Source: Diprion similis (Eukaryota; Arthropoda; Insecta; Hymenoptera; Diprionidae). Taken from it: 64,000 nt of DNA. Positions 1 through 64,000 of the stretch are shown in pieces (positions within the stretch are counted from its first letter, which is position 1; each line of letters opens with the position of its first letter). Location: positions 6,476,001-6,540,000 of the forward strand of contig NC_060117.1 in assembly GCF_021155765.1 (NCBI RefSeq), written 5' to 3'. A model generated the notes under the pieces. The model saw only the letters and a list, made by a program, of their open reading frames with translations, was not told the origin of the DNA and ran no database searches. A program made the position numbers and the translations under genes.

Positions 1-98
1 AAAAAAAAAAATAGTAAATTTTTTTGATACAGTCTAATATATACTTGAACGAAACGTTTTTCCAAATTTGCATTCATAAATGATGTCAAGCAACTTAC

Positions 99-604
99 CC
101 GAATAATGCGAATGCAATTAGACTATCTTGATTGAGGTGCTTCCCTCCGGATAATTTCTGTGATACATAATTACCCAAAGTTGCAATGCAGCAACTGAAA
201 TGGAAAAGTACATACATACTATCTAATAATCTAAAACTCTTCAAGTAAACAAGTAATTCTGAGTTACGTAATACATCGTTGTCGGTACGACTCTTTTATC
301 ATTTTACATGATTTACTGGATTTTTCAGTAAGGTCTTACAGTAAAAATATATGCGTTGATTATAATATGAAAATTTTTTTTAAATATCTGGTAAGAACAT
401 CAAACAATTAACTTATACGAAAAATTTTCATTGACTTGATTGATTTATCACTTTCTTCTCGCAATATTGTATCATGAATATCAGAATATGACGAATCATT
501 TTTTACCTCGTAAGAGCCTTCGTTTTCAGCGGAGTTGAATGAAGACTATAAAAATAAGCTCCAACCAGATCGTAAACAATGTCTACAGCTTTTGATACAG
601 CCAT
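99..604 (-). CDS. PXMP2-like peroxisomal membrane protein (Mpv17/PMP22 family), 5' part only
   Basis: Two minus-strand exons, 604-507 and 194-99, join in frame; the remainder lies beyond the left edge. The start is the ATG at 604-602. Exon 1 ends with two bases of a Ser codon before a GTAAAA donor. Exon 2 follows a TTTCAG acceptor and ends before GTAAGT. The 64 readable residues include YSLHSTPLKTKALTS and LGNYVSQKLSGGKHLNQDS. This is the typical N-terminus of Mpv17/PMP22-family channels (an 'xxPxxTKxxTS...ALGNxxSQ' pattern), and PXMP2 fits better than Mpv17. Family members are about 180-200 residues with four membrane segments and sit in the peroxisomal or inner mitochondrial membrane. The gene is divergent from THOC6, about 1 kb away. 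The family call is firm; the exact paralogue is inferred. Confidence 0.8.
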
Positions 605-1601
605 TGTCACGAATTACCGCCGTTCCTTAGGGTTGATCTTAATTGATTTTCACTGATCTCTTCTTGCGGTACAGTGTCTCTGACCTCTATCGTCTCTAGT
701 CTCTAGTGTTGTTATCTCTCGTTTTTTTATTTGCTCAATTGTGTACATACTTGACGACAATTATGCTGATTTTCAACTTATCGGTATTTTTAACTCAACT
801 AAAGACTATGATTGAATAAACATGACGACGTGTGTTATCAGTTTTTACCTAGAAACCAGTACATTGTAAGACGTCTCTGATTTCTAACCTACATTTCCGC
901 GCGTAGATAAAAGATGCGATCCGAAATTAGATTCAGGTGCATAGATCAGTAATCTCTTATCTCTTTTGCGCTGCCGAGTTTGTGATTAGCTCTGTCTCTG
1001 TCCTAGGGAGTTTTCAAAGTTCATTCAAACTCTGCTACACATCAGCTTTTAAGCGTATGTATAGACGAGGGATTAGATTGATGAGAATCGTTGGCAATAC
1101 GTCGGTGACATTTAATTTAAATAGAAAACTGCGTTTTGACATTGACTAATATATTCAGTCAACAGCTAGCAACAGATTCGGACATCTGGGGATGAGCGCT
1201 TGCAGCAATCAGTCGGTAAAATCGTTTAACCAGATTCCAATTTCTTGTTGCTCTTCCTTAGTGGCATTTGCCGATCCACCTCCTTGTTGAGGTAAAATTT
1301 CATTTGCAATAAAAAGCAGCAGCAGTTTAATAAATTACTAGATGTTAACAACATGTGTCTAATAATTTGACGCAGTAGCAGCGTTACACATAAATTTGCT
1401 GTTCTGTTCGGATCATTGAACTCTATCGGATGAATGAACTTGAAGCATCAAATACCTGCGCTGGAAGTGCTAGTAACTTTTAGTGAATTGCTGCTGCTGC
1501 CCCTGAATCTTACCTTTAGTATTATTTCGTGATTGAAAAATCCAAGCCTGATTCAAGCACACTTCAACTTGTTTGCCTCCGTTGAAGCGCTCACGTCAAA
1601 A
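605..1601. promoter_or_regulatory. Bidirectional intergenic region between PXMP2-like gene and THOC6
   Basis: A roughly 1-kb gap between two divergent start codons, which must hold both promoters. It contains one copy of a promoter-associated ~130-bp repeat (912-1020). The rest is AT-rich with CAG/CTG-like runs near 1310-1320 and 1485-1500. No TATA or other core motif could be assigned with confidence. Confidence 0.4.
912..1020 (+). repeat. MITE-like ~130-bp element, copy 1 (right end lost)
   Basis: It starts with GATGCGATCCGAAATTAG and carries the family core CAGTAATCTCTTATCTC, then GCTGCCGAG, then CTGTCCTAGGGAGTTTTCA. The same core recurs at 37,012-37,113, 37,287-37,416, 45,893-46,026 and 46,105-46,246. 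The right terminal inverted repeat seen in the best copy is missing here. It lies between two divergent gene starts. Confidence 0.75.
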
Positions 1602-3207
1602 ATGTTTGAACAACAATCGTGCGGCATGAAAGAGAAATCATTTTACAACACTGTTCAATGTCAAAGTTTTTCTTCCGATGGAAATTATTTATTAGCTGGG
1701 AATATATATGGCGATGTTTCTGTTTATGAGTAAGTACCACCGATTCATTTTTTAATTCAAGTATTCGATAATCCATGAACCTACTAGGTTAAGTCGTACG
1801 ATTTTACAGCATGTTTATAGTGATTGTTTTTTATCTTACAAACTTGATTGTACGAATACGGTTGCAGTTGATGATGAGAAACATCGTCAACTTTTAAAAT
1901 TGGAAAATTATTCATTAATAGGTTGTCTAAGGTACTGGGTCCCTATCATGGAGATGACTGTGATCCAAGAGGGCCGAATTATCAGTTCAATGCGTATACA
2001 CAACAGCAAGTTCACAGCATTACAGCAACAGATAAATTTCTGATTACTGGAACGGTAGGAGAAATATCTGGATGGGACTGGAAAGTTGTGACTTCCAATA
2101 AAGTATCTAAAATTAAAGTTTCCTGGACGATTCAGATACCAACTGTTAAGTAAATATCTATTGCACAGTACGTTATCGAAGCTTTAATGTATTAACAAAT
2201 TGATGGAACTAATTTCATTTGTTCATTTACATTCCACTTATTCTCAGCCGGTTTTATTTATCTTTTTTCATAATTTAAGGGATAGCTACGTTAAGCCGGA
2301 TGTCAACTACATGCTAATTTCACACGAAGACAACGTACTACATGCTGGTTGTGGCGATAATAAGATATATACGTTCAGCTTAGAGGGTGGAACGTTACTC
2401 AGAACACTCGAAGGTCATGAGGATTTCATCCATGATCTTTCAATTTTGTAAGTTAAATTTATTAACACAGAAATACCTATGGATTACTCTATAATAAATA
2501 ATACATTTAAATCATTTTGAATAGTCACAATCATTATCAAATGAAAGAATTGTTGCAAATATCAACAGGGGTAATCAGCTGGCATCTGCTAGTGAAGATG
2601 GGTCAGTAAGACTGTGGGACATGAGAACAAAGGAAAACACAAACGTCGTGAAGCCTTTCTTAGCAGACAAAGTAAACAGACCGGGGCTCGGCAAATGGAT
2701 TGGAACCGTTGATTTTACGGAAGACTGGCTTGTAAGTTATTCTAGAAACTACAGTGAGAGCTTGAGAACTCATGGACACCTGTTGAAATTGTTACATTTT
2801 AAGGGAGTGTAGTTTCAGCTTATAAAATACTACGTGATAAAATATACTATACAGTACAACATGAAATTCATTGTATTAATCCTCAGCTCTGTGGAGGTGG
2901 TCCAAAGTTGGCTCTCTGGCATATGCGAACCATGGAAGTGGCTACGATATTTGACTTGCCTGATAAAGGTATTCACGTTGGATCTATTCACGAAGAGAGA
3001 ATTATTGCTGGAGGAGCAATGCCGAACGTTCACCATCTCACCTACCAAGGAGAAGCGTTAGCCGAAGTTCCGACGTCGAGCAATACAATTTATTCTATCG
3101 TTCATCAAGAGAGTCCACAAAAATTATTGAGTATGGCCGGATCAAGCAATAATATTGACATTTGTACAAATTTCAGCTATAGAGAAATGGTACTGAAATT
3201 TGCTTGA
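1602..3207 (+). CDS. Thoc6: THO complex subunit 6 (WD40 protein)
   Basis: Five exons (1602-1729, 1922-2149, 2280-2447, 2569-2731, 2887-3207), all joining in frame with GT/AG borders, give 335 residues against about 340 in human THOC6. The protein is a WD40 propeller. Visible blades include GNYLLAGNIYGDVSVYE, AGCGDNKIYTFSLEGG followed by LEGHEDFIHDLS, ASASEDGSVRLWDMRT and GGPKLALWHMRTMEV. THOC6 is a peripheral subunit of the THO/TREX complex, which couples transcription and splicing to nuclear mRNA export. I chose the ATG at 1602; an upstream in-frame ATG at 1533 would add 23 residues that look non-conserved. The stop is TGA at 3205-3207. The length match and the propeller repeats make the call secure. 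Confidence 0.93.
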
Positions 3208-3316
3208 TATAACAAATTAAAACACCTTTATCAAGATACAAAACTGAAAACTCCTATTCTGCTGCAAGTCACTGCATAGCTCTACCTCCAGAACTTATCG
3301 AACTGTAGAGGCAACC

Positions 3317-3322
3317 AATAAA
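3317..3322 (+). terminator. AATAAA poly(A) signal for THOC6
   Basis: A canonical AATAAA hexamer lies 110 bases after the THOC6 stop, in CAACCAATAAAGTAATG. Its position is right for a short 3' UTR. It is inferred only from the motif and the distance. Confidence 0.5.
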
Positions 3323-3480
3323 GTAATGTTACTTTTTACCATCCAAGATAATTTTGTTTAATTATTTTATTCATGTAAAATATACTCCGTTTTAGTAAAA
3401 CAGACCTATTAAATTATTGATAATCCCCCCATGGGACTGACACAAGTTATCTTGCGACGCTTGTGAAGTTTCGGTACTCA

Positions 3481-3810
3481 ATTAGGTGTACAAATAAAAA
3501 ATTTCGAAAAATTTCATTCTTATCGTCAGATAGAATGTCGAAAAATGATTGACACGTAATTTTTTTTTTTTCAATTCAATGCTTATTAACAAAGATATAG
3601 CAATTAGAATTCCGCGTGACGTCATAATGTTATACATGTATTACATTGTAGTATATCTATATCTAGTAACATTGTGACGTCACGCGTCAATTTCAAACTG
3701 CTATATCTTTGTTACGGAACGTTAAATCGAAAAAAGAAAAAATACGTGTCAATTATTTTTCGACATTTGATCTGACGATACTAATGGAATTTTTCAATTA
3801 CACACCTAAT
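3481..3810. repeat. Foldback (palindromic) element, ~330 bp
   Basis: The left half reads ATTAGGTGT, then TTATCGTCAGAT, ATGTCGAAAAATGATTGACACGTA and GCGTGACGTCA (spread over 3481-3625). The right half gives their reverse complements in order up to ACACCTAAT at 3802-3810. The centre is near 3645. This is the structure of a MITE or foldback element with arms almost as long as half the element and no coding capacity. It sits between THOC6 and the MTFR-family gene. Confidence 0.8.
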
Positions 3811-4785
3811 TATTTGACCTTTTTAAATATTTAAGACAAGAATTAGCATATTAATATTAAGTGGTTATTTGACCTTTTGCAATGATACATTTGTCATTAA
3901 ATATTAATCGTATTTGTACTGCATTTGAAAGTTTTATTACATGGTATGTGACGTAAACAGAATCGAAGTCGCATTTTGTTTCGGACCGAAAACCAGGTTA
4001 GCTGTAAAGTGGAGGCATTTAAAGCATTTTACCATACATAAGTAGTTAGATTCGTATAGTTATACGGTGTTTTAATCGCTGAAATGGAGACTTTCCAGTG
4101 TGAAATGGAGACTTTCCAGTGAAGTTGCTTTCTGATTGGTCGGAATCGTTTTCGCCCGTGAAATTAGGCCTACGGCGATGCATTTCAGAACACATTTACA
4201 TATACTACGCAGTGTTGAATGACGTAAGTATGATAGTGTAGTTAGAGCATTTTGCACCGTGGTTAGTTATGTATATGATAGATCTGGCTTCGAAAACTTC
4301 TTTTCCGATTTCCCACAATCCCGAGTAACGAATTGTATGTAGTAATACATACAACTAGAATTATTAACACAACAAATTTAAGGTGAGATTCAAGTATGAA
4401 ACCAATCGTATGAAACACCTGAGTTCATAAGATGAAAAACGCGTCAGTTGGTTTTTTTTCATGAAATAGGGTTCAATTTCAAGCTGTGCATTCTCGCAAG
4501 GTGTTGCACGTTTCTTACCACAAAGATTTAATTCATTTATTACCTAAATTAATAGCCAGGGTTACGAATAGAGTGTTTGTATATACTTTTATAAGAATGG
4601 GGCTAATTACGTCACGCATTTATAACCTAACATGTCATTTGTGAATGTTACACACGTCAGCCTACATAACTTATTTAATACGATAAAATCCATCGTGAAT
4701 TTAGTGTTAAATTTTCGCAACTTTTAATGCAAAAAATAATAAATATTAAATTGCACTTCACACGTTTTCTGTCTTATCTTCACAG
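3811..4785 (+). promoter_or_regulatory. Upstream region and 5' UTR intron end of the MTFR-family gene
   Basis: No coding sequence is seen. A direct duplication of GAAATGGAGACTTTCCAGTG lies at about 4081-4121. The bases before the start codon, TTCTGTCTTATCTTCACAG ending at 4785, form a good acceptor. The gene therefore probably has an untranslated first exon upstream whose position I cannot fix. Confidence 0.35.
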
Positions 4786-7700
4786 ATGGCTGAGAAACCC
4801 AAGTACTATGGAAAAAATCGTAGTATTGTACGCAGAATTGGATCGTTTCTACCGCTGAAGCCTCTCCCAAAAATCTACGTCAGCGTAACTGCTTTACATT
4901 CAATGAGCAATTCAATGATCATTGATGATGCAAACTCAAACGTTGCTGACACAAATGGATTTGGATTGGGAAGGTAATGCATTCTGTGAACTTATAATTT
5001 ATTCTTAGACACGAATTAAGCATGTTGTTGTATTACAATTTCTGTATTCCAAAATTGTTAAGCTGAGTGGGAATATGGGAATAGGAGACGAATCGAAAAA
5101 GACAGTATTCAGATAAATAAAAAAAGACTGGGAAAGTGATTTCTGAATTTAAAACGTCAACACAATCTCATTGGATATTTTCAAAGCTATAAATTAAAGC
5201 TGAAAAATATTGTTCAGTGACAGCAGAGCAATGGAATGTTGACTTAGGGGGGGGGGTAAGGGTTTCAGCTTAAAAAAAAAAAACACTTTTTTTGTGAATT
5301 TTTTTTTAAATTATGGATTGAGCAAATTCATTGAAATCTTTTGTACATTATTGAGCATACTTTTAACAATATTCTGTAATTTTTTAATGCAGAAATGTTG
5401 CAAAACAAGCCGGTGACAGAGCTTGCTCCAGAACGTCTTAGAAAAAAAAACCATTTGCAGTGTTCACTATATCTCGGTCGGAAATTATCTGAAATCAAAA
5501 TCCATTAAAATTTAGTCAAAGTATTATCAAATCCTCCCCCCAACGTTCTACGATTATGTTTTTTTTCATTTAAAAATTTTTGGTGGCCATCTCAAGTGTA
5601 AACTGCTATTTTCCACGAAAAATTCCGCCATTTTGTGGGTGGGAAACCCCCTTAATGTTGAAAAAAAAATTTTAACTAAACGTTGGGAGGAGGTATTTTA
5701 TATGTAGACAATGTGTACCAAGTTTGGAATGAATCGGTCAAGTAGTTTGTAAATGACAGTGAACACGGACTTTGAAAAAGTAGTTTTGAGAAAAACGCGT
5801 TTAAAGTTTATTGAGCTAAAAAAGTGAAGAAAAAAAGCTCTGTCACCGGCTTGTTTTGCAATATTTCTACATGAAAAAATTACAGAATCTTGTTAAAAGT
5901 ATGCTTAATAATGTACAAAAGGTTTCAATAAATTTGCTCAATCCATACTTTCAAAAAAAATTCACAAAAAAAGTGTATTTTTTTTTAGGCTGAAACCCTT
6001 ACCCCCTGCCCCTTCAAGATTTTTGCTCAGATCGACTTAAAATTTTGAGAATATATTCTTGAAATGTTTAACAATAAGATAAGACAAAAAAAAATTCGAT
6101 TTTTCGAAAGTTTAAACCCTTACCCTCCCTTAAGATCTGTTTTCAAATGTGGAACTTTCCAATATAGACATAAATTTATTTACATTACTATTTCAACGAT
6201 ATAAAACAACGAGTAGCTAAGATTTGAGTATTAGGTATTTTGCACAGTGACATATACATATCTATACTTTTTTCAAAATATCGTACACTCAAGTGACATT
6301 AAAGTTTGACTTTATGTCTGTCAAGTTATTTACTGACAGTGTTAACGGGGAAAACATTTTCAGCGGGCGATTATCTGGAAGTAAGCCAGACCTGTTAGAA
6401 ACAATCAGCTTCGGTTCTGAAGTAAGATTGCTTGCCCTGGAACAGGAATTACAAGAAATGAGAGAGAAGATTGCAACAATCGTCCAACACATCAAAACAC
6501 CAGATCGTAAATATAAGACTGTATTTAATAATATTACCTATATTTGATGTTATACTTCTTGAAAGTTTTATACACGTGTTATCTGCTGGTTATTACCTAA
6601 TAATTTCAGCGTTAATTGATTGCTGTGGATCCTAAAAACAATTGAGCCTAATTATCCCGTGTATTCTGAATCATATATTTGCAAAGACTAATTGCGATAG
6701 CTCAATTAACATATTTGAAATCTATTGCAGCACCGTCCAACACGACCAGTGAGAATGCATATGCAAACGACCCACCCCGACCTCCTCCGCCACCACCACC
6801 ACTTCCGCCACCAAGTACACCACACATAGCAAGAAGGGCCAGCTTGCAAGATCATACAACAAATGAATGGCATAAGCCACCCTTGAATAGCCAAAAATCA
6901 ATGGGAGATATTCTAAAGGAAATGGACAAGGTCAAATTGAAGCCTATTGCAAGGTGAAAATCCCCTTTATTATTTGTAATCGACTATTCTTAGTGATAAG
7001 AATGACGCATTCCTACAGAAAGTCAGGTGAGATGTATTATCGTTGAAAGAAGTGAATCTCGCACGGTGTCACAACTCTTTTTTTGTTCCATGGTACTCAA
7101 GTTAGAGAAATGCGTCGTGACTTTTTGTACATATTAAATGTCGTCCAGATTGATATATGAAAGTATTGAAAACCAATTATATACGTTTCTTTTTACGATA
7201 CATATTCACACTAGGGTGATTTTTTTTAAATGACTTCTTCTTTTTTTTTTTTTTTGTGTCCCCATTGAAAATTTTCTATATGTCGAAAAAAATTCCCTAA
7301 AGGTTATAGCCCTTAATATTAATATTAAGTACTCGCCCAGGGCGTGAAAAGATTTCCCATATAAAATACACGTGAATAGAAGCGTTATTTTTTTTCATAT
7401 CTCTATAACTCAGGGGAATTTTATGATATCACATTGGTCTTGGTCGCAATTTACGTAGAATTGAACGATCTTCAAAAGTGTCTGAAACGTCGTGAGTCCA
7501 ACTTACACTGGTGAGATGGTACAGGTCACTAAAGTTGATTTTTACCCAAAATTCTCCATTTTTCGCTGCTATCTCCGAAATGATCAACTTTACCAAAAAA
7601 ATGTGAATAAAAACTTTGTTGGAAATTTAATTTTCTACAAAAAAAGGTCCTGTAGACCTGATTGCTCAGATTGATATTTCTTGAGATATCGAACTTTAAC

Positions 7701-8949
7701 TTCTTGTCATATAAAATTTTTATGGTTTATCGAATCAAACGTTTTAAATTATTGATATTGCATTGGAATTTGATTTTTTTCGATTCGATTCGATCCATTC
7801 GATCTATTTCATTGGAATATCAGTAATTCAAAACGTTTGATTCAATAAACTATAATGTTTATTGGTTATATTAGATTAAAACGTTTAATTCAATAGAACA
7901 TAAAAATTTTATACGTCAAGTAAGTTGAATTTCGATATCACAAGAAATATCAATCTGAGCATTTTGGTCTAACGGACCTTTCTTTTAGGAAATCAAATTT
8001 CCAACAAAGTTATTTTTTACATTTTTTTGGTACAGTTAATCATTTCGGAGATAACAACGAAAAAAGGAGAATCTTGGGTAAAAATCAACTTTAGTGCCCT
8101 GTACCACCTCACAAATGTAAGTTGCACTTACGCCGTTCTAAACACTTTTGAAGATCGTTCAATTCTGCGTAATTTGCGACCAAGACCAATGTGATATCAT
8201 AAAATTCCGCTCAGTTGTAGAGATTTAAAAAGAAAAACGCTTCGATTCACGTTCATTTTATATGGGAAATCTTTTCACGCCCTGGGCGAGTACTTAATAC
8301 TAATATTAAAAGCTATAACTTTTAGGGAATTATTTGTTCGACATATAGAACAAAATTTTCGATGGAGACTGAAAAAAAAAGAAATAGTCGTTCAAAAAAA
8401 ATCACCCTAATACATGTAATTCTTGCAGGCTCAATTCTTAGAAATGAAAATCTCACTGTAATTTACTTCAGCCATTCGACTTCTTATTCTTTCAGTTTCT
8501 ACTGCGGCTTTTATTATAGTACACTTTGCTCTTTTATATTGATAGCAATTTTGTTTCCTTAAATATTTAAGTGCGCAAAATTTAGTTTCAAACGAAATAT
8601 TAAATAATGCGTCCTAAGATAAGGATTATGTTTGGAAGAAACTCTAAATTTTCGGTTTCTTCAAAGCGTATAAGTTCTTATTCAGCTCATGTAGCTAGAA
8701 TAAATCTGTTGGCAAAATAGTTGCGGTCTACTCTGTTGTTCGATTATTAGCAATGAGTGTTCATATAATACAAAGATAGTTTATTACAGATCGCCAGGTG
8801 GAGGACCATTGAAGGTAAAGCGTGGAAATGCTCCTAACAATGATCTGCAAGAAATTTTGAGAAAGCGGTACAGCGCTGTACAAGCTGAATCTCCAGATAG
8901 TCGAAACTCATCCATCATCTCAGCTCACAACGATTCATTTACCCATTAA
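4786..8949 (+). CDS. Mitochondrial fission regulator (MTFR1/MTFR2 family)
   Basis: Four coding exons (4786-4973, 6364-6506, 6731-6953, 8790-8949) join in frame to 237 residues. Family marks appear in order: the N-terminal YGKNRSIVRRIGSFLPL; a short coiled-coil-like helix, LLALEQELQEMREKIATIV; a proline run, PPRPPPPPPPLPPP; and the C-terminal block GDILKEMDKVKLKPIARSPGG. Vertebrate MTFR1/MTFR2 share this same order. MTFR proteins localise to mitochondria and promote fission and respiratory function. Human MTFR1 is longer (~330), so this is a compact version. The exon 2 acceptor (TTTTCAG before 6364) was chosen because it keeps frame; alternatives lie up to 60 bases upstream. Introns 1 and 3 hold foldback elements of 0.77 and 1.19 kb. 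Which vertebrate paralogue is closest cannot be told. Confidence 0.88.
5246..6013. repeat. Foldback element in intron 1 of the MTFR-family gene
   Basis: The left arm begins with a G run, then GGTAAGGGTTTCAGCT, ATTGAGCAAATTCATTGAAA and AACAAGCCGGTGACAGAGCT (to ~5425). The right arm returns AGCTCTGTCACCGGCTTGTT (~5838) through GCTGAAACCCTTACCCCCTG (~6008). Inner pairs (CAGTGTTCAC with GTGAACAC; CCTCCCCCCAACGTT with AACGTTGGGAGGAGG) show that the symmetry continues to a centre near 5628. There is no open reading frame of note. Confidence 0.85.
7214..8407. repeat. Foldback element, 1.19-kb near-perfect palindrome with TA flanks, in intron 3 of the MTFR-family gene
   Basis: It begins GGGTGATTTTTTT and ends AAAAAAATCACCC, with a TA on each side (7212-7213 and 8408-8409), as for Tc1/mariner-type TA target duplication. 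The arms are about 590 bp and pair almost throughout, for example GAGTACTCGCCCAGGGCGTG-type sequence near 7330 with its complement near 8275, and GACCAATGTGATATCA near 7430/8190. The centre is near 7810. There is no transposase, so it is a non-autonomous element. Open frames inside it are by-products of the repeat. Confidence 0.92.
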
Positions 8950-10616
8950 AAACTCCTGTGAAAATCAAATATTTAAATACGATATGATGAAGACTAGTGA
9001 TTTTTTTTCATCCTCTATTCCAATTGAATTACAAATCGAAAATTTTTTACTTCATCGTGAAATAAGATTTTACCTTTTTGCAATCACATATCTTTTATTT
9101 GAAACGAAATTTATTACCCTATGTCGAATCTCTTTATCCGCCAAAGAGGGTGCTATTGATATTTTAATTTGAATGATTGAGTTGTCATTATGCGTGTAGT
9201 CATATTATAATATTACATACCTGTCAATAATTAAAGTTTTTGATAAATATAAATAATGTTGCATCATAAGTCTCGAAAGGAATCTGACTTTTAAATGTCT
9301 ACAAGCAAAACGAAATGCCAGCTCATTTATCACCATTCCAGTTATGCACAACTGAGTTAAATTTTTTTTAAACACAAACCGTTACAACACAAAGTATTGA
9401 GGACATGTTCTCAAAGTTTTTATTAATTCGCCATGTAACCAGAAAAAAGTACGATTACACATAACGTAAATTTGTAATTCTACTCCATGACTACCCTGAA
9501 ATTACTGTGAATAGAACTGTAATCTCAAGGATAATACGTACATATTCTGGGCTTGGTTAATTTTACGATCTATTATACATGTGTATAGATGTTCAGGTGT
9601 CATATACATACATATATACATGTGTAAATGTATATGTGTGTTTGTTAAATGGACCACCGGTGATAACATAGAAGGCTGGTTTTACTCATCTCACAATATG
9701 TAAGCGTATTTTGAGTCGTTGACTTGCAGTAGGTGATACATTTAAAAGTTAGTATTATCGAATGACGAAAGTTCAAAACTAAGAATTACCAACAACAACT
9801 TCACATTATGTGTTACTAGAAAATTATTAAATTTTTTAATAGCTCAAGTTTGTATGCTTTGAAAACACTCTTCTTTGAGTGAATCAAAATTCATTTTATT
9901 TTTAATGAATTGTAACTCGATCCCTACATCGATCTATAAAACTTCAGCCTGAAACACTAATTCTGAGATATGAAGCAGCTCGGGCCAGTGATTTGTGTGT
10001 AAATGTTGAATAAGATGGAATAACCAGTTATAGTTTAATTGCCTATATCGAGGTGTGGATTGAACTGTATCCTCCTCGAATAACTAACTACGTGACATAC
10101 GCAAGACTACTCTTACAATATGTAGCTTCTGTATTACTTTTTTATCAGAAGAACATTTCAGTACTTGGCTTCGAAAATTGGAAATTTTATATCTTACTGA
10201 AAATTGTAATGATGCTACATGGCTCTAATTGCTGAATTCATTTAATAGTGTTTCAATGTTATCTGTGCGTAAATAGTAATGATCTTCCCACGTCAAAAAT
10301 CGCTTACAAGAGACCGAAAAAAATTACCGTGTTTTGAATAAGCTAGCGTAAAAAAATCGTGCAATTTGATTTTACCCGTTTTAAATGAATAGGATGATTA
10401 TCACCTTAGGTTGTCGAGACTGAATGCTATCATCGAATATGAATGTGGAAGCGTGTTTTATACCCGAGGCTTTGACGACGTAGAGAATAAAAGTTATTGT
10501 TACATAAATGATCTTATTTTTGACCGCAACACCCCATTCACACACCCTACTCCGTACTATATTTTATTAAATTTATATTCCTTAGCATATGCCAAAAGTA
10601 CAGAAATGACGATGTG
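8950..10616. other. Gap: 3' flank of the MTFR-family gene, no gene seen
   Basis: AT-rich sequence. A TG/TA-rich simple stretch lies at about 9580-9645. No exon with family resemblance and no strong repeat was found. Short open frames at 8984-9172, 10,053-10,235 and 10,411-10,617 look like chance. Confidence 0.5.
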
Positions 10617-11450
10617 AATCATCAGTTTTTCGGCTGCAACTTTTGATCCGTTGAGTGCAACGTATTCGAGTTACGCGGAATCAATTCTTCTAGCAAACTT
10701 ATGTCCATGTAGTGCTCCGGAAAATTCGTGAGAGCATTATCGATATTCGTCGAAATTTTCGGCAAAGATCCGAAGGGGTTAGCCTTCCTTTTCTCTTGAT
10801 TTACGGGGCCGAAAATTTTCCGTCTCGGAATAGATTCGTATGACCCTTTCTGGATTAATTGGACGCCCGGGAACTCAGAAAACATGGCGAAAGGAGCGTA
10901 AGACCAACTGCATAGAAATTGCGACGCAAAGATCAGCAGGAAAGAAATTCAAAAACGTTTTTCGTCTTTTGGTTGTAACTTTTAATCCGTCGCTTGCAGC
11001 GTATTAGGACTGCGCTTAATCGATTCCTCTCGCAAAATTACGTCGGAATAGTGCCTCGAAAAATTTATTGCAGCACTTTTCGGAATCGTCGAAATTTTCG
11101 CCAAAAATCCAAAGGGGTAAGCCTTACTTTTTTGGTCATTTTCGGAGCAGAAAATTTCGCGTCTCGAAATCGATTTGTATGACCATCTCTAGAGTAATTC
11201 GACCCTCAGGAACTCAGAAAACACCTTCAAAATAGCGTCAGAGCAGCAGCAGAGAAATGACGACGAAAATCATGAGTTTTTCGGCCGTAACTTTTAATCC
11301 ATCGCTCGCAGCGTATTGGGACTGCGTGCAATCAACTGATCGCTTGAAATTACGTCGATATAGTGCATCAAAGAATTGCTTTGAGCATGTTTCAGGGTCG
11401 ACAAATTTTTCGACGAGAATTCAAAAGGGTAGGAATTTCATTTTAGAGAT
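10617..11450 (+). repeat. ~320-bp tandem repeat family, left block (about 2.6 units)
   Basis: The marker TTTTTCGGC(T/C)G(C/T)AACTTTT(A/G)AT followed by CGCTCGCAGCGTATT starts three units at about 10,626, 10,965 and 11,277. Further shared blocks are GTCGAAATTTTCG(G/C)CAAA, GATTCGTATGACC and GGAACTCAGAAAACA. Units are 310-340 bp and diverged. The same family recurs right of the 191-bp array at 28,300-28,615, with a scrap at about 29,095-29,150. An 87-residue open frame on the minus strand at 10,622-10,885 lies wholly inside one unit and is not treated as a gene. Confidence 0.85.
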
Positions 11451-11844
11451 AGGAGGCTGAGCTCTTGCCTCACCTAATTCTTTTACAGTAATGCTGAAGC
11501 GTTTTAACTAAGTATTAACAATTTAATTGGGATAATCAAGTTTAACTCTATATTCGCAATAGATATAGTTGCATGTATTTTATTTTTTGGTCTCTGTAAC
11601 TACTTTTTTTTTTTTTATTTTTATATGAAGGTGAACAGAAAATAAGAATCCTACGTCCATAAAACTAATTGTTGATAACATGTCTGTAGAGCCTGAATAA
11701 AATCATGAATATAGAATCTATGACTTATCACTTACCTGTCCTCACTCCATGTCTCCAGAAATTTCCACAAAATTGTGTCTAGGTAACAGAGTGATGATAG
11801 CGTCATCGACAAGGGCCGTTTCGGTTTATTTTTAAGCCGCCTAC

Positions 11845-12015
11845 TTAGAGGCAACCAATCTTACATACTTTGTAAGTGCCTTATTGTAGGCAACCAATCT
11901 TACGTAACTTGAGAGCGCCTAATTATAGGCAACTAATCCGTCGAATGATAGAGTGCCTAATTATAGGCAACCAATCTTACGTTACGGAGGAGTGCCTTAT
12001 TATAGGCAACAATAC
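11845..12015 (+). repeat. 39-bp tandem repeat, five copies
   Basis: The block TTATAGGCAACCAATC recurs with GCAAC at 11,850, 11,890, 11,929, 11,967 and 12,006, spacings of 40, 39, 38 and 39. Each unit carries the small dyad GCCTnATTnTAGGC. The block ends about 15 bases before the 191-bp satellite array begins. Confidence 0.9.
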
Positions 12016-12028
12016 TCATCAATGAAAG

Positions 12029-15000
12029 ACTTCCTCGGCTCAGATGTGCTCCTGATACCAGAAGGAATTTTACGCCGAAATTTCTCCGATTCGCTTAATT
12101 CTAAGTGGCTGTAGCATGTAAGCAAGCGATCACATGCTCTCTCTAGCAAACAGGCATGCAATAAAGCACACAGTATCAACGTCGAAAGCAGTCAATCAAT
12201 CAGTCCCTGTTTTTGGAAGAGCTCCTCGGCTCAGATGTTCTCCTGATACCAAGAGCAATTTTTGGCTGAAATTTCTCCGATTCGCTTAATTCTACGTATC
12301 TGTAGCATGTAAGGAAGCGATCACATGCCTTCTCAAGCAAGCAGGCATGCATTAAAGCACACAGTATCAACGTCGCAAGCAGTCAATCAATCAGTCCCTG
12401 TTTTTAGAAGAGCTCCTCGGCTCAGATGTTCTCCTGATACCAGGAGCAATTTTCGACTGAAATTTCTCCGATTCGCTTAATTCTACGTGGCTGTAGCATG
12501 TAAGCAAGCGATCACATGCCTTCTCAAGCAAGCAGGCATGCATTAAAGCACACAGTATCAACGTCGCAAGCAGTCAATCAATCAGTCCCTGTTTTTAGAA
12601 GAGCTCTTCGGCTCAGATGTTCTCCTGATACCAGGAACAATTTTCGGCTGAAATTTCTCCGATTCGCTTAATTCTAAGTGGCTGTAGCATGTAAGCAAGC
12701 GATCACATGCTCTCTCTAGCAAACAGGCATGCAATAAAGCACACAGTATCAACGTCGCAAGTAGTCAATCAATCAGTCCCTGTTTTTGAAAGAGCTCCTC
12801 GGCTCAGATGTTCTCCTGATACCAGGAGCAATTTTCGGCTGAAATTTCTCCGATTCGCATAATTCTACGTGGCTGTAGCATGTAAGCAAGCGATCACATG
12901 CTCTCTCTAGCAAACAGGCATGCAATCAAGCACACAGTATCAACGTCGCAAGCAGTCAATCGATCAGTCCCTGTTTTGAGAAGAGCTCCTCGGCTCAGAT
13001 GTTCTCCTGATACCAGGAGCAATTTTCGACTGAAATTTCTCCGATTCGCTTAATTCTAAGTGGCTGTAGCATGTAAGCAAGCGATCACACGCTCTCTCTA
13101 GCAAACAGACATGCAATCAAGCACACAGTATCAACGTCGCAAGCAGTCAATCAATCAGTCCCTGTTTTTGGAAGAGCTCCTCGGCTCAGATGTTCTCCTG
13201 ATACCAGGAGCAATTTTCGGCTGAAATTTCTCCGATTCGCTTAATTCTACGTGACTGTAGCATGTGAGCAAGCGATCACATGCTCTCTCTAGCAAACAGG
13301 CATGCAATAAAGCACACAGTATCAACGTCGCAAGCAGTCAATCAATCAGTCCCTGTTTTTGGAAGAGCTCCTCGTCTCAGATGTTCTCCTGATACCAGGA
13401 GCAATTTTCGGCTGAAATTTCAGCGATTCGCTTAATTCTACGTGGCTGTAGCACGTAAGCAAGCGATCACATGCTCTCTCCAGCAAACAGGCATGCAATC
13501 AAGCACACAGTATCAACGTCGCAAGCAGTCAATCAATCAGTCCCTGTTTTTGGAAGAGCTCCTCGGCTCAGATGTTCTCCTGATACCAGGAGCAATTTTC
13601 GGCTGAAATTTCTCCGATTCGCTTAATTCTACGTGACTGTAGCATGTGAGCAAGCGATCACATGCTCTCTCTAGCAAACAGGCATGCAATAAAGCACACA
13701 GTATCAACGTCGCAAGCAGTCAATCAATCAGTCCCTGTTTTGAGAAGAGCTCCTCGGCTCAGATGTTCTCCTGATACCAGGAGCAATTTTCGACTGAAAT
13801 TTCTCCGATTCGCTAAATTCTAAGTGGCTGTAGCATGTAAGCAAGCGATCACACGCTCTCTCTAGCAAACAGGCATGCAATCAAGCACACAGTATCAACG
13901 TCGCAAGCAGTCAATCGATCAGTCCCTGTTTTTAGAAGAGCTCCTCGGTTCAGATGTTCTCCTGATACCAGGAGCAATTTTCGACTGAAATTTCTCCGAT
14001 TCGCTTAATTCTAAGTGGCTGTAGCATGTAAGCAAGCGATCACACGCTCTCTCTAGCAAACAGACATGCAATCAAGCACACAGTATCAACGTCGCAAGCA
14101 GTCAATCAATCAGTCCCTGTTTTTGGAAGAGCTCCTCGGCTCAGATGTTCTCCTGATACCAGGAGCAATTTTCGGCTGAAATTTCTCCGATTCGCTTAAT
14201 TCTACGTGACTGTAGCATGTGAGCAAGCGATCACATGCTCTCTCTAGCAAACAGGCATGCAATAAAGCACACAGTATCAACGTCGCAAGCAGTCAATCAA
14301 TCAGTCCCTGTTTTTGGAAGAGCTCCTCGTCTCAGATGTTCTCCTGATACCAGGAGCAATTTTCGGCTGAAATTTCAGCGATTCGCTTAATTCTACGTGG
14401 CTGTAGCACGTAAGCAAGCGATCACATGCTCTCTCCAGCAAACAGGCATGCAATCAAGCACACAGTATCAACGTCGCAAGCAGTCAATCAATCAGTCCCT
14501 GTTTTTGGAAGAGCTCCTCGGCTCAGATGTTCTCCTGATACCAGGAGCAATTTTCGGCTGAAATTTCTCCGATTCGCTTAATTCTACGTGACTGTAGCAT
14601 GTGAGCAAGCGATCACATGCTCTCTCTAGCAAACAGGCATGCAATAAAGCACACAGTATCAACGTCGCAAGCAGTCAATCAATCAGTCCCTGTTTTTGGA
14701 AGAGCTCCTCGTCTCAGATGTTCTCCTGATACCAGGAGCAATTTTCGGCTGAAATTTCAGCGATTCGCTTAATTCTACGTGGCTGTAGCACGTAAGCAAG
14801 CGATCACATGCTCTCTCCAGCAAACAGGCATGCAATCAAGCACACAGTATCAACGTCGCAAGCAGTCAATCAATCAGTCCCTGTTTTTAGAAGAGCTCCT
14901 CGGCTCAGATGTTCTCCTGATACCAGGAGCAATTTTCGACTGAAATTTCTCCGATTCGCTAAATTCTAAGTGGCTGTAGCATGTAAGCAAGCGATCACAC

Positions 15001-18000
15001 GCTCTCTCTAGCAAACAGGCATGCAATCAAGCACACAGTATCAACGTCGCAAGCAGTCAATCAATCAGTCCCTGTTTTTGGAAGAGCTCCTCGGCTCAGA
15101 TGTTCTCCTGATACCAGGAGCAATTTTCGGCTGAAATTTCTCCGATTCGCTTGATTCTACGTGACTGTAGCATGTGAGCAAGCGATCACATGCTCTCTCT
15201 AGCAAACAGGCATGCAATAAAGCACACAGTATCAACGTCGCAAGCAGTCAATCAATCAGTCCCTGTTTTTGGAAGAGCTCCTCGTCTCAGATGTTCTCCT
15301 GATACCAGGAGCAATTTTCGGCTGAAATTTCAGCGATTCGCTTAATTCTACGTGGCTGTAGCACGTAAGCAAGCGATCACATGCTCTCTCCAGCAAACAG
15401 GCATGCAATCAAGCACACAGTGTCAACGTCGCAAGCAGTCAATCAATCAGTCCCTGTTTTTAAAAGAGCTCCTCGGCTCAGATGTTCTCCTGATACCAGG
15501 AGCAATTTTCGACTGAAATTTCTCCGATTCGCTTAATTCTAAGTGGCTGTAGCATGTAAGCAAGCGATCACACGCTCTCTCTAGCAAACAGGCATGCAAT
15601 CAAGCACACAGTATCAACGTCGCAAGCAGTCAATCAATCAGTCCCTGTTTTTGGAAGAGCTCCTCGGCTCAGATGTTCTCCTGATACCAGGAGCAATTTT
15701 CGGCTGAAATTTCTCCGATTCGCTTAATTCTACGTGGCTGTAGCATGTGAGCAAGCGATCACATGCTCTCTCTAGCAAACAGGCATGCAATAAAGCACAC
15801 AGTATCAACGTCGCAAGCAGGCAATCAATCAGTCCCTGTTTTTGGAAGAGCTCCTTGTCTCAGATGTTCTCCTGATACCAGGAGCAATTTTCGGCTGAAA
15901 TTTCTCCGATTCGCTTAATTATAGGTGGCTGTAGCATGTAAGCAAGCGATCACATGCTCTCTCTAGCAAACAGGCATGCAATCAAGCACACAGTATCAAC
16001 GTCGCAAGCAGTCAATCAATCAGTCCCTGTTTTTAGAAGAGCTCCTCGGCTCAGATGTTCTCCTGATACCAGGAGCAATTTTCGACTGAAATTTCTCCGA
16101 TTCGCTTAATTCTAAGTGGCTGTAGCATGTAAGCAAGCGATCACACGCTCTCTCTAGCAAACAGGCATGCAATCAAGCACACAGTATCAACGTCGCAAGC
16201 AGTCAATCAATCAGTCCCTGTTTTTGGAAGAGCTCCTCGGCTCAGATGTTCTCCTGATACCAGGAGCAATTTTCGGCTGAAATTTCTCCGATTCGCTTAA
16301 TTATAGGTGGCTGTAGCATGTAAGCAAGCGATCACATGCTCTCTCTAGCAAACAGGCATGCAATCAAGCACACAGTATCAACGTCGCAAGCAGTCAATCA
16401 ATCAGTCCCTGTTTTTAGAAGAGCTCCTCGGTTCAGATGTTCTCCTGATACCAGGAGCAATTTTCGACTGAAATTTCTCCGATTCGCTCAATTCTAAGTG
16501 GCTGTAGCATGTAAGCAAGCGATCACACGCTCTCTCTAGCAAACAGACATGCAATCAAGCACACAGTATCAACGTCGCAAGCAGTCAATCAATCAGTCCC
16601 TGTTTTTGGAAGAGCTCCTCGGCTCAGATGTTCTCCTGATACCAGGAGCAATTTTCGGCTGAAATTTCTCCGATTCGCTTAATTCTACGTGACTGTAGCA
16701 TGTGAGCAAGCGATCACATGCTCTCTCTAGCAAACAGGCATGCAATAAAGCACACAGTATCAACGTCGCAAGCAGTCAATCAATCAGTCCCTGTTTTTGG
16801 AAGAGCTCCTCGTCTCAGATGTTCTCCTGATACCAGGAGCGGTTTTCGGCTGAAATTTCAGCGATTCGCTTAATTCTACGTGGCTGTAGCACGTAAGCAA
16901 GCGATCACATGCTCTCTCCAGCAAACAGGCATGCAATCAAGCACACAGTATCAACGTCGCAAGCAGTCAATCAATCAGTCGCTGTTTTTAGAAGAGCTCC
17001 TCGGCTCAGATGTTCTCCTGATACCAGGAGCAATTTTCGACTGAAATTTCTCCGATTCGCTTAATTCTAAGTGGCTGTAGCATGGAAGCAAGCGATCACA
17101 CGCTCTCTCTAGCAAACAGGCATGCAATCAAGCACACAGTATCAACGTCGCAAGCAGTCAATCAATCAGTCCCTGTTTTTGGAAGAGCTCCTCGGCTCAG
17201 ATGTTCTCCTGATACCAGGAGCAATTTTCGGCTGAAATTTCTCCGATTCGCTTAATTCTACGTGACTGTAGCATGTGAGCAAGCGATCACATGCTCTCTC
17301 TAGCAAACAGGCATGCAATAAAGCACACAGTATCAACGTCGCAAGCAGTCAATCAATCAGTCCCTGTTTTTGGAAGAGCTCCTCGTCTCAGATGTTCTCC
17401 TGATACCAGGAGCGGTTTTCGGCTGAAATTTCAGCGATTCGCTTAATTCTACGTGGCTGTAGCACGTAAGCAAGCGATCACATGCTCTCTCCAGCAAACA
17501 GGCATGCAATCAAGCACACAGTATCAACGTCGCAAGCAGTCAATCAATCAGTCGCTGTTTTTAGAAGAGCTCCTCGGCTCAGATGTTCTCCTGATACCAG
17601 GAGCAATTTTCGACTGAAATTTCTCCGATTCGCTTAATTCTAAGTGGCTGTAGCATGGAAGCAAGCGATCACACGCTCTCTCTAGCAAACAGGCATGCAA
17701 TCAAGCACACAGTATCAACGTCGCAAGCAGTCAATCAATCAGTCCCTGTTTTTGGAAGAGCTCCTCGGCTCAGATGTTCTCCTGATACCAGGAGCAATTT
17801 TCGGCTGAAATTTCTCCGATTCGCTTAATTCTACGTGACTGTAGCATGTGAGCAAGCGATCACATGCTCTCTCTAGCAAACAGGCATGCAATAAAGCACA
17901 CAGTATCAACGTCGCAAGCAGTCAATCAATCAGTCCCTGTTTTTGGAAGAGCTCCTCGTCTCAGATGTTCTCCTGATACCAGGAGCAATTTTCGGCTAAA

Positions 18001-21000
18001 ATTTCTGCGATTCGCTTAATTCTACGTGGCTGTAGCACGTAAGCAAGCGATCACATGCTCTCTCCAGCAAACAGGCATGCAATCAAGCACACAGTATCAA
18101 CGTCGCAAGCAGTCAATCAATCAGTCCCTGTTTTTGGAAGAGCTCCTCGGCTCAGATGTTCTCCTGATACCAGGAGCAATTTTCGGCTGAAATTTCTCCG
18201 ATTCGCTTAATTCTACGTGACTGTAGCATGTGAGCAAGCGATCACATGCTCTCTCTAGCAAACAGGCATGCAATAAAGCACACAGTATCAACGTCGCAAG
18301 CAGTCAATCAATCAGTCCCTGTTTTTGGAAGAGCTCCTCGTCTTAGATGTTCTCCTGATACCAGGAGCAATTTTCGGCTAAAATTTCAGCGATTCGCTTA
18401 ATTCTACGTGGCTGTAGCACGTAAGCAAGCGATCACATGCTCTCTCCAGCAAACAGGCATGCAATCAAGCACACAGTATCAACGTCGCAAGCAGTCAATC
18501 AATCAGTCCCTGTTTTTAGAAGAGCTCCTCGGCTCAGATGTTCTCCTGATACTAGGAGCAATTTTCGACTGAAATTTCTCCGATTCGCTTAATTCTAAGT
18601 GGCTGTAGCATGTAAGCAAGCGATCACACGCTCTCTCTAGCAAACAGGCATGCAATCAAGCACACAGTATCAACGTCGCAAGCAGTCAATCAATCAGTCC
18701 CTGTTTTTGGAAGAGCTCCTCGGCTCAGATGTTCTCCTGATACCAGGAGCAATTTTCGGCTGAAATTTCTCCGATTCGCTTAATTCTACGTGACTGTAGC
18801 ATGTGAGCAAGCGATCACATGCTCTCTCTAGCAAACAGGCATGCAATAAAGCACACAGTATCAACGTCGCAAGCAGTCAATCAATCAGTCCCTGTTTTTG
18901 GAAGAGCTCCTCGTCTCAGATGTTCTCCTGATACCAGGAGCAATTTTCGGCTGAAATTTCTGCGATTCGCTTAATTCTACGTGGCTGTAGCACGTAAGCA
19001 AGCGATCACATGCTCTCTCCAGCAAACAGGCATGCAATCAAGCACACAGTATCAACGTCGCAAGCAGTCAATCAATCAGTCCCTGTTTTTGGAAGAGCTT
19101 CTCGGCTCAGATGTTCTCCTGATACCAGGAGCAATTTTCGGCTGAAATTTCTCCGATTCGCTTAATTCTACGTGGCTGTAGCATGTGAGCAAGCGATCAC
19201 ATGCTCTCTCTAGCAAACAGGCATGCAATAAAGCACACAGTATCAACGTCGCAAGCAGGCAATCAATCAGTCCCTGTTTTTGGAAGAGCTCCTTGTCTCA
19301 GATGTTCTCCTGATACCAGAAGCAATTTTCGGCTGAAATTTCAGCGATTCGCTTAATTCTACGTGGCTGTAGCACGTAAGCAAGCGATCACATGCTCTCT
19401 CCAGCAAACAGGCATGCAATCAAGCACACAGTATCAACGTCGCAAGCAGTCAATCAATCAGTCCCTGTTTTTAGAAGAGCTCCTCGGCTCAGATGTTCTC
19501 CTGATACCAGGAGCAATTTTCGACTGAAATTTCTCCGATTCGCTTAATTCTAAGTGGCTGTAGCATGTAAGCAAGCGATCACACGCTCTCTCTAGCAAAC
19601 AGGCATGCAATCAAGCACACAGTATCAACGTCGCAAGCAGTCAATCAATCAGTCCCTGTTTTTGGAAGAGCTCCTCGGCTCAGATGTTCTCCTGATACCA
19701 GGAGCAATTTTCGGCTGAAATTTCTCCGATTCGCTTAATTCTACGTGGCTGTAGCATGTGAGCAAGCGATCACATGCTCTCTCTAGCAAACAGGCATGCA
19801 ATAAAGCACACAGTATCAACGTCGCAAGCAGTCAATCAATCAGTCCCTGTTTTTGGAAGAGCTCCTTGTCTCAGATGTTCTCCTGATACCAGGAGCAATT
19901 TTCGGCTAAAATTTCTGCGATTCGCTTAATTCTACGTGGCTGTAGCACGTAAGCAAGCGATCACATGCTCTCTCCAGCAAACAGGCATGCAATCAAGCAC
20001 ACAGTATCAACGTCGCAAGCAGTCAATCAATCAGTCCCTGTTTTTGGAAGAGCTCCTCGGCTCAGATGTTCTCCTGATACCAGGAGCAATTTTCGGCTGA
20101 AATTTCTCCGATTCGCTTAATTCTACGTGACTGTAGCATGTGAGCAAGCGATCACATGCTCTCTCTAGCAAACAGGCATGCAATAAAGCACACAGTATCA
20201 ACGTCGCAAGCAGTCAATCAATCAGTCCCTGTTTTTGGAAGAGCTCCTCGTCTTAGATGTTCTCCTGATACCAGGAGCAATTTTCGGCTAAAATTTCAGC
20301 GATTCGCTTAATTCTACGTGGCTGTAGCACGTAAGCAAGCGATCACATGCTCTCTCCAGCAAACAGGCATGCAATCAAGCACACAGTATCAACGTCGCAA
20401 GCAGTCAATCAATCAGTCCCTGTTTTTAGAAGAGCTCCTCGGCTCAGATGTTCTCCTGATACTAGGAGCAATTTTCGACTGAAATTTCTCCGATTCGCTT
20501 AATTCTAAGTGGCTGTAGCATGTAAGCAAGCGATCACACGCTCTCTCTAGCAAACAGGCATGCAATCAAGCACACAGTATCAACGTCGCAAGCAGTCAAT
20601 CAATCAGTCCCTGTTTTTGGAAGAGCTCCTCGGCTCAGATGTTCTCCTGATACCAGGAGCAATTTTCGGCTGAAATTTCTCCGATTCGCTTAATTCTACG
20701 TGACTGTAGCATGTGAGCAAGCGATCACATGCTCTCTCTAGCAAACAGGCATGCAATAAAGCACACAGTATCAACGTCGCAAGCAGTCAATCAATCAGTC
20801 CCTGTTTTTGGAAGAGCTCCTCGTCTCAGATGTTCTCCTGATACCAGGAGCAATTTTCGGCTGAAATTTCTGCGATTCGCTTAATTCTACGTGGCTGTAG
20901 CACGTAAGCAAGCGATCACATGCTCTCTCCAGCAAACAGGCATGCAATCAAGCACACAGTATCAACGTCGCAAGCAGTCAATCAATCAGTCCCTGTTTTT

Positions 21001-24000
21001 GGAAGAGCTTCTCGGCTCAGATGTTCTCCTGATACCAGGAGCAATTTTCGGCTGAAATTTCTCCGATTCGCTTAATTCTACGTGGCTGTAGCATGTGAGC
21101 AAGCGATCACATGCTCTCTCTAGCAAACAGGCATGCAATAAAGCACACAGTATCAACGTCGCAAGCAGGCAATCAATCAGTCCCTGTTTTTGGAAGAGCT
21201 CCTTGTCTCAGATGTTCTCCTGATACCAGGAGCAATTTTCGGCTGAAATTTCTCCGATTCGCTTAATTATAGGTGGCTGTAGCATGTAAGCAAGCGATCA
21301 CATGCTCTCTCTAGCAAACAGGCATGCAATCAAGCACACAGTATCAACGTCGCAAGCAGTCAATCAATCAGTCCCTGTTTCTAGAAGAGCTCCTCGGCTC
21401 AGATGTTCTCCTGATACCAGGAGCAATTTTCGACTGAAATTTCTCCGATTCGCTTAATTCTAAGTGGCTGTAGCATGTAAGCAAGCGATCACACGCTCTC
21501 TCTAGCAAACAGGCATGCAATCAAGCACACAGTATCAACGTCGCAAGCAGTCAATCAATCAGTCCCTGTTTTTGGAAGAGCTCCTCGGCTCAGATGTTCT
21601 CCTGATACCAGGAGCAATTTTCGGCTGAAATTTCTCCGATTCGCTTAATTCTACGTGGCTGTAGCATGTGAGCAAGCGATCACATGCTCTCTCTAGCAAA
21701 CAGGCATGCAATAAAGCACACAGTATCAACGTCGCAAGCAGGCAATCAATCAGTCCCTGTTTTTGGAAGAGCTCCTTGTCTCAGATGTTCTCCTGATACC
21801 AGGAGCAATTTTCGGCTGAAATTTCTCCGATTCGCTTAATTATAGGTGGCTGTAGCATGTAAGCAAGCGATCACATGCTCTCTCTAGCAAACAGGCATGC
21901 AATCAAGCACACAGTATCAACGTCGCAAGCAGTCAATCAATCAGTCCCTGTTTTTGGAAGAGCTCCTCGGCTCAGATGTTCTCCTGATACCAGGAGCAAT
22001 TTTCGGCTGAAATTTCTCCGATTCGCTTAATTCTACGTGGCTGTAGCATGTGAGCAAGCGATCACATGCTCTCTCTAGCAAACAGGCATGCAATAAAGCA
22101 CACAGTATCAACGTCGCAAGCAGGCAATCAATCAGTCCCTGTTTTTGGAAGAGCTCCTTGTCTCAGATGTTCTCCTGATACCAGGAGCAATTTTCGGCTG
22201 AAATTTCTCCGATTCGCTTAATTATAGGTGGCTGTAGCATGTAAGCAAGCGATCACATGCTCTCTCTAGCAAACAGGCATGCAATCAAGCACACAGTATC
22301 AACGTCGCAAGCAGTCAATCAATCAGTCCCTGTTTTTAGAAGAGCTCCTCGGCTCAGATGTTCTCCTGATACCAGGAGCAATTTTCGACTGAAATTTCTC
22401 CGATTCGCTTAATTCTAAGTGGCTGTAGCATGTAAGCAAGCGATCACACGCTCTCTCTAGCAAACAGGCATGCAATCAAGCACACAGTATCAACGTCGCA
22501 AGCAGTCAATCAATCAGTCCCTGTTTTTGGAAGAGCTCCTCGGCTCAGATGTTCTCCTGATACCAGGAGCAATTTTCGGCTGAAATTTCTCCGATTCGCT
22601 TAATTCTACGTGGCTGTAGCATGTGAGCAAGCGATCACATGCTCTCTCTAGCAAACAGGCATGCAATAAAGCACACAGTATCAACGTCGCAAGCAGGCAA
22701 TCAATCAGTCCCTGTTTTTGGAAGAGCTCCTTGTCTCAGATGTTCTCCTGATACCAGGAGCAATTTTCGGCTGAAATTTCTCCGATTCGCTTAATTATAG
22801 GTGGCTGTAGCATGTAAGCAAGCGATCACATGCTCTCTCTAGCAAACAGGCATGCAATCAAGCACACAGTATCAACGTGGCAAGCAGTCAATCAATCAGT
22901 CCCTGTTTTTAGAAGAGCTCCTCGGCTCAGATGTTCTCCTGATACCAGGAGCAATTTTCGACTGAAATTTCTCCGATTCGCTTAATTCTAAGTGGCTGTA
23001 GCATGTAAGCAAGCGATCACACGCTCTCTCTAGCAAACAGGCATGCAATCAAGCACACAGTATCAACGTCGCAAGCAGTCAATCAATCAGTCCCTGTTTT
23101 TGGAAGAGCTCCTCGGCTCAGATGTTCTCCTGATACCAGGAGCAATTTTCGGCTGAAATTTCTCCGATTCGCTTAATTATAGGTGGCTGTAGCATGTAAG
23201 CAAGCGATCACATGCTCTCTCTAGCAAACAGGCATGCAATCAAGCACACAGTATCAACGTCGCAAGCAGTCAATCAATCAGTCCCTGTTTTTAGAAGAGC
23301 TCCTCGGTTCAGATGTTCTCCTGATACCAGGAGCAATTTTCGACTGAAATTTCTCCGATTCGCTCAATTCTAAGTGGCTGTAGCATGTAAGCAAGCGATC
23401 ACACGCTCTCTCTAGCAAACAGACATGCAATCAAGCACACAGTATCAACGTCGCAAGCAGTCAATCAATCAGTCCCTGTTTTTGGAAGAGCTCCTCGGCT
23501 CAGATGTTCTCCTGATACCAGGAGCAATTTTCGGCTGAAATTTCTCCGATTCGCTTAATTCTACGTGACTGTAGCATGTGAGCAAGCGATCACATGCTCT
23601 CTCTAGCAAACAGGCATGCAATAAAGCACACAGTATCAACGTCGCAAGCAGTCAATCAATCAGTCCCTGTTTTTGGAAGAGCTCCTCGTCTCAGATGTTC
23701 TCCTGATACCAGGAGCAATTTTCGGCTGAAATTTCAGCGATTCGCTTAATTCTACGTGGCTGTAGCACGTAAGCAAGCGATCACATGCTCTCTCCAGCAA
23801 ACAGGCATGCAATCAAGCACACAGTATCAACGTCGCAAGCAGTCAATCAATCAGTCCCTGTTTTTAGAAGAGCTCCTCGGCTCAGATGTTCTCCTGATAC
23901 CAGGAGCAATTTTCGACTGAAATTTCTCCGATTCGCTCAATTCTAAGTGGCTGTAGCATGTAAGCAAGCGATCACACGCTCTCTCTAGCAAACAGGCATG

Positions 24001-27000
24001 CAATCAAGCACACAGTATCAACGTCGCAAGCAGTCAATCAATCAGTCCCTGTTTTTGGAAGAGCTCCTCGGCTCAGATGTTCTCCTGATACCAGGAGCAA
24101 TTTTCGGCTGAAATTTCTCCGATTCGCTTAATTCTACGTGACTGTAGCATGTGAGCAAGCGATCACATGCTCTCTCTAGCAAACAGGCATGCAATAAAGC
24201 ACACAGTATCAACGTCGCAAGCAGTCAATCAATCAGTCCCTGTTTTTGGAAGAGCTCCTCGTCTCAGATGTTCTCCTGATACCAGGAGCAATTTTCGGCT
24301 AAAATTTCTGCGATTCGCTTAATTCTACGTGGCTGTAGCACGTAAGCAAGCGATCACATGCTCTCTCCAGCAAACAGGCATGCAATCAAGCACACAGTAT
24401 CAACGTCGCAAGCAGTCAATCAATCAGTCCCTGTTTTTGGAAGAGCTCCTCGGCTCAGATGTTTTCCTGATACCAGGAGCAATTTTCGGCTGAAATTTCT
24501 CCGATTCGCTCAATTCTACGTGACTGTAGCATGTGAGCAAGCGATCACATGCTCTCTCTAGCAAACAGGCATGCAATAAAGCACACAGTATCAACGTCGC
24601 AAGCAGTCAATCAATCAGTCCCTGTTTTTGGAAGAGCTCCTCGTCTTAGATGTTCTCCTGATACCAGGAGCAATTTTCGGCTGAAATTTCAGCGATTCGC
24701 TTAATTCTACGTGGCTGTAGCACGTAAGCAAGCGATCACATGCTCTCTCCAGCAAACAGGCATGCAATCAAGCACACAGTATCAACGTCGCAAGCAGTCA
24801 ATCAATCAGTCCCTGTTTTCAGAAGAGCTCCTCGGCTCAGATGTTCTCCTGATACCAGGAGCAATTTTCGACTGAAATTTCTCCGATTCGCTTAATTCTA
24901 AGTGGCTGTAGCATGTAAGCAAGCGATCACACGCTCTCTCTAGCAAACAGGCATGCAATCAAGCACACAGTATCAACGTCGCAAGCAGTCAATCAATCAG
25001 TCCCTGTTTTTGGAAGAGCTCCTCGGCTCAGATGTTCTCCTGATACCAGGAGCAATTTTCGGCTGAAATTTCTCCGATTCGCTTAATTCTACGTGACTGT
25101 AGCATGTGAGCAAGCGATCACATGCTCTCTCTAGCAAACAGGCATGCAATAAAGCACACAGTATCAACGTCGCAAGCAGTCAATCAATCAGTCCCTGTTT
25201 TTGGAAGAGCTCCTCGTCTCAGATGTTCTCCTGATACCAGGAGCAATTTTCGGCTGAAATTTCTGCGATTCGCTTAATTCTACGTGGCTGTAGCACGTAA
25301 GCAAGCGATCACATGCTCTCTCCAGCAAACAGGCATGCAATCAAGCACACAGTATCAACGTCGCAAGCAGTCAATCAATCAGTCCCTGTTTTTGGAAGAG
25401 CTTCTCGGCTCAGATGTTCTCCTGATACCAGGAGCAATTTTCGGCTGAAATTTCTCCGATTCGCTTAATTATAGGTGGCTGTAGCATGTAAGCAAGCGAT
25501 CACATGCTCTCTCTAGCGAACAGGCATGCAATCAAGCACACAGTATCAACGTCGCAAGCAGTCAATCAATCAGTCCCTGTTTTTAGAAGAGCTTCTCGGC
25601 TCAGATGTTCTCCTGATACCAGGAGCAATTTTCGACTGAAATTTCTCCGATTCGCTTAATTCTAAGTGGCTGTAGCATGTAAGCAAGCGATCACACGCTC
25701 TCTCTAGCAAACAGGCATGCAATCAAGCACACAGTATCAACGTCGCAAGCAGTCAATCAATCAGTCCCTGTTTTTGGAAGAGCTCCTCGGCTCAGATGTT
25801 CTCCTGATACCAGGAGCAATTTTCGGCTGAAATTTCTCCGATTCGCTTAATTCTACGTGACTGTAGCATGTGAGCAAGCGATCACATGCTCTCTCTAGCA
25901 AACAGGCATGCAATAAAGCACACAGTATCAACGTCGCAAGCAGTCAATCAATCAGTCCCTGTTTTTGGAAGAGCTCCTCGTCTCAGATGTTCTCCTGATA
26001 CCAGGAGCAATTTTCGGCTGAAATTTCAGCGATTCGCTTAATTCTACGTGGCTGTAGCACGTAAGCAAGCGATCACATGCTCTCTCCAGCAAACAGGCAT
26101 GCAATCAAGCACACAGTATCAACGTCGCAAGCAGTCAATCAATCAGTCCCTGTTTTTAGAAGAGCTCCTCGGCTCAGATGTTCTCCTGATACCAGGAGCA
26201 ATTTTCGACTGAAATTTCTCCGATTCGCTTAATTCTAAGTGGCTGTAGCATGTAAGCAAGCGATCACACGCTCTCTCTAGCAAACAGGCATGCAATCAAG
26301 CACACAGTATCAACGTCGCGAGCAGTCAATCAATCAGTCCCTGTTTTTGGAAGAGCTCCTCGGCTCAGATGTTCTCCTGATACCAGGAGCAATTTTCGGC
26401 TGAAATTTCTGCGATTCGCCTTATTCTACGTGGCTGTAGCACGTAAGCAAGCGATCACATGCTCTCTCCAGCAAACAGGCATGCAATCAAGCACACAGTA
26501 TCAACGTCGCAAGCAGTCAATCAATCAGTCCCTGTTTTTGGAAGAGCTCCTCGGCGCAGATGTTCTCCTGATACCATTAGCAATTTTCGGCTGAAATTTC
26601 TCCGATTCGCTTAATTCTACGTGACTGTAGCATGTGAGCAAGCGATCACATGCTCTCTCTAGCAAACAGGCATGCAATAAAGCACACAGTATCAACGTCG
26701 CAAGCAGTCAATCAATCAGTCCCTGTTTTTGGAAGAGCTCCTCGTCTCAGATGTTCTCCTGATACCAGGAGCAATTTTCGGCTGAAATTTCAGCGATTCG
26801 CTTAATTCTACGTGGCTGTAGCACGTAAGCAAGCGATCACATGCTCTCTCCAGCAAACGGGCATGCAATCAAGCACACAGTATCAACGTCGCAAGCAGTC
26901 AATCAATCAGTCCCTGTTTTTAGAAGAGCTCCTCGGCTCAGATGTTCTCCTGATACCAGGAGCAATTTTCGACTGAAATTTCTCCGATTCGCTTAATTCT

Positions 27001-27572
27001 AAGTGGCTGTAGCATGTAAGCAAGCGATCACACGCTCTCTCTAGCAAACAGGCATGCAATCAAGCACACAGTATCAACGTCGCAAGCAGTCAATCAATCA
27101 GTCCCTGTTTTTGGAAGAGCTCCTCGGCTCAGATGTTCTCCTGATACCAGGAGCAATTTTCGGCTGAAATTTCTCCGATTCGCTTAATTCTACGTGGCTG
27201 TAGCATGTAAGCAAGCGATCACATGCTCTCTCTAGCAAACAGGCATGCAATCAAGCACACAGTATCAACGTCGCAAGCAGTCAATCAATCAGTCCCTGTT
27301 TTTGGAAGAGCTCCTCGGCTCAGATGTTCTCCTGATACCAGGAGCAATTTTCGGCTGAAATTTCTCCGATTCGCTTAATTCTACGTGGCTGTAGCATGTA
27401 AGCAAGCGATCACATGCTCTCTCTAGCAAACAGGCATGCAATCAAGCACACAGTATCAACGTCGCAAGCAGTCAATCAATCAGTCCCTGTTTTTGGAAGA
27501 GCTCCTCGGCTCAGATGTTCTCCTGATACCAGGAGCAATTTTCGGCTGAAATTTCTTCGATTCGCTCAATTG
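12029..27572 (+). repeat. 191-bp satellite array, 81 complete monomers plus a partial one
   Basis: The phase marker AGCTCCTCGG lies at 12,220, and its last copy lies at 27,500. The distance, 15,280, is exactly 80 x 191, and every intermediate unit I checked falls on the same 191 grid. Monomers carry blocks such as CTCAGATGTTCTCCTGATAC, GGCTGAAATTTCTCCGATTC, GTCAATCAATCAGTCCCTG and AAGCACACAGTATCAACGTC. Diagnostic changes sort the inner monomers into types A (GTGACTGTAGCATGTGAGC, AATAAAGC), B (TCGTCTCAG, CAGCGATTC, CACGTAAGC, CTCTCCAGC) and C (CGACTGAAA, CTAAGTGGC, CACACGCTC), plus a D type (TATAGGTGGC). These are mostly ordered A-B-C. The edge monomers at 12,029-12,790 are more diverged. No coding function is supported. 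Confidence 0.98.
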
Positions 27573-27599
27573 TAAGTGGGAGTTTTTATACGACCCACC

Positions 27600-27662
27600 T
27601 GTCCAAGATGTTCTCTGAATACTAGGAGCAGTTTTACGCTAAAGTTTCTCCGATTTGATTAC
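27600..27662 (+). repeat. Diverged outlying fragment of the 191-bp monomer
   Basis: AAGATGTTCTCTGAATACTAGGAGCAGTTTT and the following AAAGTTTCTCCGATT pattern (here in parts) match the first third of the monomer with many substitutions. It follows the abrupt end of homogenised units near 27,572, so it looks like an old array edge. Confidence 0.65.
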
Positions 27663-27960
27663 TTAAAATTGGAAGTAAGTGTAAGCACTGTTTTCAATAG
27701 TAAGTCCATTGCAAGTTAAGGATATACCTTGTAAGGGAAGGAGTGAGATATTTTGTGGATAACTGAAACAACTATTCATGATTATCAAATTTCAATTTAT
27801 TTCTGTGATTAATTTAACATATTCAATTCGTGTATTTTTATTAGTACTCCCAAGCTCATTTCACAAACTCCAGGTCATAATGTATGTTGTTTGTATATAA
27901 TATTATATATCATATATAGCATACTATATTCAACTATAATACGTATTTCTGTATTCAATT

Positions 27961-28275
27961 TATAGTTACACATTCATGTACATACCATCATTACAATTAT
28001 TCTTATTCTATTTTACATTTTCTAGATCCATGGATATTACACGTGTACGGTATAGTAATAACTTATACAGTTACACATTCATGTACATACCATCATTACA
28101 ATTATTCTTATTCTATTTTACATTTTCTAGATCCATGGATATTACACGTGTACGGTATAGTAATAACTTATACAGTTACACATTCATGTATGTACCATTA
28201 TTACAATCATTATTATTATATTTCACAATTTCTAGATCTACGGACATTACATGTGTACGGTATAGTAATAACTGG
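27961..28275 (+). repeat. 105-bp tandem repeat, three copies
   Basis: TTACACATTCATGTA starts at 27,966, 28,071 and 28,176, exactly 105 apart. The first two copies are identical over nearly the whole unit; the third is diverged. Because 105 is divisible by three, open frames run through all copies and give 35-residue peptide repeats. These are a consequence of the period and not evidence of a gene. Confidence 0.95.
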
Positions 28276-28299
28276 CAGTACAACTTTTAACAGTAATGG

Positions 28300-28615
28300 C
28301 AGTAATAACTTTTTTGGTCATTTTCGGAGCCGAAAATTTTTTGTTTCGGAATCGATTCGTATGACCATCTCTAGAGTAATTCGACGCTCAGGAACTCAGA
28401 AAACACCTTAAAAATAGCGTGATAGCAGCAGCAGAGAAATGACGACGAAAATCATGAGTTTTTCGCCTGTAACTTTTGACCTATCGCTCGCAGCGTAGTG
28501 GGACTGCGCCCAATCGATTTCTTCCGCAAAATTACGTCGGACCAGTGCCCTAAAGACTCATTCTCAGCACTTTTCAATGTTGTCGAAATTTTTGCCAAAA
28601 ATCCAAAGGGATTAG
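28300..28615 (+). repeat. ~320-bp repeat family, right block
   Basis: It carries GGTCATTTTCGGAGC, GATTCGTATGACCATCTCT, GGAACTCAGAAAACACC, ATGACGACGAAAATCATGAG and CTCGCAGCGTAGTGGGACTG in the same order as the units at 10,617-11,450. It ends after CCAAAAATCCAAAGGG. The same orientation as the left block suggests that the 191-bp array lies within or between members of an older tandem family. Confidence 0.85.
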
Positions 28616-29925
28616 TTCAGTTCAGTCTAGTTTAGTTTATTGTTACATGATTTTGTATACATCATTTTAGTGTCCCATTTCTCGAGTACGCGTGTTTGTC
28701 TGATTCATTGTGTATGTATGTATCTTTTCCTGGCTTTTCCATTATTCACCGATATGTACATGATGTAGTTTATTCTCTCAACGCGAGCATTTTCATGCTC
28801 GTGTGTAGCCAGGGTGGTTTTGGTGCCTCTTGTTTTCTTGTGATTTCATAATTGGTTATTCTGTTAGTGTGTTAGTTTTTCCTTCCCCTTCCATCCATTG
28901 TAGTCATTACTCCCTTGCCGAATAATCTATCTTCTTATGTTTCTTTTGTATGCATTTACGCATTTTTCACGTATACTTTGAGGTATCCGATTATATACAA
29001 TGGCCGCAATATTTTTTTCACGTCTCTGTCCTCTGGTTGTGTGAGTTCTGATATACCTAAGATTATTCTTCTTCTTCTCTCGAGTGCTGTAGCATTAGAT
29101 TTTTTTTGGCCGAAAAATCTTTTCTCTGAGAATCGATTCGTATGACGCTTTTTATACTTATTGGATGCTCACACTGACATCCGAACACTTGTACTAGGGC
29201 TGAGAATATGTGATAAAGACATAAAAAATATGTTAAACCTGAACTAAAACAACACTCCGTAGCTACGAATTCGTTATTTACCTTTCACGTTATCTTAAAA
29301 ACCTTCCGCAAAGGTCCTACCCAGCCTTGCATACGAAATGTGCACTTCAATCGAACTGGATTTGAAATGCGCCAAACGTTATCTGTTCGCGAGAAACCGC
29401 AAGATCGCATAAATTTAAATCCTCTACCTTTACTTATACGCTGGGAATCGATGTGATTTCTATTTATTATCTGATTTCCACGTCATTTTGTCTCTGAAAA
29501 TTTTGAAAGAAATTAGATATCTTATGGCGATTGCAAGTCACGATTGTTTTGCCTGCAATAGTTGTCGGTTATGAAGAACTTCTCTTACCGACGTGATCAG
29601 CCACTCGGTAGATAATACATGAAACTGCTAATACCCCCCAAACTCTCTGAACTCACCCAGAGACCCGTCGAACTGTGTCGAAGGAAAAATAACCCAGAGC
29701 TGTGAGTCTTTATATATCTCCAGTCGATGGCCGTGTTACGTCGTCTACACGGTGAATGAATGCAACCCGTACACTGTATAGTAGGAATCCGTGAAACGGG
29801 CGAACCAAACGTCAAAACGCGCACGGAAGAAAGTTCGTAATTTTTTGCCCGAGCGACAGCACACTATAAGGTTTCGAATAGATAACTGCCCGTTTGGGAA
29901 ATATCGACGAAAGAAATCAGGCATA
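28616..29925. other. Gap: spacer and 5' flank of DDAH
   Basis: 28,616-29,090 is T-rich unique-looking sequence. A scrap of the ~320-bp family (GGCCGAAAAATCTTTT, GATTCGTATGAC) lies at about 29,095-29,150. From about 29,280 to 29,925 composition becomes more balanced, with several CG dinucleotides, as expected for a promoter and 5' UTR. An in-frame open stretch begins at 29,791, before the chosen start of DDAH, but is not family-like. Confidence 0.45.
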
Positions 29926-32900
29926 ATGTCGGTTCATCGATACACCCACGCTGTTGTGTGTAGAATTCCCCTGTCGTTGAGAACTCGCGGCGAAGTAACG
30001 CTAGATGAAGCTAGAAAACAACACGAGACCTTCGTACGTGTGCTTCGCGACCTGGGACTCGACGTAGTCGAACTTCCACCCGACGAGGGATCACCGTTGT
30101 GTGCCTTCGTCGAGGATCTCGCCGTCGTCTGTAACGGCATCGCTCTAATCGCTCGACCCAACGAACCTTCTCGCACGAAAGAGGTAAGAAATACGATAAA
30201 ACGCAAAGTTATACATTTAAGTATCAAGTTATATCATCCTGTGCAGTTGCAGCGAGACTTGCATGTACCTCTTCGTCGTATTGCAATACTGGGATATTAT
30301 CTTTATACCTGAGATCTCGATCCGCCAAGCTTTATTCAAAACTCGCGTTGTTATCTCCACAGAGTTCAAATAATTTAACTTCTTAGAAGTGAAAGTGGAT
30401 CTCTGTTAGTACTGCATAGTTGAAGTTAGTAGCGTTATTGTAACGATGCAATCTCAGGATTCTCTGATTCTCAATAAAGCAGAACAAAGCTACTCCTATT
30501 TTCCAAACTCATTTCTATAAAATTTAAACTTAAATTATTTATTCTTGAGTTATAATCACTTAATTTCTGAACTTTTGCCAACTAAGTTGATAAATCGAAA
30601 CGTCAGGCATGTGTAATGTTAATAAAACATAAACATATTATGCTACTATGTAATACATGTAAGAATTCTAATATATCGTTCAACAAATGCTTTGAACATC
30701 TTCCAATAGATGTAAAATTCATCCTGCAATCTGCAGTATATTCTAACAGAAACAATTCAATCCATATCTGAACACACAATTTTGTAATTTCTATCTTTGC
30801 ATTCATGTAACATGTTTCTGCAACACGTTTAATAAAATGTGTAACTATTCATACATTCGTCTTCATTTCAGAATGTTTACAATATTTTGGTACTATTTTC
30901 ATTAAATAATAATACAGTAATTATGACTTTGTTCTCCTTATTAACATGATTATGTTGTGTTACAATATATAAGTCTTTTAGATCATACTTGAAACATATT
31001 TTTCTTTCACAAATCATTGTCATATATTAACCAGAGTGTTATTGTTTATAAAGCCGTTAAATTAATTTTCATTGGTGATTTACTTTCCTTGTAATAAAGT
31101 TTTCCTTTAATTACTTGCCAATTAACTGTATTATTTTGATAACGTGAACATTAATCTCTAAACAAATAATCAGCAACTTACAACGATATGTTATATGAAC
31201 AAGTTAGTACAACACAAACTGGTTCAAACTTTTCTCTAGATGAATTACACACAAGGCATCGTTAAATTTTAGATTGAAACTATTCGAGCTGTTCTAAAAA
31301 AAGAACTAGACATTCCTCTTGTGGAAATTGCTGACCAAAATGCCAGGCTGGATGGAGGAGACGTTCTGTTTACAGGTAATGATGATGTAGTTTTCAATGT
31401 GTGAAGTTGTGTGATGGTAATACTGTGTAAATCAGTATTATGTTTATCACCTCATTTGTGTGATCTTTTATTCATAGGACGGGAATTTTTTGTGGGATTG
31501 TCACAATTCACAAACGAGGCTGGTGCTCGAGCAGTAGCTGCAGCATTCCCAGAGTACCCCTGTGTTCCCATCAAGGTCGGTGTTGACTTATTGAATAACA
31601 TGTCATTAAGTCAGGATTACATCATACGTTTAAATATATCCGTGATATGCGTATCGTATTAAGCGACAAGTGTTTGTTTCATTCAATTTCTCATCTATTC
31701 AAGGTGGGTGATGGTGGCGAAGAGGTGATAGTGGAGAGTTTAACCTCAGCCCCACTTCAGGTCGGGATGCGCTAGTGTAGCTCTTAAATATGAAATATAT
31801 TATGAAAGCCAAGCTCGTTATAATTGTCACGATTTTAAAAACACCTCTGATTTTTATTGTAAGCCATTGCGGAGAGATTTTCATTTCTTAAAGAGCATAG
31901 TTCGCTTTTTATATCCTTGAAATATGCATCAGACATAAGTCCAGTGTTGTACAAGATAATAATAATTATTATTATCTAAGTATAAATAGAATCATTCGTG
32001 ATCAAATTAATCTACATAACACGAAAGATAATCAAAAAGATAATGATAGAAACGGAAAATTCTTAGTATGGTACACTGTTAATAATTTCTTTTCAAAAGA
32101 CATTTCCAATCAGAGTCTTGACTACGAGTGATGTCGCATATGTTTCAGTAAGCTGTTTATCTTATGTTCATACCTTATGTAAAAAATACTTTATAATTTA
32201 TATGAAAACAAGATGAAAATGGCAGAAGATTTATCTAGTTGAAGACGAAAGATGATCTTAGCTCTCATCATGTCTTTGAGATAGAAAAAATTAGGGGAAT
32301 TTATTATCTTATATGATTATCGTAAAATCAGCTAGATAATGTACAAGAGTGGACATAATGTAATGAAGTGGAATTCCTAAAGAACAACCTGTAGTCCGGC
32401 ACGTTACGCACGCAACATTAAATGCCACACAATTATGTAATTGATTCAATTATCACTTCACAAAGAGCACAGGCTACATTCGTCTGCATACCTTGTTAAC
32501 ACAGATTTTAGTAGAACGTTTTTTGCTACAGTAACATTTCGAGCTCGTTGTAAAATTACGTTTTTTGTCAAACAGCTACAAATTTGCAATATCTGCGCTT
32601 TTTATGATATTCTCATACACATATAGAAAAGCTTTTCTGTTTACATATCGCTTCGTACTGTATCACATTATGAACATAAACAGGAATCAGACAATGCATT
32701 TGAGTAAAGATATGCTGACCATATTCTTAACTGCGAATGCATAGTTCTTGATTTTTCACTTAATTAGTAGTAAATCTCAAACAGTTTCATGTACTCACGT
32801 TCGAATGTGGTTAAAACAATGTTTCAGGCGGCATTTAAACCTAATACTTCAAAACTTGATTAATCCTGATCCTTAAATTGATAAATCATTCAATATTGCT

Positions 32901-33365
32901 TGCAATCATCTTAACACTAATATTTCGATAAAGGTTGCAGAATCGAAGCGTTTGAAAGCTCTAGTTACTATGGCTGGTCCTGACGTTATCTGCGTGGGTG
33001 CAGGAAAGGAATCTCAAGAGGTTTTAAAGGTAAAACTATACGCTTATAATTTCTGTAAATAATAAATATTTTTTCTATAAGAACACGTGATAATGAGTGT
33101 GTTGATATAGCGAATTGAACGAGAGGCAACTTACACTTATCAAACGTTGACGGTGCCTGAAGATGCAGCAGCAAATGTTGTTTATGTCAACGGGACACTG
33201 ATTCATCGTACAGAGGCCGAAATTCCAAAGTCATGCAGGGTTTTTGCTGAAAAGGTTGAGTTTCCTACAAAATTACTCCAAATATCTGAATTAGCCAAAG
33301 TGAGTTCTGGTCTTTCTTCGTGTTGCTTATTGGTCCGTAGACCAAGGCACATTCGTAGTATTTAA
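29926..33365 (+). CDS. Ddah: Dimethylarginine dimethylaminohydrolase
   Basis: Five exons (29926-30183, 31273-31375, 31478-31575, 32934-33029, 33111-33365) join in frame to 269 residues (human DDAH1 285). DDAH hydrolyses asymmetric dimethylarginine to citrulline and dimethylamine and so relieves inhibition of nitric oxide synthase. The cytosolic enzyme has a beta/alpha propeller fold. Family blocks seen: YTHAVVCRIPLSL, FVEDLAVVC (acidic substrate contacts), LDGGDVLFTGREFFVGLSQ (with the Asp of the catalytic triad), TMAGPDVICVGAG, LTVPEDAAANVVYVNG, LIHRTEAEIP and the C-terminal SSCCLLV with the nucleophile Cys. Oddity: where vertebrate DDAH1 has its catalytic His (GLHLKS), this model reads SKRLKA, an Arg. 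All introns have GT/AG ends. The start at 29,926 gives the usual short N-terminus. Confidence 0.92.
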
Positions 33366-35092
33366 GCTCCATATGAAATTATGAATTTGCAAATAAGAAA
33401 CGAATGAGTTTTCAGACCAGTATAATTATTCAGGAGTATTTCAAAATAAGTGAAACTCATTAAAAAATAATAATAATAATAATAATAATATATTATTAAA
33501 ATATAGGCGGTCTCTGAGACCTGATAATATTTTAACATTCTCAATATTATAGAAACTATGGACCTTAATTAAAATTAATCAGAGACTTGAGATAATGAAT
33601 GTAATCGTTACCATCAAAAGCAGAGAACACAAAATATTAAGTATATCAGATCTATAATATATTTAATATTAATATATTGATATTGATACGATATTGAAGA
33701 GTAATATATTCAAATGTCGAACATTTTTACTATAAAGAAAATATTGCATTTATTAATAACAGTACAATGTTATCGTCGATTTTTAAAGATTTTAACTATT
33801 GTTTTTATTTATATTTATTAAATAAGCTTTGCCTGACTGAAATGTATTAACTGACTTAGTGCTCATACGAAGTCTTGCAGGCAGCATTGCATTCTCATCT
33901 TTTAAAAATATTTAGCCACATATTTATTTGAAACCTGATCCAAGCAGCTTCTATACCAATTTTATTATATTATTAATCTTATACATTGTATTTATTTTTA
34001 CTCGAATTAAGAGTTGCCACTATTTTTAAGTTCTAAGATTTCCCTAAATCTTGCCCATTTATCAGTAGTACTGTTTCAATTATCAAAAAACATAACATCC
34101 GGTAACTTATCCATTTAATAAAATTCCTCAACTTTTCCGAGGTTCTACGAATTTCAGACTGTATGTCAAACCTGATTCTTTATGCAAAAGAACAATTCAA
34201 TTGTTACACACTACTATACTGATAACTATTGAAATTATTATTATTTCTGGAATAAGAATCTCACATAATTCTTACCAAGTTTTGGTTACCAAGTAATTAT
34301 TAATAAGATAAATTTTGACTCATATATTGTTATATTTTATAATATTCAACTACACTTAAAATCTTGACGCAAATTTTCGTCATCATTTTAGAATCAGATA
34401 AAGTAGCTCATCTCATACTTTAAATATACTAAAAAATGAAAATATAAATCATGTTTCATCTCAGCAGGATGAAAGTGAAAAGCCACAAATTTATTAATAT
34501 TCAATTTCTACTCTCTTATGACTCTTTACTAGTCACGTTAAGTCCTTTTCCTAATGCCCGATTCAACTGAGAATTTCTAGAGTAAATATGTATTTAGATT
34601 TAGATATTTGCTATTTAATACTTACATAATACCAGCACAACGCATACCATAAAGATGCTTGGCTCGATCGTACAACAGCTGTAAACTCATACTCCTTATA
34701 TTTGTGTTTGTATATTTGCTGTCTCCTTTTGCCTTGGTTTACTGCAAAATAAATAGTGTTTTCAATTAAAAAATTAAATTATATGTAATTTAATTTGAAG
34801 TTTCTCTTACCTGTTTCTTCAAATTATTTACTTAAGGATAGTTACAGGATTTACATTGGGTTTGGTCCAAACTTGTTCTAATCCTCATTATATCGCAATT
34901 ACTGTATATTTTTACAAAACATATTTACAATCTTTTTAAACAAACTTCGTATTTCTTATAAACTTAAGGACATGTTACAATGTCTACATTTGTGTAATTA
35001 ACTTTCAATTGTACAGGTAAACTCAAGAACATACTGTGATTTTAATTTTTGTTCAAATACCGCATCAATTTCCAATTGTGTTCAGTTCTAAG
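33366..35092. other. Gap between convergent DDAH and MCAT
   Basis: Very AT-rich sequence expected to hold both 3' UTRs. An (AAT)n run lies at about 33,462-33,492. No exon, RNA gene or clear element was seen. Confidence 0.5.
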
Positions 35093-36730
35093 TTAAATAG
35101 TATAGCAAGACTTAAATGCTTTGGCATTGACGAATCCTAGAAGTGCCTTGAGCCTCCCACCTGAGCCCACATCAAATGTTCTCGGAAACTCAATTCCTGG
35201 TCTTCTCATATACAAAACATGCATTGTCTGTTCCCACTTGACTGGCGATATTATTTGCTTAGGTAAGTACCTCATAATTTGATTCACATTCTTGTATCTC
35301 TTTCCATCAACATTCGAATGCACTGATACTTTTGGTTGTTCAAACATAATTGTCCGAAGAGCTTTCTTAAATATATCCAATGACGGGATCATCAACGAAG
35401 TATGGAACGCCCCAGATAAAGGAAGTCTCTTTATGTGCCGAAGACCCATGCTCTTCCCATTAGTTTCAATGTATTTCAACGCCCGTTCACTACCAGCTAA
35501 TATTTTCATATCAGGATGTAGAAATATTGCAACTCTGTGGATAAAATTACATCTTTGTACCATAATTTGGTAGGTTTTTAAATTAACAAAAAAAAATTAG
35601 TTCATCTTTAAAACAACTTGATACATAGATTTGCTTGTGAAACTTATTTAAATTGTACAAGCAGAAGTTAGTATCGTTAGAAAAACACTATTTCACAAGC
35701 TTAGAATTACTTTCAAGGAGTTAATTTGACAAAATGCTTAAATTGATCTTCGTAACATTACTGTAACGATGCATTTTCAGGAAAATTCTTGATTTTGCAG
35801 TCGCAGAATTGTTTGAAATTCATTTGAACACAGTGAAACTGTAAAATGGTAATTTTGGCCTAATACAAAATATGATTATATAAAGCAATTTTTCCCTGAA
35901 AAGCATCGTAGCATTATCATTACGAGCTTCACCCTCAAATTTCCAATTGGCTACCTGCACTCTGGCATAGGATCCCCGGCATCCATTGCCCAGTTCTTTG
36001 CTTTTTCGCATATATCGGACATCCTGGCCTCGGGTGTGTTGTGGACGGAAAGCATACCTTGGGGGACCAAATTAGCGGCATCCTGCATTGCTGCAGCTCT
36101 GACGCCGACGAGTCTAATGCCATCTTCGAAAGTCATTGCACCTGAGAATATCAAGGCAGTAATTTCACCAACGCTGTATCCAGCGCAAGCGATGCACGTG
36201 TCCAAAGCCCTGGGCCTGTTTTCTCTCAGTTTTTCTAGAGCGGCTAAACTTTTGACCACTGTAGCAGGCTGGTTGTATTCAGTTCGATTCAACGTCTCCT
36301 GTGGACCTTCGAGGCAAATTTTCAACAGATCGTAACCCAACGCTTCGTTGGCTATTTCGAACAGGTATTTCGCCTCTGGATAATGCAGATATCGCTTGAC
36401 ATCTCCGACTTTGATATTTCCCTGTCCAGGAAAGAGGATTATCGACGTATCGGATGGGTTTATGTTTGGTCGATCAGCATACTGGCCTTGCACGTTCGGG
36501 ACGCAGTTTTCCGGATAAGCACTTGTTGCCCAACCTGAATTTTCGCCAGGGTCGTGAATCGTAGCGTCCTCAAGAAGCTGGGAAATTTCTGACGACTTGG
36601 TGTTAGTCGTTTCATGATCCCCATTCTCGGAATGTGGTTTGTCACTCAGCGAGCGACTCAGCATGCACCGGGATAACCGGAATAGGTTAGACCGGCTCGA
36701 AATCGTTCCATAAAATGTTCGAGGAAACAT
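35093..36730 (-). CDS. Mcat: Malonyl-CoA:ACP transacylase, mitochondrial
   Basis: Two exons, 36730-35955 and 35534-35093, join through an Arg codon (AG|A) to 405 residues; human MCAT has about 390. The enzyme moves malonyl groups from CoA to the acyl carrier protein in mitochondrial type II fatty-acid synthesis, which feeds lipoic acid production. Visible marks: a basic, acid-poor N-terminus (MFPRTFYGTISSRSNLFRLS) fitting an import signal; LFPGQG at about 100-104; the nucleophile Ser in AGYSVGE at about 186; the catalytic His in SGAFHT at about 303; and QIISPVKWEQTMH plus FDVGSGGRL near the end. The intron donor is CAG|GTAGCC and the acceptor TATCCACAG. It is divergently placed to SURF1 with about 1 kb between starts. 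Confidence 0.95.
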
Positions 36731-37011
36731 CTTATATTCGGCGAGAAAATCGCAACTAGGCGATTTTACAGTGCCTACTTAAAGCAACGAGTGAATACAA
36801 ACTGCTTATTTACTTACATTTAGAACACAGTGTATCATTAAAAATTGTAAATTTGATAGACCGCCATAGCGCGATCAAACATTACACAACGCTGTAATCA
36901 CTGGACTGATTCACGCTGAACTTGCAGCAGACGCTATTTAATCGAAATGGTATATCGACTATCGAGTCTACGCAATCGAATCAGCGTATGTATGTACAAG
37001 ATGCTTAAGAG

Positions 37012-37113
37012 TAGCTGAAAACTCCCTAGGACAGAAACAGAGCTAGTGAGAAACTCGGCAGTGTAAGAGAAATAAGAGATTACTGATAGCACTGGAACTA
37101 ATTTCGGAACGCA
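37012..37113 (-). repeat. MITE-like ~130-bp element, copy 2
   Basis: On the minus strand it carries CAGTAATCTCTTATTTCTC, CACTGCCGAG and CTGTCCTAGGGAGTTTTCAG, the family core. The outer end TTGCGTTCCGAAATTAGTTC matches the family terminus. It lies about 280 bases upstream of the MCAT start. Confidence 0.85.
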
Positions 37114-37286
37114 AGACAAGATGTAACTCCACAGGTAACTGCTCGTATATCTGGGCCTGATGTAGAATTTACCGTGAATTACGCGAGTCAATTTTTAAAC
37201 TCTTATAATCAAACTCATTGGCAAGCTGTAAAGAAAATCATTAAGACTGAACCTTAGAGTATATACAGTATAAGGTCTGAACCAAG

Positions 37287-37416
37287 GGATGCGTTCCAAA
37301 ATTAGTTCCAGTGCCATCAGTAATCTCTTATCTCTCTTGCACTGCCGAGTATATCACTAGCTCTGTTTCTGTCCTAGGGAGTTTTCAGCTCTGCCGGCCA
37401 GTTTCGGAACGCATCC
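37287..37416 (+). repeat. MITE-like ~130-bp element, copy 3 (complete, with terminal inverted repeats)
   Basis: The best copy: 130 bp from GGATGCGTTCC to GGAACGCATCC, perfect 11-bp terminal inverted repeats, with imperfect pairing beyond. The internal core is identical in order to the other copies. No target duplication is evident. It lies about 340 bases upstream of the SURF1 start. Confidence 0.9.
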
Positions 37417-37439
37417 TAGAGTGGACTAGAAAGTCTAGG

Positions 37440-37637
37440 ATGGCTGGTAATGGCAGCCGCCTGGCAGCACTGCCAAGCGTAGAATACTTGCGCAATCAAA
37501 TGATGCAAAATAATTTGAGTCTCCCCTCCCTATTGAAACAGATGAATGAGAAGATGCGCAGTATCGAATTGCGCAAGTATTCTATGCTTAGCAGTGCTAC
37601 CAGACGGCTACCGGTATATTGTATTGGCCCACCTTAG
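37440..37637 (+). other. Upstream open frame overlapping a 48-bp inverted repeat, before SURF1
   Basis: An open frame of 65 codons (ATG 37,440 to TAG 37,635) lies just upstream of SURF1. I recognise no family. Its sequence overlaps an inverted repeat with arms of about 48 bases (37,449-37,497 and 37,569-37,616), for example GTAGAATACTTGCGCAAT against ATTGCGCAAGTATTCTATGC. It may be a short foldback element that happens to be open, or an upstream ORF in the SURF1 leader. Coding status is doubtful. Confidence 0.3.
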
Positions 37638-37755
37638 GCTCAATACATGGGCTTGAATTAAAGTCATGCAGACCAATGCAGACGACAATTGGACAACGCA
37701 AAACAAGGAGCAATAGATAATAAGCGTCCGTAGCCGTTCGAAGTGTTCCAATAAA

Positions 37756-39494
37756 ATGAATTTAGCTGTATCTAAGATTGGTTTACAATTGTCGAATGTA
37801 TCAAATGTTACGCATTTATCCCATTGTTTAAGGGGGCATTTAACAAGATTTCCAACAAATAGCAATAACTCTGTGATAATACTGAGAAACAAGTCTACCA
37901 GATCTAACCTGCTTTATGAAAATCGAAAACATTGGTTTGTACCTAAAAAAGAAACCATCGGCCCTTACGGATGGTTCTTATTGGCGAGTAACTAGTAATT
38001 TTTTCAACTTACTTTTTTTCCACATTTCAATAATTAGCAACTTTCAATATTACTTCAAATTCAAAAGTCGAGTCAGCAACGAAAATTTATTATACCTTAC
38101 GATCGCACATATCTTTTGCTGTGAAACCGTCAACACTGTTACCCATCAACTAATTTTGAATTAAGATAAGTATCTCAAATTAACTTTATATTACTTTTTC
38201 AGAGTTTGCCTGTCTTCTCTTTTGGTTTGGGATGCTGGCAAATTGAAAGGCGCCAATGGAAGTTGGCTCTAATAAAAGATCTGGAGACTCGAACAACCTC
38301 TGCACCTGTGCCTCTGCCCGACGAGTAATTAGTTACAATTAAAAAACGATTATGAAGCCCAGCTTGCATAGTAGCAAAGCACACCGAAATTCTTTGAAAT
38401 AAATTAATTCAATAGAGTTTTCAACATCATTAACTTTGCACACGATTAAATGCAACTTTTAATTTGATGACTTTAATACATTATTAAAATCAACTTTAGC
38501 ATGACTGTTAACTTCAGCTTAATAGAAAGTTCAATAATCAATATTGGTGTTTTGATTTGTAGTTCATATTTTCATTTAATTATCTATACTTTCAGCATCG
38601 AAGAATTACAGACGATGGAATACCGACCTGTTAAAGTAAGGGGAGAATTTTTACACGATCGAGAATTTCTCGTAGGCCCGAGGAGCTTGATTATTGACGG
38701 TGCTCCTGCTAGTGGCGACGGAGGTGCATTGTTAACTCCAGGTAGCGTTCGCACTGGATTCATGGTCATCACACCGTTTAAATTGGAGGGCAAGGAGTGA
38801 GCATATTTGTGTCATTTACTTGTTATTTAATCACCTCACTACTTCAATTAAAAACAGTATATAGTGTTTACATAGAAAAAAAACTCAAGTTCTGTTTATT
38901 TTGAAAAAAAAAAAGAATAACAGAAATTTGTCTTTCATTTCAAGAAACTAAGATTTTCTAAATCACGTAAGACAAATTGGTTCTCATGAAAATTTTTACT
39001 TTCCAGCACAACTATTCTTGTAAATAGGGGTTGGGTACCATTGAAAAAACGACATCCTGAAAAACGACCGAATGATACGGTGAAGGGTGTTGTTGAAATC
39101 ACCGGAATTGTTCGTTTGAATGAAACAAGACCGCAATTTTCTCCTAGGAACAATCCAAGAAATGGTGCTTGGTATTACAGGTAAAGTTGATAGTAAAAAA
39201 AAACTTTGAAACGAATGATTAATAATAACTACGTTCCTCCCCTGAAATATTTTACTAAAATTTTAATATTCTCTTTTTAGAGACCTCAATGCAATGGCAG
39301 AACTTGTAGACACTGAGCCCATTTTCCTTGACTTGATTACTAATTTAAACACCGAAGATGGGCCGATTCCCAAACAAACACGTGTGACAATGAGAAATGA
39401 ACATATGAGTTACATATTTACTTGGTTTACGCTATCGTTGGCGACTGGAGCTATGTGGCACAGAATGTTTATACGCAAACTACCTCTACTTTAA
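37756..39494 (+). CDS. Surf1: SURF1, cytochrome c oxidase assembly factor
   Basis: Five exons (37756-37983, 38203-38324, 38596-38796, 39007-39180, 39281-39494) give 312 residues (human 300). SURF1 is an inner-membrane protein needed for an early step of complex IV assembly, around COX1 maturation. Seen: a basic N-terminus; a first membrane segment in GPYGWFLLSLPVFSFGLGCW with WQIERRQWKL just after it; MEYRPVKVRGEFLHDREFLVGP-type central blocks; LVNRGWVP; and a second membrane segment near the end (SYIFTWFTLSLATGAMW). Introns 2-4 are GT/AG. Intron 1 keeps frame only if it uses a GC donor (TTG|GCGAGT at 37,984); the nearby GT at 37,988 breaks the frame. The start ATG at 37,756 gives a plausible import signal. 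Confidence 0.93.
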
Positions 39495-42355
39495 TTTTGG
39501 TTTACTGTAATATTGTATAATTTGTACGGTATTTCAATCCGTATCGAGTGACATGGAGTAAGATATTGTAAAAAAAAAATATTGGTAGAAGATCATTAAA
39601 TTATCATGATAATTCATACAGATATACATGTAGTTGTAATTTTTTACTAGTACTAACGCGGTAAAAAATTAACCCAAAATGTAATGAAAAATTACATTTT
39701 TATTTTCTTACAATTCTACAGTTTCTTACTAGGTAAACGCATCCCGGAATGTATTTTTCTTACTCGTGTTGGTTTTTGTTTACTTGACAATTAAAAGACT
39801 ATTTTCGGAGAATCAAATATAGAGAAATAAAATCAGATCTCTAGTATTCATAACTATATCTACAATTGCAACAGTTTGGTTCGTTTAAGATACTGGAACA
39901 TATATTTCATAAAAATATATCTTTTAGAGTAAAATTAGGATTACTTGTTACAAAGTCTATAACAATTTTTTTTTCTCTACTAATAAAATTGTAAATATTT
40001 ATGCTACAAGCATAATATACGTACATATAATTATACATATTCAACAAATTTTTTAACCTTGAACTGCGTAAGTTTTATTAGATGGCTTTTTATAGCCGGA
40101 ACAGTGAATTATTACTTTGATATTACGTTTATTGAGAAAAGAATTTGTTCATTTGAAGAAATTCTGCGAGTATTAATTGGGAAATATCAATGAGATTTCA
40201 ATACCTTCTTATTATTACAATTGAATTTTGCTTATATAATCGATTGAAAAGTTCGTATACTAGTTAGTTAGATTATTTTTCAATTTCCAGTAGTTTAGGA
40301 AAATGAATTATTATTATACTTCAATAATGGAAGTTTTACTCTCACTATAACTGAACCCATAATTTTGGTGAATCAAAATGCTCCCCCTGCGTTTAAGAAT
40401 TGATTTCTTTTCATTCGTTACCTTAATTAAACACTCGTTCAGTCTTTGAACAAAGTTCACACCTCGGAACTTATTTCCAGTAACATATTATAAATGTATA
40501 GCAGGCATAAAAAGGCATTTGCTTTAAAAAGTTTGACTGTTGGTCTATGCAAAGTTCGCATTATGAATTTCGTACCTTTATAATAACGTTTAAACCATAT
40601 TGCAGTAATTTTTACAGAATGATTGTTCCATTTTCTTGGGTAAAATTTCTCAAGTAAACCCTGCTACTTCGTATTTTGAATGACAGCTAAACAGTTAACA
40701 TGGAGAATAAATTTCATCTGAAGGAGGAAACACTCATTTGGTTTACTCTGATATTTAATTTCTTTGCTACTTTAGTTAGCGACAGGATTATAAATATTTT
40801 AATGACAACTATCTCTGAGTATATCTTTAGCAATAACAACAAACAGTAGATTGTGCGTCCTAATTATTAAAATATACATGCGTTGGAAAAATTATCTAAT
40901 TCGAAAAAAATTAGGAAATACAAAAAAGGGTTCTTCATTATATATTCTCTGTGAAGAATAAATTTAATCAGTACTTTCTAAAATTTAATAATTAATATAA
41001 TATGGTATTTTATTTAGTGATCTTAGCACTGTCAAGAGAACGATACGCTATCGAATAGGATTTACCTATGGAGATAATTGATTCCTCTGAATGTCTACTG
41101 TTTCGCACATGCTTTAAACATGCAATATCTCGAGTGGCAGGAGCCAAATGTTACTTTGTATTTTATCTAATGTTGCAAATCAATATAAGGAAAAGCAATC
41201 GAAATTTATTATAATAATGAATTCGGAAAACTGTATTGAATGTACATAATACTACGTACGTACGTCCCACCAATTAGAAGGGCAAATACATGTTTTTACA
41301 ATTAAGAAGTTCCGTCTCTAGAGTTGGGTTGTCGAACAATTTGGCTGAAGCCCAAATAAGGTAAAAAAAAATAATACAGACATATCTTAAAAGTAATAAA
41401 TTGATTAACTTACTTTTCGCATTAATAATACTACTTTAACTATATTAGCTTTATGGCTTTCGGTTCATTCGATTCCTGCATTGGATATAAATGCATATGT
41501 CGCAGTACCTTTACTTGTTACGTTTGAATTATAATTCTTATGTACTACTCTTTTGGATTGAGAATGAGAAACAGAAAATTTACGATTCATCGTAACGGTA
41601 TTGAAAAAATTCAACAAAACCGATCAGTATCCTACTGAACATTTTTCTAACGTTTCCTACGTATATTTTACTGTTAATAGATTTTGAAGTAGTATTTATA
41701 CAATTTTATACATATCTATCTCTAAGGTAATTGTAATCTCTTGTGCAATATTCTGACTCACATCTCAATACATGTTCGTTTATCCAAGAGTCTCATGATA
41801 CTTTTTTGGCACGATTTCAATGATAAATAATCAATTATTAGGTGGCGTAGGAAAATTGATAGTGTCTTTTGACTTTGCTTTCCACAGATGGGTTATATTT
41901 AATTCACGGTCGGTGCTAGTAAAAAATTTTCACCGTAACCTTAGTAATATCGCTTTTTGATATAAATAACATGGAAGGAGATACCAAAGCGCTTCTTTTA
42001 ATGTGACAAATGGTGGTGAAACTTTAGTGTACACCGTATTGTAGCTAAAAGAAAAGTGACTCAATTGACTATTTTGTGAAAAGCGAGGAAGATAGCATGC
42101 GAGAATTTATGAAGAATCTTTTGTACAATTTTTTATCACCCACCTAGCCATTGATTATATTGTAAGTGTAACATTTTTCGACATATCACTTGTTGATGAT
42201 ACCACCATGAGTTGATATTCACAAAATTCAAATGATTACACAGAAAATTTTTAATTACAGTGGTGACACCTTTCCAAAATGATATTTTTTCAAAGATTGC
42301 TTAATATTAATTTGTTATTATTTTCATCGAATAGTTGTTATACTTACTGAAAATT
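39495..42355. other. Gap between convergent SURF1 and pins
   Basis: 2.9 kb of strongly AT-rich sequence. It probably includes a long 3' UTR of pins and the short 3' UTR of SURF1. No coding exon, RNA gene or inverted element was recognised. Confidence 0.5.
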
Positions 42356-45116
42356 TTAATGGCCTTTTGCTGGTCCAGAAGCTCGTTGATCTTCCATGCG
42401 ACCGGCTTGCAGTCTCTGAATGAGGGCAAACAGATCTTCTTCGGGCACGGTAGTCCTTGATGTTGTGTTTCCGTTTCTTCTTTGGTTTTGTTCCTCCTCT
42501 GCATCGTGTAATGTTGAAGCAGCTGGCAAAGGACTACGTTGATCCTCTAAACGTGAGCCTTGGCATCGCACTAGCATTTCAATGAATGAATCGTCAGCTT
42601 CCTGCCCAATTGGTTGTGGAGGAGGCCTATTCGTATTTCTGTTCGTATTCAATCCGGGCAAGCAAGGCAGAGTAACACGCTGCTCATCCATTCGCTTACT
42701 TTGCATTCCAGCTATTAGTTCCAACAAATCTTCTCCTTCTTTCTCTTTTTGTTCTGGAGTCGCTGCTCTTGGTCTCGGTCTCGGTTTCTGATTGGCATTT
42801 AGCACACAGCGCTGATCATCCATTCGGCCTGATTGAAATCTTGATAGAAGTTCGAAAAAAGATTCTTCTTCTTCTTCTTGCGAAGGTTGTGGCGCGATTC
42901 CAGCTCTAGCAGGCAGAGGCTCACCCATATCTTTTTGCTTACCATCCGGGGTTAACTGGATAAAAAATTAGATAATGAATTACAATATTTCAGATTGTAT
43001 ACATGATGGATAAAGGGAAAATTCATCAATTTTCAGTCGATAATACACGTTCATCAACGTCTTTGTTTTCTAAAATGTGTAAGCATTGTAACATGCGCTG
43101 AATCTGAAGGTACCAGGTTTTAAGATCATTGAGGTTTTAAGACAGTTATTGTAGATTACCAGACTCTTCGAACATTGTATTGTTTACTGAAAATTGATAG
43201 TTTTACTTCTATCTAGTTTATCTACAGATTAATACACAATAATCTTTTTCAAAGAAGACAATATTACCGGTTCGATGGTCCTTGTAAATAACTATATGCA
43301 AGGAAATACCGAATAATTACAATAAATTCGGTGATTCAAGAACAATTTGTAGTCTAGTGATACGTTAAACAAAAACATTCCATCGCTCACCTTGATCAGA
43401 TCCAGATTGTCCATGCTCTGTCTTCTCAACCTGTATCTACCTGGCGAAGAAGCGGCTATAGCCGAAGCTTTGGTCGTTGGAATTAAATGCATTCCGTTTC
43501 CACTTTCTGCTTCTCCGTCGCCTTTTTCTAAGCCTAAAAGTTTCTTGAGATCGGTAACGTTCATCTGAGCCGTAGCCTGACCCATTGGATCGTTTAATTC
43601 TTTAGAAATGTTCAAATGCAGACTGGCAAAGTGCAGTGCTTTCTCATGGTTAGCCATAGCTGAGTAAGCATTTCCCAATGACCAACAGGCTCGACCTTCT
43701 CCGACTCGATCCATCAGCTGTTGCGCAATGGAAAGATGACGGAGGTGATAGTCTACGGCAGCCTGGTAATCGCGGAGAAGCGTGTAAGTATTACCAAGGG
43801 AATAACACGCTTGTGCTTCTACCGCTCGGTCACGCAATTCTTGAGCAAGGACCAGCGTACGTCTGTGAAAATTTTTTGAATTGTAATTATTTTAGCATCC
43901 AATGATGGTATAACAAAATTTCAAAGTACTTTGAGCTTCAGCCTGCTGATAACTTACTTGTAATGTTGTGCTGCTTTTTCAAATTCCCCAAGAAATATGT
44001 GCGAGTTGCCCAAATTACTGTTGGCTCTTCTCTCCGCAGCTTTATCACCAAACTCTCTTGCAATTTTTAATCTTTCATTGTGGTAATGAATCGCTTGTTG
44101 AAAATCACCCAGCAAGTAAAATGTGTTTCCCAAATTTCCACATGCCCTCCCTTGTGCAGCTGTATCGCTCAACTCTCTCATCAGCTTCAAATTTTCTCTA
44201 GAAAATCACAATTATTTGATCAGGTAATTAGATAATAAAAGTTTGAAACTACTGTAATGCATAGGTTTCAAACAAAAAATATTAAAGAGTTGTGGTATCA
44301 AGTATATATATAATATTACTGAATTCGAAGAGAAGGTATTCTATATGTGCAAAAGTAACATACTCGTAGTAATGAACAGCTTCCTGAAGACACTGTCTAA
44401 CGTCCTCAGGAAATTCTCCTGGATCTTGTTGTCCGACTCTGCCAATTTGTTTACCCTTTGCGTGATAAACATTTCCGAGATTGTAAAGAGCTCGACCTTC
44501 GCTGAGCTGATTAATAAAGAACGCTTGATTAAAAATGCGAATGCATGAGGATAAAAGTGTGGAACAGAGGTGAATAAAACAAATTACCTTATCGCCAAGT
44601 TCTCTTGATATTTCTAAATGCCTTTTGCAGCATATCGTAGCTTCGTCAAACTTTCCCATAACTTTCAGAGTATTTCCAAGATTTCCACTTGATTTAGCCT
44701 CCCCTAACTTATCTCCCATAGTTCTTGCCAATGTTAAATCATGGTTGTGATACTGCATGGCTTTGACGTAATCACCAAGATAAAAGTAAGCATTTCCAAG
44801 CTGGCTGTAGATCGCGCTCAACGTTCTTAAGTCGTCCGTTCCAGCCTGTATCGCTGCTTGAAAGAATGCAACACCTGTGCGACAATCACCTTCCTTGCAA
44901 AGACGCTCGCCTTCAAGGGCCAATTCCAAACACATGTTGCTATCTCCTCCGCTGTTCTGTAAATGGAAAAATCGTTTTATGTCTAGATATATGGATGGCG
45001 TATCGTTCTATGATTGGAAAAAATTGGATTCAGAGTTGTTTTGGCTAGATCAACGTAACGAGACGAAGTAGACGAGCGAGATTAATTTTAATTACTATTA
45101 GAAACGAGTGAATATA

Positions 45117-45166
<50 letters not shown>

Positions 45167-45494
45167 TAGGAATCGTAGTGTGTTTGCGTTACGAAGCAGT
45201 AGTTCACATTAATCTTTAGATGTGATGATTAATTTTAAACTTGGGAAAGGTGCGGAATGAAAAATGAATAGGAAAGCGATGTGGACTGTAAGAAGTGGGA
45301 AAGAAATCTCTGTGAACAGCGTAATGAATACCCGTATGACTCATTGCACGTAGGTAAGGCTCATATGTATGTACATATATATTGAAGAATTTAAGTGACA
45401 AATGACAAATAATGAGGTAGAAAAGGACATGTGATTCACTTACTTGACCGTCTACTGAGAGATTTTCTGCACTTGCACTGTGCGACATTTTCAT
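42356..45494 (-). CDS. pins: Pins/LGN (GPSM2), TPR and GoLoco spindle-orientation protein
   Basis: Six exons (45494-45444, 44956-44588, 44506-44364, 44197-43958, 43862-43391, 42955-42356) join in frame to 624 residues. The N-terminal half holds about eight TPR-type repeats with the LGN signature G.A..NLGN (AKSSGNLGNTLKVMGKFDEA, RALYNLGNVYHAKGK, RACGNLGNTFYLLGDF, RANSNLGNSHIFLGEF, QACYSLGNTYTLLRDY, RACWSLGNAYSAMANH). The C-terminal exon carries four GoLoco motifs ending in (D/E)(D/E)QR at about 471-474, 515-518, 562-565 and 613-616. Pins binds Galpha-i-GDP through GoLoco and Mud/NuMA and Inscuteable through the TPRs, orienting the mitotic spindle at the cortex. As I recall, Drosophila Pins has three GoLoco motifs and vertebrate LGN four, so this resembles the latter. 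Intron 1 contains a 46-base A run. Confidence 0.96.
45118..45163 (+). repeat. Poly(A) run of 46 bases
   Basis: 46 uninterrupted A residues in intron 1 of pins (poly-T with respect to the gene). It could be the tail of an old retroposed sequence or a simple repeat; no element body was recognised upstream. Confidence 0.95.
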
Positions 45495-45892
45495 TGGTCA
45501 ATTGCTAGCAGATCGTAAGGATTGTTGAAGGCAGGAATAAACAATTTGTTATCCGGTGAAGAATTGTTGAACTGTATAATTTGACGTAAATTAAGCTTTA
45601 TGTGTACGAGGCACTCCCCTTCGTCAAAAGATCGTCATTTAGAAAAGTCGAAACAATAAATTTTAGCATTTTTTTGAAATTAGATATTAGTTGTTGTGGC
45701 AAATAAAAATTATTTATTACTACATCAAACACTCCCACTTGTTTACGACAAATTCACACGATTATCAAACGCGTCACCCTAACCGCGCAGCAATACTATG
45801 CAATGCATTCGCGACTTCGCGCAGTTCAATTTAGTTTGTGGCTGGTTTGTAGTACACATCGGTGTAACCAGATGACACTAAATGCAATTATG

Positions 45893-46026
45893 AGTGCGTT
45901 CCGAAATTTGCTGGCAAGCGCTAAAAATTCCCTAGGACAGAGGCAGGACTACTCATGAATTCGGCAGCGCAAGAGAGACGAAATATTGTTGGACAGCACT
46001 GGGAACTAATATAAAAATGTACCCTA
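45893..46026 (-). repeat. MITE-like ~130-bp element, copy 4
   Basis: It starts GAGTGCGTTCCGAAATTTG and carries AAAAATTCCCTAGGACAG, TCGGCAGCGCAAGAGA and ACAGCACTGGGAACTAAT. It ends near GTACCCTAC. The orientation is opposite to copies 1 and 3. It lies about 400 bases upstream of the pins start codon. Confidence 0.85.
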
Positions 46027-46104
46027 CGTTACAGGAGTATTCGTGTTATTTACGTTGTTTGAGTCTCGTATTCAGTGAACTCACTGATCTCTACCTCTTT
46101 GGCT

Positions 46105-46246
46105 AGTTTCTAAACTAATTGGCAGTGCTAAAAATTCCCTAGGACAGCGGCAGAAGGACCGTGGGCAGAGGTGCTGACGAACTTGGCAGCGCAAAAGAGA
46201 TAAAAGATTGTTACAGTACTGGAAGCTAATTTCGGAACGCACCCTA
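46105..46246 (-). repeat. MITE-like ~130-bp element, copy 5
   Basis: It carries TAAAAATTCCCTAGGACAG, TTGGCAGCGCAAAAGAGAT and GCTAATTTCGGAACGCACCC. It is in the same orientation as copy 4 and begins only about 80 bases after it ends. An extra stretch (GTGGGCAGAGGTGCTGACG) lies between the core blocks. Confidence 0.85.
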
Positions 46247-46477
46247 TATCACACAATCCACGTAACACAAGACGTTACTGGTGTTCATGAAAGATGGTAT
46301 TTCCCAAAGGGGATTAGCTTTGGTACTTCCAATGCCAATTTCAGAGAGATATTATAAACAGAGTAGGCAAGGTGTAGGGATTAGCAGGGGATAGCATTAG
46401 GTGGAAAGATCGAACGCACAGAAAGAGTGCGAAACTCCAATGACCATGGGCATAGGAATACTATCATATGTCCATGC

Positions 46478-46552
46478 TAATGACTGAGCTATCCTTTTCT
46501 ACCAAGCATGCGCGGTGTCTTAATTTGTAGAAAAGGATAGCTCAGTCATTAG
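46478..46552. repeat. Perfect 26-bp inverted repeat with a 23-base loop
   Basis: 46,478-46,503 and 46,527-46,552 are exact reverse complements. The right arm contains GGATAGCTCAGTCATTAGAG, which resembles a tRNA D-arm/A-box (TAGCTCAGT-GGTAGAG). No B-box or full cloverleaf is present, so this is not called a tRNA gene. It may be part of a short interspersed or foldback element. Confidence 0.9.
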
Positions 46553-46611
46553 AGTTTCTCTCTCTTTTTGGAACGTCTACTCCTGTTTATAATATATTTA
46601 CGGCCAATTTA

Positions 46612-46646
46612 TTTAAATAATATATATATTATATATTATATATATA
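46612..46646. repeat. AT-rich microsatellite
   Basis: A (TA)n/(ATT)n mixture, partly self-complementary, just before the left border of the esterase duplication. Confidence 0.8.
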
Positions 46647-46805
46647 GACGGCCACACATCAGGTGCAGCCCGTGAAAAACGGTAATAACTAATTAACTTC
46701 TTTTTTCTTCGTGACTCTACTATTCATTAAATGCCGATTATACAGAGATTAAGATTTCGGTTATCTGTGATAGACTGAATTTTTCTACCTATTTCTTCAT
46801 CGCTG

Positions 46806-49800
46806 CTACGAAAATATCTTTGCAAAAGTTAACAAAAGTACGAATATTAAATAAAATTTGGTCGTTGTGACATTTGAGCCTTTTGATAGGGCAGTCGATG
46901 TCTTAAGGGTTTCCTTTAGCGTAGCCCAAAACTTCATTCGCTCCTCAAAGAAAGAATGCCGAACGTTGAGCTCCACTTCAGGCCCGTTTCCAATTTGAAG
47001 ATAGTTGTTCTCAGCAGCCGAGTATGGTTTCCATATTGTGCCGTTGGGAGCCAAGGTTGTCGGTGTTCTGAAAAATCAATCGTTTAACATACTTGTCTAA
47101 TGAGTTAAGTAAAATAATAATAATTTGTTGTTGCGTAATAGTTTACCCATTGGTTGCAAAGGAGGTCCACAACTGAACCATGATGTCTACGATTTCCAAA
47201 TCTTTTTTGGTCGTGCTTTTATTAAAATTTCGTCCGGCAAACTGCAACTCAGGGTCAAAGATGTAGAAAGTATCGTCACCGTGAGTTACACCCAAATCTG
47301 CGGTTGTGTTGTAATCAAGGTAAGTGTTGCTAAAAGTGCCATGATAACTGAAAGTGTAGAAGTACTGCGGGTTCTTCGCAACAGAATGTTGCTGTAGAAG
47401 TGCATCGTAGGCTGGATATCGAAACATGCCATCGCCGATGGCGTGCGTAGTGTTGACGAGTATCTGCGGATGGATCAAATCATCGTAGAGGATCCATAAT
47501 ATAATATTGTATATAGAGATTTAGCACGTAGATGAATACACTCAATTAAACCGTAAGAATTATGGTTTTGTGACGTATAAGAGAGTTTCGAGATTGAATG
47601 TTTCATTATTTCATGAGCCCATGTTGAGTTAAAAGTATAAACATAGTTATCAAGCATCAAATTCATTTTTGCAATCCATTTTAGTTTACCGAAACAAAAA
47701 TGATTAGAAAACATCTAAAATGATGACATGAGCATATTTTTACGGGAAATTGAAAAAATTCAAAATCACAAAAATATCGAATACCCTAATATACATGGAG
47801 TCTACGGCTTCGTGTTTCTATTGATGCCTGAGGGTCTGGGGAATATACAATACTGAACTTGAGCAGCGATGTACTTTTGATCGACGTTCGTTTGCAAATA
47901 CGGCTATTTCACTACTGGCTGGCTTGAATAACCACATGAGAATCTGAAGTAGCTATTCCTCTCGACTAGGGACTAAAAGCCCAGAACCCCGGGTTAGTTT
48001 GTTTTGCCTAATGTCACAGCAAGCACAAGTTTCTTGATTTTTTGAAATTACTTACGACACTTGTGTTGGTGGTCAGATCGTTGTTCAAGTAATATGACTT
48101 TATACCATTAACGTAAGCAGTTCCGTTGTCCGGTTGGTATGTCAAGCTAATAATGCGAGGCAAGACAAAGTCATAATTCTCCAGGAAATCTCGAAACAGT
48201 TCTTCATTTATGAACAAACCTACAGGTGAACCCAACCAGGAGAAATATGATTTTGGAATAAAAAATTATGTAAGTCTAGGTTTCAAATATTCTTCTCAGA
48301 TCAAGAAAAACAAAACGATGGATCGATCACATGGTGAACGAAATTTGGAAGAGTGCTGATATCAATTGTGCGTAACTCGGTTGTCAGAGGTCACGAAAAG
48401 GAATCTGATTATACATTGAAAACAATGATTTCCCGGTATTGGTCCATCGTTTTCACCTTTCCATTTCGATTTTTACAATCACTACGACAATATGAATGGT
48501 ACGATCTTGATATCCAGTCTGCCACGTTCGATTCGACATGCTCTAATTTTCAGAATTTCTAAGCCCGTTTTTTTCTTGGAATTGAAAGCTTCAATAGACG
48601 TAAATTTTACCTGCAGTGTAGAAGGTTCCTTCATCTCGGGCAACACCGGAAATCCAAGGCAGGTCACGCATTTTTCCAGCAGCAAAAAGGTTCGTGGGAC
48701 TGTCGGTTAGTACTGCGCCTTCGACGTCCGGCTCATCGGTAGGGCCCCATATCAGCGCTGGATATATGTGCCACTCAAAAAACAACGGTTCCGTGGCGAT
48801 AATGTCAGCGAAGTCAATGGTTCGCAGGCAGTCGATTAGACTTTCCGATGTTTCGTTGAAACACCCGACGTACTCGCCAAGTTGAAAAGCGCGGTTCGCG
48901 TAAGCAGCTCTCGGTAAGTAAGCCGACGGTGAGAGAGCTGATCCACTCTTCGTGATATATTTATGAAAAAGCCCTGAGTCAACCCACAGATTGGTTATGA
49001 TAGATGCTTGTTATTATAGCTATGCTTTAGATTCAATTCATACCAGGTTATTTCGTTGAAATTTTAGGCGGGCAATTCAGCACAAGCTAAAATCCGCCTG
49101 GATTTATGCAGTTCTGTGTACATTTGATAGAAATCCGCCTCAGTAAAGTGTGCCCTGAATTGCATAACTTCAGGCGGATTTACCCTGTGTTAAATTGCCT
49201 ACGTAGTACTTTCACGTAATAAAACGTCGTGCAAAAGAGTGAATTCCATTAAAAAATACGTAAGATTTCCAGGAAATTAGAAACGAATTGCAGTTACTTG
49301 TAGTTTGCCGACAAATAGAGTGTAGAATCCTGTGGAATTATAGAAACTTGTCCACTAAAGAAAAATCGAACGGATCTACAAATAATATCTACTTCTATTT
49401 CGCATGTAACATTATTGTATTTTTATATATTGCAATGATAAGCTTTGGTGTTTTACCAATTGTTGCGTCTGACAGTGTCAACATATGCACACACACACTG
49501 CCTGAACTCGATCCAATGAGTGTGACTCGATCAGGATCACCGCCAAAGTACTTTATGTTGTTTTGAACCCACTTCAGTGCCAAGACCTGATCCTTGAGTC
49601 CCCAATTTCCTGATGCCACCTCGTCACCGGTGCTCAAAAATCCAAGTGGACCAATACGATGACTGGGAAGAACCAGTACTATATCTGCATCAAGTAAGTA
49701 TTCCGGGCCGTATCTATCAGATCTAGCATTTCCAGTCCTGAAACCTCCTCCGAAAAGATACACCATCACTGGAAGTAACGCCGAGTTCGTGCTCTCCGGA

Positions 49801-50980
49801 AGCTGCATTTGTACACACAGAAATCAGTAGGGAACATGAATAGTGTATCCCGATTGCGACGCGAAGGCAGCAAATACACGACCTGCGATCGCCAACTACT
49901 GGCCCGAGTCAGATACAGTCACACACGATATCGCTTTACGAGTTGAGCATTCTTTTCTTTACCCTCCATAAACAAAAGAATAAAGTGGCGGGGCTTTGCG
50001 TGGTATTGTTGCGGGACGTGATTCGTCAATATCTTTTTCCTAATGACGAAAGTGAAGCAATCGTGGACTGCGCATACGCAAAACTATCTTTACAACACTG
50101 AGATGAAATTGGCCACTTTTGTCCCGCTAAGCTGCTACGCAAGGCCCCATTTTCCATGCACGTGTGATAAGAGAATTATATCTTGCTACCCTACCAATTG
50201 CTTGTAATACTAAGAATAAATCAGTGGAGGCAATTCAGCCGCAAGCATGCAATTAATGAATTTGAAAATGAATTTCACGTGCAGAACGGTAGAAATTTTG
50301 AAGATTCGGATAACCGTAAAACTATATGATCAAACTATTTTAGCTCTAATTTTATCTGGGATGATATATTTATAGTGCTGAATAAAACGCGAGATGTGAA
50401 TTGATTTGAAAATTATTCGCCAAAAGTTTTTCCTACAGAGTCTGAACGAAAGTGGATAAAGTATCTGAATCACCTGCGGTGTGTATAAATTCAGCCACAA
50501 GCAGTCTTCATCGCCCAAGACGATATCCCCTGAGGCTTGAGGGCACATGCTCAAGTCTACGGTAGGGTTGCGAGATCCATTCCAGCCATCTGCAGCCACG
50601 GGATTTGCAAATCTGTCGTGCAAAGTTTTCTCAACTTTTGTAATCGGTTGGGGCAAAATATTAAAGAGAAGAACAGCGAAAATAAAAAATGAAAGAGAGA
50701 AGTGAGTGATTTATGCAACAGTTGCATCACGCAAAATTGTCTGCCTTGTATTGATATTGTACCTGAGATTCCCAATTGGTGGTTGTCCATAAGGAATTCC
50801 CAAGAAAGCAGAAATATTACGATTATGATTGGTTGTTCGAATTATTCCTTGCAGGGTTCCTTGAGGAATCGTCACCACCGGAGCGGCGATATCTTTTGCC
50901 TGGACGTGATTTATCGAACAAATACTGATCGTGAGTGAAAATAGTAAGAGTACACATTTTATCGAGCAGTGAAAGAACAT
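46806..50980 (-). CDS. Secreted or GPI-anchored carboxylesterase, copy 1
   Basis: Seven exons (50980-50763, 50612-50474, 49802-49457, 48973-48611, 48219-48056, 47463-47147, 47067-46806) give 602 residues. The alpha/beta-hydrolase (COesterase) family hydrolyses carboxylic esters. Insect members include detoxifying, pheromone and juvenile hormone esterases; which applies here is unknown. Seen: a signal peptide (hydrophobic CVLLLFSLTISICSI); GIPYGQPPIGNLRF; EDCLWLNLY; VMVYLFGGGF at the oxyanion hole, where HGGGF is usual; the nucleophile Ser at about 218 in GSSSG, where GESAG is usual; the acid Glu at about 349 in ARDEGTFY; and His at about 471 in GVTHGDDTFY. The triad is complete. The C-terminus (TTKFYLIFVLLLTFAKIFS) is a short hydrophobic tail that may be a GPI-attachment signal. 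The next copy lies 4.2 kb upstream in tandem. Confidence 0.94.
49065..49201. repeat. Inverted-repeat element in intron 3 of esterase copy 1
   Basis: The left part has TAGGCGGGCAATTCAG, AAATCCGCCTGGATTTATGC. The right part has GCATAACTTCAGGCGGATTT and AAATTGCCTACG. Arms of about 50 bases surround a loop of some 35 bases. A degraded relative is present at the same intron position in copy 2 (about 57,123-57,205), mostly the left arm. Confidence 0.85.
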
Positions 50981-53128
50981 CGTGACGACGGGTTGGTGTG
51001 TGATCAGGGTAACCTGAGGACTGGTGAAATCGCAAATCTTATTATTGTAGGGATAAACAAGTGCTACGTATACAATTTGCCTACTTACTGTATAGGTCTT
51101 GGTGTTAAAATGGATTATGCTTTCTCTATCTTCACTGCCGCTTCATTATCTTATTTCATGGTAACTGTTTTTGAATCAAATTAATATTACACAGGCGGTT
51201 GGGTTAATTTATAGTCTATGAGGGTCAGATAATATCTATATAATATATGTGCACGATCAGATGTGAATATTACCACACAAAAATTACTACTTTACTGATG
51301 GATTAATTATACACAGTAAATTTGTGTATGCAGTTTACGCGCAACCCGTAGGGTATTCAGTGAAATTACATTAAAATCCAAGGATCACAGGTGATTTTTA
51401 GTTTCTGTATTAAAGAGTGTTGTCAGATTGTGACGAAAAATTACGAGGAGTGATCACCTTAAGTCTCAGACTATTATTTAAACAAGAGAGAAATATATGA
51501 CGTGCGATTGTCACACGCGTCGCATATCTATACAGTTGCGTGAAATATAACAGCTGTACAAAGGAGACGACTTAAGGTTGATCCACACTATATGGCACGG
51601 AGCCAAAATCGATCAGAAAATAGTATATTACGCACCTAGGGAGGGAAGTAGGCTATTCCAAACTGCGTGCAAGGTTGACACTCGAGCCGAAGATGAGGGT
51701 GGCAAGAACGCAATTTGGAACAACCTTTTTCACTCAAGTATGAGGTATACCATTTTTCACCACCCCCTGCATCGGAAAGTTGTACTTTCCGTACAAGTAT
51801 GGTAAAAAATATATTCCAAACGTAAAATCGTGGAAGGCATTGTACGTAATGAGCCACTCGAAGTATAGCGATACTGGATATCAGGAAAATGTCGGAAGAA
51901 ACAGTCAGGTAACAGAAAGTACTCGTTAATATTAAGACATTGTGTCTTGCTATTCGATACGTTTTTGCAACTTCTTGTTTTCGTCTTCGACTAGAATTGA
52001 GGTTATGAAAGCTAGTTCATCGGCACTCCACGTCTGGTTCATTACTACTGCTGAACGTTAACTGATGGATAATTGCAAGTGTAGTTCAACCTTTATTCTC
52101 TTGACGCTCAAGGTGTGCAACACGAGGTCAACAAACGAACTTTTCGGCGAACGCCGCTCATAATCGCAGACTTTCGCAAACATATGTGCTGCGCTGGCGC
52201 GTGGCAAGTTCGACATTGAAACATGCGTTATTTAATCTAACAAGTGTCAAACTAGAAATATTGATTCTGTTATTGTTGCCTCAAAACCATTATTTTTATC
52301 ACTTACGTTTTCAGCTTTGAATCTATGGTCTAGTCGAAAAGCACCTTTTTACGATTTTCAGTTAGAGATCTCCTGAAAATATGGTTTAGGTGTAGTTCGA
52401 TTCGGAATCGCGTCTAGAATCTTTTCATTTATCAATTATTCTCTACGATAAATTAAGCACCATTAACAGGCACTTCTATTTCAATTTGCATCCGTTGTTT
52501 ACAAAGATTATTTTTATATATTATCTGATATGATATTAATCCAATTTTAACGATACTTAATATAACTTTTAGGAATTTAAGTATTATTTCAAGTAACATA
52601 CAATTTTCAAGTAACCTTTTAATTCCAGCTTCAAATCAGTGAAGTGTATCTTTTATTAAATTGTAGAAACACCTGCCTGTTTATATAACAGGCCTGAAAT
52701 AATTCTAACCATAACTTTCAGATATTAAGTATTAAATGAAGTATAGTTAGTATTAAACAAATTGACAAATCGAAGCAATTCATTGTACTACTTATTAATT
52801 GTAGAATCAGTAACCAATAAATCCGTGTATATTATAAAATGATTAAACATAAGTGTCAGAAAAAAAAACCATTCCATGTTCTCTCACCAACTGCTGCGGA
52901 TTGAGTTTCGGTGACATTTCTAGGGATATTGCATTTTCACTGAAATAGTACATAATTGGGCGGGTTTCGTCGCGTGAGATGAAAGCACGAGAAATGAGAA
53001 TTCTCGCACAAAGTACATAATAGCCCCCCAGGTTATACCTTCTCATTCACGTAATGATTTGACCGTTTCGAAAGTGTCTTGACGATAGCCGATATCACCT
53101 CAGTTAGTTTAGAGAAATCGGACTCACC

Positions 53129-53400
53129 CTAAGCTGCGGTACCACCACCTGTTCCTCGTCTGCTGACGTCGTCGCTGGCTGCTGCCAGATCCTGAGGCCT
53201 CTCTTCGATGACGAGGACGATCCGGAAGCTTTCTGGATCTGCTTCGTCGTTGACTGCTGACCTCTGAACCGTGTAGTCTCTAGTGACACGAAGGCGATCC
53301 AGTCGCTGTCCATCGTCATCCCTCATCCTTTCAGGGTCCTTGTTACGGTCTCTCCTGTTCGACTTCGGTGACAATTTTCACTTTGCTTTAAATCCCGACT
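53129..53400 (-). other. GC-rich open stretch of unknown nature
   Basis: On the minus strand, from about 53,374 to 53,129, an 81-codon frame without an ATG encodes a charged peptide (SNRRDRNKDPERMRDDDGQR at its start). The composition is clearly richer in G+C than its surroundings. It is followed by AGGGTGAGTCC, a possible splice donor. It could be an exon of a retroelement leader or of an unrecognised gene. No family is recognised. Confidence 0.3.
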
Positions 53401-53654
53401 TTTCTTGGATAACTCACACTTGTGGCTTTTAGATTTTACAATTTCGAGGTAGCACGTGTTATATCCCAAGTGTCAAGTGCTCTTAGGTATATATGGGGCA
53501 ATCCACGCCAATTCGACTTGGGTTTTACCCTTGACCTCTCAAATTTGGCACCGCAATTTTTGCTATGATTGTTCTCACTTTGAAAGGTATTCAGTTTTTT
53601 TCGAATCAATTTGAATTTTCCACAATTTTTAGAAACGATTTCATCCACCTCTCA

Positions 53655-54130
53655 AGATTGAAAGTTTCAAACATTCTGAAAAATCCTGCGTCAGATATCA
53701 AAAGTCTTAAGCTTCGACCCGCAGTGATACAATTCTCCTTTCTTACTGCTTTCAAGCTTTTTCCGAAAAAAAAGTTTAAAAAATTAGAATTAAAAGTCAT
53801 TCTGCTATGGATGGTTGTTGAATTATTTTACATGTCACATCGGATTTTTGAAAATCTTTTCACATTATTCGGAATCATTGTACGATTTGCAATTTTGTTT
53901 ATCAGCAAAATCAAGAGGAAAAAAAATGTTTTGTGAAAAATCTGAAAACATTTTCAAAACTCCAATGTGACGTATACAAATGTTTCAGCAATCATCCACG
54001 GGAAAATGACTTTTGCTTCCAATTATTTCAACATTTGTTTTCGGAAAAGCTCGGAAACAGTAAGAAGGGAAAGTTTAAAAATTCTGATATGCTGACGCAG
54101 GGTTATTCAGAATTATTTGAAATTTTTTTT
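53655..54130. repeat. Diverged foldback element
   Basis: Pairs, outer to inner: ATTCTGAAAAATCCTGCGTC (53,674) with GACGCAGGGTTATTCAGAAT (~54,095); CTTTCTTACTGCTTTCAAGC (53,738) with CGGAAACAGTAAGAAGGGAA (~54,050); and ATGGATGGTTGTTGAA (~53,807) with CAGCAATCATCCACGG (~53,987). The centre is near 53,890. It is less well preserved than the other palindromes, and its ends could not be fixed. Confidence 0.75.
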
Positions 54131-55044
54131 TTGGTAATGTAATACTCTATGAGATGCTGTAACATGCGATAGACACCTAAACGCGTATCCGGAACGACTA
54201 CGCTGAGAACGGATCAACAACAGACCTGAATTCAAAGTAGCGCTCCGTTATATAATCGATCAGGGGAGTGCGAGCGCCCTCTTCTGCGTGTGCTGAGAAC
54301 TATAACGCGGCTTCAAAGAGAGATACAATTATAGAATTTACCTACAGTTACTATTTTAGGAGTATAATATTCTATGTAATTTATCGAAGTACAATAATGA
54401 TTAATTCTAGAATATTATTACAGTTTATTCAATATCGATCTTCAAATACTAGGGTCACGTTGCTGCAATTGCAGTTAGTTGTATATTCTTAAAGGGGATT
54501 AGGCTTGAACAAATAATCTTTAGATCTTAGGTGGTTATAAATTTCAGGATAAGGCTGCATACATGTTTCGTGTGATTTCCTTTTCCAGTAGTATTCTTTA
54601 GTTGAGATAGATCGGCTTATATGTGTTCAAGGATAGCCTACAGTTTCTCGTTGCTAGTTGTCCGGCGTTGCCACGTATACGTGATCCGTAACCGAAATCA
54701 CTGGTATTTTTTTTTTTTTTTGTAACATTATTATTGTAAGTTTCAAAATCTTAGAACTTCAAACTTGTATGGAAACTCAATTCTCTTAGTAAACATTGAG
54801 GATTAGTTCGGATCAAATAAAAATGTACAAAAATTAAAATTTAAATGTTTGTTGTTATAACTTGTCTAGGGATATTCGGATGGTTGAGCAGTTTCCTTGG
54901 ATGATTTACTGTCAAAATTCTCACCTTTGGATCTTGGTTTCTTGGTACCGATATTCAGAAATAGTTACAAGCAATAAAACATACCGACCTTCCGGTTGGA
55001 TGTTACATGGCCGTAACTGTAACCAGACAGCTAGTGCACACCGC

Positions 55045-58000
55045 GTGTGCCCGTGAAAAACATTAATAACTAATTAACTTGATCTTTCGTCGTGACTCTA
55101 CTATTTATTTAATGCCGATTATACAGAGATTCGTATTTTGGTTGTCTGTAATAGACTGAATTTTTCTACCTATTTCTTCATCGCTGCTACAAAAACATCT
55201 TTGAAAAAGTTAAGAAAAGTACGAATATTGAATAAAATTTGGTCGTTGTGACAAATGAGCCTTTTGATAGGGCAGTCGAGGTCTTAAAGGTTTCCTTTAG
55301 CGTAGCCCAAAACTGCATTCGCTCCTCAAAGAAAGAATACCGAACGTTGAGCTCCACTTCAGGCCCGTTTCCAATTTGAAGATAGTTGTTCTCAGCAGCC
55401 GAGTATGGTTTCCATATTGTGCCATTAAGTGCCAAAGTCGTCGGAGTTCTGAAAAATCAACTGTTTAACATACTTGTCTAATGAGTTGAGTAAAATAATG
55501 ATAATTTGTTGTTTAGTAATAGTTTACCCATTGGTCACAAAGGAGGTCCACAACTGAACCATGATGTCGACCATTTCTAAATCTTTTTTGGATGTGGTTT
55601 TGTTGATATTTAGTCCGGCAAACTGTAACTCAGGTGCAAATATGTAAAAGGTATCGTCACCGTGAGCTACACCCAAATTTTTCGTTGTATTGTGATAAAA
55701 GTAAGAGTTGGTGAAAGTGCCCTCATAATTGAAAGTGTAGAAGTACTGTGGATTCTTTGCCAGAGAATGTTGCTGTAGAAGTGCATCGTAGGCCGGATAT
55801 CGATACATGCCGTCGCCGAAGGCATGCGTGATGTTAGCGAGTATCTGTGGATGGGTGAAATCATCGAAAAGGATCCAAAATACTGTAATATATATATATA
55901 TTACAAAGATATCTCGCTACTGCCACCGCCGCTGCCGTGTCAAAAATTCGTGATTTAACCCTTTACCCTATAGATATACCCTTATGGCTATAAAGATTTG
56001 ACACGTAGTTAACATAACACTCGATTATAAATATCCATAATCCCCGATTAGATTGTTTTGCCTAATATTACAGTGAGCAAGTGTTTCTTGATTTTTTGGG
56101 ATTACTTACGACGCTTGTGTTGGTGGTCAGATCGTTGTTCAAGTAATATGACTTTATACCATTAACGTAAGCAGTTCCGTTGTCTGGTTGGTATGTCAAG
56201 CCAACAATGCGAGGCAAGGCAAAGTCATAATTCTCCAGGAAATCTCGAAACAGTTCTTCATTTAGGAAGAAACCTACAGGTAAACCCAACCAGGAGAAAT
56301 ATGATTTTGGACCAAAAAATAATGTAAGTCTAGGTTTCAAATATTCTTCTCAGATCAAGAAAAACAAAACGATGGATCGATCACATGGCGAACGAAATTT
56401 GGAAGAGGGCTGATATCAATTGTGCGTAACTCGGTTTTCAGAGGTCACGAAAAGGAATCTGATTATACAATGAAAACAATGATTTCCCGGTATTGGTCCA
56501 TCGTTTCCAACTTTCGATTTCGATTTTTTCAAGCACTACGACAATATGAATGGTACGATCTTGATATCCAGTCTGCCACGTTCGATTCGACATGCTCTAA
56601 TTTTCAGAATTTCGAAATCGACTTTTTTTTTGTAATTTGTAGCCCCCAAGGGACATAATTTTTACCTCCACTGTGCATGGTTCCTTCGTCGCGGACAACA
56701 CCCGAAATCCAAGGCAGGTCACGAATTTTTCCAGCAGCAAAAAGATTCGTGGGACTGTCGGTTAGTACTGCGCCTTCGACATCCAGCTCGTCGGTCGGGC
56801 CCCATACGTCGTTTGGATATGCGTGCCACTCAAAAAACAACGGTTGCGTGGCGATAATGTCAGCAAAGTCAATGGTTCGCAAGCAATTGATTAGAGATTC
56901 CGACGTTTCGTTGAAACACCCGACGTACTCGCCAAGTTGAAAAGCGCGGTTCGCAGAAGCAGCTCTGGGTTTGTAAGCCCACGGTGTGAGAGCTGATCCA
57001 CTCTTCGTTATATATTTGTGAAAAAGCCCTGAGTCAACCCACAGATTGATTATGTTAGGTGACTGTTAGCATAATAGCTATGCGTTAGATTCAATTCATA
57101 CCAGATTATTTCATTGAAATGTTAAGCGGGTGATTTCGTACAAGCTAAAATCCGTCTAGATTGATGCAGTTTGGGGTACTTTTTAGAGAAATCCGCTTGC
57201 ATTTGAGTAATCAAGAGCACATTTTATCGATCAATATGTCTCGTTGTTCACGATTGTCATGATATGTAGCATTTTCGAAAAATGAAACGTCGTGGATCAA
57301 AATGAATTCCACTAAAAAAATACGTGAGATTTTCAGGAAACTAGAAACGTCTGTCGACAAATAGAGTACAGAAACCTGTGGAATTATTCCGACCTTGTAT
57401 ACTAAAGAAAAATCCAACGAATCTATGAAGAGTATCTACTTCTGTTTCGTATGTAACATTGGTGTATTCTTATTTATTGTAATGATAAGATTCGTTGTTT
57501 TACCAATTGTTGCATCTGACAGCGTCAAAATATGCACGGACACACCGCCTGAACTCGCTCCCGCTAATGTGACTCGATCAGGATCGCCGCCAAAGTACTT
57601 TATGTTGTTTTGAACCCACTTCAGTGCCAAGACCTGATCCTTGAGTCCCCAATTTCCTGAGGCCACCTCGTCACCGGTGCTCAAAAATCCAAGTGGACCA
57701 ATACGATGACTGGGAAGAACCAGTACTATATCTGCATCAAGTAAGTATTCCGGGCCGTATCTATCAGATCTAGCATTTCCAGTCATGAAACCTCCTCCGT
57801 AAATATACACCATCACTGGAAGTAACGCCGAGGTCGTGTTCTCCGGAAGCTGAATTGTACACACGGAATTTAGGAGGGATTATAAATATTGATTCTGATT
57901 ACAATCTTACGTCAAAGTCTCATTTTCCATGCACGTGCGATGGAAAGAATTATATCTTGCTACTCCACCAATCACATGTATTTTTGACAAGTAACTTGTG

Positions 58001-59075
58001 AATGAATTCTGAGTTCGCAAATTATCAAGCACTATAATTATATTACATCATCACTGATGAAATTAGAGCTGGAATAGTTTAATCATTACAGTTTTATGGT
58101 TATCCGAATCTTGAAACTTTCTACCATTTTAGACGTGAAATTCCTGATAGAGTTCATTAATCGCGTGCTTGCGGCTGAATTGCCTCCACGGATTTATTGT
58201 TCGTGTTATGTTACTTACAGAGTCTAAATGAAAGTGGTTAAAGTGTCTGAATCACCTGCGGTGTATATAAATTTAGCCACAAGCAGTCTTCATCGCCCAC
58301 AACAATGTCCCACGAGTTTTGAGGGCACATACTCAAATCCACGGTAGCGTTGCGAGATCCATTCCAGCCATCTGCAGCCACGGGATTTGCAAATCTGTCG
58401 TGCAAAGTTTCCTCATTTTTCGTAATCGGTTAAGGCACATTAATTATTACAGAGAAAAATAGCGAAGATATAAAATGAAAGAGAGAAATGAGTGAGCGAA
58501 AAATTGTCTGCCTTGTATTGATATTGTACCTGAGATTCCCAATTGGTGGTTGTCCATACGGAATTCCCAAGAACGCAGAAACATTACGATTATGATTAGT
58601 TGTTCGAATTATTCCTTGCAGGGTTCCTTGAGGAATCGTCACCACCGGAGCGGCGATATCTATTGTCTGTACGTGATTTATCGAACAAATACTGATTGCA
58701 AATAAAAATGGTACGAGTACACATTTCGCCGAGCAGTGGCAGAACATCGTGGCCCCGCGTTGGTGTGCGACCAGGGTAATCGGACGACTGGTGGAATTGC
58801 AAATCTTATTCTTGTAGGGGTAAATCCTCATGTTCAAATGGATTGTGCTTTCATTGCAGTATCTCTACTGGCACTCCATTACCTCATTTTATGGTATCTG
58901 TTCTCGAATTATATGACGTGAGAAGAAAGAGGAATGATTACTTGGAGACTCAGACTCTTATTTAAACAAGAAAGTCATATATTGTGACGTGCGGTTGTCA
59001 CACACACGTTGGACATCTACAGTTGTGTGAAATATGATAGTTGTACAAAGGCAACGACTTAAGGTTGATCGACAG
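55045..59075. repeat. Esterase duplication unit, right copy
   Basis: The direct repeat of 46,668-51,590 in the same orientation. Exon positions, intron phases and exon lengths (218, 139, 346, 363, 164, 317, 262) are identical in both copies. The intron 4 and intron 5 flanks are also nearly identical. Confidence 0.85.
55187..58747 (-). CDS. Secreted or GPI-anchored carboxylesterase, copy 2
   Basis: Seven exons (58747-58530, 58394-58256, 57849-57504, 57028-56666, 56273-56110, 55844-55528, 55448-55187) give 602 residues, the same as copy 1. It keeps the signal peptide, GIPYGQPPIGNLRF, the acid Glu in VRDEGTMHS and the catalytic His in GVAHGDDTFYIF. Differences from copy 1 sit at functional sites: YGGGF in place of FGGGF at the oxyanion hole and GASSG in place of GSSSG at the nucleophile elbow. 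The hydrophobic C-terminal tail is kept (TTKFYSIFVLFLTFSKMFL). The start at 58,747 was chosen by alignment with copy 1; 30 further codons are open upstream. Substrate unknown; the open frame and intact triad argue that it is functional. Confidence 0.94.
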
Positions 59076-59935
59076 TAAGGTGACTGTAAATGCTTCCGAA
59101 AATTTACAGAAATATGATATGGCAAAATGAAACGCGATCTTATTTTCGGGACCTTAATCTGAAAAGATGCTTCGATTCCCCTATAGGCATTGTTATGACT
59201 TATGATATCACACTTTGTCTACAAAATGGTTGATGGTACGAACGTTAAGATTATTAACCTGATATTCAAGGTATTATATTTTTTATGACAGTCTTGAAAA
59301 TCAACATATATAATAGCTGTATTTGCCCAACGGCAACGATAATCACCTTAATGTCGGCTCGACATGAATTATGTTCCACGAAAAATAGATACGAGTTTAC
59401 AATGTTTTTTAATCTGCGAATGATAGTTTCTGCCAATCAAGACTGCGTATACTTTATCATTCGTTTATTGTCAAATGTTCAGTATAGGCTTAAGACGTGG
59501 CGAGATTGTACTCATAATAATTATTTACGTACGTGTAATTTGGAACTGCACATATTACCACGTAGCGAAGATAATTCGACATCAGCAATACCTCTATGAC
59601 AATGATTTAATTTTTCACTTATCCTTGGCTCGCGTCTTTTGAGTTACCTATGAATGCAAATTCGTTACACAAATTTTATTCAACGATACAACGATCCAAC
59701 GAATTTTCAAATACACCCTGTAATCGATTCACAGGACGCAGGGACCCGAAAAGCGTGACGCAGCTCAACTAAACATCTAATTCAATGAATTTGCAGATTA
59801 CAGTGGCAGCCGCCAATAGCAGTGCGGAGCTCCCGCGATCGCTGGGAAATAGAACGCGGCTGCAATTTCATGTTCCGACAACTGTTGACTTTTGGGAAAA
59901 CCTGTTGACCGACTACTGTCTTTTGTTTGACAACA
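59076..59935. promoter_or_regulatory. Gap: region between the esterase 2 unit and the SAMTOR homologue
   Basis: 860 bases holding no recognised gene. An open frame at 59,285-59,599 has no family resemblance. The last 200 bases are less AT-rich (GCAGCCGCCAATAGCAGTGC near 59,805) and probably include the SAMTOR promoter and 5' UTR. Confidence 0.4.
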
Positions 59936-62900
59936 ATGGCTTCGACCGAGCATAAGGAGTTGGCTGCATTCATAAAGAGTGTTCATAGCAATTTACGAAA
60001 AGAATCGCAAATTTATGGCCCAGAAGCCGCTTGGAGAAGACATGTGGCTGAAAGTGAAACATTGCAGTTTAGGGTTGTAACGTTTCAACCCTTTGATTAT
60101 TATTGTTAGCATGCGAAAAATGATGAGAAATCTTATTTCAGAAATATGCGAAGGCAATGCAAAAGCTAGCAACGAAACACTGGGCGGAGAACGTAGCGGA
60201 TCCAAAGAAAAATACGAAATGTAGAATAGACTGGGTGAAGTCACAATGTTGGGAATATTTTTTCAGGGGTGGTACAGAATTGTTTTGGGACAGAGAGGTG
60301 AATATTAATCGGAAAATAGCGAACGATCAACGTATCAGCGGAATATCAACATATCAAGAATACCCAAATTCTGAAAACGGTAAAACCGGTCTCTCAAACG
60401 AAAGGAAGAAGTTGATTTCGGAAGACTGATTGATTTGTTCAAATTCAAAATTGACGTCAGTGGATGACAAAGATACACCAGATCGGAAACAAAGTCTCAA
60501 TGAGCATTCTACTATGAAGCAAAATACAAAATTTGAGAAAAGCATTGAAAACAATTTGCAAATAAGTAACAATGAGCGCGATTCGAGCACCGCACAAGTT
60601 CTGCACAGGGAAGGTTCGAAAGTAAAGTTGCTGGACGTGGAAAGTTGTTACAACCCCTTTGTCGATGTAAATTTTTCTAATGTCACTGCTATTGATCTGG
60701 CTTCATCTTGCAAAGGAGTATTGCAATGCGACTTTCTGAGAATGCAAATAGGACAGGAAAATATATATTCTGCCGACAAGCAGCAAGTTGAATAACTGAC
60801 TGTGGAATCTTTTGACACAATTGTGTTCTGCTTGTTGCTAGAATATTTACCATCTCCTGAGCAGAGATACGCTTGTTGCAAAAAGGTTTACAATTTGTTG
60901 GGAAGTGGTTGCTTATTGTCGATCATAACTCCAGATTCAAAGCATGTTGGCGCTAATGCGAGATTCATGAAATCCTTGCGCTATGTTTTGTCGAGTCTTG
61001 AGTTCATGCGAACAAAGTATGAAAAATTGCCTCATGCTCACTGCCTGGCTTTTAGAAAGTGCTTTTATAAAATAGTCCGGTGGCTACCGACATTTTTCAA
61101 TGTGTTATTTGATAAAGCTTGGTTCATCTTTTTATCTGTTTTAATAATATAGCCTATCAACAAAATCCACTGCTGCCACCTCGATCGCGGGACAACGCTT
61201 ATCAGCAGCTTATCAATGTTGTTTAAAAAAACGAGTAAATGACAAACATCATAAAAGCTGAAACTTTACCTATCGTTTAATGACATATCAGTTAGAAAAA
61301 AAATCACCCACTGCCACCTGTATCGTAGAACGATGTACTCCTGCCATCGACATAATGATGTGAAAAAAAAAAAAAAAAATGACAAATGATAAAAGCTGAA
61401 TTTTTTTTTACCGGTAGTTTATTAATAGCGAAGGCATAAAAACTTATGCTGCCAGCTATTTGTCGGAACCTGGCTTCGGCAGGAGGTTGTGAAGTTGTTG
61501 TTGAATAAGTGACACACAGTACAGGAACAACTCCGAAGACATCCCAAAAAAATATTTTTCATCTATTTTCTCTTATTTCTTTCGATAAATGATTTTACAA
61601 AAACATTATAAAAATATTGATACGTATAAAAATATTTATAAGTATGGAAATATTGATTTAAGGGAAGGGTAAGGTTTTTAAATCCGAAAAAAAGGCACAT
61701 TTTCATGATTTTTTTTTGCGCTGATATGAGTAATATTGTTTTATTCACTTTATATATATATATTATAATATAACTTCTGAAGTATATTAGAAAAAATTTT
61801 CAATAACAAATATTGATAAATATGCCCGTGACGGCGGATCTAAGGAGGCGCCTTGAAAAAAAAAAGTTATTTTGCGGTGAACATGATAACTCGTTACCGG
61901 ATCATCTGAAACAAAAGAATCGATATGCGTTTTAAAGGTGATACATTTTCCCAGGTAATCACGGCGAGCTTTTTTTCCGTTAAATTTTTTTCTATTTTTT
62001 AGTAACAAATTCACCGAGATTTTTTTAGCTAAAATCGCGTCTTTCACTTCCAAATGCTGCAAAGAATCGAAAAAAATTAATAAAAAAAAGCTCGCCACGA
62101 TTACCTGGGAAAACATATTACCTTTAAAACGCATATCGATTTTTTTGTCTCAGATGATCCGGTAACGAGTTGTCATGTTAACCGCAAAATAACTTTTTTT
62201 TTCAAGGCGCCTCCGGAGATCCGCCGTCACGGGCATATTTAGCAATATTTGTTATTGAAAATTTTTTCTAATATACTTCAGAAGTTATACTATAATATAT
62301 ATATATAAAGTGAATAAAACAATATTACTCATATCAGCGCAAAAAAAAAATCATGAAAATGTGCCTTTTTTTCGGATTTAAAAACCTTACCCTTCCCTTA
62401 AATCAATATTTCCATACTTATAAATATTTTTATACGTATCAATATTTTTATAATGTTTTTGTAAAATCATTTATCGAAAGAAATAAGAGAAAATAGATGA
62501 AAAATATTTTTTTGGGATGTCTTCGGAGTTGTTCCTGTACTGTGTGTCACTTATTCAACAACAACTTCACAACCTCCTGCCGAGGCCAGGTTCCGACAAA
62601 TAGCTGGCAGCATAAGTTTTTATGCCTTCTCAATTAATAAACTACCGGTAAAAAAAAATTCAGCTTTTATCATTTGTCATTTTTTTTTTTTTTCTCTCAC
62701 ATCATTATGTCGATGGCAGGAGTACATCGTTATACGATACAGGTGGCAGTGGGTGATTTTTTTCTAACTCATATGTCATTAAACGATAGGTAAAGTTTCA
62801 GCTTTTATCATGTTTGTCATTTACTCGTTTTTTTAAACAACATTGATAAGTTGTTGATAAGCGTTGTCCCGCTGCGCTGGTGCGGCGGCAGGAGTTGATT

Positions 62901-63182
62901 TTATGTCAAGAAGGCGTTTATATGACACGAAAACAATGAAATTATTCTTTATCAAATGTGTCACAAAAAAATGTCGGTAGCCCCCGGACTAAAAGAGTCG
63001 CTACCAGATGGGCAATTTTGCAAAAATTTCCACAAGACGACGAACTCTTTCATTCCGATACTAAGATCTTTATACCACAGGATTTTACCACATGGATTAG
63101 GGAAGAGACAGTTGAGTGTGTTTCAGGTGATAAGAAAGCCGATGTTAATTTTTATAATGAATTGCCACATGCAAAGCAATAA
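59936..63182 (+). pseudogene. Samtor: SAMTOR/BMT2 homologue with an in-frame stop (pseudogene or damaged allele)
   Basis: Model: 59936-60073, 60142-60379, 60461-61058, 63008-63182, 383 codons, in frame apart from one stop. SAMTOR binds S-adenosylmethionine and inhibits mTORC1 through GATOR1-KICSTOR when methionine is scarce. Homologous blocks: KYAKAMQKLATKHWAE, KVKLLDVESCYNPF, ATSIDL-like TAIDLASS, QCDFLRMQIGQ, FDTIVFCLLLEYLPSPEQRY, LLSIITPDSKH, KYEKLPHAHCLAFRK and IFIPQDF. Lesions: TAA at 60,793-60,795 inside QQVE*LTVESFD, which no plausible intron removes; and Glu instead of Gly in the SAM-binding motif (DVESC for DVGSC). An in-frame TGA at 60,427 can be removed by an 81-base intron (60,380-60,460, GTAAAA...GTCAG). 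The last intron consists almost wholly of a 1.9-kb palindromic element. The exon 1 donor (AGG|GTTGTA) is uncertain. Identity is firm; loss of function is inferred. Confidence 0.8.
61075..62989. repeat. 1.9-kb TA-flanked foldback element in SAMTOR
   Basis: It begins GTCCGGTGGCTACCGACA and ends TGTCGGTAGCCCCCGGAC, with TA at 61,073-61,074 and 62,990-62,991. The arms are about 950 bases and pair almost to the centre near 62,032, for example CCAGGTAATCACGGCGAGC (~61,953) with GCTCGCCACGATTACCTGG (~62,091), and GGCAGGAGTACATCG-type sequence near 61,330/62,715. It encodes no transposase; open frames inside it are mirrored by-products. The TA flanks fit a Tc1/mariner-like mobilisation. Confidence 0.95.
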
Positions 63183-63638
63183 ATATAATTTACTGACAGT
63201 ATTGCATTCTTATTTCCTACTACCTCGACGCACCATGTTGTTTCGAAAGAAAGTTTCGAGCCACCACTGATGAGCGAGAAGGCGGATTTTAGATTGGATT
63301 TGTCGCAAGAATTTATTTAGTTGAAATTCATTATCGAAAGCTTTTAGCAATCTGTAAAATCTACGGACTTAGATAGATCGGATTATATTAGACGAAATAT
63401 AAGCTAGTTCCATGTATGTACTACGGAAATTTGGGAGGATATTTCTATTAAAATCAATTGATTATCCTATAAAATCTTTAAAACGTTTCGGAGAGTAAGA
63501 GAGAAAAAAATCGACTAGAAATTGTCTAAACAAAATTTCAACTGAAGTATAGTTTTTCTAACAACATTCAGCAACTGATCGGAATGTGCAAAACTCACGA
63601 ATTTTTTCATAACGAATTACTATTTTCAGGTCGTCAAG
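63183..63638 (+). promoter_or_regulatory. Region upstream of the RpL28 start codon, including a 5' UTR intron end
   Basis: ATTACTATTTTCAG ending at 63,629 is a good acceptor, followed by GTCGTCAAG and the ATG. Ribosomal protein genes of insects often have a short untranslated first exon. Its position in this gap could not be fixed. Confidence 0.45.
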
Positions 63639-63725
63639 ATGTCGTCCCATCTAAACTGGATGATCGTCCGCAACAACAATGCGTTTCTGTTGAAAAAGCG
63701 CAACATCAGCAAGCTCTTCTCTACG
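63639..63725 (+). CDS. RpL28: Ribosomal protein L28 (eL28), first coding exon
   Basis: An exon of 29 codons from the ATG at 63,639 to a GTAAGT donor at 63,726, phase 0. It encodes [20 protein letters not shown], then RNISKLFST. The start MS(S/A)HLQWM(I/V)xRNxxxFLxK...FSTEPNN is diagnostic of eL28 of the large cytosolic ribosomal subunit. The family is about 135-145 residues; the remaining exons lie beyond the right edge. The exon is preceded by a strong acceptor, so the leader is interrupted by an intron. Confidence 0.93.
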
Positions 63726-64000
63726 GTAAGTTGAGCTTACCAGTTCGCGTATACCGTAAGAGAATAATAGACAATTCGACAAATCTTTAAGCAATGCACA
63801 GAACTCAATTGGATAATATGCACATTTTAATTAGTTAGAATCAGCAGATTTCACGATTCAAATCTGTAAGGTTATATTCCGCCACGTTACTTCTCGCAAG
63901 CCTTTACATCCCAAGGAATCACATGCAGTGCCCTATTTTATCTGTGTAATTAATTTTATGTATGAAGTTATGCTGTGTCTATCTGCAATATGGAGCGAAC

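Follow-up and report, generated by a model that had tools for sequence, protein, structure and literature searches.

An unprocessed SAMTOR pseudogene in a tandem segmental duplication of Diprion similis, with an intact copy downstream

The DNA analysed here (the window) is a stretch of 64,000 nucleotides of Diprion similis contig NC_060117.1 (C13), positions 6,476,001 to 6,540,000; coordinates are relative to its first base unless a contig is named. Its right-hand end carries a damaged copy of SAMTOR within the first of two units of a tandem segmental duplication, the second of which lies past the window end. The features of this region are as follows:

54710 to approximately 64318 (about 318 bases beyond the window end), no strand assigned: upstream duplication unit, from self-comparison
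55049..58864, minus strand: carboxylesterase gene of the upstream unit (Pfam COesterase, E-value 2.7e-49, from the open frame at 57439-57879)
59936..60067, plus strand: exon 1 of the damaged SAMTOR copy, 44 codons with an ATG start; 132 bases aligned with exon 1 of the intact copy, with 2 differences
60068..60069, plus strand: lost 5' splice donor of the damaged SAMTOR, TT where the aligned intact copy has GT
60142..61072, plus strand: first part of damaged SAMTOR exon 2, 94% identical to the intact copy, with one TGA and one TAA
60427..60429, plus strand: in-frame stop TGA, in the same exon-2 frame as the TAA
60640..60642, plus strand: codon of the DVGSC glycine, changed to Glu (GAA); the intact copy and four aligned PDB sequences have Gly
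60793..60795, plus strand: in-frame stop TAA in the exon-2 frame
61073..62991, no strand assigned: foldback-type mobile element within the SAMTOR coding sequence, 1,919 bases with inverted arms
62992..63182, plus strand: remainder of the SAMTOR C-terminal coding sequence, including the target-site repeat AAA, 94% identical over query residues 310-371
63639..64000, continuing to approximately 64318, plus strand: duplicated RpL28 5' end, covering exon 1 and some of intron 1, from alignment
68394 to 77707 (window-based numbering): downstream duplication unit, from self-comparison

The two units were delimited by comparing positions 28001-104000 (the window from 28001 on and the next 40 kb) with themselves, keeping only matches longer than 100 bases; they consist of blocks that are 86-94% identical, with flanks common to both over approximately 9.6 kb. 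The part compared, from 28001 on, lies beyond a satellite array at 12032-27579, which has a 191-base unit present in approximately 81 copies with 95% matches. Each unit carries a carboxylesterase gene on the minus strand, a SAMTOR copy and RpL28 exon 1. Three tandem carboxylesterase copies are found on the minus strand (46668-51590, 55049-58864 and approximately 69340-73638, window-based), with blocks that are 78-90% alike; the one at 46668-51590 is more distant and has no SAMTOR beside it. The window also encodes, on the minus strand at 42359-45007, GoLoco motifs together with tetratricopeptide repeats, which we take to be the make-up of a Pins/LGN gene.

At the right end of the upstream unit, RpL28 exon 1 is followed by GTAAGT as in the downstream copy, and similarity ends inside intron 1. 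In a sensitive search, the approximately 4 kb that come next had no match in the 26 kb following the downstream unit. We assign the exon at 63639 to RpL28 by its place before an L28e exon and by the known start of the protein; by themselves, its 28 residues matched no Pfam family. By L28e family search and alignment, RpL28 exon 2 turned up next to the downstream unit alone, with none beside the upstream one. Of the three matches from the family search, the one on C13 contains RpL28 exon 2, whereas the other two are neighbours on C11 and are presumably Mak16. A second full RpL28 was not found in this search. Because RpL28 exon 2 is retained there, the downstream unit is probably the parent.

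The SAMTOR copy in the window carries four disabling lesions: the donor change, the TGA, the TAA and the insertion. The 74-base SAMTOR intron and its flanks are present in both copies, and retention of this intron in the window copy rules out a retrocopy. If translation is continued across the unspliced intron 1 of the damaged copy, it reaches a stop after 57 residues. Exon 2, whose first base is 60142, takes in the interval of the original prediction (60142-61058) and contains both stop codons, one of which (the TAA) had been noticed in the original prediction together with the Gly-to-Glu change in DVGSC and the retained Asp of TAIDL. All three are present: the intact copy reads CAA and GGA where the window copy has TAA and GAA, and the Asp is kept in the window frame. 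The TAA does lie in a conserved stretch, as had been proposed, but the residue at that position is itself variable, differing among the intact copy and the PDB chains 7vkq_A and 9o5d_A. The further statement, that the frame is otherwise in good condition, is not borne out: there is an earlier TGA at 60427-60429, the donor site (60068) reads TT, and the 1,919-base insertion interrupts the last part of the coding sequence. At the position of the intact copy's stop codon the window copy has no stop, and its frame closes two codons on, at 63182. An open frame with the SAM-motif glycine is absent from this copy (two stops, with Glu at the DVGSC glycine). As judged from these lesions in its sequence, the window copy is unable to encode the full SAMTOR protein.

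The insertion is a foldback element that consists of one long inverted repeat, with arms that are 90% alike over their whole length and termini that read TAGTCCGG...CCGGACTA. It is bordered on each side by AAA, and the intact SAMTOR has a single AAAA run at this place. The end of the first arm has at least 20 matches in the genome, so the element is repetitive; two of these are its own arms, and relatives lie on several contigs.

An intact SAMTOR lies at C13:6550514-6551832, approximately 14.6 kb farther along this contig; the window, which ends at C13:6540000, stops short of it. Its coding sequence starts with an ATG and is split by a 74-base GT...AG intron into a first exon of 44 codons and a second one; it encodes 414 residues with no stop and with DVGSC kept. 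The gene matches Pfam Bmt2 (PF11968), and with exon 2 as the query, four distinct PDB sequences of SAMTOR were hit (best E-value: 6.8e-52); the open frame, DVGSC, the Asp in TAIDL and the SAMTOR match are found together in the downstream copy. When the whole 269-Mb genome was searched with the Bmt2 profile, two matches were obtained, both on C13: the window copy with an internal stop and the downstream copy without one. In 14 control genomes the Bmt2, L28e and C12orf66_like families had 0 matches each, from which we conclude nothing. A genome search with the intact exon-2 protein returned four places: the query's own locus, the window copy in two pieces on either side of the insertion, and one chance-level match (E-value: 5.98). 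With 681 bases of DNA from the 5' region of SAMTOR as the query, two places were returned. No further SAMTOR copies were found among the best candidates scored in the genome protein search and the 681-base DNA search. As an intact SAMTOR is present 14.6 kb downstream, there is no sign that the protein has been lost from the animal, and loss of the only SAMTOR is ruled out by this copy on the same contig. The original prediction of SAMTOR decay therefore holds for the sequence in the window, while the loss of the sensor that it proposed (recent, allelic or a sequence error) is not supported. It had named an intact, expressed paralogue together with Glu at this site in functional relatives as evidence that would count against it. 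The first part is matched by this 414-residue copy, which is intact and presumably expressed; the second is not, as Gly occupies the site in the intact copy and in all four aligned PDB sequences.

The coding sequences of the two SAMTOR copies differ at 38 of 1,062 aligned bases, with 19 missense, 2 stop and 17 silent differences; codon 355 was omitted from this count as it spans the edge of the foldback element. The share of differences that change the protein is 21/38, or 0.55. A share of 0.55-0.59 is expected if the window copy is neutral and the other evolves at an omega of 0.05-0.1, compared with 0.10-0.21 if both copies are at an omega of 0.05-0.1 and 0.41-0.44 if both are at 0.3. If both copies were fully neutral, 70% or 72% of the differences should be changing ones; a binomial test against these shares gives p = 0.05 or 0.03. 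A plain Nei-Gojobori dN/dS, which takes both branches together and comes from the comparison that counts codon 355 as a change, is 0.32. The 21 protein-changing differences out of 38 would fit an unconstrained copy beside a constrained one, although the statistics alone also allow mild constraint on both. Some past constraint on the window copy is possible because 0.41-0.44 is near 0.55 when there are only 38 differences.

The missense codons were also compared by eye on printed alignments with chains 7vkq_A and 9o5d_A, which we take to be human and fly SAMTOR, respectively, and 14 of them were comparable. In half of these (codons 211, 232, 235, 293, 301, 323 and 331) the intact copy agrees with both chains and the window copy alone differs. 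The intact copy matches one of the two chains at codons 223 and 304, the damaged copy and not the intact one matches 9o5d_A at codon 291, and the remaining four are variable. The balance of changing and silent differences given above indicates that the downstream copy is constrained. Divergence between the copies is uneven, falling from 11-15% at 59209-59648 to nil at 60099-60248. Specifically, positions 60069-60326 form a run of 258 bases, intron included, without a difference, a length reached in 0 of 5000 shuffles. The patchy divergence and the identical run suggest gene conversion between the copies, although conserved sequence may contribute to the pattern.

Based on these results, the window SAMTOR is an unprocessed duplicated pseudogene; it should be annotated as a pseudogene and the downstream copy as the gene. 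We put a probability of roughly 93% on this reading, together with the following account of its origin. A tandem duplication would have copied a unit that comprised SAMTOR, a carboxylesterase gene and the RpL28 5' end. The SAMTOR of the downstream unit is intact and would have stayed under selection, and the upstream copy, presumably because it was redundant, would have decayed through loss of the donor site, two stops, insertion of the mobile element and missense changes, among them the Gly-to-Glu change in DVGSC. The order of the duplication and the lesions is likewise our inference.

It is quite unlikely that the second copy is a false duplication in the assembly, with two alleles of one locus set in tandem and the window holding a null allele. 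The copies are indeed in tandem and in part nearly identical, as in the 258-base run, but against this stand the 11-15% divergence in the flank at 59209-59648 and the divergence of approximately 10% over the esterase block, a region that also has a third and more distant copy. The end of the upstream match in RpL28 intron 1, with its approximately 4 kb of unmatched sequence, argues against it as well. The nearly unchanged 5' region of the damaged copy could mean that it is transcribed, giving a regulatory RNA or a short N-terminal fragment, and that it undergoes gene conversion with the working copy; we consider this very unlikely. There is hardly any likelihood that SAMTOR function has been or is being lost because the downstream copy is dead or silent too: its frame is open over 414 residues, its intron has GT...AG sites, the conserved residues are present, and its differences from the window copy point to constraint. 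Just as improbable is a functional second copy that only seems broken through sequencing or base-calling errors. Each stop could be explained by a single-base change, but four separate lesions rule out a single error, and it would take too many errors to produce two stops, a lost donor, a 1.9-kb insertion flanked by a repeated target site, and 19 missense and 17 silent differences.

As an unprocessed duplicated pseudogene, the window copy resembles those known from tandem segmental duplications in that the intron and flanks are kept, an intact parent lies nearby, several independent disabling lesions are present and the pattern of differences may reflect relaxed constraint. It differs from them in nothing essential, the additional features here being the foldback interruption and the patchy divergence. 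It resembles the SAMTOR family (BMT2/C7orf60, PF11968) in being 94% identical to an intact neighbour that matches Bmt2, and differs from it in having no capacity for the full protein. A claimed gene loss is hereby corrected: a window that ends before the parent makes an ordinary duplicated pseudogene resemble the loss of a nutrient sensor. Judged by title, no paper with a SAMTOR pseudogene as its subject was found.

We assume, as did the original prediction, that substitution of the DVGSC glycine (human G172) abolishes SAM binding. No paper was found for SAMTOR G172A, and Gly172 was absent among the matches listed for SAMTOR / S-adenosylmethionine sensor. The C12orf66_like family (PF09404), which we take to be the family of a KICSTOR subunit, gave three matches over the cut-off at C14:11903272-11904394, two of which have an internal stop, perhaps owing to an intron or to decay. 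Published work is relevant to how the intact copy might act. A passage of one report states that SAMTOR mutants lacking SAM binding do not relay methionine sufficiency, and specifies no residue there (PMC7431653). In flies, SAMTOR is described in part of another report as substantially truncated, as not interacting with fly GATOR1 or GATOR2 and as lying outside the fly TORC1 pathway (PMC10957897), whereas an excerpt of a third counts it among the negative regulators of TORC1 (PMC10253371). To judge from these portions of the two reports, which conflict, methionine sensing by insect SAMTOR is disputed (PMC10957897, PMC10253371). The same part of the former report gives the KICSTOR complex as absent in flies (PMC10957897); since matches to a KICSTOR-subunit family are present here, the intact Diprion similis copy would be a suitable gene for asking whether SAMTOR acts as a SAM sensor beyond the vertebrates.
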